A stretch of 64,000 bases of DNA from Sabulicella rubraurantiaca (GTDB taxonomy: Bacteria > Pseudomonadota > Alphaproteobacteria > Acetobacterales > Acetobacteraceae): positions 124,001-188,000 of the forward strand of contig NZ_JAFEUU010000005.1 of assembly GCF_017355885.1 (NCBI RefSeq). The letters are read 5' to 3'. The position numbers and the translations under genes were made by a program. The notes under the pieces were generated by a model. It made no database searches and was not told the DNA's origin. It saw nothing but the letters and a program-made list of their open reading frames with translations. Positions 1 to 64,000 of this stretch are shown piece by piece (positions within the stretch are counted from its first letter, which is position 1; every line of letters begins with the position of its first letter).

Positions 1-1991
1 CACTTGTCCCAATTCAACCACGCATCCGGGCGACCGAAGAAAACGCGGACGATCGCCGCTTCGTCCGCGAGGCTGGAAGGGGTGAAATGCAGTGTGGCGA
101 CGCCTTCCTGCCAAGCGACGATGCGAGCGGGCACGGTCACCCATTCGCCACCAGCGTGGAAGGAAACCCTGGTGATGTCACATTCCTCGCCACCTGGGGG
201 GCGATCGATCTTCAGGCGCGCACCGGACAACGAAATGTCGGAACTCTGTCCCACAGCCTCGGTGCCGTCCGGCATCCGGAGCACAGAAGGAATCTGAACC
301 GGCGCCCGCGCGCGCTGGCGAGACTGCTCGCGCTCCCGCCCCACAGCGATCGAGGCAGAAAGCGGGACAAGGCACATGCCAGCCCAGATGGTATTGAGCA
401 AATAGGCATGAAACTCCAGCGTGCCGACGGTTGAAGTCATGGACCCCGCCACCCCCACGCAGAAACCCGTAAAGACCAAGAAAAACAACGTCAGCGACGG
501 CCAAATGACCCGGAAATCCAAGTACTCCTCGTCCAGCACGCCGCCCTTGTTGGTCACGTTGAATTTGCCGCGATTGGGATCAAGCAAAGTGATAATGGTC
601 ACAGGAAGAAGCTGGATCGCGATGGATGTTTCATAGATTTCTGACCAGAAGGAGTGACGATTGCCCCCGCTGAGCCGTGCCGAGGTCGCAACGGCGTGGA
701 ACAGATGCCCCCCCGCATAGGCTAGGATCGCCAGCGGCGAAGCGGCGATGACCGACTGCCCAAAGAACAGGAAGGCGAGCGGCGAGGTGAGGAAGACGAG
801 CCGCGGCAGTGCGAACAAATAAGAGAAGGAGGCGGTGAAGTAGCAGAGCCGCTGTGTCAGGGTCAGTGTGCGAGCGAAAAGTGTGTTCTCCCGCCGCAAG
901 ACCTGGATCATGCCGCGCGCCCAGCGCATGCGCTGGCCAATGTGGATCGCCAGTCTCTCCGTCGCGAGGCCGGAGGCGAGCGGCACCCGCAGATAGGCGG
1001 TGTGCCACCCCTTGGACTGCATTCGGAAGGAGCAGTGGCAATCCTCCGTCACCGTCTCTTGCGGGACGCCACCTACCTCCTCTAGCGCCTCGCGCCGGAT
1101 CACGGCGCAGGAGCCGCAGAAGAAGGCGGCATTCCAGGTGTCGTTTCCGTCCTGGATCAATCCGTAGAAGAGAAGTCCCTCGTTTGGCACAGGGCGCCCG
1201 CGTGCGAGGTTGCGCTCGAACGGATCGGGCGAGTGGAAGTAGTGCGGCGTCTGCACCATGGCGATGCGGGAATCGCGCTCGAGCCAGCCCAGCGTCATCT
1301 GCAGGAAGGCGCGGGTGGGGGCGTGGTCGCAGTCGAAGATGACGATGTACTTGCCGTCCGTGTGGCGCATCGCGTGGTTAAGGTTGCCCGCCTTCGCGCC
1401 CTTGTTGTCCGGCCTGATGATGTAGCCGCAGCCTGCCTCCTCCGCGAAGACCCGGAACTCGGGGCGGCGCCCGTCATCCAAGATCCAGACATTCAGCTTG
1501 TCCTGTGGGTAGTCCATCTGCATGCAGGCCAGCACAGTCGGCCGCACGATCTCCAGATCCTCGTTGTAGGTGGGGACATAGACATCCACCGTCGGCCACT
1601 CATCAGGGTTGGGCGACAGCGGCACGGGCTTGCGGCCGAGCGGCCATGCGCCCTGGAAATACGAAAGGAACAGGAGGATCGCGGCATAAAGCTCGGCGCA
1701 GACCAGCCCGGTGCCGAGCAGGGTCTGCCAGAACCCTTCGAATTCCAGCGTGTCGGTCGCGCGCCAGAACAGATAGCGAAGCGTTATCATGCCCGAGAGA
1801 GCGACCAGCACCAGCGAAGCGGCCCGGGACTTGAAGCGATTCACCACCAGGAACACGGCGATGCCGAGCAGGGTCAGCAGCCCCTGCTGCGCCGCGTCCA
1901 GCGGCAAGGTGATGACGGAAAAGGCGAGCAGCAGCCCTGCTGCGACCGAGGCCCCCCGCAGGATCCGGCCGTGCGCCGCACGGATCCTCAT
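1..1991 (-). CDS. bcsA: Cellulose synthase catalytic subunit BcsA (C-terminus beyond window)
   Basis: Processive family-2 glycosyltransferase that polymerises UDP-glucose into beta-1,4-glucan at the inner membrane and is activated by c-di-GMP. About 663 residues are visible before the frame runs off the left edge. The start ATG at 1991 overlaps the bcsQ stop (ATGA). Two N-terminal membrane segments precede the GT domain. The catalytic signature is complete: DDG near residue 167, DCD near 219, FFCGS near 287, TED near 312 and QRMRW near 350. More membrane helices follow. A PilZ-like region begins near residue 555, with an arginine stretch (REREQSRQRAR) followed by DISLSGARL, the canonical c-di-GMP motif. 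The usual length is 700-900 aa, so only the extreme C-terminus is missing. bcsB and bcsC would be expected further left. Confidence 0.95.
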   Translation of the reverse strand, partial: MRIRAAHGRILRGASVAAGLLLAFSVITLPLDAAQQGLLTLLGIAVFLVVNRFKSRAASLVLVALSGMITLRYLFWRATDTLEFEGFWQTLLGTGLVCAELYAAILLFLSYFQGAWPLGRKPVPLSPNPDEWPTVDVYVPTYNEDLEIVRPTVLACMQMDYPQDKLNVWILDDGRRPEFRVFAEEAGCGYIIRPDNKGAKAGNLNHAMRHTDGKYIVIFDCDHAPTRAFLQMTLGWLERDSRIAMVQTPHYFHSPDPFERNLARGRPVPNEGLLFYGLIQDGNDTWNAAFFCGSCAVIRREALEEVGGVPQETVTEDCHCSFRMQSKGWHTAYLRVPLASGLATERLAIHIGQRMRWARGMIQVLRRENTLFARTLTLTQRLCYFTASFSYLFALPRLVFLTSPLAFLFFGQSVIAASPLAILAYAGGHLFHAVATSARLSGGNRHSFWSEIYETSIAIQLLPVTIITLLDPNRGKFNVTNKGGVLDEEYLDFRVIWPSLTLFFLVFTGFCVGVAGSMTSTVGTLEFHAYLLNTIWAGMCLVPLSASIAVGREREQSRQRARAPVQIPSVLRMPDGTEAVGQSSDISLSGARLKIDRPPGGEECDITRVSFHAGGEWVTVPARIVAWQEGVATLHFTPSSLADEAAIVRVFFGRPDAWLNWDK

Positions 1992-2809
1992 TCCGCGAGG
2001 CCCCAGTCAGACAGGGCGGCGTAGTCCCGGCGCGCGCCGCCCGGCGCGGCTGGCGTGAGGCCGAGGCGCTGGACGATGGCGTCCGTCAACATCTGCAGAT
2101 CTTCCGCTGCCCCACCTTCCGACCCATCCAGCAGCAGCCGCTTCTGGGCCAGCGCCTCGCCCAAGTTCACGTCCTGCGCCACGGCCCCAATCAGGCGGTC
2201 GCCAACGGTACGGGCGGCTGCGCTCAGCACCGCCTTGGACAAGGGTTGGTCGAGCGCCACTTGGTTAAGCACCATGGCCAGCTTCGCCGACAGGCGATTG
2301 GACAGCGTGCCGTGCCCCAGCACCCGGCCAGAGGCGACCTGCGGCAGCATCGCGGCACTGCCCGCATCCGCTAGCAACACCACCAACAGCAGGTCGGCCA
2401 GCGGCACCAGGGCCGAGAGCCCGCCAGAAGAACCCGGGGGGCAATCCACGATCACCACCGTCCCAGGCAGTTCGAGCATCTCCCGCACGGGGCCGGCGAT
2501 GCGTTCCGGCGCATCTAGGAGATCCGCTTGCAGGCGCATCGAACGGCGCGGGTCGAGCGCGCCGTGCGGCAGCACGCGCAGTCGCGGCGCGGCGCCACGC
2601 ACCGTCTCCCTCCAGGGCCGGGGCGGGTCCGAGAATAAGCCGCCCTCTTCACGGAACGGGATGCCCAGGTGCAGGCGCAGCGAGTTCTGCGGGTCTAGGT
2701 CCAGTGCGATGGTCTCGTACCCGCGCGCCGCAAGGATCGCGGCCAGATGAGCGGCCAGCGTAGTCTTTCCTACGCCCCCCTTGGGGGAGGAGAAGCAGAT
2801 CAGAGGCAT
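1988..2809 (-). CDS. bcsQ: Cellulose biosynthesis protein BcsQ (ParA/MinD-type ATPase)
   Basis: MinD/ParA-family P-loop ATPase of 273 aa. In enterobacteria BcsQ pairs with BcsR and helps localise and assemble the cellulose secretion complex at the inner membrane. The deviant Walker A KGGVGKTT is at residues 10-17. The switch region LDLDPQNSLRLHLG follows near 37-50, and a hydrophobic strand ending DCPPG lies near 120. The start ATG lies 10 nt inside the preceding Pro-rich gene and its stop overlaps bcsA by 4 nt, so the three genes are translationally coupled. The YhjQ/BcsQ assignment rests on both the fold and the position directly before bcsA. Confidence 0.9.
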   Translation of the reverse strand: MPLICFSSPKGGVGKTTLAAHLAAILAARGYETIALDLDPQNSLRLHLGIPFREEGGLFSDPPRPWRETVRGAAPRLRVLPHGALDPRRSMRLQADLLDAPERIAGPVREMLELPGTVVIVDCPPGSSGGLSALVPLADLLLVVLLADAGSAAMLPQVASGRVLGHGTLSNRLSAKLAMVLNQVALDQPLSKAVLSAAARTVGDRLIGAVAQDVNLGEALAQKRLLLDGSEGGAAEDLQMLTDAIVQRLGLTPAAPGGARRDYAALSDWGLAE

Positions 2810-3429
2810 CCGGAATCCTGCTTCGGGCGAAGCTTGTGCAGGGCGGCGAAGGCGCTGGGCCCCCGGACTGCGCGACGGATGGGCGGGGGCGCCACTTCGG
2901 GCGGCGCTCCTGTCAATTCGGCTAGAAGAGGGAACCCGCTTGCGAAGAGGGGGCGCGGTGGCGCCGGCACCGCCGTATCAGGGGCGGGGGCGGCGATACG
3001 TGGCGCCGCCACCACGGGCGCTGGGGGAGGTACGGTGATTTCGGGCGAGGGCGGAGTCGCCGGCGGCGCCACAGCCGCTTCCTGCCTCGGGCTGGGCGGG
3101 GAAGGGCCCGCGAAATGTGGCCGCTCGAATCCAAGGTAGCGAAAGCTGCCGAGGCCGATGGCTGCGGCAACCCGCTTCACCTCCTCTTGGAGGGAATGAG
3201 GGGAGAGGGCCTCTTTTGCCTCCTTCGGCACCACAAGGTCTGGCTTCGCCGCGACGGACGATCGCTGGGTCTCCCGGCCCTCTCTGGATTCCGCCAAGCG
3301 CGGAGAGTCTGGCATCGCCGCTGGAACGTCGCCGCTCAACATCAAGGCTGAGCTGAGGAAGTGCATCGCGGATGCGCGGTGGAGACCGCTCATTGCCGTC
3401 GTGCCCGCACCCCCGTCCATCGCAAGCAT
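2800..3429 (-). CDS. Pro-rich cellulose accessory protein, BcsP/BcsR-like
   Basis: 209-residue, strongly proline- and alanine-rich protein directly upstream of bcsQ, overlapping it by 10 nt. The position matches bcsR in E. coli and bcsP in other proteobacteria. Two short pieces recall BcsR-type sequence: a helix ending LGSFRYLGFER near residues 92-102 and FPLLAELTG near 166-174. BcsR has the same order, (D/R)Y-x-D/G followed by WPLLAE. Between them lies a roughly 60-residue low-complexity Pro/Ala linker. The start is uncertain, because ATGs at 3429, 3420, 3393, 3366 and 3345 are all in frame before the conserved part. Assignment to the family is inferred from context and these motifs only. 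Confidence 0.6.
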   Translation of the reverse strand: MLAMDGGAGTTAMSGLHRASAMHFLSSALMLSGDVPAAMPDSPRLAESREGRETQRSSVAAKPDLVVPKEAKEALSPHSLQEEVKRVAAAIGLGSFRYLGFERPHFAGPSPPSPRQEAAVAPPATPPSPEITVPPPAPVVAAPRIAAPAPDTAVPAPPRPLFASGFPLLAELTGAPPEVAPPPIRRAVRGPSAFAALHKLRPKQDSGCL

Positions 3430-4021
3430 CCCCCGTACCCGTCATCTGGCCATCGCACTGGATGGCACACGAGGTGCTTTAGCGTAAGTACGCGATTACA
3501 CGCAGTCGGCCACCTCCACGTTACGGCGCGCAGACAGGCGTTCGGGCAATGCAGAACCAAGCAAAGGAACGGGGCGAGGTCCGGCGTGAGAGGCTGCCGG
3601 ACCACGCAGGGTGCAGTCGCGTCAACTGTGTCGCCCCGCCGTCCTTTTGGGACAATGCTCAAAATATGACGTCGCACCCGATGCTCAAGAAAAAAATCGA
3701 GAAGACGGGCAGTAAATTTTGCTGAGGATGAGGGGCGCAACACAGGAAGCGCCCTCAGGAAGGTCCTGAGGGCGCTCCGAACGCATCCAACAAACGCAAC
3801 TGCACCGCGGCTCCGTTTACGCATCACCGCACGGGCCATCAACGAGGGGTTCCACGTAGCCGCCCGAAGGATGTGGTCGGGCCGCCGCGTTGCGGGGCCG
3901 GCCACATACTTCCCAGCCCACATCCGCGACGGAAAGAAGGCAAAGAAGGTCATGCAATTGCCCCGATGGTGCCGATACTGCGCTGTGACAGGCCAAAGGG
4001 GCCTTTCAGTGCGAGGCAGCG
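3430..4021. other. Intergenic region of about 590 bp without a convincing gene
   Basis: This region separates the leftward cellulose operon from the rightward small gene at 4022, so it should hold divergent promoters. I see no ORF with a credible ribosome binding site or protein-like composition. A reading frame on the minus strand (3390-3953) has Arg/Cys-rich, shadow-like content and overlaps the start of the BcsP-like gene. The only clear structure is the 13-bp perfect inverted repeat at 3748-3776. Confidence 0.5.
3748..3776. repeat. Perfect 13-bp inverted repeat (hairpin, 3-nt loop)
   Basis: The arms AGCGCCCTCAGGA and TCCTGAGGGCGCT are exact reverse complements separated by AGG. No U-run follows on either strand, so it is not a classic intrinsic terminator. 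It sits in the middle of the 590-bp divergent region and could be an operator, a structured leader element or part of a small RNA. None of these can be chosen from the sequence. Confidence 0.6.
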
Positions 4022-4309
4022 ATGAAGAAGGCTTTGCTGGGGGCTTTGTTTCTTGTGGCGGGAGCCCTGACGACCGCGCCGGCAGCTCAGGCGCAGTATT
4101 ACGGTCACGGTGGTCACGGCCACTACGACAATGGGCACCATTCCCGCGCCTGGGCTCGGGAAGCGGAGTGGCAGGACCGCATGGAGCGGCGTGCCCGCCG
4201 GGAATACTGGCGTCATCAGCGCCATGTGATGGAGCGGCGGGCCTACGAGGCTGGCCGGCGCGACGCCTACCACCAGTCGGCCCAGCCGTGGCACGGGGGC
4301 TGGCGCTAA
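4022..4309 (+). CDS. Small secreted His/Arg-rich protein, function unknown
   Basis: 95-residue protein with a clean Sec signal peptide: MKKALLG, a hydrophobic core, and an AQA|Q-type cleavage site near residue 24. The mature part is short, very rich in His, Tyr, Arg and Gly (for example YYGHGGHGHY near residues 26-35) and probably helical and basic in its second half. GAGG upstream of the ATG can serve as ribosome binding site. The His-rich N-terminal stretch could bind metal, but that is inference. It is monocistronic, followed after 11 nt by a terminator-like hairpin. I do not recognise a family. Confidence 0.7.
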   Translation: MKKALLGALFLVAGALTTAPAAQAQYYGHGGHGHYDNGHHSRAWAREAEWQDRMERRARREYWRHQRHVMERRAYEAGRRDAYHQSAQPWHGGWR

Positions 4310-4320
4310 GGCCGCAGGCG

Positions 4321-4347
4321 ATGGGCCGCTGTGTCCGCGCGGCCCAT
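4321..4347 (+). terminator. Terminator-like hairpin after the small secreted gene
   Basis: A perfect 9-bp stem, ATGGGCCGC paired with GCGGCCCAT, with a 9-nt loop is followed by TTT on the plus strand. It lies between convergent genes ending at 4309 (+) and 4395 (-), so it may serve both. The U-run is short, which lowers confidence in intrinsic termination. Confidence 0.5.
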
Positions 4348-4394
4348 TTCCATCACTTCACCAATGCGCCGAACCGCCGGGCAGGGTAGTGCGG

Positions 4395-5495
4395 TCAGCC
4401 CGGCAGCGAGTCCTGCCGCGCGAGGCTGCGCCCCGTCGCGGCGTCGAAGAGGTGGATGCGGGCAGGGTCCAGGCGCAGGGCCGCGCGGCTGTTCAGGGCG
4501 CAGCGCACGCTGCTCTTCACCTCTGCGGTGAAGCGGAGCTTCGGCGCGATCTCGACTTCGATCAGTCGTTCGGAGCCGATGAGCTCCGTCATCCAGACCG
4601 TGCCCGGAACGGCGCCCGCGGCATCGGGGTTCGTCACACTGACATCTTGTGGCCGAATGCCGAGGACGAGGCGGGGCGGCACGCCGGCGAGGTCGAAATG
4701 ATCCGGCGCGGGCAGCGCCGTGCCCGCAAGGCGCAGCACCGGACGCCCACCCGTGGTCTCTAGTTCGACCTCCGCGAAGTTCATGGGCGGCGAGCCGATG
4801 AAGCCCGCGACGAACAGGTTGGCCGGGCGGTCGTACACCTCCTCCGGCGTGCCGAATTGCTGCACGACACCCGCATCCATGACGGCGACTAGATCAGACA
4901 TGGTCATCGCCTCCAGCTGGTCATGCGTGACGTAGATGGAGGTGGTCTGAAGATCGAGATGGAAGCGCCGCAGCTCCCCGCGCATCGTCGCGCGGAGCTT
5001 GGCGTCGAGGTTGGACAGGGGTTCGTCCATCAGGAAGATGTCGGGTTTGCGGACCATGGCGCGCCCCAGCGCCACACGCTGCCGCTGCCCGCCTGAGAGC
5101 GCCTTGGGCTTGCGGGCGAGGAGATGTCCGATCTCCAGCACCTTGGCGACGATGCCGACCTTCTCGGCCCGGTCAGGCTTCGCCATGCCGCGCACCTTGA
5201 GGCCGTAGCCAATGTTCGCGGCGACATCCATGGTGGGGTAAAGGGCGTAGGACTGGAACACCATGGCGATGTTGCGCTCGCCCGGGGAGAGATGGTCCAC
5301 GCGGCGGCCGCCAAACCAGATCGCGCCCTCCGTCGCCTTCTCCAGCCCCGCGATCATGCGCAGCAGCGTGGTCTTGCCGCAGCCTGAAGGGCCAAGCAGC
5401 GTGACGAAGCGCCGCTCCGGGAAGGTCATGTCGAGCGACTTCAGCACCTGGTTGGAGCCGAAGGATTTCGAGAGGCCCTCGAGGCGAACATCCAT
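4395..5495 (-). CDS. ugpC: Carbohydrate ABC transporter ATP-binding protein (UgpC/MalK type)
   Basis: 366-residue ATPase of a carbohydrate (CUT1-type) importer. Walker A GPSGCGKTT is at 35-43, the Q-loop Gln at 81, the LSGGQ signature at 133-137, Walker B LMDEP with D157/E158, and the switch His at 191. About 120 residues follow and form the MalK/UgpC-type TOBE regulatory domain. The true start is the ATG at 5495, 5 nt after the MalG stop. The long open frame extending upstream is antiparallel shadow over the permease gene. It is the last gene of the dehydrogenase-importer operon. Substrate cannot be read from the ATPase. Confidence 0.92.
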   Translation of the reverse strand: MDVRLEGLSKSFGSNQVLKSLDMTFPERRFVTLLGPSGCGKTTLLRMIAGLEKATEGAIWFGGRRVDHLSPGERNIAMVFQSYALYPTMDVAANIGYGLKVRGMAKPDRAEKVGIVAKVLEIGHLLARKPKALSGGQRQRVALGRAMVRKPDIFLMDEPLSNLDAKLRATMRGELRRFHLDLQTTSIYVTHDQLEAMTMSDLVAVMDAGVVQQFGTPEEVYDRPANLFVAGFIGSPPMNFAEVELETTGGRPVLRLAGTALPAPDHFDLAGVPPRLVLGIRPQDVSVTNPDAAGAVPGTVWMTELIGSERLIEVEIAPKLRFTAEVKSSVRCALNSRAALRLDPARIHLFDAATGRSLARQDSLPG

Positions 5496-5500
5496 CGCGG

Positions 5501-6388
5501 TCAACCCTTCACCGCACCAGCGCCGAAGCCGGCGACGAGGTGCTTCTGGAGCAGCATGAAGAGCACCGCCATCGGCACGGTCATCAGGACAGAGGAGGCC
5601 ATCATCAGCCCCCAATCCACATGCGTGCCATCGAAGAAGTGCATCACGCCGACAGTCAGTGGCAGGTTCTCCATGGAGTTCATGAAGACACGGCCGAACA
5701 GGTAGTCGTTCCAGGAGACGATCAGGGTGAAGATCGCGGCCGCGATGATGCCCGGCCAGGCCGTCGGCAGCACGATCTCCCAGAAGACGCGCAGGCGGGA
5801 AGCGCCATCCACCAGCGCCGCCTCCTCGATCTCGATCGGCACCCCGCGGAAGAAGGCCCACATCAGCCACATGCAGAAGGGCAGGGTGATGCAGACATAG
5901 CCGAGGATGAGGGAGAAGAGCGTGTCGGTTAGGCGCAGATCCGCCATCACCAGGAACATGGGGAAGACGAAGATGATGGACGGCACCATGTACCCCACCA
6001 GCGCGAGGTAGGGCACGGCGCGCTGGCCCGGGAAGCGGAAGCGCGTCAGGGAATAGGCCGCGAGGGTGGAAACGATGGTGCTGATCGCCGTGGTGCCGAG
6101 CGTGACGATGAGGCTGTTGAGGAACCAGTCGAGGAAGAAGGCGGAAGGTGGTGGACCGCTGGCGGCTGCGGCGCCGGCCTGGAAATAGGCCTGCTTGCCT
6201 TCCAGCAGGGCCCTGTAGTTCTCGAGCGTCCAGCTTTCCGGCCACAGCGTTGGCGGCCAGCGGAAGATCTCCTCCTTGGGCTTCACGCTGGTGAAGAAGG
6301 CCCAGACCAGGGGGAAGCAGACCAGGAAGGTGATGGCTGAGAGCAGCGCATAGAGCGCCACGCGGCCGATCAGGGTCTTGGCGCTCAA
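5501..6388 (-). CDS. Carbohydrate ABC transporter permease (MalG type)
   Basis: 295-residue inner-membrane permease with about six membrane helices. The EAA loop near its middle to late part reads IEEAALVDGASRLRVFWEIVLP, ending in the characteristic P-x-x-x-P/G turn that docks on the ATPase. I place the start at TTG (6388), overlapping the MalF stop as TTGA, with a strong GGAGGAGAAGGG ribosome binding site just before it. No ATG fits. It lies between MalF and UgpC and shares the operon. Confidence 0.9.
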   Translation of the reverse strand: MSAKTLIGRVALYALLSAITFLVCFPLVWAFFTSVKPKEEIFRWPPTLWPESWTLENYRALLEGKQAYFQAGAAAASGPPPSAFFLDWFLNSLIVTLGTTAISTIVSTLAAYSLTRFRFPGQRAVPYLALVGYMVPSIIFVFPMFLVMADLRLTDTLFSLILGYVCITLPFCMWLMWAFFRGVPIEIEEAALVDGASRLRVFWEIVLPTAWPGIIAAAIFTLIVSWNDYLFGRVFMNSMENLPLTVGVMHFFDGTHVDWGLMMASSVLMTVPMAVLFMLLQKHLVAGFGAGAVKG

Positions 6389-7281
6389 CTTCCCTTCTCC
6401 TCCTGCCCAAAGCCCGAGACGCGGACATAGACCACGGTGCCGGCCAGCAGCAGCACGATCATCACCACCCCCGTCGCGGCCGCGACGCCCAGGCGGAGAT
6501 TGGCCATTCCTTCCTCGAAGGCATAGACGGCGAGGTTGAAGGTGGAGGTGCCGGGCCCACCGCGCGTCAGCAGGTAGATCTCCTCGAACTTGTTGAAGGT
6601 CCAGATCGTGCGGAACACGATCACCACCACCAGCACCTCCTTCAGCATCGGGAGGGTGATGTCGATGAAGCGGCGCCAAGCGCGCGCGCCATCCACCTTT
6701 GCAGCGTCGTAAAGTTCGGTCGGAATGGTCTGCAGCCGTGCCAGCACGCAGATGATGACGAAGGGCGTGTACTTCCACACGTTCAACAGCACGGCCGAGG
6801 TCATCGCCATGTTGGGGGTAGAGAGCCACGCAATGTTCTGCTCAACGATGCCGAGCGAGACGAGCGCGTGGTTCACGATCCCGATCTCGGAATTGAAGAT
6901 CCACCGCCAGTTCAGCGCGATCACCACCGTCGGCACGATGTAGGGGAAGAGCAGTAGGCCGCGGAACACCGCAATTCCCGGCAGCGCCACGTGCAGCAGC
7001 ATGGCAAGGCCGACGCCGAGCAGCGTCTGCAGGACGATGGACCAGCCGGTCCAGACCAGGGCCTGGCTGAAGCTTTCCCAGAAGAGCGGGTCGTCGAAGA
7101 TCCGCTCGAAATTCTCGAAGCCCACCCAGGTCAAATCGTCGGGCCGGAGAGGGTTGTAGCTGTAGAAGGCCAGTCGCACTGCCTCGGCCACGGGCCAGAC
7201 CATGAAGGCACCGGCCGTGACCAGGAAGGGCAGCATGAACAGGATTCCGACCTGGCGGTCGGACAGGCGGAATCCCCGCAT
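6385..7281 (-). CDS. Carbohydrate ABC transporter permease (MalF type)
   Basis: 298-residue inner-membrane permease, partner of the MalG-type protein. An N-terminal cytoplasmic stub (MRGFRLSDRQ) is followed by six predicted helices. The EAA loop contains ELYDAAKVDGARAWRRF followed by ITLP. The start ATG at 7281 lies 2 nt after the SBP stop; an in-frame ATG-like extension to 7344 would overlap the SBP gene by 60 nt and is not needed. The order dehydrogenase-SBP-MalF-MalG-UgpC is that of a complete CUT1 importer. Confidence 0.9.
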   Translation of the reverse strand: MRGFRLSDRQVGILFMLPFLVTAGAFMVWPVAEAVRLAFYSYNPLRPDDLTWVGFENFERIFDDPLFWESFSQALVWTGWSIVLQTLLGVGLAMLLHVALPGIAVFRGLLLFPYIVPTVVIALNWRWIFNSEIGIVNHALVSLGIVEQNIAWLSTPNMAMTSAVLLNVWKYTPFVIICVLARLQTIPTELYDAAKVDGARAWRRFIDITLPMLKEVLVVVIVFRTIWTFNKFEEIYLLTRGGPGTSTFNLAVYAFEEGMANLRLGVAAATGVVMIVLLLAGTVVYVRVSGFGQEEKGS

Positions 7282-7283
7282 CG

Positions 7284-8636
7284 TCAGCCGGCCAGCATGC
7301 GGGCGTTGTCGCGCCGGATGTTCTCGAACTGCCGCTGGCCCCATTGCACGGCCTGGCGCGGCTGTTCGTTGTTCAGCAGCATGCGCTGCACCGCCTGCGC
7401 CCAGACGCTGCGTCCATGCGCGAAGCCGGCGAGTGGGTTCACCCCGTGCCGGAGCTCAAGCCCCGTGTTGCAGGTGTGCGGGACCGACTGGCTGAAGATC
7501 ACATCCAGCGAGCGACGCTTCGACTGGTAGAAGGGGTGGGCCAGCATGGCCGGCGCCGTCGCCACGTCCTTGAAGACCGGGCCCACATTGGGCATCAGGC
7601 TCTGGCTGTACCGCACCAGCCAATCGACGTTGTTGGAAACATAGGCGATGGCTTCCTTTGTCTCGCGGATGAAGGCGTTGTCGCGGCGTGGGATGATCCA
7701 GCCATTGATGTCGGTCCAGGACCAGCGCATCCCGGTGCCCGGATGCGCCGGGTTCAGGTAGTATTCCATATTGTTGAAGAGCTGCGGCGTCTCCTCCGCC
7801 GCGCGGCCCATGGTGCGGCCCCAATAGGCGGACATGCCGGTGCGCCCGGCCACGTGCTGGTCCACGACCTGAAGGAAGGAGAACTCCACCGCAGCGCGTG
7901 GCATGGAAGCGTGCAGGCGGCGGATGAAGTCGAAGGCCTCCACCGTGGCGGGGCTGTCGAAGACGGTCTTGAACCCGTCACGCGGGTCCCACGTCATCCC
8001 GCCCGCCTGCCAGATGAACTGGGTGATGTGGTAATCGGCGCAGAGGTTGCGCCCCAGCGCCATGGTGTAGCCCGCCATGCCCGGCTTGCGCTCGGTGATG
8101 GTGCGGGCGGCATTGGCGAAATGGTCCCAGTTCCAGCCGGCCGGGTCGCCCAGCCCCAGCTCATTCACGATGTCCTGCTGCACCACGAGGAGGCAGGGCT
8201 GGTGATGCAGGGGCACCGCGTACTGCACGCCCTTCCAGGCCCCGAACTGCTCCAGCGAGAACCCGTCCACCAGCCGCTCCCGCGCGCGGATGGCGTTGTT
8301 CACATCCTCCACCGGCTCCAGCAGTCCCTCGGCCGCTAGCTGGTAGGCGATGGGGCTTTCCACGCTGATCAGCGCCGGAGGGCGACGGGCGGCGAGGTCG
8401 GTGGTGAGCTTCACCGTCACGCCGTCCCAGGGGATCTGCTCGACCTCGAAGCGGATGCCGGCATTGTTGCGCTCGGCCCATTCGTTCATGCCCTGCACGA
8501 AGACGCCGCCATAAGGCCCCGGCTCGCCCCAGACGCGCGCGACGCGCGGCTGGTTCTGCGCGAGGGCCGGGGCGGCAAGGGCCGAGCCGCCCAGCAAGGC
8601 GGCGCGGCGCGTGGCGAGAAGGCTGGTCTTGCTCAT
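7284..8636 (-). CDS. Extracellular solute-binding protein, family 1 (sugar/polyol ABC importer)
   Basis: 450-residue periplasmic receptor. The N-terminus carries a twin-arginine-like signal (ATRRAALLGG with an A-rich core and ALAQ cleavage near residue 27). The mature protein has the length and Trp/Tyr-rich composition of family-1 sugar-binding proteins. A GGAGGGAGG ribosome binding site precedes the ATG. It begins 40 nt downstream of the HisD-family dehydrogenase and is followed by the two permeases and the ATPase, so ligand capture, import and first oxidation may be co-expressed. The ligand is not identifiable from sequence. Confidence 0.88.
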   Translation of the reverse strand: MSKTSLLATRRAALLGGSALAAPALAQNQPRVARVWGEPGPYGGVFVQGMNEWAERNNAGIRFEVEQIPWDGVTVKLTTDLAARRPPALISVESPIAYQLAAEGLLEPVEDVNNAIRARERLVDGFSLEQFGAWKGVQYAVPLHHQPCLLVVQQDIVNELGLGDPAGWNWDHFANAARTITERKPGMAGYTMALGRNLCADYHITQFIWQAGGMTWDPRDGFKTVFDSPATVEAFDFIRRLHASMPRAAVEFSFLQVVDQHVAGRTGMSAYWGRTMGRAAEETPQLFNNMEYYLNPAHPGTGMRWSWTDINGWIIPRRDNAFIRETKEAIAYVSNNVDWLVRYSQSLMPNVGPVFKDVATAPAMLAHPFYQSKRRSLDVIFSQSVPHTCNTGLELRHGVNPLAGFAHGRSVWAQAVQRMLLNNEQPRQAVQWGQRQFENIRRDNARMLAG

Positions 8637-8676
8637 GGCGTGAATTCCTCCCTCCGTGGGTCGGGTGTTTCCCCGA

Positions 8677-9972
8677 TCAGTCGTTCTCCTGGACGTTCTT
8701 GGGCGCGTAGCGTGCGAAGCGCACGTCGGCCGTCTTCTCGTGGGCCAGCATCCCTTCCTCGTGGCAGATGCGGCCCATGATCGGGGCGATGCGGCGCGAT
8801 GCGTCGTCGCTCAGACGCTGCCACGTGACGGTCTTGATGAACTTCCCGACCCAGAGACCGCCCGTGTACCGGGCGGCGCGGCCGGTCGGCAGGGTGTGGT
8901 TCGTGCCCACGCCCTTGTCGCCATAGGCGACGGTGGATTGCTCGCCAAGGAAGAGGCTGCCGTAGTTGCGCAGCCGGGCGAGGTACCAGTCGTCGCGCGA
9001 CGTCTGTACCTCCAGGTGCTCGGGCGCGTATTCGTCGCTCACCGCCACGGCCTCCTCGTCGCTGTCCACGACGATGATTTCGCCCAGGTTTTCCCACGCC
9101 TTGCCGGCGATGGCAGCAGTCGGCAGCGTTTCGAGCTGGAGCGCGATCTCCTTCAGCACCATCTCGCCCAGCCGTGCGGAGGTGGTCACCAGCCAAGCGG
9201 GACTGTCCGGCCCGTGCTCCGCCTGGCCAAGCAGGTCGGTGGCGACCAGGGCGGGGTCGGCGCTGTCATCGGCGATCACCAGGATCTCCGTCGGTCCCGC
9301 GAGCAGGTCGATGCCCACCGTGCCGAAAAGTTGGCGTTTCGCTTCAGCCACGAAGGCGTTGCCGGGCCCAGTGATCATATCGCGCGGCGTCATGCCGACG
9401 CAGCCGAAAGCCATGGAGGCCAGGGCCTGCACGCCACCGATGCAATAGAGCTCGTCCGCGCCCGAGGCGTGCAGCGCATAGAGCGTCTGCGGGTAGATGC
9501 CCTCCGCATCCCGTGGCGGAGCTGCGCCGACGACGTGGCCGACGCCGGCGACCTTGGCCGTCGCGACCGACATGATTGCGGCGGAGATCAGCGGATACTT
9601 GCCGCCCGGGATGTAGCAGCCGGCCTTGCCGACCGGGATCTGCTTTTGGCCGAGGACTATGCCCGGCTCGATCTCCGTCGCTAACTCGCCGAGCGAGTCC
9701 CGCTGCGCCTTGGCGAAGTCGGTCACCTTGGCGTGGGCATAGGCGAAGTCGTCCTTGAAGGTCTCGGGCAGGTCGCGGGCGACGCGGCGGATCTGGTCCT
9801 CGCTTACCCGAAACTCGGGCGATTCCCAGCGGTCGAACTCGCGCGCGTAACGACGCACGGCGTCGTCGCGATTGGCGGCGATGTCATCGAGGATCTGCCG
9901 GACCCGATCCTCCAGGGCGCGGCGGTCGCCGGGCGCGGGAGGACGAGCCTGCTTCAGGTAACGGCGCGCCAC
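8677..9972 (-). CDS. Histidinol dehydrogenase family protein, probably catabolic (HpsN-like candidate)
   Basis: Zinc-dependent NAD alcohol dehydrogenase of the HisD fold, 431 aa. Numbered from the GTG start at 9972 (GGAGGAAGC directly before it), the HisD active-site set is complete: zinc ligands Q250, H253 (QAEHG), D352 and H411, and catalytic E318-H319 (YAPEHL). The glycine-rich IDLLAGPTEILVIADDSA segment is also typical. It heads an operon with a sugar-type ABC importer and has no histidine-biosynthesis neighbours, so oxidation of an imported polyol-like substrate is more likely than histidine synthesis. HpsN, the sulfopropanediol dehydrogenase, is a characterised catabolic member of this family, but hpsO/hpsP are absent here. 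Substrate remains open. Confidence 0.82.
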   Translation of the reverse strand: MARRYLKQARPPAPGDRRALEDRVRQILDDIAANRDDAVRRYAREFDRWESPEFRVSEDQIRRVARDLPETFKDDFAYAHAKVTDFAKAQRDSLGELATEIEPGIVLGQKQIPVGKAGCYIPGGKYPLISAAIMSVATAKVAGVGHVVGAAPPRDAEGIYPQTLYALHASGADELYCIGGVQALASMAFGCVGMTPRDMITGPGNAFVAEAKRQLFGTVGIDLLAGPTEILVIADDSADPALVATDLLGQAEHGPDSPAWLVTTSARLGEMVLKEIALQLETLPTAAIAGKAWENLGEIIVVDSDEEAVAVSDEYAPEHLEVQTSRDDWYLARLRNYGSLFLGEQSTVAYGDKGVGTNHTLPTGRAARYTGGLWVGKFIKTVTWQRLSDDASRRIAPIMGRICHEEGMLAHEKTADVRFARYAPKNVQEND

Positions 9973-10158
9973 GCTTCCTCCATGGTTCAAGCGTCATTCC
10001 TTGGGCGGCCTGCGGCCTCCGAAGCGCAGCCTAGACCCATCCCGCTTCCGGACGAAAGGCCCATGCCGCTCTCGTCCTCCGCGTGCGTCCGCGCCGCTGC
10101 ATCTTGGGCGATGGCGCTCCACAAGTTAGGTTGCGCGCGAAACGTCGGAGGTCCCCGC

Positions 10159-10971
10159 ATGAGCCATTCCATCCCGCAGCGCCGCGCAGGATACCTCCAG
10201 CGTCCCGATTGCCGCATCGCCTATGAGGTCACGGGCAGCGGCCCCGCGCTCGTCTTCGCGCATGGGCTGGGCGGGAGTCTGATGTCCTGGTGGCAGCAGG
10301 TCCCGCATTTCGCGCCGCGCCGGACCTGCGTCGCTTTCTCCCATCGTGGCTTCTTTCCCTCGACCGCGCCGGAAGGCGGGCCCGACCCGGCTGCCTATGC
10401 GGAGGATCTGGCTGCGCTGGTGGACCATCTTGGCCTCGGCGACATCAGCATCGTCTGCCAGTCCATGGGCGGCTGGACGGGGGTCGAATACGCGCTGCTG
10501 CGGCCGGATCGCGTGAAGGCGCTGGTGCTGGCGGCGACGGTCGGTTCGATCGATCCGAAACTCGTGCCGGGCGCCGTGCGGGCAAAGGAGGAAGGCGCGG
10601 CAGCCACGCTCATCGCGCGCGGCATGCATCCCGCCAGCGGTGCGCGCATGGCGGAAGAACAGCCCGCGCTTCACCACCTCTACCACCACATCTTCGGCCT
10701 CACCCAGGGCTTCGACCGGGAGGCAGTGCGCGCTCGCCTCTATGCGATGCGCACCCGCAAGCCCGCGGAACTCACCGCCACGGGCTGCCCGGTGCTGTTC
10801 GTCCCATCCGAGGAGGATGTGGTCCTGCCCTATTCAGGTGAGGCAATGGCCGCCGCCATTCCTGGCGCGCGCGCCGCGACGATCCGGCGCGCCGGCCATT
10901 CGGGCCATTTCGAGCGTGCGTCCGAGTTCAATGCGCTGGTCGAACGCTTCCTCGATGAGGTCGGCGGCTGA
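10159..10971 (+). CDS. Alpha/beta hydrolase
   Basis: 270-residue cytoplasmic alpha/beta-hydrolase. The oxyanion-hole motif HGLGG is at residues 35-39 and the nucleophile elbow CQSMGG puts Ser at 102. An acidic SEEDVVLP segment and GHSGHFE near the C-terminus supply the remaining triad residues. The start ATG at 10159 has a GGAGG site 6 nt upstream. The much longer open frame to 9733 is antisense to the dehydrogenase and lacks protein-like sequence. It is transcribed away from the dehydrogenase operon and converges on a TctC receptor gene 15 nt downstream. Esterase, lactonase (3-oxoadipate enol-lactonase type) or haloperoxidase-like roles are all possible. Confidence 0.85.
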   Translation: MSHSIPQRRAGYLQRPDCRIAYEVTGSGPALVFAHGLGGSLMSWWQQVPHFAPRRTCVAFSHRGFFPSTAPEGGPDPAAYAEDLAALVDHLGLGDISIVCQSMGGWTGVEYALLRPDRVKALVLAATVGSIDPKLVPGAVRAKEEGAAATLIARGMHPASGARMAEEQPALHHLYHHIFGLTQGFDREAVRARLYAMRTRKPAELTATGCPVLFVPSEEDVVLPYSGEAMAAAIPGARAATIRRAGHSGHFERASEFNALVERFLDEVGG

Positions 10972-10986
10972 GGGAAGTCTTCGTCC

Positions 10987-11973
10987 TCAGGGTTCCGCGC
11001 GGATGTTGCCGCGCCGGATGACCTCCTGCCACTTCGCCTTCTCGCGCGCCAAACGCACGTCTCCTTCCTGGGGCGTCGATCCGACGTAATCGAAGCCGAG
11101 ATCCGCCAAGCGCTGCGCCACGTCGGTCGCCTGCGCAGCATGCCGGGCAGCGGCGTTCAGCCGCATCACCGGGCCGTCGGGCGTCGCCTTGGGCACGGTC
11201 AGCATCGCCCAGGTATAGACCTCGTATTCCGCCAGGCGCGGGTCGCTCTCTGCCATGGTCGGCACGTCGGGGAATTGCTGGATGCGGTTCGCGACCAGTG
11301 TGGCGAGGGGCCGCACCGCGCCGGACCGGATATGTGCCGTCGCGCCCGGGACATCGGCGAAAACCATGGAGACCTCGCCGGCCAGCAGCGCGGTGATGGC
11401 GGGGCCAGTGCCGCGATAGACCACATGCGTCAGGTCCACGCCCATCATCAACTTGTAGAGTTCCGCGCCCAGGTGGAGCGGTGTCCCGATCCCTGCCGAA
11501 CCGTAATTGAGCCGCGCGCCCTGTTCCCGCGCCATCGCGTGAAATCCAGCGATGTCGCGCACCGGGCTGTCAGCGCGGACGATGAGGATATAGGGCGAGA
11601 TGGACACCAGGCAGGCGCAGCGCAGCGTCTCGACAGGGTCGAAGGGCATGGGCTGCAGCGTCAGCGGCGCGGTGAGGAAGGAGATCGACCCCATCAGCGC
11701 CGTGTAGCCATCGGGCCGCGCCTGGACGACCGCGCGCGTCCCGATGGTGGAGCCGGCGCCGGCGCGGTTCTCGACCGTCACGGGCTGGCCCAGGAACTCG
11801 CTCATCTTCGGCGCCAGCAGCCGCGCGCCGATATCGGGCGTCCCGCCCGGCGCGAAGGGCACGATCATATTGACCGGACGCTCGGGCCAATTCGCCTGCG
11901 CCTGCGCTGCGGGTGAGAGCAGGGAGAGGGCAGGGAGCGACAGCGCCGTGCGGCGCGCGATACCGTTGGTCAT
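10987..11973 (-). CDS. TctC/Bug-family periplasmic tricarboxylate-type receptor
   Basis: 328-residue periplasmic solute-binding protein with an N-terminal signal (RRTALSLPALSLL then AQAQA). Bug hallmarks are the P(V/I)xxIVPFAPGG motif near residues 33-43, ENRAGAGSTIG near 70, and the GIGTPLHLGAELYK segment that lines the carboxylate-binding site. The chosen ATG at 11973 follows GGGAGGAACACACA; a start 24 nt earlier is possible. No TctA/TctB membrane partner is nearby. Ligand is probably a small carboxylate, by family knowledge only. Confidence 0.9.
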   Translation of the reverse strand: MTNGIARRTALSLPALSLLSPAAQAQANWPERPVNMIVPFAPGGTPDIGARLLAPKMSEFLGQPVTVENRAGAGSTIGTRAVVQARPDGYTALMGSISFLTAPLTLQPMPFDPVETLRCACLVSISPYILIVRADSPVRDIAGFHAMAREQGARLNYGSAGIGTPLHLGAELYKLMMGVDLTHVVYRGTGPAITALLAGEVSMVFADVPGATAHIRSGAVRPLATLVANRIQQFPDVPTMAESDPRLAEYEVYTWAMLTVPKATPDGPVMRLNAAARHAAQATDVAQRLADLGFDYVGSTPQEGDVRLAREKAKWQEVIRRGNIRAEP

Positions 11974-12093
11974 TGTGTGTTCCTCCCTTTTGCTCACCCT
12001 CAGCTGGGGCGAGCATTCAGGACCCTAGCAGCGGCCCTTGGCTGGTGGCGAGGAAAGCAGCGCGGCGGCGCCAGGGTCACCGCGCCGGGCAGC

Positions 12094-13101
12094 CTATTCC
12101 GGCTGCACCCCCGCGGCGCGCAGGATCGTTGTGAAGCGCTCGACCCCGTCGCGAATGAGGTTCATCACCTGCTCGGGCGTTTCGTAGCCGGCGCGTGGCG
12201 ACACGCCTGCCATTTCGTTGAGCTTCGCGGCATTCTGCTGGATCGCCGCGCGGAAGGTCGCGCCCAGCGCGGCCAGCACAGGAGCGGGTGTGCCGGCGGG
12301 GGCCAGGATGGGGAAATACTCCTCAAGGATCACGTCGGGCATGCCGGCCTCCGGCGCGCTCGGCACGTCGGGCAGGGCAGGGACGCGCCGCTCGGCGAGC
12401 ACGGCAAGCGGACGCAGCCCTCCGGTCCGGGTCTGTCCGATCGAGGATGCCATGGTCGGCGTGCCGATCTGCGCCTCACCCGCGAGCAGTGCGGCGACGC
12501 TCGGTCCGCCGCCGCGGTAATGCACCAGCTCGACCTGAACCTGGGATTTCGCCCGGAACAACTCGGCAGCGACATGCACGCCGCTGCCGGTGCCAGCCGT
12601 GGCGAGGTTGTAGCGTCCCGGATTGGACTTCAGCAGGGTCAGCAACTCCTGCGCGTTGCGCGCCGGAAACTGCGGGTTGACGACCAGGACATAAGGCGAG
12701 AAGCCGGCGACAGCCACGCCGGTGAAGTCGTTGATCGTGTTGTAGGGGACACGCGCGACGATCGCGGGCACGGTCGGATGGGAGCTGTTGATGAGCAGCG
12801 TGTAGCCATCCGGCGCGGCACGGGCGACGATCTCCGCGCCGATCACGCTGCCGGCGCCGGCACGGTTCTCGATCACCACTGGCTGGCCGAGGGCCTGCCC
12901 CGCCGTCTCTGCGATGATGCGCCCGACAATGTCGTTCGACCCGCCCGGGGCGAAGGGAACAATGAGGCGGATGGGGCGCGTGGGCCGCCAGCCCGCCTCG
13001 GTCTGTGCGCGAAGGATGGATGGCGCGAGGCCGGCTGCAACAGCAACGGACAAGGCACTGCGGCGAGTTGGCACGATGGACGGCTCCCTGTTGTCGGCCA
13101 T
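12094..13101 (-). CDS. TctC/Bug-family periplasmic receptor
   Basis: 335-residue Bug protein in tandem with the preceding receptor, 120 nt upstream on the same strand. A Tat-like signal (TRRSALSVAVAAGLAPS, cleavage after LRAQ) precedes the mature domain. Typical blocks are IRLIVPFAPGGSNDI, IENRAGAGSVIG, APDGYTLL and GTGSGVHVAAELF. It differs enough from its neighbours to be an older paralogue rather than a recent duplicate. Like the others it has no transporter membrane components next to it. Confidence 0.9.
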   Translation of the reverse strand: MADNREPSIVPTRRSALSVAVAAGLAPSILRAQTEAGWRPTRPIRLIVPFAPGGSNDIVGRIIAETAGQALGQPVVIENRAGAGSVIGAEIVARAAPDGYTLLINSSHPTVPAIVARVPYNTINDFTGVAVAGFSPYVLVVNPQFPARNAQELLTLLKSNPGRYNLATAGTGSGVHVAAELFRAKSQVQVELVHYRGGGPSVAALLAGEAQIGTPTMASSIGQTRTGGLRPLAVLAERRVPALPDVPSAPEAGMPDVILEEYFPILAPAGTPAPVLAALGATFRAAIQQNAAKLNEMAGVSPRAGYETPEQVMNLIRDGVERFTTILRAAGVQPE

Positions 13102-13341
13102 GCCTTTTCCGGATGGCGCGGCTAGTCTTTGACCGAATCATATCGTGATCGTGGCACAATGCGAGGCCGAAATCGGCGCCTTGCGATGTGTGGAGTGAGA
13201 CGAGGCCGCATAACACCCCGCAGAGCATGAGCTTCCGTCTTCGTGTGGTCTCGATCGCCTTCGCATGCCGGGCAAGGAACCCGGCGTCTAGCAAGTGGGC
13301 GCCTGCCATGCGTCAATGCCAGTAATAGGTTGGAGGGACGG

Positions 13342-14304
13342 ATGAGACGGCGCGGGTTCTCGATGCTGGGTTTGTCGCTGGCCTCGGCCGGCCCGGCAAT
13401 GGCGCAATGGGCTCCCAGCCGCCCGGTGCGCATCGTCGTCGGCTTCGCGCCCGGCGGGCCTGCCGACGTGATCGCGCGCGTCATCGCGGATCGCCTTGCG
13501 GAACGGCTCAGGCAAAACGTGGTGGTCGAGAACCGGGTGGGCGCGGGCGGCAACATCGCCTCGGATCACGTTGCACGCGCCGCCCCGGATGGGCACACGC
13601 TGATGCTCGCGGCCTCCGCACTCGTGCAGAACGCCGCCATGTTCGCGCGTCTGCCCTACGATCCCGTGCGCGACTTCTCGGCCATCAGCCAGCTCACCTC
13701 CTATCCGCTCATCGTCGTGGTCGCCCCCAGCGTGCCGGCGCGCAACCTGGCCGAACTCGCGGATCTGGCGCGACGGCAGCCAGGCGGCGTTACCTATGGC
13801 TCGGCCGGGGTGGGGACGCCCCTGCACCTGACGGGCGCGCTGTTCGGTCTGCTGGCCAACACCGAGATGACGCACGTGCCCTTCGCGGGCGCGGCGCCGG
13901 CCCATACCGCGCTGCTGGCGGGGCAGGTCCAGGCCATCTTCCACAACCCGGTCCAGGCCTCGCCCTCGCTGCGCGCCGGGCTGATCCGCCCCCTCGCGGT
14001 GACCGGCGAGGCGCGCATGGCGGCTTTCCCGGAGGTTCCGACCGTGGCCGAGACAGGCTTCCCCGGTCTCGTGGCCAGTGTCTGGCATGGGCTGGTCGGC
14101 CCGGCCAACATGCCCGCGCCGGTGGTAGCGCGACTGGGCGAGGTGGCGGCGGAGGTGATGGCGCTGGAGGACGTGAAGGCCAATCTCGGCCGCCAGGGCT
14201 ACGAGGTCCATGGCACGGCACCGGCGGATTTCGCGCGCTACATGCGCGCCGAGAACGAAAGATGGTCCGACGTGATCCGTCGGGCGCAGATTCGCGCGGA
14301 GTAG
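13342..14304 (+). CDS. TctC/Bug-family periplasmic receptor, paired with an RraA-type aldolase
   Basis: 320-residue Bug receptor with a signal peptide (MRRRGFSMLGLSLASA, cleavage near AMAQ). Conserved blocks are VRIVVGFAPGGPAD, VENRVGAGGNIA, APDGHTLM and GSAGVGTPLHLTGALF. The ATG at 13342 has GGAGGGACG just upstream; the open frame extends further but without a ribosome binding site. The stop is 4 nt before the RraA-type aldolase gene, so receptor and enzyme are almost certainly co-transcribed. A keto-acid such as one taken by that aldolase is a plausible ligand (inference). It is divergent from the two minus-strand receptors. Confidence 0.9.
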   Translation: MRRRGFSMLGLSLASAGPAMAQWAPSRPVRIVVGFAPGGPADVIARVIADRLAERLRQNVVVENRVGAGGNIASDHVARAAPDGHTLMLAASALVQNAAMFARLPYDPVRDFSAISQLTSYPLIVVVAPSVPARNLAELADLARRQPGGVTYGSAGVGTPLHLTGALFGLLANTEMTHVPFAGAAPAHTALLAGQVQAIFHNPVQASPSLRAGLIRPLAVTGEARMAAFPEVPTVAETGFPGLVASVWHGLVGPANMPAPVVARLGEVAAEVMALEDVKANLGRQGYEVHGTAPADFARYMRAENERWSDVIRRAQIRAE

Positions 14305-14308
14305 AAGA

Positions 14309-14992
14309 ATGCTGCACGACCCGCCCTTGCTGACCATCCATCGCGGCCACCGTCGCCCCGACAAGGCCCTGGTCGAGGCCTTCAGGGGCGCCCAGACCTC
14401 GCATCTCTGCGATGCTATGGATGGGCGCGGGGCGCTCGATTACCGCATCAAGCCGCTGGACCCGGGCAACGCCGCCTTCGCGGGACCGGCGATCACCGGA
14501 TGGACCTCGCCCGCCGACGTGGTTGGCATGTTCGGCACCCTGGCCGAGGCGGAGCCGGGCGATGTCCTGGTGGTGGCCTGCGATGCCTTTACGGGGACGG
14601 CGGTGCTGGGCGACCTTGCTGCCGGCATGATGCGCAACAAGGGCTGCGCCGCCTTCGTGACGGATGGGCTGGCGCGGGATCGCGCAGGCATCCTCGAGAC
14701 GGGGCTGCCAGTCTTCGCCGCTGGAATCAGCCCAAACTCGCCGGCGCGGAAGGGGCTCGGCGTGGTGGGGCTGCCCGTGAACCTTGGTGGGGTTCAGGTC
14801 CGGCCTGGCGACATCCTAGTCGGCGATGCGGATGGCGTGGTCGTGGTGCCGCTCGACCGCGCAGAAGCCGTGCTCGAAGCGCTGGGACAAGTCCACACGG
14901 CGGAGGAGAAGGCGGTGCGGCGCGTGGCCGAGGGCGCCGTCATGTCGCCCGCCATGGAGCCGATCCTCGCGGCCGCACGGGTGATCGGCTGA
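14309..14992 (+). CDS. RraA-family aldolase/decarboxylase (4-hydroxy-4-methyl-2-oxoglutarate aldolase-like)
   Basis: 227-residue protein of the RraA/HMG-aldolase fold. The GDLAA loop at 101-105 and DGLARD at 119-124 give the Gly, Arg123 and Asp124 that bind metal-pyruvate in characterised HMG/CHA aldolases and oxaloacetate decarboxylases. The C-terminal strand GDILVGDADGVVVVP is also typical. Characterised family members cleave 4-carboxy-4-hydroxy-2-oxoadipate or HMG to pyruvate in protocatechuate/gallate catabolism. The hydratase next door belongs to a meta-cleavage family, which fits an aromatic or hydroxy-acid route. RNase E inhibition (true RraA) is less likely given the neighbours. Confidence 0.85.
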   Translation: MLHDPPLLTIHRGHRRPDKALVEAFRGAQTSHLCDAMDGRGALDYRIKPLDPGNAAFAGPAITGWTSPADVVGMFGTLAEAEPGDVLVVACDAFTGTAVLGDLAAGMMRNKGCAAFVTDGLARDRAGILETGLPVFAAGISPNSPARKGLGVVGLPVNLGGVQVRPGDILVGDADGVVVVPLDRAEAVLEALGQVHTAEEKAVRRVAEGAVMSPAMEPILAAARVIG

Positions 14993-15015
14993 CGGCGCCC
15001 AGGTAGCCAGCCGCT

Positions 15016-15807
15016 TCAGGCCTGGGTCAGCTTCATGCTGACCCGGCCAAGGGCGCCATACTCCGCCACCACCTCATCGCCCGGCGCAACCTCCAGCGGC
15101 ACGATGCAGGTACCAGTGGTCACCACCTGCCCGGCGGCAAGGGTCACGCCGTGGCGCGACAACTCGTTCGCGAGCCAAGCCAGGGCGAGGCGCGGATCGC
15201 CGAGCACGTTCGAGCCGCGCCCCTCCCGCTCGGGCTGCCCTGCGACGCGCGCAGTGACGCGATGCGCTGCGAGGTCGATGCCGCGCCATTCCGCGGTAGC
15301 CTCGGGCCCCAGCACGAATTGATGCGCGCAGGCATTGTCGGCGATGAGTTGTGCCGCGCCCGCCGTCGCGAAATCCGTGAAGCGTGAGTCCGGCACCTCG
15401 ATGGCCGCGTGTAAGCCGGCAACAGCGTCGAGCACCTCCTTCACCGAATAGGCTTCCTCTCGGGGCGGCAAGGCGCGGCCCATGCGGAAGGCGAACTCCG
15501 CCTCGGCCACGCGCATGCGGTTCGCGCCGAAGGGCAGGGTCGCGCCATCCGCGTACACCATCTCCGCAAGGAGCCGTCCGGCTAGCGGACCATCCACGCC
15601 GATATGCTGCTGCCCTGCCGTGCTGGTCGCGGCGATCTTCCAGCCCCAGAGCGGCTTCGCGCTCAGCCGCTCGAGCTGCGCCTGGATGGCGTAGCCTTCC
15701 GCACGGGTGGTGGGGCGCAGCGGCTCGGGCAGGGCTGCCAGGACCGTGCCCTCCCTCCAGTGGCGGACCAGCATCTCCGACGCTTCCCCTGCCTGCGTGA
15801 CATCCAT
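15016..15807 (-). CDS. 2-keto-4-pentenoate hydratase / 4-oxalocrotonate decarboxylase family (MhpD-like)
   Basis: 263-residue enzyme of the fumarylacetoacetase-related hydratase family acting on 2-hydroxydienoates from aromatic meta-cleavage. Metal-binding acidic residues are seen in RVAEAEFAFRMGR (near 98-110) and IEVPDSRF (near 136-143). A WGWKIAATS segment near 54-62 and a C-terminal VTTGTCIVPLEVAPGDEV strand match the family. It converges on the RraA-type aldolase gene 23 nt away; the aldolase could act on the hydratase product. Hydratase versus decarboxylase cannot be settled by eye. Confidence 0.88.
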   Translation of the reverse strand: MDVTQAGEASEMLVRHWREGTVLAALPEPLRPTTRAEGYAIQAQLERLSAKPLWGWKIAATSTAGQQHIGVDGPLAGRLLAEMVYADGATLPFGANRMRVAEAEFAFRMGRALPPREEAYSVKEVLDAVAGLHAAIEVPDSRFTDFATAGAAQLIADNACAHQFVLGPEATAEWRGIDLAAHRVTARVAGQPEREGRGSNVLGDPRLALAWLANELSRHGVTLAAGQVVTTGTCIVPLEVAPGDEVVAEYGALGRVSMKLTQA

Positions 15808-15867
15808 CCTGTGCCTTCTCCCTCAAATCTTCTTGCGTGATCGCACCGCCAGCGTCTCCATTCTCCT

Positions 15868-17016
15868 TCACCGCAGCGGACGGAAGAAGGCCCGGATTTC
15901 CTCTGCCAGCGCTTCGGGTTGCTCAAGCGCGGCGAAATGGCCGCCGCGTTCCATCACGCTCCAGCGGCGGATGTCGGTATAGGTGCGGGCGGCGAGCGAA
16001 CGGGGCGGGCGAAGGATTTCCCGCGGGAACTGGCAGTAGCCCATCGGCACATCCACCGTGCCGGGGATGGGCCATAGGCCGTGCATCCGCGCGTAATAGG
16101 GATGGAACGAGGCGCCGATGCAGCTGGTGAACCAGTAGAGGGCGATATTGGCCAGCATGCGTTCGCGGTCCACCGCGCTGTCGGGCGTGCCGTCATTGTC
16201 GGTCCAGGCCCGGAACTTCTCGACGAGCCAGGCGGCCAACCCGGCGGGGCTGTCGGCGAGGCCGTAGGCCAGCGTCTGTGGCCGCGTGCCCTGGATCCAC
16301 TGGTAGCCCGTCTCCTCCTTGAGGAATTCCGTCAATTCGCCGAGGTAGCGGCGCTCCTCCTCCGAGGGCTCCGTCAGCATGGCGGGATCGCGACGGATGG
16401 CAAGCAGGTTGATGTGGATGCCGAACAGCTTCTCGGCATGGGTGATGCCGAGGCGCGAGGAGACGAAGGCACCCCAGTCGCCGCCTTGCGCCGCGAAGCG
16501 CCGATAGCCGAGCACGCCGGTCATCAGTTCCGCCAGACAGTCCGCGATCGCCTCAATGCCGAAGCGTGGCTGCCCTGGGCGGAAGGAAAGCCCATAGCCC
16601 GGCAGGGACGGCGCGACGACGGTGAAGGCATCGGCCGGATCGCCGCCGAAGCGCGAGGGCTGCGTCAGGCGTGGGATCAACTCAAGGAACTCGAAGACCG
16701 AGCCCGGCCAGCCATGCGAGAGCAGCAGCGGCATCGGCGCCGGCCCCTCGCCACGGACGTGCAGGAAGTGGAGGTCGATGCCGTGCAACGGGACGCGGAA
16801 TTGCGGGAAGGCATTCAGCGCCGCTTCCTGTGCGCGCCAGTCGAAGCCGTCCCGCCAATGGGCGAGGAGGTCGCGCAGGTAGTCCACGTCGGTGCCGTAG
16901 GTCCAGGGCGGCTCGGGCGCCTGGTCGGGAAGCCGCGTGCGGGCGAGCCTTTCGCGCAGATCGGCCAGCGCCGCCTCTGGGACATGGAGGGTGAAGGGGG
17001 CAGGGGCCTGTGCCAT
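15868..17016 (-). CDS. Epoxide hydrolase with N-terminal EHN domain
   Basis: 382-residue alpha/beta-hydrolase. The N-terminal 110 residues are the EHN lid domain (FTLHVPEAALADLRERL, with LARTRLPDQ). Then HGWPGSVFEF (101-110) forms the oxyanion hole, GGDWGAF gives the nucleophile Asp180, and GGHFAALEQPE the catalytic His360. Tyr-containing lid segments lie between. The ATG at 17016 has GGAGA 6 nt upstream; an in-frame extension to 17115 would overlap the next gene. Microsomal-type bacterial epoxide hydrolases have this length. It is 60 nt downstream of the hydratase gene start and co-oriented with it, so both may lie in one operon. Confidence 0.9.
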   Translation of the reverse strand: MAQAPAPFTLHVPEAALADLRERLARTRLPDQAPEPPWTYGTDVDYLRDLLAHWRDGFDWRAQEAALNAFPQFRVPLHGIDLHFLHVRGEGPAPMPLLLSHGWPGSVFEFLELIPRLTQPSRFGGDPADAFTVVAPSLPGYGLSFRPGQPRFGIEAIADCLAELMTGVLGYRRFAAQGGDWGAFVSSRLGITHAEKLFGIHINLLAIRRDPAMLTEPSEEERRYLGELTEFLKEETGYQWIQGTRPQTLAYGLADSPAGLAAWLVEKFRAWTDNDGTPDSAVDRERMLANIALYWFTSCIGASFHPYYARMHGLWPIPGTVDVPMGYCQFPREILRPPRSLAARTYTDIRRWSVMERGGHFAALEQPEALAEEIRAFFRPLR

Positions 17017-17065
17017 GCACGTCTCCAGCCATGGCCCCATCCAGCGGCGAGAGGCGCGTCTTCTG

Positions 17066-18115
17066 TCAGCGTCTCCGGGCGTGGATGGACCAGGAGATCG
17101 GTCCTTCCGCGCCAACCGGACGCTGCTCGAGCTCTATCTCCAGCCGCCGGTCATGTGCCGCCAGCGCGCCTTCCCACAGCGCGGTCCAGCAGTCGAAGCC
17201 CGCAGGATGGAGATGTGAGACGCCGCGCATGAGCGCCCAGCCGGACTGCCCCAGCCGGACCTGGCCGTCGCGCTCCTCGGTCCACAGCCCGGACTCGCCC
17301 GTCGCCCCGGCGACGGCGCGCATCCAGCGTGCGAAGCCCAGGGCGCCGGGATCGGCCCCGCCCGCTGCCTCGGCCACCATGTGGAAATGCTGCATGCCGA
17401 CCTGACGGCCGGCGATGCCCAGCAGGTGCCGCGCCTCGTCCGGCCCGAATACCTCCAGCGCCGATTGGATGGCAGTGCGGACATACTCCATCGCGTAGCC
17501 ACGATGGGCCTTACGCAGCCGCTCCTCCGGCCATTCCGCAGCCGGGACCCAGGGTGCCTGGGCGGGATCGAAGTCGGGTGCCTCCTCGCCACGGCTGAAG
17601 CGCAGCCTCTCCTCAGGGGCGAGGTCGTGATCGTGCTCCAGGTAGTAGCCTTCCAGCCCGTTCTGTCCGTCCGCCGCCTGCTTGGTGCAGACGAAGCCCA
17701 GCCGCGGATTGCCGAGCGACACGCCGTTCTGGGCATGCCAGCCGCGCAGCATGGCGCGCGACACCTCGCCCGGGATGGCGCAGAGCGCGGTGCCCCACCA
17801 GAGCCAGCGCGGCGGCGCGTAGCGGATCCACGCCTTGCGGTCGCTCTCGCGCATGTATTCGACCGAGACGCCTCCGATCCGATTCGAGAGGTAGTGGTAC
17901 TGCGCGCAGGCCACGGCATGCGGCAGGCCGGTCAGGCCGAGCTTGGCGAGGCCAGGCAAGAAGCGCTCCCGCTGCTGCCGACGGAACACGGCGAAGACAA
18001 GCTCCGCCGCGGAGGCCGGACCCCGGCGAGCCACGACGCCCAGCACGATGCCAGTGAAGAAGGCCCGGTGCAGATCGGAGACGGCCTGCGTCAGTGGTGG
18101 GGAGGGCGCGCCCAT
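17066..18115 (-). CDS. Unrecognised protein of 349 aa, probably first gene of the hydrolase operon
   Basis: Soluble-looking protein with no signal peptide and no family I can name. Distinctive segments include YHYLSNRIGGVSVEYMRES, WIRYAPPRWLWWG, RGWHAQNGVSLGNPRLGFVC, an acidic GYYLEHDHDLAPEER stretch, and a His-rich GRQVGMQHFHMVAEA motif near residue 240. Invariant-looking Trp, His and Tyr residues suggest an enzyme or ligand-binding fold, possibly metal- or heme-binding, but this is inference. AAAGGACGG precedes the ATG. It is 49 nt upstream of the epoxide hydrolase on the same strand, which suggests a linked role in the same degradative route. Confidence 0.75.
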   Translation of the reverse strand: MGAPSPPLTQAVSDLHRAFFTGIVLGVVARRGPASAAELVFAVFRRQQRERFLPGLAKLGLTGLPHAVACAQYHYLSNRIGGVSVEYMRESDRKAWIRYAPPRWLWWGTALCAIPGEVSRAMLRGWHAQNGVSLGNPRLGFVCTKQAADGQNGLEGYYLEHDHDLAPEERLRFSRGEEAPDFDPAQAPWVPAAEWPEERLRKAHRGYAMEYVRTAIQSALEVFGPDEARHLLGIAGRQVGMQHFHMVAEAAGGADPGALGFARWMRAVAGATGESGLWTEERDGQVRLGQSGWALMRGVSHLHPAGFDCWTALWEGALAAHDRRLEIELEQRPVGAEGPISWSIHARRR

Positions 18116-18125
18116 TCCGTCCTTT

Positions 18126-18142
18126 CAGGCTGGTCCAGCCTG
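18126..18142. repeat. 7-bp inverted repeat upstream of the leftward operon
   Basis: CAGGCTG and CAGCCTG are separated by GTC, just upstream of the ATG at 18115 and inside the 285-bp divergent region to the sensor gene at 18401. It could be an operator or a leader hairpin. The rest of this intergenic region shows nothing I can name. Confidence 0.35.
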
Positions 18143-18400
18143 GAGAGGCTTGATCGGACCAGATGCGCAGGTGCGCGGCAAGACGTCACCACCAGCCGAA
18201 ACAGGAGCCACCTACAGACTTGGTTCTTCCTTCAATCGCCAGCAAACGCAGCTTCGTAGGATTGCGCATCGTAGGACTACCAATGCGGGGTTGTCCGCCT
18301 GGGGAGGCCGAGAATGTTCCTCTACATGAATACTGAGCGGAGGCCCCGAACGATGCCGCCGCGGTGATGTCTAGAACCCCCAGCCCCCGGTCCTCGCCCT

Positions 18401-19531
18401 ATGAGCCAAAACTCTCGTCGCAGCACCTTCGGTCTGCTGGCCAGCTTCGCCGTGGCCGCCGCCGCGCTGCCCGTTCTCGCGGGACTGTTCGGACTGCTCA
18501 ACGCTTCCTCCGGACAGGTCGAGCGTCGGAATATCGAGGTGCTCGACGCCGCCGCGCAGCAGGTGACGGGGCGGCTGTCGCGCGGGCTCTCCGAGCAGTG
18601 GCGCGAGCTTCGGGCAATGGGCGACTACGCGCTCGGGGAGTTGGAGAGCGGTGTCCTGCGCCTCCGCCTCGACACGGCCAAGACGCTGAACGACCGGCTT
18701 TCGTGGATGGGCGTGGTTCGGCCCGACGGACGCGTCATCGCCGCTACGGGGCGCATGCTCGAAGGGCAAGACGTGTCCGCGCGCCCCTGGTTCGTCGCTG
18801 GCCTGAGCGGGCTTTTCGCCGGCGACGTGCATGAGGCGCAGCTCCTGGCGCGGCTGCTCCCACGTCCGCCAGGTGCGGAGCCGCTGCGCCTGATCGATTT
18901 CGCCGCGCCGCTGCGTCGTGCGGATGGTTCGGTGGCCGCCGTGATCGGCAGCCACGTGGATTGGGCCTGGGTGCGTGACGTGATCGGCTCCGCGCCACTG
19001 CCCCCCGGCACCGAGGCGCTGCTTCTGGCCCGCGACGGCACCGTCCTCGTCGGCCCGGCCGGGCTAGAGGGCACGAGGCTGATGCAGCGCAGCGCCATGG
19101 TCGGCCCGCAGGCCGTAGGCGTCACCACAGAGGAGGAATGGCCCGACGGCCAGCGCTACCTCGCCCGCATCATCGCGGCGGCGAATGGCGCTGGCATCCC
19201 CAGCTTCGGTTGGAGCGTGGTCGTCCGGCAGCCCACGGTCGCTGCGACGGCGCTGGAGCGCGTCGTGGCACGGCAGGTGCTTGTCCCGCTTGCCGCTGCC
19301 TCCTTGTCGATTCTCGTCGTGGGGTTGCTCATAGCGCGCACCGTGGGCAGGCCCTTCGCGACCTTGGCCAGCGCGGCCGCTGCCCTGGCCGAGGGCCGGC
19401 GCCTCGACGCGCCGCTGCCACGGCTGCGGCAAACGCGGGAGAGCGAAGCCATTTCCGCTGCCCTCTCGCGCTTCGACGGCCAGCAGGCTGAGCCCGTCGC
19501 GGCCCCCCACGCCCTCAAGGACGCCGCGTGA
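18401..19531 (+). CDS. Cache-HAMP membrane sensor without output domain
   Basis: 376-residue protein with a membrane segment at about 13-35, a periplasmic region of about 250 residues with a Cache-like sequence (WMGVVRPDGRVIAATGRML, then LLLARDGTVLVGP), a second membrane segment near 290-312, and a HAMP-like helix pair (VGRPFATLASAAAALAEGR). It ends there, with no GGDEF, EAL, kinase or MCP module. Its stop overlaps the following membrane-fusion gene, so it is an integral part of the glucan-synthase operon. It may pass a signal to a partner in the complex. The ribosome binding site is weak. Confidence 0.8.
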   Translation: MSQNSRRSTFGLLASFAVAAAALPVLAGLFGLLNASSGQVERRNIEVLDAAAQQVTGRLSRGLSEQWRELRAMGDYALGELESGVLRLRLDTAKTLNDRLSWMGVVRPDGRVIAATGRMLEGQDVSARPWFVAGLSGLFAGDVHEAQLLARLLPRPPGAEPLRLIDFAAPLRRADGSVAAVIGSHVDWAWVRDVIGSAPLPPGTEALLLARDGTVLVGPAGLEGTRLMQRSAMVGPQAVGVTTEEEWPDGQRYLARIIAAANGAGIPSFGWSVVVRQPTVAATALERVVARQVLVPLAAASLSILVVGLLIARTVGRPFATLASAAAALAEGRRLDAPLPRLRQTRESEAISAALSRFDGQQAEPVAAPHALKDAA

Positions 19532-20745
19532 TGCGCCGCTGGATGAAGGTCACGCTCGGCGTCGCCCTGGCTGCCATGGCTGGCTACGTCATCGTGGGCG
19601 AACAGATGGCCGGCGTCTCCTCCAATGCCGTGGTGAACGCTCAGGTCATCACCCTGCGCGCCCCCGTGGATGGGGAGCTCACCCTCACCACACGGAGCCT
19701 CGGCGCCCGGCTCGGCTCTGGCGAGGTGGTGGCGAGCATCACCGATCCCCGGCCCGACGAGTCACGACTCGTGGATCTTCGCCGCGCCCTGGATGCGGCG
19801 GAAAGCGAGCTGCGTCGCCTGGAAGACATGACCTCGGCCCTTGTTGCCGGTCGTGCCGCCCTCATTGATCAGGCGCGCGACTATGGTGCGGGGCGGCTGC
19901 GGCAGCTTTCCGCCCGCCTGGACGAGACGCGCGCGACGCTCGAGGCGGCGCAGGCCCGTCTTCGGGAGGCGGACGCCACGCTGCGCCGCGCGAATGACCT
20001 GAGCCGCACCGGCATCCAGACCGTGGCAGAGTTCAACCGTGCCAAGTCCACCTTCGAGGTCGCGACGCAGGAGGTCGAGGCGACGCGCAACCGCCTTCGC
20101 TACCTCACGGTGGAGCACGAGGCGGCCAGCCGTGGCGTGTTCCTCGGCGACAGCTACAACGACGCGCCGTCTTCCCAGCAGCGCGTGCGCGAGCTGGACC
20201 TCCGCATCGGCGAGCTTTCCGCCGAGGTGCGGGAGCGCAACCGCCGCATTTCCCTGCTCGAGCAGCAGGTGGAGGAGGAGCGTGTCCGCCTTGCCCGCCA
20301 CCGCGACGCCCGGTTGGCGGCCCCCGCGACCGCCGTGCTGTGGGAGGTGATGACGGGCAGCGGCGAGTATGTGCGCCGGGCCCAGGACATCATGCGCCTC
20401 GTCGATTGCGGCACGGCGGTGGTCACGGCCAGCGTGCGGGAGAGCGTCTATAACGGCCTGAAGGTCGGCGACGCGGCGCGGGTTCGGCTGCTCGGCGAGG
20501 ACGGCCGGGTCTTCGAGGGCACCGTGGCGCGCCTCGCCGGTTCGGGCGCGGAGACGATCTACCGCCACCTCGCCGTCGGGCCGAGCGAAGAGCACCTGAA
20601 GCGCTACGACGTGGCCATCGCAGTGCCGGGCCTTGCCGCCGACCCCGCCCTGGCCTGCACGGTCGGCCGCACCGGCCGTGTTGTCTTCGCCAGCCGCCCT
20701 CTCGACCCCTGGCGCCGCCTGATGGCCTCCCTCGGCTTCGGCTGA
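19528..20745 (+). CDS. HlyD-type membrane fusion protein, BgsB/Alg44-like
   Basis: 405-residue protein with one N-terminal membrane anchor (about residues 7-24), a lipoyl-like half motif (ITLRAPVDGELTL), long coiled coils at about 85-150 and 180-260, then the second lipoyl half and a beta-barrel segment (TASVRESVYNGLKVGDAARVRL). It starts at GTG 19528 or ATG 19531, overlapping the sensor stop, and lies 30 nt before the GT2 gene. In the S. meliloti mixed-linkage beta-glucan system a membrane fusion protein (BgsB) is paired in the same way with the synthase BgsA. Here it probably guides nascent polysaccharide across the periplasm. Confidence 0.82.
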   Translation: MMRRWMKVTLGVALAAMAGYVIVGEQMAGVSSNAVVNAQVITLRAPVDGELTLTTRSLGARLGSGEVVASITDPRPDESRLVDLRRALDAAESELRRLEDMTSALVAGRAALIDQARDYGAGRLRQLSARLDETRATLEAAQARLREADATLRRANDLSRTGIQTVAEFNRAKSTFEVATQEVEATRNRLRYLTVEHEAASRGVFLGDSYNDAPSSQQRVRELDLRIGELSAEVRERNRRISLLEQQVEEERVRLARHRDARLAAPATAVLWEVMTGSGEYVRRAQDIMRLVDCGTAVVTASVRESVYNGLKVGDAARVRLLGEDGRVFEGTVARLAGSGAETIYRHLAVGPSEEHLKRYDVAIAVPGLAADPALACTVGRTGRVVFASRPLDPWRRLMASLGFG

Positions 20746-20775
20746 GGGCGCGCCGCCGCATCACCGAGGCGTCCG

Positions 20776-22743
20776 ATGCTCGCCCTGGACGATTACATCG
20801 CTTCCCTCGCGCCTTCGCTGCTCGTGCTCGGGCTCGCGCTGGCCGTTCTGCCCTTCCTGCGGCGCGAGGATCCGCTGACGCGCGCGGTGGTCCTCGCTCT
20901 GCCCGTGCTGCTGGCGTGGCGCTATATGGCCTGGCGCTTCGCGGAGACAGTTCCGCCGCTGGACTGGACGCTGGACGCGGCGGCGGGCTGGAGCTTCGCC
21001 TTGCTGGAGGCGGGGACGCTCGTTTCCTCCACCATCGCCTTCGCCATCATGACCCGTACGCGCGACCGTCGGGAGGAGGCGGATCGCCACCAGGAATGGT
21101 GGCGGCCCGGGGCGCCGCCTGTCGTGGACGTGCTGATCGCGACCTATAACGAGGAAGAGCCGATCCTCGAGCGCACGATCGCCGGGGCGCTCGCCCTCAA
21201 TCATCCGCGGACCCGGGTCTGGATCCTGGACGACGGCAAGCGCGACTGGCTGCGGGAGCTGTGTGCCCGGACCGGCGCGCGCTACCTAACGCGCAACGAC
21301 AACGCGCACGCCAAGGCGGGCAACATCAACTCCGCCTTCGCGGTGCTGCGCGGCCTGGACGAGCCACCGGATTTCGTCGCGGTGCTGGACGCGGATTTCG
21401 TGCCGCACCGCAACTTCCTGGATCGCACCCTGACGTTGTTCCATGACGAGCGTGTCGGGCTCGTTCAGACGCCGCAGCACTTCTTCAACCCCGATCCGAT
21501 CCAGCACAATCTCGGCCTTGAGCGCGCCTATCCGGACGAGCAGCGCTTCTTCTTCGACCATGTGCAGCCGGCCCGCGACGCCTGGGACATCGCCTTCTGC
21601 TGCGGCACTTCCTCCGTCATGCGATGGAAGGCGCTGGAGGCGATTGGCGGCTTTCCCGTCGGCAGCGTGACGGAGGACTACCTCATTACCCTGCGCCTTC
21701 GGGAGGAAGGCTATTCCACCGCCTATCTGAACGAGGCGCTGACGGAGGGCCTCGCGCCTGAGGGGTTGGGAGAATACATCACGCAGCGCGGCCGCTGGTG
21801 CCTGGGCCTGATGCAGATCATTCGCGGGCCGATGGGACCCTTCGCGAAGAATCGCCTGCGGCTTCGTGATCGGATCGGGCTGTTCGACAGCTTCCTCTAC
21901 TGGGCCACCACCTATCCCTTCCGCCTGGCCTGCCTCGTGACGCCGCTGCTCTACTGGTATTTCGGCATCACCGTCGTGGATGCCCCGGTGGCGGAGGTCC
22001 TGTCCTACTTCGTGCCCTATCTCCTCGCCGCGCTCATCGCGCTCAACTGGACGTCGCGCGGAATGGTCGTGCCGCTGCTGAACGACGTCAGCCAGGTACT
22101 CGGCGCGCGCGAGATCAGCGGGGCGGTGATGGCCGGGCTCCTGAAGCCGAAGGGTCACAAGTTCAAGGTCACGGCCAAGGGAGGTGACCGCAACCGCGTG
22201 GTGGTGCAATGGCCAGTGCTGCGGCCGCTCCTCGTGCTTTTCATGCTGACCTTCTTTGGCCTGATGTTCATGCCCGTGACGGACATCGTCTTCGATCGCG
22301 ATGCGGGCGACGGGAAATGGGTCATCCTGGTCTGGACCTTATACAACCTCCTCGTCCTGGCGGCTTCCATGGCGGTTTGCGTAGAACTGCCGCGCGGCGG
22401 GAAGGGCACGCGCATCGTGCCCGAGCGCGTGCGGCTTTTCGCGGATTCCGGCGCGAGTGGCGGATGGCTGATGCGCCTGACCCTGGAGGAGGCCTGGATC
22501 ACAGGCGCGCCGGCCCTTCCGCCTGGCGAGCGTTGCGCGTTGGATCTGCCGGGGGCGGGCCATATCGCCGGCGTCGTGGCGCGCCATGACCCCGGCGGCG
22601 TTTCCCTGCGGCTGGAGCCGACAGCGGAGCAGCGCGCCGCAATCCTGACGCGGCTGCACACCCGCGAGGGTGCCAGCGGCGTCACCCGCACGGATGTCGG
22701 TGGAATGGTGCGAGGCTTGGCTGGGCGGGTGGTGCGGAACTGA
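20776..22743 (+). CDS. Cellulose-synthase-like GT2, BgsA-like beta-glucan synthase candidate
   Basis: 655-residue processive inner-membrane GT2. Three N-terminal membrane helices precede the GT domain, with LDDG at 151-154, DAD at 205-207, FCCGTSS at 274-280, TED at 299-301 and QRGRW at 337-341. Four to five helices follow. The final 120 residues look like a PilZ-type barrel (PERVRLFADSG, then LRLEPT) but lack a clear (D/N)xSxxG motif. BgsA of S. meliloti likewise binds c-di-GMP through a C-terminal region without canonical PilZ. GAGG lies 6 nt before the ATG. Together with the fusion protein this favours beta-(1,3)(1,4)-glucan over plain cellulose, as inference. Confidence 0.85.
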   Translation: MLALDDYIASLAPSLLVLGLALAVLPFLRREDPLTRAVVLALPVLLAWRYMAWRFAETVPPLDWTLDAAAGWSFALLEAGTLVSSTIAFAIMTRTRDRREEADRHQEWWRPGAPPVVDVLIATYNEEEPILERTIAGALALNHPRTRVWILDDGKRDWLRELCARTGARYLTRNDNAHAKAGNINSAFAVLRGLDEPPDFVAVLDADFVPHRNFLDRTLTLFHDERVGLVQTPQHFFNPDPIQHNLGLERAYPDEQRFFFDHVQPARDAWDIAFCCGTSSVMRWKALEAIGGFPVGSVTEDYLITLRLREEGYSTAYLNEALTEGLAPEGLGEYITQRGRWCLGLMQIIRGPMGPFAKNRLRLRDRIGLFDSFLYWATTYPFRLACLVTPLLYWYFGITVVDAPVAEVLSYFVPYLLAALIALNWTSRGMVVPLLNDVSQVLGAREISGAVMAGLLKPKGHKFKVTAKGGDRNRVVVQWPVLRPLLVLFMLTFFGLMFMPVTDIVFDRDAGDGKWVILVWTLYNLLVLAASMAVCVELPRGGKGTRIVPERVRLFADSGASGGWLMRLTLEEAWITGAPALPPGERCALDLPGAGHIAGVVARHDPGGVSLRLEPTAEQRAAILTRLHTREGASGVTRTDVGGMVRGLAGRVVRN

Positions 22744-22890
22744 GGCAGGCCTGCTCGGGTAACTGGACCCGCAAGTGGAAGACTGACCGGCTGGAGACCC
22801 CCGCCGTCGCCGCGCTCCGCGATCAAAATAGGGTAGATTGAGCTTCGGCACACCGCCAGCCAAGCTGTTACGCGCGAACTGAACAAGCAG

Positions 22891-23907
22891 TCAGGTGACC
22901 ACTGCGCGATCGACGTCATCCTGCTCCACGGCAGCCGCAGATGGTGTCTCCCGGTGCGCGCTGGCGACGGCATCGATGCATCGTGCAACCAGTTCCGGCG
23001 CACCATGATGCACCATGTGTCCTTGCCCCGGCACCATGTGCAGGGAGCTTCCAGGCACCGCCTGATGCAGCCGCGCCGAGTGCCGCCCCACATCCACGAT
23101 TCCATCGTCTTCGCCGACGACGATGGCGATGGGAAGCTGCGTGATCTCGTGGTACCGCCCCTCGGCATATGCAGCCCAAGGGCTCATGGATGCGGCATCT
23201 TCGGCACTGCCCTTGATCTGCCATGGCCGCAGCATGATCGGTATGGGGACGGCCGCCGTGAAATCGGGCGGCACGGGTGCGGGCGCAAACATCTTCTCGA
23301 TCATCTTGGGGGCAATCAGGCTGCCCAAGAGGGGACCGACCGTATAGCGGATCACATCCCCGACCACGGGAATGGCCGGTGGCGAGAAGAGGGCGATGTC
23401 GGCGCGCGCCGTCGGAAAATAATATCCGGACAGCAGGACCAATCCGGAGATGGCGTCAGGGTGGTTCAGCGCCAAAGCCATCGCCACGAGCGTCCCCCAG
23501 GAATGCCCGACCACGACCGGGCGCTCCACCCCAAGGCGCATGAAGGCCTCGGCGAGGACGGCCGCCTGGGCTTCCGCGGTCCAGAACCGGTCCCGCGGGC
23601 GCTCGCTGTAGCCGTAGCCGGGCCGATCGAAGGCGAGGACCCGGTGGCGCGCGGAGACAAGCCCGAAGACGCCGCTTGCGATCCAATCCTCGGCGGTGAC
23701 GCCGTTGCCGTGCAGCAGGACGACAGGCGGCCCTCCATCCTGTCCGCTCTCCAGGTAGTGAAGCTTGATGCCCCCGGCCCGCACGAAACGCCCTGCTGGC
23801 GGATGAGCCCGCTCAGCCTGCCGGGCGAGAGAGTGGTTCAGGAGGGCGGTGGCCCCGAGGGCGACTGCGCTGGCGGTGACGATGGTCTTTGCGCGAGAGG
23901 AGGCCAT
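22891..23907 (-). CDS. Membrane-anchored alpha/beta hydrolase
   Basis: 338-residue hydrolase with an uncleaved-looking hydrophobic N-terminus (residues 8-23). LLHGNG at 64-69 forms the oxyanion hole and GHSWG places the nucleophile Ser at 136. GEDDGIVD and GQGHMVHHGAPE carry the candidate acid and His. The FDRPGYGYSERP segment near 93-104 is typical of the haloalkane-dehalogenase/epoxide-hydrolase branch, but a Ser nucleophile argues for an esterase or peptidase. It converges on the glucan synthase gene; there is no operon partner. The 147-bp gap to the synthase holds only a short GCAGGCCTGC palindrome. Confidence 0.85.
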   Translation of the reverse strand: MASSRAKTIVTASAVALGATALLNHSLARQAERAHPPAGRFVRAGGIKLHYLESGQDGGPPVVLLHGNGVTAEDWIASGVFGLVSARHRVLAFDRPGYGYSERPRDRFWTAEAQAAVLAEAFMRLGVERPVVVGHSWGTLVAMALALNHPDAISGLVLLSGYYFPTARADIALFSPPAIPVVGDVIRYTVGPLLGSLIAPKMIEKMFAPAPVPPDFTAAVPIPIMLRPWQIKGSAEDAASMSPWAAYAEGRYHEITQLPIAIVVGEDDGIVDVGRHSARLHQAVPGSSLHMVPGQGHMVHHGAPELVARCIDAVASAHRETPSAAAVEQDDVDRAVVT

Positions 23908-24123
23908 GCCTGCTCCTGTGTGTCAGCGACCGCCTCCCAGTCTTGGAGGGAGAGCGATGGCGAGGAAGCGTTTTGATGCGGTGCATCATCCCAACGGGGC
24001 GGTGCCCCACCAGTTTCCCGCTGCGCGACCGCGAGGGACGCACAGCGCCTCTGCGAGGCACTTGGCACATTCAGGGCTGGAATTCCGCCCCGCCGCTTGC
24101 TCAGTCAGCGGTGGGCAGAGCCA

Positions 24124-24330
24124 TCACCCGCCGGAAATGCCCTTGATGACCTTCCCCGAACCGCCGCAATTCTCGCAGACCCGATCCTGAAGCTGGCCTT
24201 TGCCGCCGCATTCCGGGCAGACATCCTCGCCCGTGCCGGGCGTGCCTGCAGGCGCGTCGTCGCCCGGGTAGGTGCCACCCGCGCCCGGAACGCGTGGGTC
24301 CCTGGTCCCCTGAGGCTTGCGCTCATTCAT
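24124..24330 (-). CDS. Small CxxCxGxG zinc-binding protein
   Basis: 68-residue protein with a disordered, Gly/Pro-rich N-terminal half (DPRVPGAGGTYPGDD) and a DnaJ-type zinc finger at the C-terminus: CPECGGKG followed 9 residues later by CENCGGSG. The ATG at 24330 has GGAGGCGGTG directly upstream, which decides against the in-frame ATG at 24348. Similar tiny proteins occur widely in proteobacteria without known function; the two CxxCGGxG knuckles should bind one zinc ion. It is monocistronic, in a region otherwise free of genes from 23908 to 24627. Confidence 0.82.
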   Translation of the reverse strand: MNERKPQGTRDPRVPGAGGTYPGDDAPAGTPGTGEDVCPECGGKGQLQDRVCENCGGSGKVIKGISGG

Positions 24331-24627
24331 CACCGCCTCCTCTGACATCTGAGTGGCGTGCCAACGCGCGCGGTTCGTCACCTGTTGCGACGCTCTGGCA
24401 TCCAGGAACCCAAAGCGCCGGACACCCATCGGCCGAGCCCGCTGGCATGGGGCCGGAGGCTCGCAAAATTGTGCGCCCTCCGCGTCGCGATTGAGACATG
24501 ATGCGGCCATCCCAGGCGAGCCAGGCAGGGAAGGTTCTTCGATGCCGAACAGCCCCGACGGAGCACGGCAAGAGGCCGGAGGAGGGGTGGCCCGATCAAC
24601 GGGCGTCACCCGAGGCGAACTCGGCTG

Positions 24628-26793
24628 ATGGACGGGTCGGGCCGGAGTTCGGGGCTTCTCCGGCGCATGGCGCCGGAATGGAGCCAGGAGGCCGGCGCCG
24701 GGGTGAGCACCGGGCTGGTCGTGGCGGCGCAGAGCCTGACCCATGGCATGGTCGCCTTCGCCCCGCTTGGGGTTGCCGCGGCCGCGACGGGCATGGGGGT
24801 TGCGCTGGCGGTTTCGGCGGCGGCCGGGCTTTGCACCGCGGCGCTGGCCGCGAGCCGCCCCCTGGTCGGGACGACCACCGCAGCCACGGCCCTGGTGACC
24901 GCCTCGGTGCTTGTGACGGCAGAACCGGTTACGCCAGCGGAGGGCATCCTCTTCGCGATGCTGCTCGCGCTGTTGGCGGGGCTTTTCATGTTGGCGATGG
25001 CGCGGAGCGGCATCGCCCGCGTTGCCTCGCACATTCCCACGCCGGTCACGATCGGCATGGCGAATGGGGTGGTCGCGCTGATCTTCGTCGGGCAGGCCCC
25101 GGTCGCCCTCGGCCTCACGCCGGGACAGGCATTCCTTGCGGAGGCGCTCCGTCCGGCCTCACTCGCTGTGGCCGGCGCGGCCTTCGCCCTGATGGCGCGG
25201 CCGGTGCCGCTGTTTCCCGCCCCGATCACCGCACTGGCCGTGGCGACCTTGCTGCATCAGGCCCTTGCAGGCGCTGGCTTCGCGCTCGGGCCGGTGGTCG
25301 GGGCCGCGCCTTCGCCCGCGCACGTTGCCGATGCGGTGCTGGGGGCGATCAGAGCCGCTCCCGCTCTGGCGGATTGGCAGAGGCTTCCGTCGCTTCTCGC
25401 GACCGCGGCGGCGTCGCTCGCCCTTCTCGCGACGACGGAGATCCTGATGGCAGCGGCGGCCCTGCGCGAACGCAGCGGAAGACGCGTGAAGCCGGATCGG
25501 GATGTCATGGGCGGCGGGGCTGCCATGCTGGCCGGCGGCATGCTCGGCGGCCTGCCCGCCAGCGCCCTGACCAGCGCCTCGGTGGCGTGCCATGACTTGG
25601 GCGGACGTGGACGACCGGCGATGCTGACGCGGGCTATGGTCGCCCTCCTGGCGCTGGCCTTTGCGGGGCCACTCATTGCCATGCTGCCCTTTGCTGCCCT
25701 GGCGGGCGTGCTGATGGGGGCGGTGTTGCGGCTCCTCAAGTTGCGGCCGCTCTTTCCCAAGGCGGGGCCGGGCCGTGTGCGCCGGTCAGCCGACGCCGCG
25801 GTCATTGCCGCCGTCGTCGCGGTGGCGCTGCTATTCGGCCTGATCGCGGCCATCGCTGCCGGCGTCGTCATCTCCATCGGCATCTTCACCCTGGCCATGT
25901 CCCGGTCCGCCATCCGACGGAGCACGCGCAATCCGGTAGGCCGATCGCGCGTGCGGCGGCCAGCCGAGGACGAGGAATTGCTTCGCGAGGCCGGCGACCG
26001 CATCGTCGTGCTCGAACTGCAGGGCGCGACTTTCTTCGGCAGCGGCGAGGGGATCCTGCTGCAGATCGAGCAGCTTCTCGCAGCCGGCGCGAAGCTCGTC
26101 ATCCTCGATCTGAGCCGCGTGACCTGGGTCGACCTCTCCGGCGCGCAACGCCTGCTGGAAGCATGCCGCGCCTGGCCGAGCCGCGTTCTGCTCGCACCGC
26201 TTCATCCGGGAAGCGGGGCGGAGGCGGAATTCGAGGCATACGGGCTGCGGGCCGCCATTCCGCGTGGCGCTGGCTTCGAAAGCCTCGCAGCGGCCGTCGA
26301 GGCGGCGGAGGAACAACTGCTGCGAAGCTTGCGGCCGGAACGCCCCTCGGCCCGCAGCGCAAGCGAGGCCTTGCACGCCCTGGGCCTGCCGCCGTCTGCC
26401 GAGGAGTTCTTGCTGGCGAGAATGCAGGAAATCGATTTTGCGGCCGGCACCATGATCCTGCGCGCGGGCGACCCGGCAGATGCGGTCTACATACTCCTCG
26501 AAGGCCAGGTCGTCGTCAGCTTGCCCGCCGCCGCCAACCGACCCGCGACGCGGCTTGCCGTGCTGGCGCCCGGCATCGTCTTTGGCGAGTCGGCATTGCT
26601 GGGAGCCGCGCGCCGCTCCGCAGACGCCACGGCACGGCAGGACGTGCGCTGCCTGCGCATCACGGTGGCTGACGTGCAGTCTCTCAGGGAGGCCAGCCTG
26701 GAGGTGGCTTGGTTGTTCATGACGGCGGTCCTGCGCCAGCTGGCGAGCAATGTCGCAGCCGCGAACGCCACGATCGACCGGCTTGAGGAGTGA
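24628..26793 (+). CDS. SulP-family anion transporter fused to STAS and cyclic-nucleotide-binding domains
   Basis: 721-residue fusion. Residues about 20-420 form a SulP/SLC26-type membrane domain with 10-14 helices and the characteristic AAQSLTHGMVAFAPLG and GGLPASALTSASVA segments. A STAS domain follows at about 450-550 (LVILDLSRVTWVDLSGAQ). A cyclic-nucleotide-binding domain spans about 590-710. Its phosphate-binding cassette FGESALL...RRSADATA (E654, R663) retains the residues needed to bind cAMP or cGMP. SulP proteins carry sulfate, bicarbonate, dicarboxylates or other anions; no substrate is evident. The next gene on the strand encodes a nucleotide cyclase, so direct gating by its product is likely. 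Confidence 0.9.
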   Translation: MDGSGRSSGLLRRMAPEWSQEAGAGVSTGLVVAAQSLTHGMVAFAPLGVAAAATGMGVALAVSAAAGLCTAALAASRPLVGTTTAATALVTASVLVTAEPVTPAEGILFAMLLALLAGLFMLAMARSGIARVASHIPTPVTIGMANGVVALIFVGQAPVALGLTPGQAFLAEALRPASLAVAGAAFALMARPVPLFPAPITALAVATLLHQALAGAGFALGPVVGAAPSPAHVADAVLGAIRAAPALADWQRLPSLLATAAASLALLATTEILMAAAALRERSGRRVKPDRDVMGGGAAMLAGGMLGGLPASALTSASVACHDLGGRGRPAMLTRAMVALLALAFAGPLIAMLPFAALAGVLMGAVLRLLKLRPLFPKAGPGRVRRSADAAVIAAVVAVALLFGLIAAIAAGVVISIGIFTLAMSRSAIRRSTRNPVGRSRVRRPAEDEELLREAGDRIVVLELQGATFFGSGEGILLQIEQLLAAGAKLVILDLSRVTWVDLSGAQRLLEACRAWPSRVLLAPLHPGSGAEAEFEAYGLRAAIPRGAGFESLAAAVEAAEEQLLRSLRPERPSARSASEALHALGLPPSAEEFLLARMQEIDFAAGTMILRAGDPADAVYILLEGQVVVSLPAAANRPATRLAVLAPGIVFGESALLGAARRSADATARQDVRCLRITVADVQSLREASLEVAWLFMTAVLRQLASNVAAANATIDRLEE

Positions 26794-26941
26794 TCCGGCC
26801 CGCGAAGGGCCTCGATGGCTCGCTCGGCAGCCGGCCCTTCATGCCGGGACATGAGAAATCATGGACCGATGTCACAGCGGGGCTTACGGTTCCCGCACCG
26901 GGGCGGCACCGCCGCTGAGATGCGAGAGAGGAGCGGCCGGT

Positions 26942-29900
26942 ATGGAGCGCCTCGCAGGACAGGATCTCCGGTTCCCCCCGGGAGCACCGGTGCCGATCGC
27001 GCAGGCACCTGGTACTGGGGACGGAGGCGAGGAGTTGCTCGCGCTGCTGTGGCTCGACGTGGCGGGATCGTCACGCATCGCCGGCAGCCTGATCGAGCAG
27101 GGCCCCGCGGGTGTCGAGCATTTGGCCGAACTTCTCGGGCAGCACTTCAACACCCTCCTGGAAGCCATCGCGGCCCATGGCGGCGAGCCCCTGGTCTTCG
27201 TGGGAGACGGGCTCCTTTCCGCATGGCGATGCACGGAGGGCAGCGCCCAGGATGCCGTGCTGCGCGCCGCGCGCTGCGCCGTTTCGATCCTGTCCGCGCC
27301 GACCGCCATGGTCATGCCGGACCAGCCGCTCGAACTCCACGCGGTGCTGTCGCTCGGGCCGTGCCGCCTCGTGGAGATGGAGGCAGGGACGCATCGGCAT
27401 CGCGTGACCGTGGGCGCCGGGATTGCTGATCTGCAGGCCACGTCGCGCCACCGCGCCCTTGGCCGCCTGCTGTTGTCCCCGCAAGCCGAGCAGGCCCTGG
27501 ATGGCCGGGCCGAGACTCAGCCCGTGGGGGGAGGCGGCACGATCCTCATCGGCCTTCGCGATCCAGCGCCTCCGCTTCCTGCGACGGCGTCGGTGCCCGG
27601 CCAGCGAAGCCGGCCGACGGATTGGTCGGCAGAGCTGCGCCAAGTAGCAGCTGTCTTCGGGACCTTTCCGGGCCTGGATTGCAGGGCCGAGGACATCATG
27701 GCGAGGCTGGCCGCGATTGGCGATGTCATCTCGGGCTCCGTCCGCCGCCATGACGGCATCCTCCAGAAATTCTGGCTCGACGAGAGCGGCGTCCGGCTGT
27801 TGGTCCTCTTCGGCGTCGCATCGGCCTCCCATCCGGATGACGCGGCAAGGGCGGTCCGCTTCGCGCTTGAGGCGAGGGATGAGCTACGGCGCCTTGGCTA
27901 TCGGAGCAGCTTCGGTGTCACCATGGGACGCAGCTTCTGCGGCACGATCGGCAACGAGGCGTTCCATGCCTGGACCGCCTATGGCGGCTCCCTGAATCTC
28001 GCGGCACGGCTTGCCGGTGTGCAGCAGGGAACCATCCAGTGCGACGAGGCGACGGCACGTCTCGCGAAGGGCAGCCTGGAATTCGTGAAGCTCGGGCAAT
28101 TCCAACTAAAGGGATTTGCCGCGGCGGTGCCCGCCTATACGCCGCGCCGCCTGGACCGGGCGGAACCGGCCATGCCCTTGTGCGGACGGGAAGCCGAACT
28201 GGCAGTCCTGCTGGATGCCTTGCGGGCGGTCGGCGAAGGGCTTGGCCGTGCCGTGCTGATCGAGGCCGAGTCCGGCATGGGCAAGTCTCGCCTGCTGGCG
28301 GAGCTCCAATCCCACCCCGCCAGCCAAGGCTTCCGCACGCTCGTCGCGCAGGCCGACCGGATCGAGCAGGGCGTGCCATTCCGTGGCTGGAGCGGCATCG
28401 CGGCGCAACTCCTGGGATTGTCGGCAAGGACGAACCCCTCATTCCAGCGGGATTCCGTGCTCGAAGCCCTCGGACCGGAGGATGCGCCGCAGGCCGCCCT
28501 GCTCAACGACGTCCTGCATCTCGGCTTTGCCGAAACGGCGGCGACGACATCCATGTCGCCGCCCCAACGGGTCCAGCGCCGGCACCAGATGCTGCTGGGG
28601 CTGCTGCGACGCGTGGCCGCCGAGCACCCGCTGCTGGTGATCCTGGAGGATGCACACTGGCTCGACGCGGAAAGCTGGAGGCTTGTCGAGGATGCCGCGC
28701 GCGGCGTGCCCGGGCTCTGCCTCGTCCTCGCGATGCAGCCGCTCGAGGATCCCACACGCCTGCAATCCATGGCGGAGAACGGCGCCGTCCGGCTGGGCCT
28801 GAGCGACCTCTCCCCGGACCAGCAGGCGCAGATCGCGCTTGCCCGACTGGGGGCCAAGACAATTGCCCCAGGCGCCGTGGCCCTCCTGTGCAACCATGCA
28901 CGCGGCCACCCCTTCCTGTGCCTCGAACTCGCGCAGGCGCTCCGCGATGAGGGGCTGATCGACGTGAGCGGCGGCGAGATCCGCGTGGCGGCGGGTGTCG
29001 ACCTGACGCATGTCCCGCTCCCACAAACTCTGCACGGCATGCTCACCCGCCGCATGGACCGCCTCGAGCCCGAGAGCCTGCTGACGCTGAAGGTCGCGAG
29101 TGCCGCCGGACTCCGCTTTCCCGTCTGCCTCGTCGCGGCCGTCCATCCCACCGAGCGCGCGCGGCACGCGACCGTCGAGGGCCACCTCCTGCGCCATCAC
29201 AGGGCCGGACTGCTGCTGCCCGACCGCAACGAGGACCAGGATGGATACGCCTTCCGCCATGGCATGATGCGTGAAGCCGCGTATGCGCTGATGCTCTATA
29301 GCCAGCGCCGCCCACTGCACAGGGCGATCGCGGCCTGGCATGAGACCACCCATGGCGCGGATCTGGCGCGCTTCTATGCCCTGCTGGCCCATCACTGGGA
29401 GGCAGCCTGCGAGCCGGGAAGGGCGGCGCATTACCTCCGCCTGGAAGCGGAGCGCGTCTTCGGCATGGGCCTCGTGCGCCGCTCCGTGGAGATCGGGCGG
29501 GAAGCGGCGAAGCTCCTCGGGCAGGAACTGCCCGCCGACAGCCCGGCCATCCAGCAGCAGATCGGCGCAGAGATGGAGAGGATCGCCCGGCTGCTGGGCG
29601 ACCGCAGGCCGGAGGACGTGCTGGACCTGCCGCCGATCGAGGATCAGCAGGCCGCGCAGCTCATCCACCTGCTGCTCGTGCTGGCGCCCTTCGCCCATCA
29701 GAGCGAGCAGCTGGAACTCTTTGGCCTCCTCGGCTGCATCTGTCTGCGACTGACGCTAGAGCACGGGCAGGGACCGCTCACGCCGGATGTCTGTTCCATG
29801 TTCTCGGTCGTGTCGGGCGCCCTGACTGGCGACAGGGAGAATGCAGCCGCCTGGAGCCGAGTCGGCCTCACCCTGCTGGGGGATCACCGCGGAGCAAGCT

Positions 29901-30847
29901 TCGCGCGCTGCGCCTTCATCCATGCCTGGTTCCATAACCACTGGATCGAGCCCCTGCGTGGCGGGATCGACCTTGCCGGCGCCGGGGCCGAGGCAGGACT
30001 TGGCGACAACGAAACCATTTTCGGCTGCTTCAACCTGTCCGCTGCCCTGGTGCTGCGCGCGGCGGCAGGCGAGGCCCTGCCGGAGATCCTCGCCGAATCG
30101 CGGCGGAGCGCGGAGTGCAACGGCCGCCGCGTGCTGAACGCGCATTACCACCTCGCGCTGGAGCAGCAATTCGCCAAGGCCATGGCCGGCCTCACCGAGG
30201 GGCTGCTGCTGCTGGGCGACGCGGAATGCGACGCCGCGGCGGAGCTGGACAGCATCCTGGAAACCAACCTCAGCAACCAGATCGGCTATTACCTCGTCAC
30301 CCAGGCCAAGTTGCACGTCCACGCGGGCGAGTGGGCCAGGGCGCTTGCATGGGCAGAGCGGGCGAGACCCATGCTGCCCTTCTTCCTGGGCCAGTCAGCC
30401 GAGTTCGAGCTGGCGCAGTACCGTGGCCTCGCGGCGCTGGCGGAAGCCGCCTTCGGCACGCCGCAGGACCGAACCGCGCTGGTCGATGATGGCTGGGACT
30501 GCACCGAGCAGCTTCGCTTCTGGGAGGCCCGCAACCCCGGAATCTTCGGCCACAAGGCCGATCTGCTCGACGGGCTGCTTCACGTGACATCGGGGCGCGG
30601 CGCCGAGGCCGTGCGCCTGCTCGAAGCAGCGTTCGAGCGCGCTTCGGCCGGACAGTTCCACCAGGATGCTGGATTGGCGGCGGAGTATCTCGCCAGGCTG
30701 CATCGGGCCAATGGAGATGTGGCCAGCACGACCCGAGCCGCCCGGCTGGCCTGCGATGCCTACCGACGCTGGGGCGCCACAGCAAAGATCGCCTTCATGG
30801 AACGGGATTTCGGGCTTCCGGCGGCAGCCGGGGAGCCGGCTGCCTAG
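26942..30847 (+). CDS. Soluble-adenylyl-cyclase-like class III cyclase with AAA ATPase and long helical-repeat tail
   Basis: 1301-residue cytoplasmic protein starting at ATG 26942 (GGAG upstream). Two cyclase homology domains come first. C1 (about 33-205) has both metal Asp (LDVAGSS D39, GDGLLS D89). C2 (about 230-405) lacks the first Asp but has LQKFWLDESG (K276), T345 and LNLAARLAG (N352, R356). This is the one-active-site C1/C2 division of mammalian sAC, with Thr in place of the purine-binding Asp. An AAA/NACHT-like ATPase follows (Walker A ESGMGKSR near 443-450, Walker B LLVILEDAHWLD near 565), then about 500 residues of TPR-like helices. It lies 148 nt after the SulP-CNB gene. Confidence 0.9.
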   Translation: MERLAGQDLRFPPGAPVPIAQAPGTGDGGEELLALLWLDVAGSSRIAGSLIEQGPAGVEHLAELLGQHFNTLLEAIAAHGGEPLVFVGDGLLSAWRCTEGSAQDAVLRAARCAVSILSAPTAMVMPDQPLELHAVLSLGPCRLVEMEAGTHRHRVTVGAGIADLQATSRHRALGRLLLSPQAEQALDGRAETQPVGGGGTILIGLRDPAPPLPATASVPGQRSRPTDWSAELRQVAAVFGTFPGLDCRAEDIMARLAAIGDVISGSVRRHDGILQKFWLDESGVRLLVLFGVASASHPDDAARAVRFALEARDELRRLGYRSSFGVTMGRSFCGTIGNEAFHAWTAYGGSLNLAARLAGVQQGTIQCDEATARLAKGSLEFVKLGQFQLKGFAAAVPAYTPRRLDRAEPAMPLCGREAELAVLLDALRAVGEGLGRAVLIEAESGMGKSRLLAELQSHPASQGFRTLVAQADRIEQGVPFRGWSGIAAQLLGLSARTNPSFQRDSVLEALGPEDAPQAALLNDVLHLGFAETAATTSMSPPQRVQRRHQMLLGLLRRVAAEHPLLVILEDAHWLDAESWRLVEDAARGVPGLCLVLAMQPLEDPTRLQSMAENGAVRLGLSDLSPDQQAQIALARLGAKTIAPGAVALLCNHARGHPFLCLELAQALRDEGLIDVSGGEIRVAAGVDLTHVPLPQTLHGMLTRRMDRLEPESLLTLKVASAAGLRFPVCLVAAVHPTERARHATVEGHLLRHHRAGLLLPDRNEDQDGYAFRHGMMREAAYALMLYSQRRPLHRAIAAWHETTHGADLARFYALLAHHWEAACEPGRAAHYLRLEAERVFGMGLVRRSVEIGREAAKLLGQELPADSPAIQQQIGAEMERIARLLGDRRPEDVLDLPPIEDQQAAQLIHLLLVLAPFAHQSEQLELFGLLGCICLRLTLEHGQGPLTPDVCSMFSVVSGALTGDRENAAAWSRVGLTLLGDHRGASFARCAFIHAWFHNHWIEPLRGGIDLAGAGAEAGLGDNETIFGCFNLSAALVLRAAAGEALPEILAESRRSAECNGRRVLNAHYHLALEQQFAKAMAGLTEGLLLLGDAECDAAAELDSILETNLSNQIGYYLVTQAKLHVHAGEWARALAWAERARPMLPFFLGQSAEFELAQYRGLAALAEAAFGTPQDRTALVDDGWDCTEQLRFWEARNPGIFGHKADLLDGLLHVTSGRGAEAVRLLEAAFERASAGQFHQDAGLAAEYLARLHRANGDVASTTRAARLACDAYRRWGATAKIAFMERDFGLPAAAGEPAA

Positions 30848-30853
30848 CCGCCT

Positions 30854-31894
30854 TCACTTGCCCGGCCGCGCACGTCGCAGCAGCAGCGCGTGCGCATGCA
30901 TGTCGGGTGCCAGCGACAGCGCGACGGTCCAGGGCGTGCTGCTCACTGCGTCCAGCAGGGAGAGATTCACCGGGATGTTCGCGACGGTCATGTTGCCGTA
31001 GCGGAGGAGCGTGTCGAACAGCAGGGCAGGCGCGACCGCCTGCCGCCACATGTCGAGAAGCTTTTGCGACACTTGATGGCAGATCAGAGTGACATCGGAG
31101 GAGGCGATGCCCTGTCGCTGCATCACGCGCTGCGCGGCCTGCAACGCGATGCCGCCGCCGAAGATGGGGAAGTTGGTCAGCCCCTCTGCGGAGATATGGA
31201 AATAGGGGCCTGTCCAGTCCTGTGCCTTCGGGTCGAAGCGGTCTTGCGCGGGCGGGGAGGGCGGGGAGCCCGGGATGGCCCGCCAGTCGCCGGTCAGCAC
31301 CATCTCCCCGAAATTTCCTTCACGGGTTACCACCGCGCTATCCGCCAGTTCCCAGCGCGGTTCCTTGCCCGAGGGCGCGAAGCCCAGCACGGCGGCGGCG
31401 GCACCATCGCCAACGCTCGCCGCCTGGGGCGTGTGGTAGTCCACGGCCCTGGTCCAGCCGCCGCCGACCGCGACCAGCACCTTTCGCGCCCGGCCCGATC
31501 GCAGCAGCGCGTCAGCGAGCGCGACGCCGACATTGAAGTTCGAGAAGTCATTCGCGAGCGGAATGGTGAGGCAGTCATCCGTCAGCCCGAGGCGCGCGGC
31601 CAACGCGAAGAGGTCGGAGGGAACCTCATATGTGCTAGGCGAGACGCAGCCGATGAGATGGTCGATCTCGCCGGGCTCGGCTCCAGCGTCGTCCAGCGCC
31701 ATGCGCGCCGCCGGAAGAAGGATATCGAGGACGCTTTCGTTCGGCGCCAGAACGTGCCGCTCGCCATAGCCGACGAACAGGCCCGATCCGGAGGGGCTGT
31801 TCTTCTTGAGCCAGTCGAAGATCGGGTCGTCATTGCCGCGGATGAGGTCGGGCAGCTTGTGGGCCAGCCCAATGATGCCAATGCGCCCCGTCAT
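30854..31894 (-). CDS. KAS III/FabH-like thiolase-fold protein lacking the active-site Cys
   Basis: 346-residue protein of the 3-oxoacyl-ACP synthase III fold. It keeps the FabH-type VGDGAAAAVLGF segment (161-172), the active-site His in LICHQVSQKLLD (H273) and the Asn in RYGNMTVANIP (N301). Where FabH has AAC-x-GF, this protein reads LANDFSNF (113-120), so the nucleophilic Cys is missing. It may act as an acyltransferase, a decarboxylase, a dimer partner or a non-chain-elongating enzyme, as do other Cys-less KAS III homologues. The ATG at 31894 overlaps the FAD-oxidase stop (TGATG), so expression is coupled. It converges on the cyclase gene with a 6-nt gap. Confidence 0.8.
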   Translation of the reverse strand: MTGRIGIIGLAHKLPDLIRGNDDPIFDWLKKNSPSGSGLFVGYGERHVLAPNESVLDILLPAARMALDDAGAEPGEIDHLIGCVSPSTYEVPSDLFALAARLGLTDDCLTIPLANDFSNFNVGVALADALLRSGRARKVLVAVGGGWTRAVDYHTPQAASVGDGAAAAVLGFAPSGKEPRWELADSAVVTREGNFGEMVLTGDWRAIPGSPPSPPAQDRFDPKAQDWTGPYFHISAEGLTNFPIFGGGIALQAAQRVMQRQGIASSDVTLICHQVSQKLLDMWRQAVAPALLFDTLLRYGNMTVANIPVNLSLLDAVSSTPWTVALSLAPDMHAHALLLRRARPGK

Positions 31895-33591
31895 CACGGC
31901 AGCTCCAGCGCGGGCAGGCCCAGCCGTTTCTGCAGCACGATCTCGGCCGTCTGCAGCGCCCCCTCGACCCAGGTCTGGTTGGTCGAGTAGGCCTCGCCAC
32001 ACAGATAGCAGGGAAACCCGTCGAGGGGCTGCGTCATGCGCGGCATCATCTCGTCCGAGAAGAAATTGGGATTCCACAGGTGGACGCCGCCACCATAGGG
32101 GTCGCGCCCCCAATCCATGTAGGCGGCGTCGATCGGCTCGGGGGCGGTGTCCACCCCGTGCATCAGCATCAGCTGGCGGTGCATCTCGCGCACCATCGGC
32201 GCCGTCGCCGTGTGGCCTGTCCAGTTGCGCTGGAGCAGGGCCGCATACTCATCCCCGGGGGCCGTTGCCTCCGGCGCGGGCGAGCGTGGGAAGAGTGGCC
32301 AGTGGTGGTGGTGATGCGTCGCGCCAGGGTGACGGCTGGCCTTCTGGACCTCCCGCCTTGTGTCGAGGCCGCTCCAGAAGCTGACATTGAGCAAGTCGTC
32401 ATAGGCCATCAGCAGGCCTGGTTCCGAAGGCTTCGGCACGCCGGTGCCATCGGGGCCGGAGGGCCAGTAGTAGCATTGGCGCAAGGGCATGTCGGTCAAG
32501 GAGCGCCCTTTGGTGACGCCGGCCTGCTGCCACCAGCATTGCGGATACAGCAGGAAGAGCTTGAATAATGGGATGGCGGTAACGGAAGCGAGTGCCTGCC
32601 GGAATGCCATGTTGGACGGCCCCAGGACCTCTCCCTCCGGCCGCAGCAATTCGATCGAACGGCGAGGCATGGCGAGGATCACGGCCCGAGCAGTGACATC
32701 GCTGCCGTCACGGAAGCGGAGCCTTACGCCCTGCGGCCCATCCGCCAGCCCATGAGCCCCGAAGCCTTCCAGCCAGGTCCCAAAGCGGACCTCGCCGCCC
32801 GCCTGCTGGAAGCGCTGCTGCAACTGCCAGGGGACGGCCTCGTAGCCGTCATTCACCATGCGGTAGCTGACGCCAGGAACGAAGTCGAAGAAGGCGGCAG
32901 TCAGGTCCAGAGCGTTGCTGTTGCCGCCCAGGCAGTCATAGCCGATCGTTGTGCGCGCCGCGACGTAGCCATCCGGGCTCATCCCCTCCGCCAGCAAGTT
33001 CCAGAAGCCGTGCCGCCAGAGAGGCAGGCCGCCGACCTGCACCGAGGCCAGGTATTCGCGCAGCGTCCCTGCCTGGAGCCTGGCGAGGACATCTGGCATC
33101 AGCCGCGTCAGCACGCGCTGGATCAGCGCCGACGGGGTCTGATCCGGCCCAGTTCGCGCCGCGAGCCACGCTGCTTCCTCGGGCGAGAACCAGAAGGGAA
33201 GCGGAGCGGGGCTGGCGAGGTCACGGCTCCGCAGCAGCCGTCCGCGCAGGAAGGCGATGTTAGCGTCCACCGCAACGACCTGTTCGTGGAAGGGGAGGCG
33301 CAGAACACGCTCCACCAGGGCAGTGACCAGCTTCTGCGCCGGCGCCACGTAGCGCATCCCGCCCAGCTCCGCCGTGGTGTCGGCCATGTGCGGAGATCGG
33401 CCGGATAGCAGGCGCCCCCCGATGCGGTCGCTGCCCTCGAAGAGCGCGACCTTGATCGGTCCGTCGCGCTTCTGGGCCCATTCGGCCGGCTGCGAGCTTC
33501 CGAGCGGAGAGGCGAGAAGCCGCCAGCCGGCATAGATGCCGCTGATGCCGCCGCCGATGATCGCCACGTCAACATCAGGCTCGTTAGCCAT
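31894..33591 (-). CDS. FAD-dependent amine oxidase-like flavoprotein
   Basis: 565-residue flavoprotein. The dinucleotide-binding motif DVAIIGGGISGIYAGWRL is at residues 8-25, followed by FEGSDRIGGRL near 51-61 and AELGGMRYV near 74-82, as in L-amino-acid and monoamine oxidases. The C-terminal FAD motif GEAYSTNQTWVEGALQTAE is also present. A run of five histidines occurs in a Pro/Ala-rich insert near residue 430. It is the middle gene between a ThDP enzyme and a KAS III-like gene. Oxidation of an amino acid or amine in a small biosynthetic pathway is plausible; the substrate is unknown. Confidence 0.85.
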   Translation of the reverse strand: MANEPDVDVAIIGGGISGIYAGWRLLASPLGSSQPAEWAQKRDGPIKVALFEGSDRIGGRLLSGRSPHMADTTAELGGMRYVAPAQKLVTALVERVLRLPFHEQVVAVDANIAFLRGRLLRSRDLASPAPLPFWFSPEEAAWLAARTGPDQTPSALIQRVLTRLMPDVLARLQAGTLREYLASVQVGGLPLWRHGFWNLLAEGMSPDGYVAARTTIGYDCLGGNSNALDLTAAFFDFVPGVSYRMVNDGYEAVPWQLQQRFQQAGGEVRFGTWLEGFGAHGLADGPQGVRLRFRDGSDVTARAVILAMPRRSIELLRPEGEVLGPSNMAFRQALASVTAIPLFKLFLLYPQCWWQQAGVTKGRSLTDMPLRQCYYWPSGPDGTGVPKPSEPGLLMAYDDLLNVSFWSGLDTRREVQKASRHPGATHHHHHWPLFPRSPAPEATAPGDEYAALLQRNWTGHTATAPMVREMHRQLMLMHGVDTAPEPIDAAYMDWGRDPYGGGVHLWNPNFFSDEMMPRMTQPLDGFPCYLCGEAYSTNQTWVEGALQTAEIVLQKRLGLPALELP

Positions 33592-33621
33592 CGCAATCCT
33601 CGCCTTGCCGGAGAACAGGGA

Positions 33622-35412
33622 TCACTCGACCTTTGGCTGCCAGTAGGGTGCCGCGTAGTAGGGCGGTGCCGCGGCGGTATCGATGTGCGCGACGACGACC
33701 TGAGGCTTGCCAGCGGCGGCTCCCTGGACGAGCTGCGGCCAGGCCAGATGGAGATCCTCAGGATTGCGCACATCCCAGGCCTCGGCGCCAAGGCCGCGCG
33801 CGGTGGCGGCCAGATCCGAACCACCCAGGGGATAGGGCCTTCCGGCGGCGGGGTCCGTGCTGAACAGCGCCGCCATGCCCTGCGAGACCATGCTGAGGTT
33901 GTTGTCCGCCAGCACGACCCAGACAGCGCCGATGCCGCGGGCTGCGGCAGTCGAAATCTCGCCGAGATGCATCAGAAAGGCGCCGTCCCCGGTGAGCGCG
34001 ACGCACAGGCGGTCCGGGCAGCCATGGCGCGCGCCGATGACGGCGCAGGTGCCGAAGCCCATCGGCCCCATGGACAGTGCGCTGTGGAATTCCTGCCGAC
34101 GGTCGATCACCAGGTAGTGAAGCGCCCATCCCACGCAGTTCCCGCTATCCACAAAGACCAGCGCGTCCTCCGGCAGCAACTTATTGAGGGACCGGCAGAG
34201 CGCAGCAGGATGCAGCGGCGTGCCCTGGGCTTCGTAATCGGTGGGCGCGATGAACGGCGAATGCTGTTCCTTCAGCGCTGCTAGTGATTGGCGGCGCTGC
34301 TCGATGGTGCCCACATCCCTGGGCCACGCGGCTGCCTGGTCCCAAAGCGCGCGGAGAAAGGCGCCGGCCTCGGCCACGATGCCTTCGGTGACGGGAAAGC
34401 CGCGGCCAATCCGCGCGGCATCGGCATCCACCTGTATCAGCGGGCCTTGTGGCATCAGCATGGGGTTCCAGCGATAGGTCGCCAGTTCGCCAAGCGACGA
34501 GCCTAGGACAAGGAGAGCGTCATGCGCCGCACCGCCACTGGATGTGGTCATCCAGTATTGCGGCCACATGCAGCCCGCGAAGCCGTAGCTTCTCAGGGAG
34601 AGTGGGTGGCTCTCCGGGAAAACGCCCTTTCCGTCCGAGGTGGTCATCGCCGGGATCTGCCACCACTCGACGAAGCGTCGGAGTGCCCGTGCCGTTTCGG
34701 CGTCGCGCAGCGCCGCGCGGCAGCCGCTTCCGAGCAGCAGCAAGGGCCGCTTTGCCGCTGCCAGCGCTCCCAGCACGCGCCGCACTGCGGGGGTGGGGGC
34801 GTCGTCCGGGGGTGCGGATCGATAGGCGCGCGGACTGGCGGGAGGGCGTGGCGAAAGGGAAGGCGCTTGCTGCGCGGCCGCGACATTGTCGGGAATGCCG
34901 AGACGGACGGCGCGGCGCGGCAGGGCGAGCGCGGTCCGCAACGCCTCCTCGATCAACGTTGGCGCACTGGTCGGGTCGGGGATATCGGCGCTGAAGGCCG
35001 TGGCAGCGGCATAGAGGTCGCGAAGATTGAGACCGCAATCCGTGCCATCCTGGAGATAGCCGCGCCCTAGGAAGACCTCCGCCACTTCGCCCGTCAGCAC
35101 CACGACGGCCGAGCCGCTGGCTTGCGCATTCATCGCGCCGGTCAGGGCATTGGTGCCGCCCGGCCCGCTGGTGACGAGGACCACGCACAGACGGCCCGTG
35201 GCCCGGAAATACCCGTCCGCCATATAGGCGGCGCCGGTCTCGTGCCGGCTGACGACATAGTCGAAGTCGCCGCGCTGATTCACCCGTTCGAGGAGATGGG
35301 CAATCCCGCCGCCCGGTATCCCGAAAAGTGTCCTTGCGCCCTCAAGGGCCAAGTAATCCAAAAGTTGGTCGGCGACGGTCGGAGAAGCATTCGCCGCAGG
35401 CGGCGTCGACAT
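33622..35412 (-). CDS. Thiamine-diphosphate-dependent enzyme (acetolactate synthase/benzoylformate decarboxylase type)
   Basis: 596-residue ThDP enzyme. The N-terminal PYR domain has the activating Glu in SRHETGAAYMADGY (E58). A central TPP-enzyme-M domain follows, and the C-terminal PP domain carries the metal/ThDP motif GDGAFLMHLGE...ADNN at about 475-505. ATG 35412 is chosen because it has AGGAAAG upstream and gives the usual length. No regulatory subunit (IlvN) is adjacent, and the FAD oxidase begins 30 nt downstream, so branched-chain synthesis is unlikely. A 2-keto-acid decarboxylase or carboligase role is more probable. It is the first gene of the ThDP-FAD-KAS III operon; an IS element ends 144 nt upstream. 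Confidence 0.85.
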   Translation of the reverse strand: MSTPPAANASPTVADQLLDYLALEGARTLFGIPGGGIAHLLERVNQRGDFDYVVSRHETGAAYMADGYFRATGRLCVVLVTSGPGGTNALTGAMNAQASGSAVVVLTGEVAEVFLGRGYLQDGTDCGLNLRDLYAAATAFSADIPDPTSAPTLIEEALRTALALPRRAVRLGIPDNVAAAQQAPSLSPRPPASPRAYRSAPPDDAPTPAVRRVLGALAAAKRPLLLLGSGCRAALRDAETARALRRFVEWWQIPAMTTSDGKGVFPESHPLSLRSYGFAGCMWPQYWMTTSSGGAAHDALLVLGSSLGELATYRWNPMLMPQGPLIQVDADAARIGRGFPVTEGIVAEAGAFLRALWDQAAAWPRDVGTIEQRRQSLAALKEQHSPFIAPTDYEAQGTPLHPAALCRSLNKLLPEDALVFVDSGNCVGWALHYLVIDRRQEFHSALSMGPMGFGTCAVIGARHGCPDRLCVALTGDGAFLMHLGEISTAAARGIGAVWVVLADNNLSMVSQGMAALFSTDPAAGRPYPLGGSDLAATARGLGAEAWDVRNPEDLHLAWPQLVQGAAAGKPQVVVAHIDTAAAPPYYAAPYWQPKVE

Positions 35413-35556
35413 GGCTGGCTGATCTTTCCTGCCGCTGGATGCCTGCCGCCATATGAGCATCCCGCAGAACCATGCGCCATGAAATAATGACAAGGACTGT
35501 GGGCGGTGATGCCCCATGCCGAGTGGCGGCCGCATGTTCCACCGGAGGCCCGCTAG

Positions 35557-36415
35557 GTCGCGTGGACAAACTGGCGGCTGGGGGATTCCCAGCTGACCGC
35601 GGACGTGATTCCAAGCTGATCTTTGGCATGGAGATCGGCGTTGATCCGTGGGCTGCTGACGGATGAGGAATGGTCCTTCTTCGAACCTTTCGTGGTGTCA
35701 GCCAGTCCGTTGGGCGGCCGGCCAGCGCGCAGCCACCGGCGAGTGCTCGACGCCATCTTTTGGATCGCGCGCACCGGCGCGCCGTGGCGTGACCTGCCAT
35801 CCGAGCTGGGCCACTGGAACTCGGTGTTCCGCCAGTTTCGGCGCTGGACTGCCTCGGGCCTCTGGGACGTGATGCTCGAGGCCTTGGCCGATGGCGGCGG
35901 GCAGGCCGACCTCCTGCAGATGATCGACAGCACCAGCATCCGGGCGCATCACTGCGCCGCCGGCGGAAGGGGGGGACTCATCGAGCGGGTCTGGGGCGCT
36001 CGCGAGGTGGCTTCACGAGCAAGCTCCACATCCGCAGCAACGCGTATGGCCTGCCCATCGCCTTGCATATGACCGCCGGGCAGGAAGCCGACTGCTCGAA
36101 CTACGACGCGTTGATGGCGGCGCGTGACAGTGATCCTGCCATCATGCTCGGCGACAAAGGCTATGACAGCGACCTGATCCGGCAAGATCTGCGCGACCGT
36201 GGCGCTGTGCCAGAGATCCCAACCAAGCGGAACCGCCATGTCCAGCACAGTGTCAGCCGTCCGCTCTACGCGCTGCGCAGCCGTATCGAGTGCTTCATCA
36301 ACCGTCTTAAAAACAGCCGCCGCGTCGCCACCCGCTACGATCAGACCAGCGACAGCTTCGTCGGCTTCGCCGCCCTGTCCTCAATCCGCCTCTGGATGAG
36401 GTTTGTCCACGCACC
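35557..36415 (+). mobile_element. IS5-family insertion sequence with terminal inverted repeats
   Basis: 859-bp element flanked on both sides by CTAG (35553-35556 and 36416-36419), fitting the YTAR-type target of IS5-like elements. The termini are inverted repeats: left GTCGCGTGGACAAAC, right (reverse complement) GGTGCGTGGACAAAC, 13 of 15 identical. It encodes one DDE transposase split over two frames. The flanks (35413-35552 and 36420-36614) show no coding continuity, so it seems to have landed in an intergenic or already decayed region between the ThDP operon and the NTF2-like gene. Confidence 0.88.
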
Positions 36416-36419
36416 CTAG
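35641..36419 (+). CDS. IS5-family DDE transposase in two frames (-1 frameshift)
   Basis: The N-terminal frame (through 36072; start probably TTG 35641, possibly TTG 35623) carries LLTDEEWSFFEPFV, GAPWRDLPSELGHWNSV and the first catalytic Asp in MIDSTSIRAH. The C-terminal frame continues as KGGTHRAGLGRSRGGFTSKLH from near 35967 and holds the second Asp in LGDKGYDSD and the Glu in RSRIECFINRLKN. The join needs a -1 shift at the seven-G tract at 35969-35975, typical of programmed frameshifting in this family. The TAG stop is formed by the right-hand CTAG flank. All three DDE residues survive, so the element may be active. Confidence 0.85.
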
Positions 36420-36580
36420 GCCGCACCGAAACGGGGACGTCCCCCGAGACCGCGTGAAGCAGATGCTTCAAGAGCAGTCGGTCGGGTGAAGGCTGCGTTC
36501 AGGGCCTGAGCGCGCGACGTGAATGACGAGCGCAATGAAACGCTCGCCTCCTGATTGATCAAGAAAGCTCGAACGCCGCC

Positions 36581-36597
36581 GCCCGCCTGAAGCGGGC
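36581..36597 (-). repeat. 6-bp hairpin downstream of the NTF2-like gene
   Basis: GCCCGC and GCGGGC pair around CTGAA, 18 nt past the stop of the leftward gene ending at 36615. There is no U-run, so termination is possible but weakly supported. Confidence 0.3.
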
Positions 36598-36614
36598 CGC
36601 GGCGCGATGCTGGG

Positions 36615-37070
36615 TTAGATCCGGTACGCTTGCCGCGCCAGCAGGCGCCAGTCATTCCCCGATTTCTGCCAGACCTGCATGACGCCGATCCGCACCGGCG
36701 TGACCTGCCCTGCCGGGTTCACCGTCTCGCCAGTGAGGACGTGGCGGGCAATGGCGGTGTTTCCCAGGACAGACACGGTCTTGTCGCTGAGGTTGATCGA
36801 GCGGAAGGCCGAAGCCCGCGAGGCGAGATAGTCGATGAATTGCTGCCTATTCTCGACGCGGCCCGCCGAGTGCCCGTAGCTCAAGCCCTCTGCGGTCAGG
36901 GCCTCAAGCCGCGACCGATCCACCGCGATCATCGCCTCGGACAGGGCGTCGATCGCCTGCGCGACTGCCCGTTCGTCGGCGGATTGCGCCTGCGCGCCGC
37001 GCTGGCCCATCGCAGTCAGGATGACGGCCGCCCCACCCAGGGCAGCGATGCTTCGACGTTTCAAATCCAC
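36615..37070 (-). CDS. Secreted NTF2-like/SnoaL-like protein (DUF4440 type)
   Basis: 151-residue exported protein. The start is GTG at 37070, preceded by GGAGGAGGTTCCA, giving an N-terminus VDLKRRSIAALGG with a twin-Arg-like signal and cleavage after QAQ. The mature 115 residues have the alpha-plus-beta cone pattern of the NTF2-like superfamily: AVAQAIDALSEAMIAVDRSRLEAL, then LSYGHSAG, then strands ending VMQVWQKSGNDWRLLARQAY. Members often bind small ligands or act as isomerases; no active site can be assigned. It stands alone between the IS element and the phosphotriesterase-like gene. Confidence 0.78.
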   Translation of the reverse strand: MDLKRRSIAALGGAAVILTAMGQRGAQAQSADERAVAQAIDALSEAMIAVDRSRLEALTAEGLSYGHSAGRVENRQQFIDYLASRASAFRSINLSDKTVSVLGNTAIARHVLTGETVNPAGQVTPVRIGVMQVWQKSGNDWRLLARQAYRI

Positions 37071-37190
37071 TGGAACCTCCTCCGCTCTTGTTCTGGTTAC
37101 GGAACAGGCTAACCCCCTCGGATCTCCTTCGTCCATCAAATGTGAATGCTGAACGATGGATCCCCACGGATACAGCGCCAGAACGTGCCT

Positions 37191-38231
37191 TCAGATGAAG
37201 GTCAGGAGACGACGCGGATTGGTGACCATGATCGCTTCGATCTCCGCCTCGCTCCATCCGCGCTTGCGCATGTGCGGCAGGACCTTCTTCTGGATGTGGG
37301 CGTAGCCATGCCCGCCCCACTCGCTGAACTGGATCGTGTGGCAGATGTCGTGGCTGATGACGATCTGATCGAGATGCCCCCGGTCGATCGCGCGACGGAT
37401 GGCGCGCAGGCGCATCCCGTCATTCGGCATGTCGATGTCGGAATGCGCGTAGTAGGTGTTTTCCTGGCCGAACAGGTCCCATTCCAGGATCACGCCCGCA
37501 TCGGCCAGGCGGAACAACCGGTCTTCGTCGAAGATGGTGCGGTCGATGTGATCAATGATGGTGCGCGACATGTCGGCGCCGTGTTCTCGCAGGAACTCCA
37601 CCAGCATCCACGGATGGTCCTCGTGCCGCGCGGGGTGTATGGTCAGCGATGCGCCGGTTTCCTGCTGGGCGATGACGGCGCCGGCGAGGACGCGCTTCTC
37701 CAGATCCGTCCAGGGCCACTGGCAGCCGATCTCGCCCACGATCCCGGCGCGCACGTCGGTCCCCCAAGCGCCCTGCTGCACCTGCTCGATCATCTCCTTC
37801 GCGAAGCTGTCCACGCTGCGGTCGTGGTTCGCAGGATCCTGGTAATCATGGACGTAGTGCCCGCAGCCCATGACGATGTGGGCGCCGGTCTCGCGTGCGA
37901 CCTGGGCAAGGCCCTCCGGGTCAGGCTCCAGCCCGCCGATGGTCAGTTCCACCACCGTCTTGCCGCCGGCCGCGACCATCTCCGCCGTGGCGCGGGCGGC
38001 GACGGCGCGATCCTTCTGGGTCGTGTTGCGGATATCGGCGACGTCGCCGTTGAGGAGGTCCCAATACTGGCCCGGTTTGGGACCGCCACTGATCCCGGGG
38101 TCTCGCTTGGCCGGGTGGGTGATGTTCCAGATCAGGTGCTCATGCATCAGGGTGTGGCCAAGCTCGGCCGGGTCCACCAGGCCCAGCACGGTCTGGGCCT
38201 TTCCCCGCATCTCGTCACGCGTCAGGCGCAT
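37191..38231 (-). CDS. Phosphotriesterase-family metal-dependent hydrolase
   Basis: 346-residue amidohydrolase-superfamily enzyme of the PTE/Php branch. Metal ligands are readable: H30 and H32 (LMHEHL), the bridging residue as E167 (IVGEIG) in place of the carboxylated Lys of classic PTE, H199 (LTIHPARH), H228 (IIDHIDR) and D295 (ISHDIC). A Glu bridge is known in the Php/PTE-related group. Members hydrolyse lactones or esters rather than true phosphotriesters in most cases. AGGAGAAAGG precedes the ATG. It lies 26 nt downstream of a peptide-type solute-binding protein and may share its operon. Confidence 0.88.
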   Translation of the reverse strand: MRLTRDEMRGKAQTVLGLVDPAELGHTLMHEHLIWNITHPAKRDPGISGGPKPGQYWDLLNGDVADIRNTTQKDRAVAARATAEMVAAGGKTVVELTIGGLEPDPEGLAQVARETGAHIVMGCGHYVHDYQDPANHDRSVDSFAKEMIEQVQQGAWGTDVRAGIVGEIGCQWPWTDLEKRVLAGAVIAQQETGASLTIHPARHEDHPWMLVEFLREHGADMSRTIIDHIDRTIFDEDRLFRLADAGVILEWDLFGQENTYYAHSDIDMPNDGMRLRAIRRAIDRGHLDQIVISHDICHTIQFSEWGGHGYAHIQKKVLPHMRKRGWSEAEIEAIMVTNPRRLLTFI

Positions 38232-38257
38232 CGTGGTCCTTTCTCCTTCGCAGGGCC

Positions 38258-39847
38258 TCAGGCCCAGCGCACATTCCAGGGATAGCTCGCTGCGGTCTTG
38301 AGGAAGCCGGTCAGCCCGGCGCGATAGGCGGTGCGGATGAAGTACCGGCCAAGCGGCACGACAGGGACCTCGCGGAAGGATTCCTGCTGGATCTCCTCGG
38401 CCAGCTGCGCCTGCGACGCCTCATCCGGGGCGAGCAGCCACTGCGATGCGAGTTCCTCGACGCGGGGATTGCTGTACCAGCCGAACCAGCCGCGATCGCC
38501 CTGACCGCGAAGGATCGGGCTGGTGGCGGGGTTGAGGATGGACGGGCTCGGCCACCAGGTGTGGAAGATGCTCCAGCCGCCGCGCTCGACCGGTTCCTTG
38601 CTGGTGCGCCGCTGCACGACGGAGCCCCAATCCGTCTCGACCAACTCGACATTCATGTCGAGGCGGCGGAGCAGATCGGCGGTGACGAGGCCGAAGGGCG
38701 CCATGCTCGGTAGGTCGCTCGCGTTGATGATGACGACCTTCTCGCCGCGATACCCGCCGTCATGCAGCATCTGCTTGGCGCGGGCGAGGTCGGGCGGGCT
38801 GCCGCGCAGCTCGGCGGGCTTCGTCTCGCGCCCATAGGCCGTTCCGCAGGGCCACATGGAATGGCACTCGGTGAAGATCTCCGGGTCGTTCCCGGTGATC
38901 GCGCGCATGTAGTCATCCTGGTTCGCGGCATACAGGATGGCACGGCGCACGCCTGCCTTGTCGAAGGGCGCGTGGAGATGGTTGAAGCGCAGCGTGCCGA
39001 TGTATCCCGTCGGGTCGTTCACGCCGACGCGCACATTGCGGTTGCGGCGAAGCAAGGGAGTCAGGTCGGGGTTGACCTGGTCCCACCAATCCACCTCCCC
39101 GGCCTGCAGTGCCGCGGCGGCCGTGGCACTGTCCGGCATCACCTGCCATTCGATTCGCTCGAAATGCGCCACCTTGCCGCCAGCCGTGTTCTCGGGCGGC
39201 TCCTGACGCGGCACGTAGCGATCGAACTTCGCATAGCCAACCCGGCTGCCCGCCACGAACTCGTCCGGGAGGAAGCGATAGGGGCCGGAGCCGACCATCT
39301 CGGGCACTTGGCGAAACGGGTCCGTGCGTGCCAGCCGCTCCGGCATCATCAGAGGCATGTTGGAGGCGGTCTTGCCGATGGCCGACAGCAGCAGCGGGAA
39401 GGGGCTGCGCAAGCGGATGCGGAGCGTGCAGTCATCCGCGACGCCCCACTCGGCGGCGACGGCGGCGAGGGACTGGCCGAACACGTCGCGCTTGCTCCAG
39501 CGCTCCAGGCTCGCGATGCAGTCCCGGGCGAGGACCTTCTCGCCATCGTGCCAAAACAGCCCATCGCGCAGCCGGATGGTCCAGGTGAGGCCGTCGTCGG
39601 AGACGTTATGCCCCTCGGCCATCTGGGGCCGGATGCGCCCGGCATCATCGGTGCCGTAGAGCGTGTCGAACACGGTATAGCCGTGCACCGACGTCACGGC
39701 CGCCGTGGTCCAGACCGGGTCCAGCGCTGTGAGGTTAGCCTGCGGGACGAAGCGCAGCACGCGCCGGTCGCGGCGCTGTGCCCGTGCAGGAGCGCTTCCC
39801 GCCGCCACGAGGCCGGCGGAGGTGGCGATGAAGCGGCGACGATGCAT
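38258..39847 (-). CDS. ABC transporter substrate-binding protein, family 5 (peptide/nickel type), without permeases
   Basis: 529-residue periplasmic receptor of the DppA/OppA class. A short signal (MHRRRFIATSAGLVAAG, cleavage after ARAQ) precedes the mature chain, which opens with VLRFVPQANLTALDPVWTTA and contains LAEG-like and WHDGEKVLARDCIASLERW segments typical of the family. Neighbours are a metal-dependent hydrolase and an aminotransferase; no DppBCDF genes are in the window, so it must use membrane partners encoded elsewhere or be an orphan receptor. GGAGAAG precedes the ATG. Confidence 0.88.
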   Translation of the reverse strand: MHRRRFIATSAGLVAAGSAPARAQRRDRRVLRFVPQANLTALDPVWTTAAVTSVHGYTVFDTLYGTDDAGRIRPQMAEGHNVSDDGLTWTIRLRDGLFWHDGEKVLARDCIASLERWSKRDVFGQSLAAVAAEWGVADDCTLRIRLRSPFPLLLSAIGKTASNMPLMMPERLARTDPFRQVPEMVGSGPYRFLPDEFVAGSRVGYAKFDRYVPRQEPPENTAGGKVAHFERIEWQVMPDSATAAAALQAGEVDWWDQVNPDLTPLLRRNRNVRVGVNDPTGYIGTLRFNHLHAPFDKAGVRRAILYAANQDDYMRAITGNDPEIFTECHSMWPCGTAYGRETKPAELRGSPPDLARAKQMLHDGGYRGEKVVIINASDLPSMAPFGLVTADLLRRLDMNVELVETDWGSVVQRRTSKEPVERGGWSIFHTWWPSPSILNPATSPILRGQGDRGWFGWYSNPRVEELASQWLLAPDEASQAQLAEEIQQESFREVPVVPLGRYFIRTAYRAGLTGFLKTAASYPWNVRWA

Positions 39848-39876
39848 CGGGTAGGCTTCTCCGCTGATCGGGACGG

Positions 39877-41190
39877 TCAGGCGCGAGGCAGAAGGCCGGC
39901 GCGCGCCTCGGCAAAGTCGGCGACGGCCGTAGCGAGGCGATCCAGTTCAGCGTCGCCCACCGGCAGGCTGAGCGCGATCATGCCGCGCCGCGCGAGGTAG
40001 AGGCCGCCGGCCAGCATGTCGAGGAAGAACAGCTCCCTCAGCGCCTCCTCCTCGGGCGTGGGCGGGGCAGGCCGTTCGATCGGCCCAGCACGGAACTGCA
40101 CCGTCGCCATGGAGCCCACGCCGGTGAAGTGCATCACCGTTCCTGCGGCGGCGAGGATGGCATTGAGCCTCGTGCGCATCGCCTCGCCGCGGGCGAAGAG
40201 CGCATCTGCTGCTTCGGCGGTAAAGATCTCGCCCAGGGCGACGTTGCCAGCCGCCATGGACAGCACGTTGTTGTTGAAGGTGCCCGCATGGGCGATGCGG
40301 CCATCGAACAGCGACATGATGTCGGGGCGTCCGCCGAAGGCGCCGAAGGACATCCCGCCGGCTATGTACTTGCCGAGCGTGGTCATGTCCGGCGTGACAC
40401 CCAGGCGTTGCTGCAACCCGCCCGCGCTCATGCGTGAGGTCATCACCTCATCGAAGATCAGCACGGTTCCGGCCTCGGCGGTCGCCTTCCGAAGCGCGGC
40501 GAGGAAATCGGCCCGCGCCGGAATGCAGCCACCGCTACCCAGCATGGGCTCCACGATCACTGCGGCAAGGCGCTCCGCGTTCTCGCGGATCAGGGCGACG
40601 GCGCCCTCGGCATCGTTGTAGTCGGCCATCAGGAAGGGGAAGGGCACGGTGGCCGGGTTGGTGCCGGAGAGCGGGAAGAGCAGCACGCCACCATGATAGC
40701 CGCCGCGGAACGCCATCACCGTGTCGCGGCCGGTGAAGGCGCGGGCGGCGGTCAGCGCCATCAGATTCGCCTCGGTGCCGCTATTCGTGAAGCGGACGAG
40801 TTCGACCGATGGGAACCGGCCGCAGACGAGGCCGGCGAGGGACGTTTCCGCCTTGCCGACGGCGGCGAGGTTGATGCCGCGCCCCAGAGCCGCGCGCACG
40901 GCGTCATGGATGCGCTGTTCTGAGTGGCCGAACAGCCCGGCCGTGTACTCGCCGCAAAGGTCCAGATACTCGCGCCCGTCAATGTCGCGCAGGGAGCAGC
41001 CCTCGCCCGATTCCATCGCTGTTGGGAAGGGCGTGTACATCAGCACGGTGCGCGTGTTGCCGCCCGGCATCACCTGGCGGGCGCGCTCGTGCAGGGCGCG
41101 ACTGGTAGGGCGCGCGGCGACATAGGCCTCGCGCGCCTCGGCCAGCGCAGAGTCGAGATCGCTGTTGCGAAGCTGGACGGCGGCGCTCAT
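39877..41190 (-). CDS. PLP-dependent class III aminotransferase, glutamate-1-semialdehyde aminomutase-like
   Basis: 437-residue fold-type I PLP enzyme. Key residues are visible: the SGTEANL phosphate-binding loop (137-143), FRGGYHGG near 161-168, D247-E248 in IFDEVMTSR and the Schiff-base Lys274 in TLGKYIAGGM. The MPGGNTRTVLMYTPFP opening is typical of GSA-like aminotransferases in catabolic clusters. The neighbours (peptide-type receptor, GntR regulator, AllC-type amidohydrolase) argue for an amino-acid or beta-amino-acid route rather than tetrapyrrole synthesis. ATG 41190 leaves 157 bp to the divergent GntR gene. Confidence 0.88.
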   Translation of the reverse strand: MSAAVQLRNSDLDSALAEAREAYVAARPTSRALHERARQVMPGGNTRTVLMYTPFPTAMESGEGCSLRDIDGREYLDLCGEYTAGLFGHSEQRIHDAVRAALGRGINLAAVGKAETSLAGLVCGRFPSVELVRFTNSGTEANLMALTAARAFTGRDTVMAFRGGYHGGVLLFPLSGTNPATVPFPFLMADYNDAEGAVALIRENAERLAAVIVEPMLGSGGCIPARADFLAALRKATAEAGTVLIFDEVMTSRMSAGGLQQRLGVTPDMTTLGKYIAGGMSFGAFGGRPDIMSLFDGRIAHAGTFNNNVLSMAAGNVALGEIFTAEAADALFARGEAMRTRLNAILAAAGTVMHFTGVGSMATVQFRAGPIERPAPPTPEEEALRELFFLDMLAGGLYLARRGMIALSLPVGDAELDRLATAVADFAEARAGLLPRA

Positions 41191-41335
41191 CGGCTGGCGA
41201 TCCTGGCGGCGAAGGAGAGGGGCATGGATGAACCTCCGACATTCGTTCACAACCGCCCTTGCCGCTTGGCCACGGCAGGCCGACGTCCATAGGATGCCGT
41301 CTAAGGCTGGACTGCAATCCCATCTGCGTGAGAAA

Positions 41336-41345
41336 TGTGATCACA
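41336..41345. promoter_or_regulatory. Palindromic operator candidate TGTGATCACA between aminotransferase and GntR genes
   Basis: A perfect 10-bp palindrome sits in the 157-bp divergent intergenic region and ends 3 nt before the GntR start codon. This position suits autoregulation by the GntR protein and control of the divergent aminotransferase operon. FadR-subfamily regulators often bind short GT...AC palindromes, which fits in a general way. Binding is not shown. Confidence 0.4.
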
Positions 41346-41347
41346 CA

Positions 41348-42088
41348 ATGCCCGAAGCTGCCAACAGCTTTTCTTCGCAGGAGGGGGAGGAGGGCCTTCC
41401 GCTGGAGGAAATGGCCTATCGCCGCCTGAGGGAAGCCCTCGTCACCGGCGCCATACTGCCGGGGGACCGGCTCTCTATCCGCGCCGTGGCCGCTGCATTT
41501 TCGGTCAGTGCCATGCCGGTCCGCACGGCCCTGCGGCGGCTCGCTGCGGAGCAGGCGCTGGACCTGCTGCCATCAGGCACCGCCGTGGTGCCTCGCCTCA
41601 CACGGGCGGGCTTCACCGAGTTGAGTGCGATCCGGGCGAGGCTGGAGCCCCTGGCGGTGAGTCTCGCCGCGCCGCATCTCGGCGAGGGTCACTGGAACAC
41701 GCTCGCGCCTCTCGTCGCCGCGCATGACGCGGCGCGCGCGGCGGGCGATGCCGCTGCGGCGCAGGCGGCAGATCGCGATTTCCTGTTCGGGATCTATCGC
41801 GCCGCGCAGGCGCCGCTGCTGCTCGGCCTGATTGAGACCCTCTGGCTGCGGCGCGGTCCGTTGTTCCGCTCGGTGCGGATCACGGTGACGGCGGCGGGAG
41901 GCCTCCGGCACAGCCATGGTGCGATGCTGGAGGCGCTGCGCGGCGGAAAAGGCGATGAAGCCGCGGAGCTGCTGCGCGCCGAGATCGAGGACGCAACACG
42001 CGCCATTCTCGCGACGGTGCGCTTCGAGGGCGACGACACGGCGGCCGAAAGGCTGGCCTGGATCGGAAAGTCCGGCCGCCAACGCTAG
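41348..42088 (+). CDS. GntR-family transcriptional regulator (FadR/FCD type)
   Basis: 246-residue regulator. The winged HTH is at about 20-85: LEEMAYRRLREALVTGAILPGDRL followed by SIRAVAAAFSVSAMPVRTALRRL. An all-helical FCD ligand-binding domain follows (LSAIRARLEPLAVSLAA, then RDFLFGIYRAAQAPLL and HSHGAMLEALRGG, whose His residues fit metal/ligand coordination). ATG 41348 is chosen because the longer frame to 41294 has no ribosome binding site, although the site for 41348 is also weak. It is divergent from the aminotransferase and converges on the amidohydrolase gene with 6 nt between stops. Confidence 0.88.
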   Translation: MPEAANSFSSQEGEEGLPLEEMAYRRLREALVTGAILPGDRLSIRAVAAAFSVSAMPVRTALRRLAAEQALDLLPSGTAVVPRLTRAGFTELSAIRARLEPLAVSLAAPHLGEGHWNTLAPLVAAHDAARAAGDAAAAQAADRDFLFGIYRAAQAPLLLGLIETLWLRRGPLFRSVRITVTAAGGLRHSHGAMLEALRGGKGDEAAELLRAEIEDATRAILATVRFEGDDTAAERLAWIGKSGRQR

Positions 42089-42094
42089 GGTGGA

Positions 42095-43357
42095 TTAGCC
42101 ACTCGCTGCGAGCATCACGGCGCCGCCCAGGACCCGGGCGCCGAGCACGAAATCCGCCTCCGCCATGCTCTCGCGCGGATTGTGACTGCCATTCGCGTTG
42201 CGGACCAGCATCACCGAGGCCGGGATGCCGGCCTGATGAAACATCGCCGCGTCGTGACCCACCGTCGCGAGGCGCAAGGCGTCGTGACCGATTGCCTTCG
42301 CGGATTCTTCCACCATCGCGATAAGCGCGGGATCGAGGCGCGAGGGCAAAGACCCGAAGCGCGGTCCCATTTCGAACCGCACGCCGCGGCGCTGGGTGAT
42401 GCTGTCCAGGAGCCGCGACAGCAGGGCGTCCGCCTGTGCGATCACCTCCTCGCGGATCGATCCGACATTGAAGCTGAAGCGGACCTCGCCTGGGACCTTG
42501 GTCATGGCATGGGTGGACGGGTCGGTTCCGAACTTGCCCATCGTGAAGACGCAGGATGGGTCGTGCCTCTCCGCCTCCTCCCAGAAGCGTTCGAACTCCA
42601 GTGCCAACTCCGCCACGGCCAGCACCGCGTCGTGGCGATAGGCGCGCGGCAGCGCGGCGGAATGACCGTACTCGCCGAGGCAGCGCGCCTCGGGATAGCG
42701 AGTGTTGCCACGGATATCCGTCGCCACACCGACCGGCAGGTTTTTGGCGGTGAGCAGCGGCCCCTGCTCGATGTGCAGCTCGAAGAACCCGGCCACCGTC
42801 TCGCGTGAGATCGGCATGACCGGGGCCGATGCATAGCTCAACTCGTCCAGATGCTCCTGGAGTGGCCTGCCGGTATCGAAGCGCGGCAGGCCGCCCAGAT
42901 CGGCGAGGGTGGAATGTCCCAGCATCATGCGGCTGCCGACATAGGCGGTGCCGAACCAGGGACTCTCCTCGCCACGCATGGCCACGGCCCGGATGCTGCG
43001 CCGATTTCCGCCGTCGCGCAGCGCCGCCGCGGCCGTGGCGAGGCTGGCCATGACGCCCGCCAGACCGTCGTAATTGCCGCCACCCGGGACCGAATCCAGG
43101 TGCGAGCCGGTCATGATCGCCTTGGCCGATGGATCGGCGCCGGGCACGACACCGTGCAGATTTCCGAACCGATCAGGCTCCAGTTCGAGGCCGAGGCTCC
43201 TGGCGAAGTCGGTCACCTTCTCGGCGGCGATCTGCTCGCCCTCGCCGTAGCAGGGGCGGGTGATCCCCTCCTCCTTCGTGCCTGTCAGGCGGCCGATTTC
43301 CTCCATCACGGCCCATGCCTGGGCCGCGATGTCCTCCAGTGTCCGATCGAAGCTCAT
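42095..43357 (-). CDS. M20-family amidohydrolase (allantoate amidohydrolase / N-carbamoyl amino acid hydrolase type)
   Basis: 420-residue metallo-amidohydrolase of the AllC/HyuC/beta-ureidopropionase group. Metal ligands include H86 (GSHLDSVPGGG), D97 (NYDG) and E130/E131 (RGEES); a later HIEQGPLL motif and the C-terminal VGHDAAM and NGSHNPRE motifs complete the set. These enzymes hydrolyse N-carbamoyl or ureido amino acids to the free amine, CO2 and ammonia. GGGAGG precedes the ATG. A hydantoinase-like operon (hyuAB) occurs 4 kb away, which makes a carbamoyl-amino-acid role attractive but unproven. Confidence 0.9.
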   Translation of the reverse strand: MSFDRTLEDIAAQAWAVMEEIGRLTGTKEEGITRPCYGEGEQIAAEKVTDFARSLGLELEPDRFGNLHGVVPGADPSAKAIMTGSHLDSVPGGGNYDGLAGVMASLATAAAALRDGGNRRSIRAVAMRGEESPWFGTAYVGSRMMLGHSTLADLGGLPRFDTGRPLQEHLDELSYASAPVMPISRETVAGFFELHIEQGPLLTAKNLPVGVATDIRGNTRYPEARCLGEYGHSAALPRAYRHDAVLAVAELALEFERFWEEAERHDPSCVFTMGKFGTDPSTHAMTKVPGEVRFSFNVGSIREEVIAQADALLSRLLDSITQRRGVRFEMGPRFGSLPSRLDPALIAMVEESAKAIGHDALRLATVGHDAAMFHQAGIPASVMLVRNANGSHNPRESMAEADFVLGARVLGGAVMLAASG

Positions 43358-43456
43358 TCAGCTGGCCTCCCGGTGCGGCAACGCTGCGTCAGCTTCGCTG
43401 CGCTCCGCCAGACAGGCAAGGCGGGGTGCTGAATCGCATAGTGATAAGCACGAGGC

Positions 43457-44365
43457 TCACCCGCGCCCTCGGTGCGGGGAAGGAGATGGCGCGGTGCGCT
43501 CCGCCTTGTCGCGCTGGGTCTGGGCACGGATGCGCTCGCCCGCCTCGGCCCATTGTGCGTCGCTCCAGTCCAGATAGCGCGTGAAGTACGCACCGCTGGC
43601 CAGCGCGTGTCCGCCATCAATGGCAATGGTCTGCCCAGTTAGCCATTCGCACCCATCGGCCATCAGGAAGGCGATCAGGTTGGTCAGTTCGGGCATCTCG
43701 CCGAGGCGCCGCATGGGGTTGTCGGCGCGCTCGCCCTCATGCGCATTGCTGGAGGGGCGCAGCCGCGCCGTGGCGCCCTCCGTCGGAAAGATCCCCGGCG
43801 CCACAGCATTCAGCCGGATGCCGTGGCACCCCCACTCCACGGCGAGGGACTTGGTCATCACGTCCACCCCCGCCTTCGACATGGCTGAGGGCACCACGAA
43901 GGGAGAACCGGTCGTGACCCAGGTGGTGACGATGGACACGACGCTGCCCTTGTGGCCGCCTTCGATCCATCGCTTGCCCACTGCGTGCGTCACGTAGAAT
44001 GTTCCGTGGAGGACAATGTTCGCGATCGCGTCGAAGCCGCGGGGCGAGAGATCCTTCGTGCGGCTGATGAAGTTGCCGGCGGCGTTGTTGATGAGGCCGG
44101 TGAGCGGACCGCGCGTGGCCCAGATCTCGCCGACCATTGCATCCACTGCACCTGCGTCACGCAAATCCACCACGTGGGAGGTCACCGTCCCACCATGGCG
44201 CTCCATGAGTTCGGCCGCCGCCTCCTCCAGCACCCCGCCGCGGCGTCCGCAGATGACGATCTCTGCGCCAAGCTCCAGCAGGCGCGCGGCCATGGCCTTG
44301 CCCAGCCCCGTTCCTCCGCCCGTCACCAGGATGCGGTGACCCCCGAACAGCCCTGCCTCGAACAT
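43457..44365 (-). CDS. SDR-family oxidoreductase, 2,4-dienoyl-CoA reductase-like
   Basis: 302-residue short-chain dehydrogenase. The cofactor motif TGGGTGLGKAMA is at about 14-25 and NNAAGN near 95. The segment TTGSPFVVPSAMSKAGVDVMTKSLAVEWG, whose parts match mitochondrial-type 2,4-dienoyl-CoA reductase (there GSGFVVPSASAKAGVEAM), has Ser where ordinary SDRs have the YxxxK Tyr. The C-terminal part (CEWLTGQTIAIDGG, then SGAYFTRYLDWSDAQW) also matches. AGGAGGAAGCAC precedes ATG 44365. It is divergent from a CaiB-type CoA transferase, which supports an acyl-CoA substrate. Confidence 0.82.
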   Translation of the reverse strand: MFEAGLFGGHRILVTGGGTGLGKAMAARLLELGAEIVICGRRGGVLEEAAAELMERHGGTVTSHVVDLRDAGAVDAMVGEIWATRGPLTGLINNAAGNFISRTKDLSPRGFDAIANIVLHGTFYVTHAVGKRWIEGGHKGSVVSIVTTWVTTGSPFVVPSAMSKAGVDVMTKSLAVEWGCHGIRLNAVAPGIFPTEGATARLRPSSNAHEGERADNPMRRLGEMPELTNLIAFLMADGCEWLTGQTIAIDGGHALASGAYFTRYLDWSDAQWAEAGERIRAQTQRDKAERTAPSPSPHRGRG

Positions 44366-44451
44366 GTGCTTCCTCCTGTGCGCGGCTTGCCTGCAGCGCC
44401 GCCAAGGGAGGATGCTAACCCTCACGAGCGAAGCAAGGGAGGAGGCCAGGC

Positions 44452-45612
44452 ATGACCGGCCCGTTGTCAGGCATCCGCGTGGTCGAACTGTCCACGATGA
44501 TCACCGCGCCCCTCGCCGGCGTGATGCTGGCCGACATGGGCGCCGACGTCATCAAGGTCGAGAACCCCGAGGGTGGCGATCCGTATCGCAACTTCCGTGG
44601 AGGTCAGTACAGCCCACATTTCTGTGCGTACAACCGCAACAAGCGCAGCGTCGTGCTCGACCTGCGTTCCCCCGAAGGCAAGGCCGCGCTGGAAGTCCTT
44701 CTCGGCGGGGCGGATGTCCTGCTCGAGAATTTCCGTCCCGGCGTCCTCGCGCGCCTGGGGTTCGAAGAGGCGAGGATCAAGGCGATAAACCCACGCATCG
44801 TCCATTGTTCCGTCACGGGCTTCGGCTCGGGCGGCCCCTACGTGGGGCGCCCCGCCTATGACGCCGTCGCCCAGGCGCTCAGCGGCCTCACGAGCCTACA
44901 GGTGGACCCCGAGGCACCGCGGATCGCGGGACCGACCATCGCCGACAACGCGACTGGGCAATACGCCGCCTTCGGAATCCTCGCGGCGCTGATGGAGCGC
45001 GAGCGGACCGGCCGTGCCCGGCGTGTCGAGGTGAACATGCTCGAATGCGCCCTGTCCTTCGCCCCCGATGCCTATGGCTACCTGACGCAGATGGGCATCG
45101 TCTCCGACCCCTATCTGCGCGCGCGCACCTCGCAATCCTACGTCTTCGCCTGTTCCGACGGGGCCATGATCGCGGTTCATCTGTCGTTGCACCAGAAGTT
45201 CTGGATGGCCTTCCTGGAGGTGGCGGGCCGGACCGACCTCGCCGAGGATGCGCGCTTCCGCACGCGTGCCGACCGCATCGAGAACTACGAGGCATTGCGC
45301 ACCCTCGTGGCGCCGGTCTTCGCGCGACATCCACGCGCATATTGGGTGGAGCGCTTCGCACGGCACGATGTTCCCTTCGCGCCCGTCTACACCGTTGCAG
45401 AGGCGCCAGAGGACCCACAGGTGCGGCATCTCGGTTCGTTCTTCGAGATGGAGCATCCGGAGCAGGGGCGCCTGACCGCGATCCACCTTCCCATCTGGTT
45501 GGACGGCGAGCGGGAGAGCCATCCGCGCCGGCCTCCCCCAACGCTGGGTGAGCAGACGGAGGAGGTGTTGCGCGAGCACGGCCTGCCCCCGGCACGAACT
45601 GGCGCCGGTTGA
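44452..45612 (+). CDS. CaiB/BaiF-family (class III) CoA transferase
   Basis: 386-residue enzyme moving CoA between carboxylic acids. The N-terminal GIRVVELSTMITAPLAGVMLADMGADVIKVE block is typical, and the catalytic Asp is D137 in GRPAYDAVAQALSG. The conserved GQYAAFGILAALMER segment follows. GGAGG lies 6 nt before the ATG. The stop is 67 nt upstream of a TctC receptor on the same strand; CoA transferases and Bug receptors are frequent neighbours in this type of genome. The acyl group handled is not identifiable. Confidence 0.92.
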   Translation: MTGPLSGIRVVELSTMITAPLAGVMLADMGADVIKVENPEGGDPYRNFRGGQYSPHFCAYNRNKRSVVLDLRSPEGKAALEVLLGGADVLLENFRPGVLARLGFEEARIKAINPRIVHCSVTGFGSGGPYVGRPAYDAVAQALSGLTSLQVDPEAPRIAGPTIADNATGQYAAFGILAALMERERTGRARRVEVNMLECALSFAPDAYGYLTQMGIVSDPYLRARTSQSYVFACSDGAMIAVHLSLHQKFWMAFLEVAGRTDLAEDARFRTRADRIENYEALRTLVAPVFARHPRAYWVERFARHDVPFAPVYTVAEAPEDPQVRHLGSFFEMEHPEQGRLTAIHLPIWLDGERESHPRRPPPTLGEQTEEVLREHGLPPARTGAG

Positions 45613-45679
45613 CGCCGTCGCGAGGCAGAACCTAGGGTTTCCGCAGCTGGCCACATCAAGGCCGCAGGAGGAAACAACG

Positions 45680-46639
45680 ATGAGGAACTCCGCCGCCTGG
45701 GCGCTGGCCGCAGCCCTGTCCGCCCTCGTTTTCGCGACTCCCTCCGTGGCCCAGCAGCAGTGCAGTTCCTTGACCGTCGTTGCTCCCTTTCCCGCGGGCT
45801 CCAATACCGATGCGATCGCCCGCCTCGTGGGTGAGCGCGCGGCGCAGACGCTCGGGCGGCCCGTCGTCATCGACAACAAGCCGGGTGCGGAAGGCCAGCT
45901 GGCTGCCGTGGATGTCCGGCGCGCCCCGCCCGATGGCTGCCGCATCCTGTTCGCGACCTCGGGCAACCTCTCGATCCTGCCCTTCATCCGGCGCGATCCG
46001 CCCTATGACCCGCTGCGGGACTTCACGCCGCTGGCAGAGATCGGCCGGTACAATTTCTTCCTCTTCGTCAGCCGCGGCATGCCGGACAACGTCCAGGGCT
46101 TCGTCGAGGCGGCGCGTGCGCGACCAGGCGCCCTCAACTTCGCCACCGGCAACAACACGAACCTCCTCGCCATGGCGGAGATCCAGCGTCAGTTCGGCCT
46201 TCGGCTGGAGCGCGTCAATTATCGCGGCGAGCCGCCTGCGATGACGGATTTGATGCAAGATCGCGTGCAGGCGATGGTGGCGACCAGCATCGGCGTGCCG
46301 CATGCGCGGGAGGGCGCGATCCGTGCGCTGGCGGTCATGCTGCCCCAACGCATCCCGATCCTGCCCGATGTGCCGACCTTCACCGAGGTCGGTATCCGTG
46401 ATCTGGGCATCGTCCCCTGGGCGGGCTTCGTCGGCCCGGCTGGGTTGCCGGAAGCGACGGTGAAGGCGCTGAGCGACGCGCTGGTTTCGGCCATGGATCA
46501 CCCGCCGCTCCGGGCCCGCGCGGCGGAGCTGGGCTTCACCATGAGCCCGTCCCCTTCGGGTGACTTCGCCCGGCTGATGCGTGAGCAGCACGAGGTCTAT
46601 GGGCGCGTGATCCGCGAGGTCGGACTGCCTGTGGAGTGA
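45680..46639 (+). CDS. TctC/Bug-family periplasmic receptor next to a CoA transferase
   Basis: 319-residue Bug receptor with a clean signal peptide (AAWALAAALSALVFA, cleavage after VAQQ) and the motifs LTVVAPFPAGSNTDAIA, IDNKPGAEGQLAA, PPDGCRILF and PYDPLRDFTPLAEIG. The first motif deviates from the common PFAPGG by PFPAGS, as in some Bug subfamilies. GGAGGAAACAACG precedes the ATG. It likely shares a transcript with the CoA transferase and may capture the acid that enzyme activates (inference). It converges on the TetR gene. Confidence 0.9.
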   Translation: MRNSAAWALAAALSALVFATPSVAQQQCSSLTVVAPFPAGSNTDAIARLVGERAAQTLGRPVVIDNKPGAEGQLAAVDVRRAPPDGCRILFATSGNLSILPFIRRDPPYDPLRDFTPLAEIGRYNFFLFVSRGMPDNVQGFVEAARARPGALNFATGNNTNLLAMAEIQRQFGLRLERVNYRGEPPAMTDLMQDRVQAMVATSIGVPHAREGAIRALAVMLPQRIPILPDVPTFTEVGIRDLGIVPWAGFVGPAGLPEATVKALSDALVSAMDHPPLRARAAELGFTMSPSPSGDFARLMREQHEVYGRVIREVGLPVE

Positions 46640-46673
46640 TGCATCCGGACGAGAGCCTGCACCTCGGCAGGGG

Positions 46674-47315
46674 CTAATTGTCGCGGCGCAGCAGGAAGGA
46701 CACCACCATTTCGCCAGCCAGCGTCTCATAGGCCGCAAGCCGTTCCGGCTGGAACAGGTCACCCGCGAAGGCGGCTGAAAGGGTCCACCGATTGGCGCAG
46801 GGGAAGTAGCCCAGTCCTGACAGCGCGACGTAGAGGGCGCGCACATCCACCTCTTCGCGGAACAGGCCTTGCTGCCTCCCTTCCTCCAGCAGCCGCTCCA
46901 TTGCCGCGAAGAGGGGCGAATACAGCATGGGCACCCCGGTCGCCTCGCGCAGGTGGCGGCCGCGATGGAGGTTCTCCTCGTTCATCAGGGCGGTGATTTC
47001 GGGGTGCTCGCGGAACAGGCGGAAGGTTTCCGTGGTCAGTCGTCGCATCCCCTCGACCGGCCCAAGAGCCATGAGCGCCACCTCATCCTGTCCGGAGCGC
47101 AGCAGCCGGTACACGTGCTCCAGTGCTGCTGCCCAGAGCCCTTCCTTTGAGCGGAAATGATGAAAGACGAGGCCCTTCGCCACGCCTGCGGCCTCGGCGA
47201 TCGCGGCCATGCGGGCGCCGGCGAGGCCCTTCGCGGTAAATTCAGCAAGCGCGGCGCGCAGAATGGCAGCACGTGCCGTGGTGCCCGGGGAAGATTCCGG
47301 TTGACGTTCGCTCAT
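46674..47315 (-). CDS. TetR-family transcriptional regulator
   Basis: 213-residue regulator with an N-terminal HTH at about 12-60: RAAILRAALAEFTAKGLAGARMAAIAEAAGVAKGLVFHHFRSKEGL, in which GVAKGLVFHHF is the recognition helix region. The C-terminal half is the variable helical ligand domain. ATG 47315 follows GGAAGCC; a GTG 21 nt upstream is an alternative. It is divergent from the hydantoinase operon, with a TGACCGGTCA palindrome in the 71-bp gap, so it probably represses that operon and itself. Confidence 0.9.
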   Translation of the reverse strand: MSERQPESSPGTTARAAILRAALAEFTAKGLAGARMAAIAEAAGVAKGLVFHHFRSKEGLWAAALEHVYRLLRSGQDEVALMALGPVEGMRRLTTETFRLFREHPEITALMNEENLHRGRHLREATGVPMLYSPLFAAMERLLEEGRQQGLFREEVDVRALYVALSGLGYFPCANRWTLSAAFAGDLFQPERLAAYETLAGEMVVSFLLRRDN

Positions 47316-47344
47316 GGCTTCCGACACGCTGCCCACAAATTGAC

Positions 47345-47354
47345 TGACCGGTCA
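47345..47354. promoter_or_regulatory. Operator candidate TGACCGGTCA between tetR and hyuA
   Basis: Perfect 10-bp palindrome in the 71-bp divergent intergenic region. With its flanks it reads TTGACTGACCGGTCAATCAA, a form commonly bound by TetR-family repressors. It also overlaps a TTGACT -35-like hexamer on the plus strand, so binding would block the hyu promoter. No confident -10 element is seen. Confidence 0.55.
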
Positions 47355-47386
47355 ATCAAGACCGCTCCCTGAAGACGAGGTAAGCG

Positions 47387-49465
47387 ATGCGGGCGAGGAT
47401 TGGCGTCGACGTGGGGGGCACCTTCACCGATGTCGTGCTGTCCCTGCCGGGCGGTCGGATCCTGGTGAACAAGACCACCACGACGCCCCACGACCCGGGC
47501 GAGGGCGTCGTGGCGGGCATCGCCACGCTGCTGCAAGAGGCGGGGCTGGACGGCGCGGCGGTGGAGGAGGTCGTGCACGGCACCACTGTCGCCTCCAATA
47601 CCATCCTGCAGAAGGTCGGCGCACGCACCGGGCTCCTCACCACCCGCGGCTTCCGGGACGTGCTGGAGATCGGGCGCATCCGCACCCCCGGCATGTTCGA
47701 CCTGTCATGGAGCAAGCCCGAGCCCCTGGTGCCGCGACGCTGGCGCCTGGAAGTGTCGGAACGCATCGGCGCCGACGGCGCGGTGGTGCAGCCCCTGGAT
47801 GAGGACGACGTGCGTGAGGCGGCGGCCTTCTTCCTGGAGGAAGGCGTGGAAGCGGTCGCGATCTGCTTCATCAATTCCTACAGCAATGCCGCGCATGAGC
47901 GCCGCGCGGCCGCCCTGCTGCGCGAGGCGGCGCCCAGCCTGCTCGTCACCGCCTCCTGCGAAGTCCTGCCCGAGATCAAGGAATACGAACGTACTTCCAC
48001 GGCCGTGGTGAACGCCTACATCCTACCCGCCATGCGCGGCTACCTGTCGCGGCTGGAGGCACGGCTGCGCGAGCTGGGGCTTTCCGCCCCGGTGCAGGTG
48101 ATGGCGTCCAATGGCGGAATGGTAGGGCTCGAGGCGGCGCGAGACCGTCCGGTCTTCGCCGTCGGATCCGGTCCGGCTGGCGGGGTCGCGGGTGCTGCGC
48201 GGCTCGGACCGCCACTAGGCGCCGCCGATCTGATCGTCTTCGACATGGGTGGCACCACGGCCAAGGCCGCCATCGTGGAGGGCGGGCTGCCGTCCCTCGT
48301 CACCGAGTATGAATTCCGTGACGGTATCTCCACGCCGTCGCGCTTCACCAAGGGCGCCGGCTACATGCTGAAGGTCCCCGCGGTGGATATTGCCGAGGTC
48401 GGCTCGGGTGGCGGATCCATCGCGCGGGTGGATGCGGGCGGGCTGCTGGTCGTGGGACCGGAGAGCGCGGGCGGTGATCCCGGCCCTGCCTGCTACGGAC
48501 GGGGCAATAAGCGGCCCACCGTGACCGATGCCAATATGGTGTTGGGCTTCCTCAATCCGCGCGCGCTTGCCGGCGGTTCGCTGCCGGTGGATGCGGAGTT
48601 GTCGCGACGCGCCGTGATGCAGCACGTCGCCGCGCCGCTCGGACTTTCGGCGGAGGAGGCGGCGCAAGGCATCCGCCAGGTCGCGAACGTGAACATGGCC
48701 CGCGCCATCCGCGCCGTGACGGTGGAGCGCGGCAAGGACCCGCGCGACCTCGCGCTTCTCGCCATCGGCGGCGGTGGGCCGCTGCATGCGGTGGAGGTGG
48801 CGCGGCTGCTCGGCATCCGGCGCGTGCTGGTCGCGCCCGCGGCCGGCGTGTTCTCCGCCGCAGGGATGCTGGCCGCAGAGGCGGCGCATGAGTTCGTCGA
48901 GCCGCTTCTCCGCCCATTGGATGGTGCCTGGCCCGCGCTTGAGGAGGCAAGCAGCCGCCTGGCGACGGCGGGCCGCGTCGCGCTCCACGCCGAGGGCTAT
49001 GCGGGGGAGGGGGTGGAGCTGCGCTTCGCGGCCGATCTTCGCTACCTGGGCCAGTCCGGCGGGCTGACCGTGCCACTGGAGGAGGGCGAGGCCGCGCTTC
49101 GTGCCGCCTTCGAGCGGCTCTACCGCGAAACCTTCGGCTATGCGGCCGAGGAGGAGGCGGTGGAGCTGGTGAATCTCCGGCTTTCCGCCATTGGGCGTGG
49201 CACGACGCGACTGGATTTCGGCGCCCTCTCCCTGGATGCCCAGGCCCTGGCCGGCGAGCACGGCACGCGCCCTGTCCACTTCACGCGCGGCGCCCCGCCC
49301 GTGCCGACGCGACTGCTGCCGCGCGCGGCGCTGGACGAGGGGGCGGTGGAAGGGCCCGCCATCCTCGAAAGCTACGACACCACCGTCGTAATCCCCCCTG
49401 GCTGCACCGCCCGCCCCGGCGGCGCCGGTTGCGTGCTGATCGAACTGGATCCCATTGATGCCTGA
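47387..49465 (+). CDS. hyuA: Hydantoinase/oxoprolinase A subunit (ATP-dependent)
   Basis: 692-residue subunit of the hydantoinase A/oxoprolinase/acetone-carboxylase-like family. The N-terminal phosphate-binding loop RIGVDVGGTFTDVV is at 4-17 and VVHGTTVASNTIL near 63-75. The actin-like ATPase core continues with VFDMGGTTAKAAIV and AVGSGPAGGVAGA. GAGG precedes the ATG. The B subunit starts inside the last codons of this gene. The pair hydrolyses a cyclic amide (hydantoin or 5-oxoproline type) with ATP, or carboxylates a ketone in the acetone-carboxylase branch. Its transporter-linked operon favours a scavenged nitrogen-containing substrate. Confidence 0.9.
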   Translation: MRARIGVDVGGTFTDVVLSLPGGRILVNKTTTTPHDPGEGVVAGIATLLQEAGLDGAAVEEVVHGTTVASNTILQKVGARTGLLTTRGFRDVLEIGRIRTPGMFDLSWSKPEPLVPRRWRLEVSERIGADGAVVQPLDEDDVREAAAFFLEEGVEAVAICFINSYSNAAHERRAAALLREAAPSLLVTASCEVLPEIKEYERTSTAVVNAYILPAMRGYLSRLEARLRELGLSAPVQVMASNGGMVGLEAARDRPVFAVGSGPAGGVAGAARLGPPLGAADLIVFDMGGTTAKAAIVEGGLPSLVTEYEFRDGISTPSRFTKGAGYMLKVPAVDIAEVGSGGGSIARVDAGGLLVVGPESAGGDPGPACYGRGNKRPTVTDANMVLGFLNPRALAGGSLPVDAELSRRAVMQHVAAPLGLSAEEAAQGIRQVANVNMARAIRAVTVERGKDPRDLALLAIGGGGPLHAVEVARLLGIRRVLVAPAAGVFSAAGMLAAEAAHEFVEPLLRPLDGAWPALEEASSRLATAGRVALHAEGYAGEGVELRFAADLRYLGQSGGLTVPLEEGEAALRAAFERLYRETFGYAAEEEAVELVNLRLSAIGRGTTRLDFGALSLDAQALAGEHGTRPVHFTRGAPPVPTRLLPRAALDEGAVEGPAILESYDTTVVIPPGCTARPGGAGCVLIELDPIDA

Positions 49466-51179
49466 GGCGCCCACCCCCGACCCCATCACCTTCGCGGTGG
49501 TGAAGAACGCGATGGACAGCATCGTGGACGAGATCGCCTACACCGTCATCCGCACCGCGCGGTCGGAGATCGTGAAGGACGTGATGGACTACAGCGCCGC
49601 CATCTGCGACGCGAAGGGCGAGATGGTGGCGCAGGCCAAGACCATCGCGCAGCATCTCGGCGCGATTCCGGAGGCAATGGCGGCGGTGCAGGCGCGCTGG
49701 GGCGGGAGGCTGCAGCCCGGCGATGCTGTGATCATGAACGACCCCTATTCGGGCGGCATGCACCTGCCGGACATCTTCATGTTCTTTCCGGTCTTCGCGG
49801 AGGAGGAGGTCCTGGCCTGGGTGGTGGTGATCTGCCATCACACCGACGTGGGCGGGCGCGTGCCCGGCTCCAACGCCGCCGACAGCACAGAGATCTTCCA
49901 GGAGGGGCTCCGCATCCCGCCGCTGCGCCTCTACCGCGCCGGGGAAATGGACGAGACGCTGGAAGCGCTGATCGGTCTGAACGTGCGCGTGCCCGACCGC
50001 GTGCTGGGCGATCTGCGCGCGCAATACGCGGCCTGCGGCGTCGGCGCGCGGGAGATCGCGTCGCTGGTCCGCCGCTACGGTGCAGGCGGGCTTCGCGGCC
50101 ATTTCGCGGCCCTGCTGGACTACGCCGAACGCATGACGCGCGCCGAGATCAAGACCTGGCCGCGTGGAACCTATCGCTTCACCGACCACATCGACAGCGA
50201 CGGTCTCTCCGACGATGCGGTGCGGCTTTCCGTCGCGGTCACGGTGCGCGAGGACGGAACGCTGCGCGTGGACTGGGATGGATCCTCGCCGCAGGTGCGC
50301 GCGGCGATCAACTCCACCCTTTCCTTCACCAAGAGCAACAGCTTCCTCTCCGTGCGCTGCGCTCTGCGCGGCGACATCCCGAACAATGCCGGCGTCTTCC
50401 GCTGCGTCGAGGTGACGGCGCCAGAGGGGAGCGTGCTGAACCCCATCTCGCCGGCGCCCGTCGCTGCCCGTGCCCTCACCGGCTACCGCGTGATGGACAC
50501 GATGTTCGGTGCGCTGGCGCAGATCGTGCCCGAGGTGATCCCGGCGGCCGGGGAGGGGGGCAACACGGTGGTCGTGTTGGGTGGGAGGCACCCGGATAAC
50601 CGTCCCTTCATCATCGTGGACATGATCAGCGGCTGCTGGGGCGGGCGTCCGGACAAGGACGGGGTGGAGGCGATCACCAACCCCTCTCAGAACCTATCCA
50701 ACACGCCGGTGGAAGTGCTGGAGCGCCAGCACCCCGTGCGTGTGGAGGAATACGCGCTGGTGACTGACAGCGGCGGGCCTGGCCGCTTCCGCGGCGGCAT
50801 GGGCCTTGCCCGCTCCTACCGCCTGCTGGCCGAGGAAGCTGTGATGCAGCTTCGCGCCGACCGGGTCCGTTTCGGGCCCTACGGGCTCGATGGCGGCCGG
50901 GAAGGTGGGCGTGCGGGCAACTGGCTGGACGGCGCGCCCGTGCCCGGCAAGGTCACCGGGACGATGCGCCGCGGCCAGCTTCTGCGCCACCATCAGGCGG
51001 GGGGCGGCGGCCATGGCGACCCGCGTGCGCGCGACCCCGAAGCGGTGGCGCGCGACGTGTGGAACGGCAAGGTGAGCGCGGAAGCCGCACGGCGGGATTA
51101 CGCCGTGGCGGTGGACAGGCGGACAGGCATCCTGAACCGTGCGGAGACCGCGCGGCTGCGTGAAGGGGAGAGGGCATGA
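49458..51179 (+). CDS. hyuB: Hydantoinase/oxoprolinase B subunit
   Basis: 573-residue partner of HyuA. Typical blocks are ITFAVVKNAMDSIVDEIAYT, NDPYSGGMHLPDIFMF (near 94-109), ICHHTDVGG (metal-binding His pair), SNAADSTEIFQEGLRIPP, and later GGGHGDPRARDPEAVARDV. I choose ATG 49458, which overlaps hyuA by 8 nt. Its own stop overlaps the next gene's ATG by 4 nt. Length matches the HyuB family. Confidence 0.92.
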   Translation: MPEAPTPDPITFAVVKNAMDSIVDEIAYTVIRTARSEIVKDVMDYSAAICDAKGEMVAQAKTIAQHLGAIPEAMAAVQARWGGRLQPGDAVIMNDPYSGGMHLPDIFMFFPVFAEEEVLAWVVVICHHTDVGGRVPGSNAADSTEIFQEGLRIPPLRLYRAGEMDETLEALIGLNVRVPDRVLGDLRAQYAACGVGAREIASLVRRYGAGGLRGHFAALLDYAERMTRAEIKTWPRGTYRFTDHIDSDGLSDDAVRLSVAVTVREDGTLRVDWDGSSPQVRAAINSTLSFTKSNSFLSVRCALRGDIPNNAGVFRCVEVTAPEGSVLNPISPAPVAARALTGYRVMDTMFGALAQIVPEVIPAAGEGGNTVVVLGGRHPDNRPFIIVDMISGCWGGRPDKDGVEAITNPSQNLSNTPVEVLERQHPVRVEEYALVTDSGGPGRFRGGMGLARSYRLLAEEAVMQLRADRVRFGPYGLDGGREGGRAGNWLDGAPVPGKVTGTMRRGQLLRHHQAGGGGHGDPRARDPEAVARDVWNGKVSAEAARRDYAVAVDRRTGILNRAETARLREGERA

Positions 51180-52162
51180 GCATGACCACGATCAACCGCC
51201 GCGCCGCGCTGGCCGCCACAGGTGCCTTGGCCCTGCCGGGCCTCGCCCGGGCGCAGGGCGAGCGCCTGTCGCTGCGCCTCGACTTTTCGCCCTGGGGCGT
51301 GCAGGCTGCCATCCACCTGGCCGATGCGCGGGGTTGGTTCCGCGAGGCCGGGCTGACGGTGGACATCCAGGATGGCCGCGGCTCCGGCAACACGCTGCAG
51401 CTGGTAAATGCCGGGCAGGTGGATGTCGGGCAGATCCAGCTTGGGCTGCTGGGGCAGGCGCGCGAGCAGGGGGCGACGGTGCGTGGCTTCGCCGGCTTCT
51501 CCCGCCGCACCGATCTGTGCGTGCTGGTGGATCGCGACAGTCCAATCCAGCGCGCGGCGGATCTGCGCGGCCGCTCGCTGGTGGTCTTCGCCGCCAGCCC
51601 CTGGGCGCCCTTCATCGACGCCTATCTGCGCTCCGACGGACTGGACCGCTCCTCGGTGAACGTCATGTTCGTCGATCCCGCCGCGCTCTGGGGCACTTAC
51701 ACGGCGAAGCGAGCCGACGGGCTGATGTCCACGGTGTCCTCCGCCATTCCCGTGGCGGAGCGCCCGCGTCCCTCCCGCGCCTTGCTGGCCGAGGATGCCG
51801 GGATCTCCTTCCCCTCCTATGGGCTGATGGCGACGGAGGCGACGATCCGCGCGCGTGGCCCGGCGCTGCGCAAGCTGGTCGAGACGCAGCAGCGCGCCTG
51901 GACGCATCTGCGCACCAACCCCGATGACGGGGTGGAGGCGATGCTCCGGAACCGCCCCGATGCGCGGCTCGACCGCACGGTGACGCGGGAGCAGATCCGC
52001 CTGACGCTGGAGTTCTTCGACACCCCCGCGGCCCGCGGCCGGCCGATCGGCTGGCAGGCGGAGGAAGACTGGGTCGCGGCGCTGCGGTCCCTGGAGGCCG
52101 CCGGCGCCATCAAGCCTGGCTGGAACGCGACGAACTACTTCACCAACGAGGTCGTGGGCTGA
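51176..52162 (+). CDS. ABC transporter substrate-binding protein, NMT1/TauA-like
   Basis: 328-residue periplasmic receptor of the taurine/nitrate/thiamine-precursor group. Signal NRRAALAATGALALPG with cleavage after ARAQ, then LDFSPWGVQAAIHLADARGWFREAGL, the signature opening of this family. GSGNTLQLVNAGQVDVGQIQ follows and forms the ligand loop. The start overlaps the hyuB stop (ATGA) and its stop overlaps the ATPase start. Together with the ATPase and permease it makes a complete importer, probably for the substrate of HyuAB. Confidence 0.9.
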   Translation: MSMTTINRRAALAATGALALPGLARAQGERLSLRLDFSPWGVQAAIHLADARGWFREAGLTVDIQDGRGSGNTLQLVNAGQVDVGQIQLGLLGQAREQGATVRGFAGFSRRTDLCVLVDRDSPIQRAADLRGRSLVVFAASPWAPFIDAYLRSDGLDRSSVNVMFVDPAALWGTYTAKRADGLMSTVSSAIPVAERPRPSRALLAEDAGISFPSYGLMATEATIRARGPALRKLVETQQRAWTHLRTNPDDGVEAMLRNRPDARLDRTVTREQIRLTLEFFDTPAARGRPIGWQAEEDWVAALRSLEAAGAIKPGWNATNYFTNEVVG

Positions 52163-52929
52163 GCACCGCCGCGCTCATCGCCGTCGAGAAGGGCGGCAAG
52201 ACCTATGCCGGCGCCGTCACCGCACTGGCCGATGTGTCGCTCGAGGTGCGCGATGGGGAGTTCCTGTCGCTCCTCGGCCCGTCGGGTTGCGGCAAGAGCA
52301 CGCTGCTGCGTGCCATGGCGGGGCTCGACCCGCTGACCGAGGGTCAGGTGCTCTTGCACGGCGCGCCGGTGCTTGCGCCGCCTCCGGGCTTTGGCATGGT
52401 GTTCCAGCGCGACGTGCTGCTGGACTGGCGCAGCGTGTTGGACAATGTGCTGCTCGCCGCCGAATTCGAGGGACGGCCGCGCCGCGCGATGCAGCCGCGC
52501 GCCATGGGCTTGCTGGAGCGCTTTGGCCTCGCCGCCTTTGCCCATCGCTACCCTTGGGAATTGTCCGGCGGCATGCGGCAGCGGGCGGGGATCTGCCGGG
52601 CCCTGCTGTGTGAGCCGGAGGTGATCCTGATGGACGAGCCCTTCGGTGCGCTGGACGCGATGACCCGCGACGACCTGAATGGCGAGCTGTCGCGCATCCA
52701 GCAGGAGGGCAAGCGCACGGTGGTCTTCGTCACACATTCCATCCCTGAGGCGGTGTTCCTGAGCGACCGCGTGGCGGTGATGTCGGCGGGTCCGGGGCGC
52801 GTGGTGGAGGTCGTGGACATCGCGCTCCCCCGGCCGCGGCCGCTGTCGCTGCGCGAGGCGCCGGAGTTTGGACGGGAGGTGGCGCGGCTGCGCGCCATCT
52901 TCGCCGGGCTCGGGGTACAGAAGGCATGA
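52159..52929 (+). CDS. ABC transporter ATP-binding protein (TauB/SsuB type), apparent CTG start
   Basis: 256-residue ATPase. From the proposed CTG start the A-loop Tyr is residue 16 (GGKTYAG), Walker A GPSGCGKST is at 40-48, the signature LSGGMRQRAG near 135, Walker B VILMDEPFGALD near 155-166 and the switch His near 190 (FVTHS). No ATG, GTG or TTG occurs in frame between the upstream stop and GTG 52234, and starting at that GTG would delete the A-loop and first strand. CTG 52159 overlaps the receptor stop as CTGA, with GAGG 7 nt upstream, matching the 4-nt overlaps of the whole operon. Confidence 0.88.
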   Translation: MSTAALIAVEKGGKTYAGAVTALADVSLEVRDGEFLSLLGPSGCGKSTLLRAMAGLDPLTEGQVLLHGAPVLAPPPGFGMVFQRDVLLDWRSVLDNVLLAAEFEGRPRRAMQPRAMGLLERFGLAAFAHRYPWELSGGMRQRAGICRALLCEPEVILMDEPFGALDAMTRDDLNGELSRIQQEGKRTVVFVTHSIPEAVFLSDRVAVMSAGPGRVVEVVDIALPRPRPLSLREAPEFGREVARLRAIFAGLGVQKA

Positions 52930-53708
52930 GCGCAGGCGCGCCGCGGACGGCGGGCGGGGCTTTGGGTACGGCCGGCGTCCTCCTCCTCCTGCTGCTGAGC
53001 TGGGAGGCGGCGGTCCGCGTCTTCGCCCCGTCGCCGTTGCTCCTGCCCGCGCCATCCGCGATCGTGGCCGAGTTCTTCGAGGCGCCGGGCTATTATGGCC
53101 GCCACGCGCTCTACACGCTCTGGACCACAGTGGCGGGGTTTGGGCTTTCCGTGGTGCTCGGGGTGGTGCTCGCGGTGCTGGTGGTGTCGTCGCGCCTCGC
53201 GGACCGGCTGATCACCACCTTGCTCGTGGTGATGAACTCGCTGCCCAAGGTGGCGCTGGCGCCACTCTTCGTGATCTGGATGGGGACAGGCGCCGAACCG
53301 AAGATCGCCATCGCGGTGATGCTCGCCATCTTCTCCATCGTCGCGGACATGGTGCTGGGGCTGCGATCGGTAGACCCGGATGCGATCGCCCTGGCGCGGG
53401 TGCACCGCGCCTCCCCTTGGCGCATCATGTGGAAGATCCGCTTCCCCAACGCCCTGCCGGCGCTTTTCGTAGGGATGAAGGTCGCTATCTCCTTCGCGCT
53501 GGTGGGGGCCATCGTAGGCGAGTTCGTCGGCGGCTCGGCCGGGCTTGGTCATGCGATCCTGGTGGCGCAGGGCCAGTTCGACACGGTTCGCGTCTTCGCC
53601 GCACTCGCCGTACTGGGTGTGATGGGCACGCTACTCTTCTACGCGGTGGAGGCGCTGGAGCGGATGCTGCTGCCCTGGCACGTCTCGCAGCGTTCCGGAC
53701 CGCATTGA
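52926..53708 (+). CDS. ABC transporter permease (TauC/SsuC type)
   Basis: 260-residue inner-membrane permease with about six helices. The EAA loop is readable as AIALARVHRASPWRIMWKIRFPNALP. A VGEFVGGSAGLGHAI segment near the C-terminus is characteristic of the nitrate/sulfonate/taurine group. It overlaps the ATPase stop by 4 nt (ATGA) and ends the hydantoinase-importer operon. Confidence 0.92.
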   Translation: MSAGAPRTAGGALGTAGVLLLLLLSWEAAVRVFAPSPLLLPAPSAIVAEFFEAPGYYGRHALYTLWTTVAGFGLSVVLGVVLAVLVVSSRLADRLITTLLVVMNSLPKVALAPLFVIWMGTGAEPKIAIAVMLAIFSIVADMVLGLRSVDPDAIALARVHRASPWRIMWKIRFPNALPALFVGMKVAISFALVGAIVGEFVGGSAGLGHAILVAQGQFDTVRVFAALAVLGVMGTLLFYAVEALERMLLPWHVSQRSGPH

Positions 53709-53736
53709 GGCGGTGCCTGACTGGTTGAAGGCTGCG

Positions 53737-53756
53737 GCTGGGCGCTTCGGCCCAGC
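53737..53756. terminator. Hairpin between convergent importer operon and AsmA-like gene
   Basis: GCTGGGC and GCCCAGC form a 7-bp stem around GCTTCG, in the 102-bp gap between convergent stops at 53708 and 53811. No U-run follows on either strand. It is a plausible bidirectional termination aid, not a proven terminator. Confidence 0.4.
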
Positions 53757-53810
53757 AGCGTACTTGGGCCGCTGATCATGGACGTGCACCTTCTGCCCCG
53801 CCAGTCAACT

Positions 53811-55754
53811 TCAGCGCGCAGCCGGGCGCGCACTTCGCCGGACCATGGCCTCGCAGCGGTTGTCCTCACCAATGCCGAACTGGATGGTCGGGAGAAGCCC
53901 CGCCACCGGGGCGAGCAGTGCTCCCAACGCCGCAGCGGCACCACCACGCGCCGCCAGCTCGCCAAGCTCAGGCCCAACCGACGGATTGCGGAAAGTGCCC
54001 GTGATGAGGAGCGATGTGGGCAGGGCACCGATGGTGAAGCTTTTCGAGTCGCTGCGCAGCCGCACCTCGAGGCGCTCCCGGGCCAGGTTCACGCTTCCGG
54101 TCGCGGAGATCAGGACATCCTCCGTATCCAGCAGGACGGTCCGCAGGTTGAAGACGCCCCGCTGCAATGCGAGGTCGCCGACAAAGCACTGCACCGGCGT
54201 GCGCTCGGGCATGCCAAGGGCGGAGACGAGCGCGTTTGCCAGCCTCAGCCCCGACAGATCGACGAGCAACGCGGACAGATTGCCTCCCGACATGCCTAGG
54301 GTCAGTGAGCCGTTGCCGGAGCCCAGTATGCTGGCGAAGGAATTTCCCACGCCTTCGATCCGCGCCCGCCCGCTCATGGTTCCGGCACCCTCGAAGGTGC
54401 GCGTCGCCTGCATCAGGCGGGACAGGTCGAGACGTTCGAACCGCAAGTCGGCCTGCGCCCGCATACGGTCCCCCTCGACCGGCGTCAGGATGACGTTCCC
54501 GGAGATCTGGCCGCGGCCGACGCCGAGAGCGATCGGCCGCAGATGCACAACCCCTTCTTTCACTTCCAACTCGGCCCGCATGGAGTCGAAGGGGATGTTG
54601 CGGCCGATGATGCTGTCAGCGCGGTAGCTGATCTGGACGTCGTTCGATTGCAGCTTCGGCAGGTTGAAGGGCTCGTCCGGGAGGACACGGGGTTGGGCCT
54701 GGTTGCGTTCCTGTGCGCGACGCTGCTCAGGGGATTGGCCGGGCGTCGAGCGGCGACCGGGCTCCTCGCCGATGAGGCCGCCGAGGTCGGCGAGGTCCAC
54801 GCGCCGTGAATGCAGCGCGCCCTCGACATCCGTGCGCTCGCCAGCCTGGCCGACCGTAATATGGCCGCTGATGTCGGATTGTCCGACGCGGCCGACAATC
54901 TCGGTGAAGCGAAACCGCCCTTCCGCGTAGTCGAGCCGGCCAGTCACCTCATAATTGGTGGTCGGCGGGGTCGGGACGCCGGTCAGCTTTTCCAGCAGCG
55001 CCATGTCGGGCCCCTGGAGGTTCAGCCGTAGATCGGCCCCTGCCAACGCCAGCGGGTCCCGCAACGTGCCTTCCAGCGAAAGCTGGGTAGGTCCGTTCGC
55101 GAGCTGCAAGGTGATCGGCCAGGGCCGGTCCTCCTGAAGCGCCATGATGGCGCCGCCGAGCGCTTGGCCGGTGATCGGCAAGTTCGCGTAGGTACCAGAG
55201 ATCTCGGCCGCGATCCGAGGCGCTGGACTCGCCTCGTCGCGGGTATTCACCGCAAGCTGCAGATCGGCCTGGAGATGGGGCAGGACAACGTGCGCGGCGC
55301 CATCCACAATGCGCAAGATGCCCAGGCGCAGTGGGGATGACCCGCCGGCGTCGGATGCGGAGCGGGTGAAGGTATAGTTGTTGGTGCGGTCATCCCGGGC
55401 GATGGCCTCGACCACCGGCTTCTGGAGCGCGAGCTCGGGAAGGACAAGGGTGCCCTGGCGCCACGAGGCCGCGAGGTCGACATGCGCCACCAGGCGATCG
55501 GCCTTCGCGAAAGGCACTTCCGTGGGGAAGCCGGGTGGGTTCGCGATGCGCACGTCTTCCGCTGTCACCACGATCGTCCGACCGAGCCGTACATGCAGGT
55601 GGGCGATGGTGACAGGGCGGCCGAGGGCTGCCGAAGCTTGGCGCTCTGCCAGCGGCACGAACCAGTCCCAGGACCAGAAGGCGACGAGCAGCAGCACGAG
55701 GATGACGGGTGGAGCCGTCCAGCGCAGCCAACGCGGCAGATGCAGGCGAGTCAC
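53811..55754 (-). CDS. AsmA-family protein
   Basis: 647-residue envelope protein with one N-terminal membrane anchor (about 12-30) and a long beta-strand-rich periplasmic part. The opening LAERQASAALGRPVTIAHLHVRLG is the AsmA_1 signature. The C-terminal region (GSLTLGMSGGNLSALLVDLSG, then SATGSVNLARERLEVRLRSDSKSF) matches AsmA_2. Proteins of this group (AsmA, TamB, YhdP) move or organise phospholipids between membranes. The start is GTG 55754 with AGGAGG upstream. It is monocistronic, with 184 bp to the next gene in which I see nothing else. Confidence 0.9.
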   Translation of the reverse strand: MTRLHLPRWLRWTAPPVILVLLLVAFWSWDWFVPLAERQASAALGRPVTIAHLHVRLGRTIVVTAEDVRIANPPGFPTEVPFAKADRLVAHVDLAASWRQGTLVLPELALQKPVVEAIARDDRTNNYTFTRSASDAGGSSPLRLGILRIVDGAAHVVLPHLQADLQLAVNTRDEASPAPRIAAEISGTYANLPITGQALGGAIMALQEDRPWPITLQLANGPTQLSLEGTLRDPLALAGADLRLNLQGPDMALLEKLTGVPTPPTTNYEVTGRLDYAEGRFRFTEIVGRVGQSDISGHITVGQAGERTDVEGALHSRRVDLADLGGLIGEEPGRRSTPGQSPEQRRAQERNQAQPRVLPDEPFNLPKLQSNDVQISYRADSIIGRNIPFDSMRAELEVKEGVVHLRPIALGVGRGQISGNVILTPVEGDRMRAQADLRFERLDLSRLMQATRTFEGAGTMSGRARIEGVGNSFASILGSGNGSLTLGMSGGNLSALLVDLSGLRLANALVSALGMPERTPVQCFVGDLALQRGVFNLRTVLLDTEDVLISATGSVNLARERLEVRLRSDSKSFTIGALPTSLLITGTFRNPSVGPELGELAARGGAAAALGALLAPVAGLLPTIQFGIGEDNRCEAMVRRSARPAAR

Positions 55755-55938
55755 CTCATCCTCCTGACATGCTCTTCTTGAGCGGCGCAGAAAATCCTTT
55801 CCGTGCGCCGCGAGCCTTACACTGACGGGAATGAGCAGCGCCCACCCAGGGTTGCCTTCCTTCCAACGGTCGGGGCATTTTATCGCGATAACGCAACGAT
55901 GTGATTCGGCCCGCGCAGCGCGTCCAATCGCGACTGGA

Positions 55939-56337
55939 TTACCTGCTGCAGCCGTAGAGATTCAGGCAGGCGAAGTATCGGGTCAGGCATTGTTGCGTGC
56001 AGCCGGCCCGGTCGTTGGGCGTGAAGGCTGGCGCCCCGGGATTCGTGCTCCAGGTTGGCGGGCACACCATTCGGCATGAGGCCTGCTGGGCCTCGCAGCC
56101 CTGGCGAAGCGGCGGCGCGCAGGTTTGGCGCGCCTGTGGCTGCGCGGGGCTCGGCGCGGCCGGTCCCGGCTGCATTTGCTCGGTGCCCGCGCGGGGCATC
56201 TTGCGGGGCGCGGGTTCCGTCGAGCCTTTAGTGCCAAGCGGCCGATCGTTCAGCGCCTGTCCTGCTGCATCCAAGGCTGAACCCAAGGTAAGCAAGACCC
56301 CGATCGCTACGAGGATGCGAAACAACGACGGCCGCAT
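55939..56337 (-). CDS. Secreted Cys-rich small protein, function unknown
   Basis: 132-residue protein with a hydrophobic N-terminal signal (LFRILVAIGVLLTLGS) and cleavage near residue 26. A Pro/Ala-rich linker leads to a C-terminal domain of about 60 residues with eight Cys: CAPPLRQGC, ASCRMVC, then GCTQQC and FACLNLYGC, enough for four disulfides. AGAGGA precedes the ATG. It lies downstream of the IalB-like gene on the same strand with a 91-nt gap. I do not recognise the family. Confidence 0.72.
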   Translation of the reverse strand: MRPSLFRILVAIGVLLTLGSALDAAGQALNDRPLGTKGSTEPAPRKMPRAGTEQMQPGPAAPSPAQPQARQTCAPPLRQGCEAQQASCRMVCPPTWSTNPGAPAFTPNDRAGCTQQCLTRYFACLNLYGCSR

Positions 56338-56428
56338 GCTGGATCCTCTGTTTGACTGCGTGGAATAGCGCCGGGAATCGTTTCATCTGATTCCGCGCTT
56401 TCAGCCCCCGCGGCGACAATCCCTTGTT

Positions 56429-57061
56429 TTACGGTGTGCGTTGCCGCTCGGCAGACAGGAATTCCGCCGAGGCTTCGGCGAAGGAGGCGAGCGGAACCGA
56501 GACGGTGACCGTCTCGCGCCGCCCCGCCAGGATGAAACCCACGCGCAGAACCGAACTGCGCCGCAAGGTTGCAAGCAGGTCGTCAGCCACCGGCACGCCG
56601 GCATAGACGCCTTGTGCATCGGATGTCTGGAAGGTGAGGCGCTGGGTCTCGCCCGTGTCGATCTGCCACGTGATACCAGCCGGCAATGCCACGCCGTGCG
56701 GCGCCTGAAAGGCGAGCGCAAGCGAGCGTGTTTCAGGCTGCCGGAAGAGAATGACGGTCAGGATGGGCTGGTTTTGCGGCTGCGCGAATGCCGCCGCCGT
56801 GAGGCGACACTCGCGCTGCTGATCTGGCCTTGGGTCGGTGCAGGCGACGACCCAAGGACGGGCTGCGCCGCCCGCCTCAGTTGAAGGGGCAGGGGCTTCG
56901 GACGCCGAGGCTGCGCCATTGGTCCCAGGAGCGGCAGGCGGGGGCTGTGGGGCCGTTGCCGCCGCAGGCGGTGCGGCCGGGCGCGAGGATGGCGACTGCG
57001 CCGCAACGAGAGCTGGCACGCAGATAACCGCAACGGCGGCGAGAATGGCGCGGAGCACCAA
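56429..57061 (-). CDS. Invasion-associated locus B (IalB)-family protein
   Basis: 210-residue exported protein. The start is TTG 57061 or GTG 57058 after GGAAGG; this gives an N-terminal signal (LRAILAAVAVICVPALVAAQ), which the longer frame to 57208 would bury. A Pro/Ala-rich linker precedes an IalB-like domain: WVVACTDPRPDQQRECRLTAAAFA, then LTVILFRQPETRSLALAFQAPHGV and an ITWQIDTGETQRLTFQTSDAQG strand region. IalB-type proteins are periplasmic and common in alphaproteobacteria; biochemical function is unclear. Confidence 0.82.
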   Translation of the reverse strand: MVLRAILAAVAVICVPALVAAQSPSSRPAAPPAAATAPQPPPAAPGTNGAASASEAPAPSTEAGGAARPWVVACTDPRPDQQRECRLTAAAFAQPQNQPILTVILFRQPETRSLALAFQAPHGVALPAGITWQIDTGETQRLTFQTSDAQGVYAGVPVADDLLATLRRSSVLRVGFILAGRRETVTVSVPLASFAEASAEFLSAERQRTP

Positions 57062-57210
57062 CGCAGATCCTTCCTGTTCCGAGCCGAACGACGGCCGCCT
57101 CCGAAGCGGAACGAATCCCAGCATCGGCACGGAAGCCTGCGGCATCCTGGCGACAGCGCGCCAGGGACGGAAGCGCACGTCAAGCTCTTGTTGTTCCGAT
57201 GCATCCACAA

Positions 57211-58464
57211 CTACGCGCGGGCAGAGGGCGCAGGCTGCGACAACGGCGCGCCCGCCTCGAGAATGGCCTCGCGGTCATCCAGCGGCGGATAGATGCGGTG
57301 CGTGTTGATCTTCCGCTTGATAGCCTTGGCCCGGCTCCCGGAGGCGACGAGTTCGGCGCGTTCCCAACCGGAAGTGTAGACGGCACCCCAAGGCCCGAGG
57401 TCGAGCACGGTGACGTAGCCAGGCGCAGAGAAGCGCACGCGTTCCGCCTCGCGGCCCAGAAGCTCGCACACGGCGTTGAAGCCGGCAACGCGCCCCATGG
57501 GTCGTGCATGCTGGCAGGACATCACGGTCTTGTGTCCCGCATCGTCCGCGACGGCGCTGGCGATGTCGCCAGCCGCAAAGATACCCTCAGCGTCAGCCAC
57601 GCGCAGATACGTATCCACAGGCACGCGCCCGAGCGGGTCGAGCGGGACGCCGAGCGTCGTGGCAAGCGGGCTCGCGCGCATGCCGGTGGCGGAGACGACG
57701 GTCCGCGCCGCGATACGCTCGCCACTTCCAAGCACAACTCCGCCTGCATCGGCCGCCGAGACGGTCGTTCCGCCAAGCGCTTCAACGCCGGCTGCCTCGA
57801 GAGCCGCGCGCAATGGGATGGCGGCGGCTTGCCCCATCGCCCCACCAACCTCCGTTGCGCGGTCGAGCAACAAGACACGCACCGGCTCTCCGACTCCGCC
57901 AGCACGGTCCCGCACTTCCCGCAGTCGCGCTGGAAGCTCGCAGGCGATTTCTAGGCCCACGAGGCCAGCGCCGATCACGACGGCTGTCCACCGGCCAGCG
58001 GCATCAATGCCGGGCTCGGCGAGGGCGGCGACGTGCCATGCCAAGCGGGCCGCGCCGTCGCAGCTGTCCACGTCGAAGCTGTGTTCGGCGAGACCCGAGA
58101 TGGCGGGAAGCTGCAGGGAACTGCCGGCGCAGAGGATCAGCCGTTCATAACCCACAGCGTCCATGCCGTCTGCGCAGCCGGAGGGGCGAAGCGACACCAT
58201 GCGCCGCCTTGCGTCGATGGCTGTCGCCGTTGCCGCAAGATGCTTCACGCCGATCGGAGCGAGGACGCGATCGAGGGGCACACGGATCGCATCGAGCTCC
58301 GCCTCGTAGCAGCGTACGCGGATAACGTGGAAAGGGTCGGGGTTGATCAGCGTCACTTCCGCCGCATCGGAGGCGCCGAAGCGGTTCAGCGCATGGGCAG
58401 CACCCATGGCGGCCCACACTCCCGCGAAGCCGCCACCCACCACCACAATCCGTCCGCGCTCCAC
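57211..58464 (-). CDS. Type II NADH dehydrogenase-like FAD/NAD(P) oxidoreductase
   Basis: 417-residue pyridine-nucleotide-disulfide oxidoreductase of the Ndh-2 branch. The GTG start at 58464 (GGAGGAAAGCG upstream) leads straight into the FAD motif IVVVGGGFAGVWAAMGAA. The NADH motif VVIGAGLVGLEIACELP is near residue 170, and the FAD-ribityl motif IFAAGDIASA near 300. No redox-active CxxC pair is evident. Such enzymes pass electrons from NADH to quinone without pumping protons; some are carotenoid- or sulfide-related. It sits 149 nt upstream of the IalB-like gene, same strand. Confidence 0.85.
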   Translation of the reverse strand: MERGRIVVVGGGFAGVWAAMGAAHALNRFGASDAAEVTLINPDPFHVIRVRCYEAELDAIRVPLDRVLAPIGVKHLAATATAIDARRRMVSLRPSGCADGMDAVGYERLILCAGSSLQLPAISGLAEHSFDVDSCDGAARLAWHVAALAEPGIDAAGRWTAVVIGAGLVGLEIACELPARLREVRDRAGGVGEPVRVLLLDRATEVGGAMGQAAAIPLRAALEAAGVEALGGTTVSAADAGGVVLGSGERIAARTVVSATGMRASPLATTLGVPLDPLGRVPVDTYLRVADAEGIFAAGDIASAVADDAGHKTVMSCQHARPMGRVAGFNAVCELLGREAERVRFSAPGYVTVLDLGPWGAVYTSGWERAELVASGSRAKAIKRKINTHRIYPPLDDREAILEAGAPLSQPAPSARA

Positions 58465-58557
58465 CGCTTTCCTCCACGGTCCTAGGCGAAGGATAGCTTG
58501 AGCGATCAAAGGCAGGCCCGGCGATATGGAATTTCCAGACTGCTCCAGATCGCGGGC

Positions 58558-59622
58558 TCAGCGCCGCTTAGTCCCCGTCGCTGCCAGCGGTTGAGCAAAC
58601 GGGGGCGCTTCGCTTGCCTCGAGGGTATCGAACCATGCCCGGTCGCAAGCGGCATTGAGCGCGGCATGGTCCGCCATCGGCGCTTGATCCGTGCCTGCAC
58701 GCCCACCCTCGGACGCCGTCAGGAAGCGCCAGAGCCGGGCCTCAAGCTCCGCGGCCGGTGAAAGGACAAGCCCCAGCCCGCGCAGCTCACGCCCCAGGGA
58801 AGCTGGCTCGGCGCTCAAATAGCCGCCGGCGGACTCGACGGTCTCAATGGAGACCGGCACGCGGATCATGACGATCCGTGTTGCATAGGGCGGCTGCGCA
58901 GCGGGGTCGAGCATGGTGAAGCCAGTCATGATCCCTGCAAGCAGGCTGCCGGGCGGCGCAGGCAGCGCGAGCGAAAGGCAGAGCGGTGCGGTTCCCGCGC
59001 TGCCACCCTCGTGCAGTGTGAGCGTGAGCGCCCGCCCTGCACCGCGCAGGATCGGCCCCGAGACGTAGGCTTGGCCAGAAGGAAGCGCTTGCGAGTACCG
59101 CGCTGCCAATCCGGTGCCCGACGGATTGCCCGGCTTCGAACGCGGCGCAACGGACTCCACCAGCAATGCTCCGCAAATGATGCGATCTCGGTAGTAAGGC
59201 GATTGCGCATGGGAGAAGCAGGCATAGACACCCTGGAGGTAATGCTCTTCCTGGCCGGGCACTGCCTTCCGTGTTCCCGACGCAGATCGCTCATCCACCC
59301 CGGCGCGGCGGAGCAGCACCTCGGGGTCGAGGCCGTGGCGCGCGCCCAGGGCGGTGGCGAACTCGTCGAGGGTGCTGGCGGCGATCCAGGCTCCTGGCCT
59401 GTCCAGTTCGCAGACTGCCGACCAGTCTTCATACACCTGCTGGGACCGGGGCAGGGACCGGCCCTGCATCCATTTGTAGGAGCGGTCGAGATCAAAGCCG
59501 GTCCTCGGATTGACGCGACGGAATGCGGCGCACAACTCCTTTTGCCCGGAGACGCCGAGCGCAGCCGCGGTGACGCGCAGCTTTGCCGCCACGTCCCGCA
59601 CCCCCTCGCCCGACCGTTCCAT
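58558..59622 (-). CDS. Unrecognised protein with HTH-like N-terminus
   Basis: 354-residue soluble protein. ATG 59622 follows GGAGGAACGGC; the frame extends to 59700 without a better start. The first 75 residues look like a helix-turn-helix of the kind in regulators (VRDVAAKLRVTAAALGVSG, then RSYKWMQGRSLPRSQQVYEDW). The remaining part mixes helices and strands, with EEHYLQGVYACFSHAQSPYYRDR and a GALLVESVAPRSK strand that resemble a ligand-binding or effector domain. I cannot assign a family. It is 93 nt upstream of the NADH dehydrogenase-like gene on the same strand. Confidence 0.7.
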   Translation of the reverse strand: MERSGEGVRDVAAKLRVTAAALGVSGQKELCAAFRRVNPRTGFDLDRSYKWMQGRSLPRSQQVYEDWSAVCELDRPGAWIAASTLDEFATALGARHGLDPEVLLRRAGVDERSASGTRKAVPGQEEHYLQGVYACFSHAQSPYYRDRIICGALLVESVAPRSKPGNPSGTGLAARYSQALPSGQAYVSGPILRGAGRALTLTLHEGGSAGTAPLCLSLALPAPPGSLLAGIMTGFTMLDPAAQPPYATRIVMIRVPVSIETVESAGGYLSAEPASLGRELRGLGLVLSPAAELEARLWRFLTASEGGRAGTDQAPMADHAALNAACDRAWFDTLEASEAPPFAQPLAATGTKRR

Positions 59623-60411
59623 GCCGTTCCTCCGTCCTGGGTCCTGGCCAATCGGCGGCCCACGCCACGCGCCGACCCAGGGTCGGATGGCGCGTCCCAC
59701 AATCCTGAAGCCTGGAAAGCCGGATTGCCAGACGGGCTGGAATTTCCATGGCGTTCCATTCCTTGTGGATTGCTGTCTTGGGAGGCTGCTTGACTCGCCT
59801 GCTGTCCAGGCGAAGCGCCGCCGCAGCCTTCGTCGCGATCACCTGAACCGAGTTCGGAGCGCGGGTTACGCCCAGCGCCAGATCGGATCGCTTGCCTTCG
59901 CCAAGACTGAAACCAGCTCCGGCGCCTGCAGTGCTTCGGCAGCCTCAGAATGGCCCGCAGGGACACAAGTGAGCCGCGGCTTCCGAGCGACTGCGCCTAT
60001 CCCGGATGTCGTCGGCACATTGCGTCCAACGCAAACCCGAGGCGGGTGACGGTTCGCGTTCCACAACGGAGACCTGCGTCTCCTGCCGCTTCTGAGGCCC
60101 TGTCCCCTTGCGTGGCAGGGGAGCTGCTTCCAGCGCCGCAGCCCTTTTGTCTGAACCATGTCCAACGACACACGCTCACGAGTGGCCGGTGGTTCCTCGC
60201 CGCATCTTTGGCGCAGACCAACAGACGTTCAGCGCAGGCAGAACATCTGGGGAATTGAATGGAATTTCGCGGAGATTCCAAAGATGCATAGCCGATGGCT
60301 GGCCGGCAGCGGCAAGCTTCTTTCCGCCGCATCTGCCGGTGCTGGGATGCGGTGCCCACCCGGAGACCGCGAGGCGCCCAGATGGCGATTGCGCGCTTAG
60401 GAGGGAGTCCG
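59623..60411. other. Gene-free region of about 790 bp upstream of the autotransporter
   Basis: No ORF here has a ribosome binding site and credible composition on either strand. The region holds the divergent promoters of the HTH-like gene and the autotransporter. I see GGAATTTCC at 59739-59747 and a related imperfect inverted repeat GGAATTTC-GCG-GAGATTCC at 60261-60279. A hairpin-prone CCCTGTC...GGCAGGG lies near 60098-60120. It ends with AGGAGGGAG just before the leader ORF. Confidence 0.5.
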
Positions 60412-60474
60412 ATGATGCCCGTGGAAAGCGCTGCTACCGACGGTGCAGCGCTTCGCATCAGCTCGCCACCATGA
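60412..60474 (+). CDS. 20-codon leader ORF coupled to the autotransporter start
   Basis: Short ORF beginning ATGATGCCC, preceded by the strongest ribosome binding site of the area (AGGAGGGAGTCCG). It encodes 20 residues (MMPVESAATDG, then ending ISSPP) and stops with TGA at 60472-60474, overlapping the autotransporter ATG as ATGA. The downstream ATG itself has no Shine-Dalgarno sequence, so ribosomes would reach it by termination-reinitiation. The peptide is Ser/Ala/Pro-rich with no obvious attenuator codon run. Whether it acts as a regulatory leader is inference. Confidence 0.55.
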   Translation: MMPVESAATDGAALRISSPP

Positions 60475-63400
60475 GTTCGACCTTCCGTCGGAACAGGGCG
60501 CGCCAAGCCCGCCATTACGCCAGAGCCACACTCATGCTCGGCGTCTGCGAGCTGGGATATCTCCTCTGGCCCGCCGCGGCGCAGGCCCAGTGCAATTCGA
60601 GCAGCAACCCGTCGCCGCCCCCTCCCATTCAGGCCGATTACTCCAACCAGAGCTTCGGCACGACGCTGCCATTGACCCCGTATGACGTGAGGTCGCTCGG
60701 CATCGGCGGCTGCGACGGACAGGCCGGATCGGACGGGCAGGATGGCAATCCAGGCAGCCCCGGCCAGGCCGGAGCCCAGATCAATAGCACGAATAGCGGG
60801 CTGACGATCATCGGCGGCGGCTTCCCTGACGGGGGCATGCAGACGATAGGCGCCAATTACGGCAGCATCGGCGGGCTTGGCGGCACCGGCGGGCAGGGCG
60901 GTTATGCCAGCAACCTCGGGGGGCAGGGCGCTTCGGGCGGTGCTGGAGGCAACATCACGGTCCAGTTCAACGGAACTTTCGTTCCAGACGCTGGCGGCTC
61001 GCTTGCCACCTATGGCTTGGTCGCCGTCTCGCGGGGCGGCAGTGGCGGAAGCGGAGGTGGCTCCGCAAGCGGTGGGATCTGGGCGAAACAAGCCGGAAGC
61101 GGCGGCGCGGGTGGGGCTGCAGGCTCCATCGCGATGACCGCCAGCGGATCTCTGCAGGCCAACAATATTGGCGTCCTGGTCCAAAGCATCGGCGGGGATG
61201 GTGGGGCGGGCGGTAACGCTTCGACCACCGACAAGCTGGATACCACGCAGGGTGCGAATGGCGGGGCTGGCGGCTCCGGCGGTGGGGCCTCGCTGCAATG
61301 GCAGAGCGGCACGGTCGCAACCGTGGATTTCGGCCTAGCCGTCAGTTCGCAGGGAGGCAATGGAGGCGACGGCGGCAAGGCCTATTGGAACCTGGTGACG
61401 GCATCGGGGGGCAATGGCGGCGTCGGTGGCAATGGCGGACAAGCGAGCATCCTGCTTGGCGGCGGTTCGGTCACGGTGAACCTCGCTCCCGTCATTTTTA
61501 GCGTCAGCGGGATTTCCGTCTCTGCCAATGGTGGCTCCGGAGGCAATGGCGGAGTGACCTACTACGCGACCGATGACCAGGGAGGCAGCGGCGGCAACGG
61601 CGGCGCTGGAGGTGCCGCAAGCGCCACGATCCTCGGGACAGTGACCTTCAATGGATCGAGTTCCCCGGGCGTGACCAGCGGGCAGGGAGTGCTGGTTCAG
61701 TCCAATGGCGGCGCCGGCGGACGGGGCGCGAATGCCAAGGCCATCGAAGGAAGTGCAGGCGGCGGTGGGTTCGCCGGCGCAGGTGGCAGCGCCGCCCTGA
61801 CACTCGGCAATACGGGCAGCGTCGGGACAATCCGGACCTCAGGCAGCTTCGCCCATGGCGCGCTGGTGCAGAGCGTCGGCGGGGCCGGTGGCAATGGTGG
61901 CCAGGCAAGCTTCAACACCTCCGGCGGTGCGGGTGCGCCAGGCGGCAATGGCGGCCCGGTTTCCGTCACCTCGCCCAACGGCATGGTTGTCGCGACGGGC
62001 AGGAGCGCGATCGCGGTGCTGGCGCAAAGCGTCGGCGGCGGCGGTGGGGCCGGGGGCGACACGGTCGGCGTCGCCATCGGCGTGCAGATCGCGATCGGTG
62101 GCAATGGCGGCCTCGGTGGCGATGGCGGCGCGGTTCAGCTGGACCTGACGCGGGGTGTGTTTGCCTCCACCAGCACGCTCGGCGGCGCGGGCGTCTTTGC
62201 ACAGAGCATCGGCGGCTCGGGCGGAGCGGGCGGCAGCGCCAGTTCCGAGGGCGTCAGCTTCCTTTCGATGTCCATCGGCGGCGATGCAAAGGGCGGGGGA
62301 AGCGGCGGCACGGTAACGCTGAACAACCAGGCGTTGGTCACAAGCTACGGTGACCACGCGGCGGGGGTCCAGGTTCAGAGCATCGGTGGCGGCGGCGGCA
62401 AGGGCGGTTCGGCCTTCGCCTTCGCCGCCGGGGTCCTGCCGACCGGCGCAGTGGGGGTCGGTGGGCGCGGCGGCGGCGGCGGGCCGGGCGGGAATGTGTC
62501 CGTCACAAATTCCGGCCAGATCACGACCTATGGCCCCGACGCTGCGGGTGTCTTCATCCAGAGCATCGGCGGGGGCGGCGGGAGTGGCGGCGCGGCGGCA
62601 GCGCATGCGGTGGATTTCTCGCCCAACAAGGACGTGCCGGCGATCTCCGTATCGGTCGCGATCGGAGGTCAAGGCGGCGCCGGCAACACCGGCGGCGGGG
62701 TTCAGCTCAGCAATGCCGGGCTGATCACTACGGCCGGCGATGGCGCGATGGGCGTCATCGCGCAATCGGTCGGCGGTGGCGGCGGCACCGGCGGAGACAG
62801 CACGGCAGCCTCCTATTCGAGCGGTAGCCAAGGCTCTGTTTCAATTTCCGTTTCGGCGGCGGTCGGCGGGTCCGGCGGGACCGGCGGCACGGGCGGCGCG
62901 GTGACGCTGACGAATTCAGGGCTGGTGGCGACGATGGGGCAGGATGCCTATGGCGTCTTCGCCCAGAGCGTGGGCGGGGGCGGCGGTACGGGCGGCGCAG
63001 GCGACGCGACAGCCTCGTCCGGCAGCGCCAAGTTTAGCTTCAGCACATCGGTCGCGGTGGGCGGGACCGGCGGCACGGGTGGCCATGCCGGCACGGTGGA
63101 TCTGCTGAACAGCGGCGCGGTCACGACGCGCGGCGACGGCGCTGACGGCGTGTTCGCGCAAAGCGTGGGTGGCGGCGGTGGCTCAGCCGGTGGCGGAACG
63201 GCCACAGCCGGCGGCGGCAACTTGTCGGTCTCCGTAGGCGTCGGCGGCAATGGCGGTGCGGGCGGCGACGGCAACACCGCGACGGTCCGCAACACGGGCA
63301 GCATCGTCACGCGCGGCACCGACAGCATCGGGCTTTCCGTGCAGAGCATCGGTGGCGGCGGCGGCAAGGCCGGCAAGGGCGGCGCCACGGCCGGCGGCGT

Positions 63401-64000
63401 CACCCCGCTGTCGAACGCACAGGCGTTGTTCAACAACCTGTCCCAGGGGCTTGGCCTCAACCAGCAGGTCCAGAACCTGGGCGACGGCATTCTGCAGATC
63501 GGGCAGATCGGCCAGAAGATCGACGCGACCTTCAATCAGCTGACCGGCATCTTCACGCAGCCACAGGCGGGCGCGGCCGAGAACGGGACCAGCGTGAAGA
63601 TCAACGTCTCCGTCTCCGTCGGGGGCAGTGGCGGCGCCGCTGGCAATGGTGGTGCGGTCAATGCGACCAACACCGGCTCGATCGCCACCTACGGCGCCCA
63701 ATCCGATGGCATCTACGCACAGAGCGTGGGCGGCGGCGGCGGGAGCGCGGGCGGTGCGACCTCGAGCAGCACGGCGAATGACGACACGCCGGTCCAGACC
63801 GCGGTGGGGATCGGGGGCAGCGGTGGCGCGGGCGGGCATGGCGGGATCGTCACGGTCATCAATGGACCGGGCGGCACGATCATGACCCAGGGTGTAGCGG
63901 CCTTCGGCATCTTCGCGCAGAGCATCGGCGGCGGCGGCGGCGAGGGCTCGCTGGCCGGGACGGTCAGCGGCTCACTGAAAAGCCTGTCGGTCGGTATCGG
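60471..64000 (+). CDS. Giant Gly-rich repeat autotransporter/adhesin (N-terminal part)
   Basis: Open frame from ATG 60471 to the window end, about 1176 residues without a stop. An extended, basic signal region (FRRNRARQARHYARATLMLG) leads to AAAQAQ cleavage near residue 43. Two Cys close to the mature N-terminus (QCNSSS, GGCDGQ) are the only ones seen. The rest is Gly/Ser/Asn/Thr-rich repeats built around G(V/I)xxQS(I/V)GGGGG followed by short beta strands. This is the beta-helix-type passenger of large type V autotransporters, so a C-terminal outer-membrane barrel is expected beyond the edge. Adhesion or biofilm roles are inferred, in keeping with the two glucan synthase systems. Confidence 0.88.
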   Translation, partial: MSSTFRRNRARQARHYARATLMLGVCELGYLLWPAAAQAQCNSSSNPSPPPPIQADYSNQSFGTTLPLTPYDVRSLGIGGCDGQAGSDGQDGNPGSPGQAGAQINSTNSGLTIIGGGFPDGGMQTIGANYGSIGGLGGTGGQGGYASNLGGQGASGGAGGNITVQFNGTFVPDAGGSLATYGLVAVSRGGSGGSGGGSASGGIWAKQAGSGGAGGAAGSIAMTASGSLQANNIGVLVQSIGGDGGAGGNASTTDKLDTTQGANGGAGGSGGGASLQWQSGTVATVDFGLAVSSQGGNGGDGGKAYWNLVTASGGNGGVGGNGGQASILLGGGSVTVNLAPVIFSVSGISVSANGGSGGNGGVTYYATDDQGGSGGNGGAGGAASATILGTVTFNGSSSPGVTSGQGVLVQSNGGAGGRGANAKAIEGSAGGGGFAGAGGSAALTLGNTGSVGTIRTSGSFAHGALVQSVGGAGGNGGQASFNTSGGAGAPGGNGGPVSVTSPNGMVVATGRSAIAVLAQSVGGGGGAGGDTVGVAIGVQIAIGGNGGLGGDGGAVQLDLTRGVFASTSTLGGAGVFAQSIGGSGGAGGSASSEGVSFLSMSIGGDAKGGGSGGTVTLNNQALVTSYGDHAAGVQVQSIGGGGGKGGSAFAFAAGVLPTGAVGVGGRGGGGGPGGNVSVTNSGQITTYGPDAAGVFIQSIGGGGGSGGAAAAHAVDFSPNKDVPAISVSVAIGGQGGAGNTGGGVQLSNAGLITTAGDGAMGVIAQSVGGGGGTGGDSTAASYSSGSQGSVSISVSAAVGGSGGTGGTGGAVTLTNSGLVATMGQDAYGVFAQSVGGGGGTGGAGDATASSGSAKFSFSTSVAVGGTGGTGGHAGTVDLLNSGAVTTRGDGADGVFAQSVGGGGGSAGGGTATAGGGNLSVSVGVGGNGGAGGDGNTATVRNTGSIVTRGTDSIGLSVQSIGGGGGKAGKGGATAGGVTPLSNAQALFNNLSQGLGLNQQVQNLGDGILQIGQIGQKIDATFNQLTGIFTQPQAGAAENGTSVKINVSVSVGGSGGAAGNGGAVNATNTGSIATYGAQSDGIYAQSVGGGGGSAGGATSSSTANDDTPVQTAVGIGGSGGAGGHGGIVTVINGPGGTIMTQGVAAFGIFAQSIGGGGGEGSLAGTVSGSLKSLSVGI
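61169..63930 (+). repeat. At least 13 degenerate QS(I/V)GG repeats in the autotransporter
   Basis: The motif recurs near 61180, 61690, 61865, 62025, 62195, 62370, 62550, 62755, 62955, 63155, 63335, 63715 and 63910. Spacing is 160-210 bp in the second half, apart from one 380-bp gap near 63400-63600 that holds a non-repeat insert rich in Gln, Leu and Asn (AQALFNNLSQGLGLNQQVQN). Each repeat pairs a VAIGGxGGxGG stretch with a (T/S)N(S/T)GxIxTxG strand. Nucleotide identity between copies is modest, so this is old protein-level repetition, not a recent DNA tandem array. Confidence 0.85.

Follow-up and report, generated by a model that had tools for sequence, protein, structure and literature searches.

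A SulP-STAS-cNMP anion transporter encoded beside a soluble-adenylyl-cyclase-like enzyme in Sabulicella rubraurantiaca: a candidate local cAMP circuit

A predicted SulP-STAS-cNMP anion transporter and a soluble-adenylyl-cyclase (sAC)-like enzyme are encoded by adjacent genes in Sabulicella rubraurantiaca, within the 64,000-nucleotide stretch of contig NZ_JAFEUU010000005.1 that was analysed (positions 124,001 to 188,000; hereafter the window). On balance, it is probable that cAMP made by the cyclase binds and regulates the transporter, and that in this lineage a two-component cyclase has been swapped for an sAC-like one. The NTPase and repeat tail of the sAC-like cyclase would sense a cytosolic signal and so drive cAMP synthesis, cAMP would then occupy the C-terminal cyclic-nucleotide-binding (cNMP) domain of the transporter, and the cAMP-bound domain would act via the adjoining STAS domain to change anion flux. 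In relatives, the same transporter output would be served by another input, namely a sensor histidine kinase with a response-regulator/cyclase (RR-cyclase) fusion, and it is this RR-type cyclase that would have been replaced in the window lineage. The first-pass annotation had proposed a local circuit in which the cyclase product gates anion flux. Such a circuit is partly supported by domain anatomy, residue patterns and the recurrence of cyclase genes beside related transporters, whereas catalysis, cAMP as the product, its binding, the gating and its direction, the substrate and the signal are what we infer from sequence and neighbourhood.

Both genes are open reading frames on the forward strand, as had been described (Table 1). 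The three domains proposed for the transporter (P0001) were all recovered above their Pfam gathering thresholds (Sulfate_transp, 9.1e-17; STAS, 3.1e-6; cNMP_binding, 1.3e-16, with 60.7 bits against a gathering threshold of 27.5). The presence of both the Sulfate_transp membrane core and the STAS domain assigns the protein to SulP/SLC26. A Foldseek search with its AlphaFold model (pLDDT 85.7) led to the SLC26 family, including the membrane-domain entries SLC26Dg (5iof, TMt 0.77) and BicA (6ki1, TMt 0.80-0.81); the score against the NCBIfam sulP model TIGR00815 was 101 bits, below the cut-off of 380. Residues E271 and A275 align with D258 and T262 of BicA (one residue allowed for chain numbering), which we take to be residues with a sodium role, and the position of E271 is occupied by D in 55 and by E in 44 of 123 related transporters. 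Among the five cNMP domains of the genome, that of the transporter scores highest and is the sole one without HTH_Crp_2. Its phosphate-binding cassette had been called competent-looking on account of E654 and R663; both residues are found at these numbers, in a G-E...R-S-A pattern. The G-E and R of the cassette are kept in 99 of the 123 related transporters (20/21 of those with a cyclase within 3 kb and 79/102 of those without).

Table 1. Features of the transporter and cyclase genes, in window coordinates. Cyclase residues are counted from the opening of the reading frame at 26861.
Feature	Position	Strand	Basis
SulP-STAS-cNMP anion transporter (predicted), 721 aa	24628..26793	+	Pfam, AlphaFold model, Foldseek
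Transporter membrane core, about residues 20-425, limits approximate	24685..25902	+	Model, Foldseek
Transporter STAS domain, about residues 457-540	25996..26247	+	PF01740 457-514; PF13466 477-540, sub-cut-off
Transporter cyclic-nucleotide-binding domain, about residues 600-690	26425..26697	+	PF00027 603-688, 60.7 bits
Transporter phosphate-binding cassette, G653 E654 ... R663 S664 A665	26584..26622	+	Related-transporter alignment
sAC-like adenylyl cyclase (predicted), 1301 aa from likely start	26942..30847	+	phmmer, AlphaFold model, Foldseek
Cyclase domain C1; metal aspartates D66 (27056), D116 (27206); bicarbonate positions V112 (27194), Q192 (27434)	27038..27550	+	
Cyclase domain C2; K303 (27767), T372 (27974), N379 (27995), R383 (28007)	27623..28150	+	
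AAA_16 NTPase domain of cyclase; Walker A GMGKSR (K475)	28175..28708	+	Pfam 77.6 bits
Long C-terminal tail of cyclase, probably helical repeats, presumed input region	28718..30844	+	

The cyclase reading frame (P0002) is open from 26861 to 30847. Translation probably starts at the ATG at 26942 (residue 28), with AGAGGAG lying 8 bases upstream; the gap between the two genes would therefore be 148 bases, not 67. A simple scan of 23900-31000 found neither a terminator-like site between transporter and cyclase nor a sigma-70-type promoter-like site. By Pfam, AAA_16 alone passes the cut-off (2.1e-21), Guanylate_cyc being absent from the listing for this protein and the C-terminal tail giving zero matches; at a betaproteobacterial locus (L107), the equivalent part of the cyclase does have TPR repeats by Pfam. 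Human sAC came first in a phmmer search against solved structures, with both cyclase domains matched (query 63-224 and 255-426, E 1.5e-22), and human sAC entries took ranks 1-24 for the AlphaFold model of residues 51-440 (pLDDT 83.7; TMq up to 0.84). This alignment and the predicted fold (TMq 0.83) support a paired C1-C2 cyclase, in agreement with the first-pass description of a two-domain class III, sAC-like enzyme; the domains had been placed at residues 1-405 and actually span about 60-430.

Six of the seven catalytic positions compared with human sAC are kept in the window cyclase. The metal aspartates D47 and D99 of human sAC correspond to D66 and D116 in C1, and its C2 residues K334, T405, N412 and R416 (base recognition, phosphate/transition state) to K303, T372, N379 and R383, of which T372 is the adenine-contacting threonine. 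The seventh, K144, aligns with V162 in a part where the alignment is weak; K144 is tabulated as a pyrophosphate receptor, in a table that does not show it to be required of all members (PMC12867704). The residue pattern thus fits ATP cyclisation at six of seven positions, and activity is predicted.

A class III cyclase of some kind recurs near SulP-STAS-cNMP transporters more often than chance, and the association is weaker in an even sample. Of the loci in the named scan (the best 80 of 92 confirmed), 20 had a cyclase gene within 3 kb, with distances counted from the matched transporter portion; these loci are related rows rather than independent events. About one would be expected by chance at the density of PF00211 matches, 270 in 231.8 Mb. 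The expected number is too low, because the genomes used for the chance density (50 of the 80) include every linked one, and because PF00211 is less sensitive than the flank profile and misses the window's own cyclase. Flanks of 3 kb on both sides were present in 46 of these best 80 loci, 14 of them linked. The cNMP domain is in the same reading frame in 19 of the 20 linked loci (L135 is without it) and in 76 of the 80 overall. The linked cyclases differ in architecture (RR-CHD, CHD-AAA-TPR, SAM-CHD-AAA, CHASE2-CHD and CHD-FGE), and in five genomes (G689, G692, G693, G712 and G730) the sole PF00211 match is the one beside the transporter. At L107, an sAC-like two-domain cyclase divergently adjoins such a transporter. 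Among the seven nearest relatives in the named scan, five have an RR-cyclase fusion that ends 0-33 bases ahead of the matched transporter portion; four of these five contigs are already in the family sample and are not new evidence, and Pfam was run on two of the five (as L043 and L045). A nearby cyclase was not found in Chelatococcus (L068) or on the short contig L064, both of the same transporter clade. The frequent occurrence of relatives beside quite different cyclases suggests cAMP made locally as the switch for transport.

In the phylum-wide even sample, a cyclase lay within 3 kb in 3 of 73 SulP-cNMP loci and in 0 of 47 controls without cNMP, both among the matches listed, a difference that is not significant alone. 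The 73 are those among the matches listed in which the match reaches the cNMP end, leaving out an additional match in the G530 region as well as four strong but shorter ones (G312, G374, G365 and G452); the controls are some of the listed matches stopping before the cNMP domain. With 3 kb present on both sides (54 of the 73 loci and 42 of the 47 controls), the count for SulP-cNMP loci was 3/54. Searched over their whole length with the flank profile, the 47 control stretches gave no cyclase. A description of a SulP-cNMP protein linked to a cyclase was not found in the open-licence literature.

In the tree, the transporter of the window clusters with three that are linked to an RR-cyclase (bootstrap 97, SH-aLRT 98), and the linked or unlinked label changes at least 12 times over 93 tree rows. 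Nesting of the window transporter among RR-cyclase-linked relatives is likely but not certain, since forcing it outside the RR-linked rows gave an AU p of 0.038 or 0.056. Constraining the five RR rows together gave p 1.8e-5, a test that carries no weight for nesting because L064 also breaks the five-row group, and a constraint uniting L062, L065 and L066 to the exclusion of the window transporter was not rejected (p 0.298). Among the tree labels, AAAcyc takes in L197 (CHASE2-CHD by Pfam) and L156 (plain CHD by Pfam), and cyc takes in L122 (CHD-AAA by Pfam).

Co-occurrence across Acetobacteraceae had been proposed as a check on the circuit. Adjacency to a different cyclase does recur, but the exact pair does not: among 299 family genomes, close copies of both genes were found in the window's own genome only, in a search that scored 2-3 candidates per genome, so that a copy could be missed. 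A transporter match was absent in both other genomes with close cyclase orthologs (G053 and G059), and the six same-genus genomes of the family sample matched neither gene. At E 1e-20, 9 of 21 genus genomes, the window's own included, hold a relative of the upstream hydrolase gene (81% identity in G248); for the downstream ketosynthase-like gene the count is 1 of 21, namely the genome of the window itself. This patchy distribution of neighbours and pair across genus genomes suggests that the pair belongs to an accessory stretch.

An unconserved pair is also what would be expected if the cyclase were real but served global cAMP signalling via a Crp-type regulator, its adjacency to the transporter being incidental or mere co-regulation. 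Four Crp-type cNMP+HTH proteins in the genome are possible cAMP targets, and the G053 cyclase ortholog divergently adjoins a Crp-like cNMP+HTH regulator. We consider this explanation unlikely, given that adjacency recurs with unlike cyclases and that chance adjacency would be about 0.4% for the two known cyclase genes (the window's and one further by PF00211) in the 5.0 Mb genome. Slightly less likely again is that the AAA-tailed protein belongs to the STAND-type NTPase signalling proteins and has a cyclase module that is degenerate and does not cyclise, the neighbours being linked in some other way. The absence of the cyclase domains from the Pfam listing and the replacement of K144 by V162 point in that direction, as does the loss of C2 residues in the nearest orthologs (K, T and N in G053; K and T in G059), because of which the cyclase branch may include non-cyclising members; the window protein itself, however, keeps six catalytic positions and the paired sAC fold.

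The carbonate-cAMP feedback loop raised in the first-pass annotation, in which the cyclase would be activated by bicarbonate that the transporter carries, fares worst and is very improbable. Bicarbonate carriers occur among SulP proteins, and the sAC-like fold and the retained adenine-contacting threonine would suit such a loop. However, human sAC binds bicarbonate through K95 and R176, and the residues at these positions here are V112 and Q192, both neutral, which leaves the loop unsupported; neither position is occupied by K or R in the five other bacterial sAC-like proteins aligned. The bicarbonate role of the two residues has been described (PMC12250328); neutral residues at these positions are associated with lost bicarbonate sensitivity, and in human sAC they reduce catalytic activity as well as the bicarbonate response (PMC12867704). 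Together with the replaced K144, this reduced activity takes a little from our confidence in the preferred reading. BicA identity was likewise rejected, the equivalog model NF050096 giving 50.8 bits against a cut-off of 880. With both binding residues replaced, bicarbonate feedback was dropped as the leading idea, and bicarbonate is probably not what switches transport here. Some animal sAC proteins without the bicarbonate site respond to pH (PMC12867704), and pH is therefore a candidate signal for the window cyclase.

If regulation by locally made cAMP, the preferred reading, is true, a SulP/SLC26 carrier paired with a dedicated cyclase would offer a compact system in which to study messenger action via the STAS region, and a cyclase that is exchanged beside a constant transporter would be a natural experiment in modular signalling. 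A bacterial relative of sAC that lacks the bicarbonate site also helps to ask what else sAC-type enzymes sense. More tentatively, and with the balance tipped slightly against it, SulP-STAS-cNMP proteins in general may be widespread cAMP-gated anion transporters, many with a dedicated cyclase, in which inputs (receiver, CHASE2, SAM, AAA/repeat) are exchanged and the output is kept; the window would then be a case with a relative of animal sAC as the swapped-in input.

Several known systems resemble parts of this arrangement. Human sAC (ADCY10), the best solved match, has the C1-C2 pair in one chain and the six catalytic positions in common with the window cyclase and carries a long NTPase/repeat tail; the window protein differs in being bacterial and in having V and Q for K95 and R176 and V for K144. 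The TOMM kinase/cyclase fusion (TIGR03903) matches residues 310-856 of the window cyclase (E 1.2e-41) and was rejected as an identity at 142.6 bits against a cut-off of 705.75. SLC26Dg, BicA and SLC26A share the membrane core and STAS domain with the window transporter, a STAS region being found in human SLC26 proteins too, whereas the window protein has an extra C-terminal cNMP domain and scores below the cut-offs of both the sulP and the BicA model of NCBIfam. Among membrane transport proteins, channels are the best-known case of direct control by cyclic nucleotides. One of them, the bacterial cyclic-nucleotide-gated potassium channel mll3241 (MloK1), has a cNMP domain that matches that of the window transporter in sequence (4muv, E 3.8e-9), but it is not a SulP carrier. 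A similar layout is seen in the RR/cyclase operons (L062, L063, L065, L066, L067 and L126), which place a SulP-STAS-cNMP output near a class III cyclase. In L126 (Actibacterium naphthalenivorans DSM 105040) this cyclase lies 4.0 kb downstream of the transporter, where the genome has its sole PF00211 match. Their input is a histidine kinase and receiver domain, the kinase being of dCache type in L045 (which shares its contig with L063) and having a Tll0287-like protein beside it in L126, in contrast to the AAA/repeat tail of the window cyclase.

The first-pass annotation was right that genes for a SulP-STAS-cNMP transporter and a soluble-adenylyl-cyclase (sAC)-like enzyme stand side by side, as open reading frames (ORFs), Pfam matches and sAC sequence and fold matches indicate (see table). 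The transporter exceeds the Pfam gathering thresholds for Sulfate_transp, STAS and cNMP_binding; in the cyclase gene product, AAA_16 alone reaches the cut-off. The assignment of the latter as sAC-like follows from sequence and predicted fold: human sAC is its top match among solved structures, with both cyclase domains (C1 and C2) aligned (E 1.5e-22), and a PDB search with a predicted structure of residues 51-440 (alignment of six sequences, mean pLDDT 83.7) returned human sAC entries in places 1-24. Cyclase residue numbers run from 26861, and translation probably starts at ATG 26942, with AGAGGAG upstream. A simple scan of 23900-31000 gave no terminator-like site between the two genes and no sigma-70-type promoter-like site.

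The transporter-cyclase pair and neighbouring features
Feature	Coordinates	Strand	Basis
SulP-STAS-cNMP protein, 721 residues	24628-26793	+	ORF and Pfam
sAC-like protein, ORF of 1328 residues	26861-30847	+	ORF and Pfam AAA_16, sAC matches
Possible exopolysaccharide unit of consecutive genes for a weak-dCache protein (below cut-off), an HlyD-like protein and a cellulose-synthase-like glycosyltransferase	18401-22743	+	
Ketosynthase-III-like, amine-oxidase-like and thiamine-diphosphate enzyme genes, convergent with the cyclase	30854-35535	-	
Short DDE transposase ORF, probably an insertion-sequence remnant	36063-36419		Pfam DDE_Tnp_1

Twenty further genomes of the genus gave no match to the ketosynthase-like gene at E 1e-20.

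The cyclase retains the C1 metal aspartates D66 and D116 (human sAC D47 and D99) and, in C2, K303, T372, N379 and R383 (human K334, T405, N412 and R416), with residue roles as described in excerpts of PMC12250328 and PMC12867704. Human K144, also entered as a pyrophosphate receptor in PMC12867704, aligns with V162. At the positions of K95 and R176, which bind bicarbonate in human sAC, the window protein has V112 and Q192, and neither position is K or R in five further aligned bacterial sAC-like proteins. According to excerpts of PMC12867704, animal sAC with neutral residues at these positions is without bicarbonate control and can be pH-responsive instead, and the same neutral changes in human sAC reduce activity. 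Given the retained catalytic residues, V112/Q192 and these published findings, the enzyme appears competent and is probably not bicarbonate-gated. Its nearest orthologs, in genomes G053 (51%) and G059 (49%), have lost K, T and N, and K and T, of C2 respectively, which counts against easy generalisation of competence. The G053 gene (locus L056, 7668-12568) is divergent from that of a Crp-like cNMP+HTH regulator, and its product is a possible non-cyclising sAC relative.

Conserved linkage of these two genes within the Acetobacteraceae, a prospect raised by the first-pass annotation, was not borne out: among 299 family genomes, the window's own included, that genome alone showed both as close copies among the two to three candidates scored per genome. 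G053 and G059 gave close copies of the cyclase; the transporter had its close copies (53-61%) in G171, G244, G050 and G176. In these last four another cyclase directly precedes the transporter, namely a receiver domain fused to Guanylate_cyc (RR-cyclase; Pfam, loci L043 and L045). Pfam gives the order at L045 as dCache-HAMP histidine kinase, lone receiver, ABC_sub_bind genes and RR-cyclase, and local profiles place L042, L044 and, up to its contig end, L043 in the same order. The named-genome scan (best 80 of 92 confirmed loci) held seven close transporter relatives, four on the same contigs as the family four. An RR-cyclase lies immediately upstream in 5/7 (L062, L063, L065, L066, L067); L068 (Chelatococcus) is without one, as is L064, but on a short contig. 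In an alignment of these five RR-cyclases with that of L071, all six retain both aspartates together with motif residues K, N and R, and T is present in 5/6 (A in L071). Downstream of a SulP-cNMP transporter, L126 of Actibacterium naphthalenivorans DSM 105040 (8966-16445) has genes for a Tll0287-like protein, hybrid histidine kinase, receiver and, last, RR-cyclase; PF00211 matches only this cyclase in the genome.

A 123-row tree groups the window transporter with three RR-cyclase-linked transporters (SH-aLRT 98), inside an eight-row clade with 5/8 RR-linked; a careful 21-row tree gives the same grouping (bootstrap 97, SH-aLRT 98). Keeping the window transporter apart from the RR-linked rows, with L064 counted among these, was 26.8 log units worse (AU p 0.038), or 21.6 (AU p 0.056) with Chelatococcus kept inside. 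No RR-cyclase fusion was found in the window genome by PF00211 search (assembly 99.2% complete), since the sole match, L001, is without a Response_reg domain. The simplest reading is that the cyclase partner changed and transporter-cyclase adjacency was kept or regained. On the whole tree the linked/unlinked label requires at least 12 changes over 93 rows, 21 of them linked, with unlinked rows omitted where the contig was short, and adjacency has therefore been gained or lost many times.

Cyclase linkage is a recurrent minority arrangement, concentrated in some clades. Using a profile built from three Pfam-checked sequences, a cyclase gene was detected within 3 kb at 20/80 loci (best 80 of 92, named scan) and anywhere in the flank at 22/80. 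About 1/80 is expected by chance (270 PF00211 matches in 231.8 Mb, from 50 of the 80 genomes), a lower bound because PF00211 is less sensitive than the flank profile. These 20 cyclase genes lie on either side of the transporter; 14 share its strand and six are on the opposite one. Guanylate_cyc was above gathering in all ten linked cyclases checked by Pfam (seven named scan, three phylum sample), in several architectures. CHD-AAA cyclases adjoin the transporter at L093, L107, L114, L119, L122 and L142; L107, with two cyclase domains by profile, is the closest parallel to the window pair. In five genomes (G689, G692, G693, G712 and G730, in the last at ~4 kb) the transporter's neighbour is the lone PF00211 match. 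An FGE-sulfatase domain is fused to the cyclase that adjoins a SulP-cNMP transporter at L134 (7387-9003, a Hyphomonadaceae genome). An evenly drawn phylum sample of 397 genomes gave a cyclase within 3 kb at 3/73 SulP-cNMP and 0/47 SulP loci without cNMP, among the matches listed, and does not by itself establish linkage.

The window cNMP domain carries G653-E654 and R663-S664-A665. The G-E and R positions are present in 99/123 related transporters in the alignment, comprising 20/21 with a cyclase within 3 kb versus 79/102 without. The domain is the best-scoring of five in the genome, the other four belonging to Crp-type proteins with HTH_Crp_2. In the scheme graded most likely, a cytosolic signal would act through the AAA/repeat tail on cAMP, which would work through the cNMP domain and STAS region on anion flux; candidate signals are a protein partner, nucleotide state and, as in some animal sAC, pH. 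Every arrow of this scheme is inferred; the component parts are observed. The earlier proposal of a cyclase-to-transporter circuit is reasonable and has comparative support, as cyclase adjacency recurs. Among titles and abstract openings listed from an open-licence library, none describes linkage between a SulP-STAS-cNMP transporter and a cyclase.

The bicarbonate-cAMP feedback loop also raised as conceivable for the pair is not supported, given the replacement of K95/R176 in the cyclase. The predicted transporter structure (pLDDT 85.7) resembles SLC26 structures and matches the SLC26Dg and BicA membrane-domain entries at TMt 0.77-0.81; its membrane core has SLC26Dg, prestin and BicA as nearest solved relatives. 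BicA-like sodium-bicarbonate transport is not favoured because, in the alignment, E271 and A275 stand at BicA D258 and T262, residues with a sodium role.
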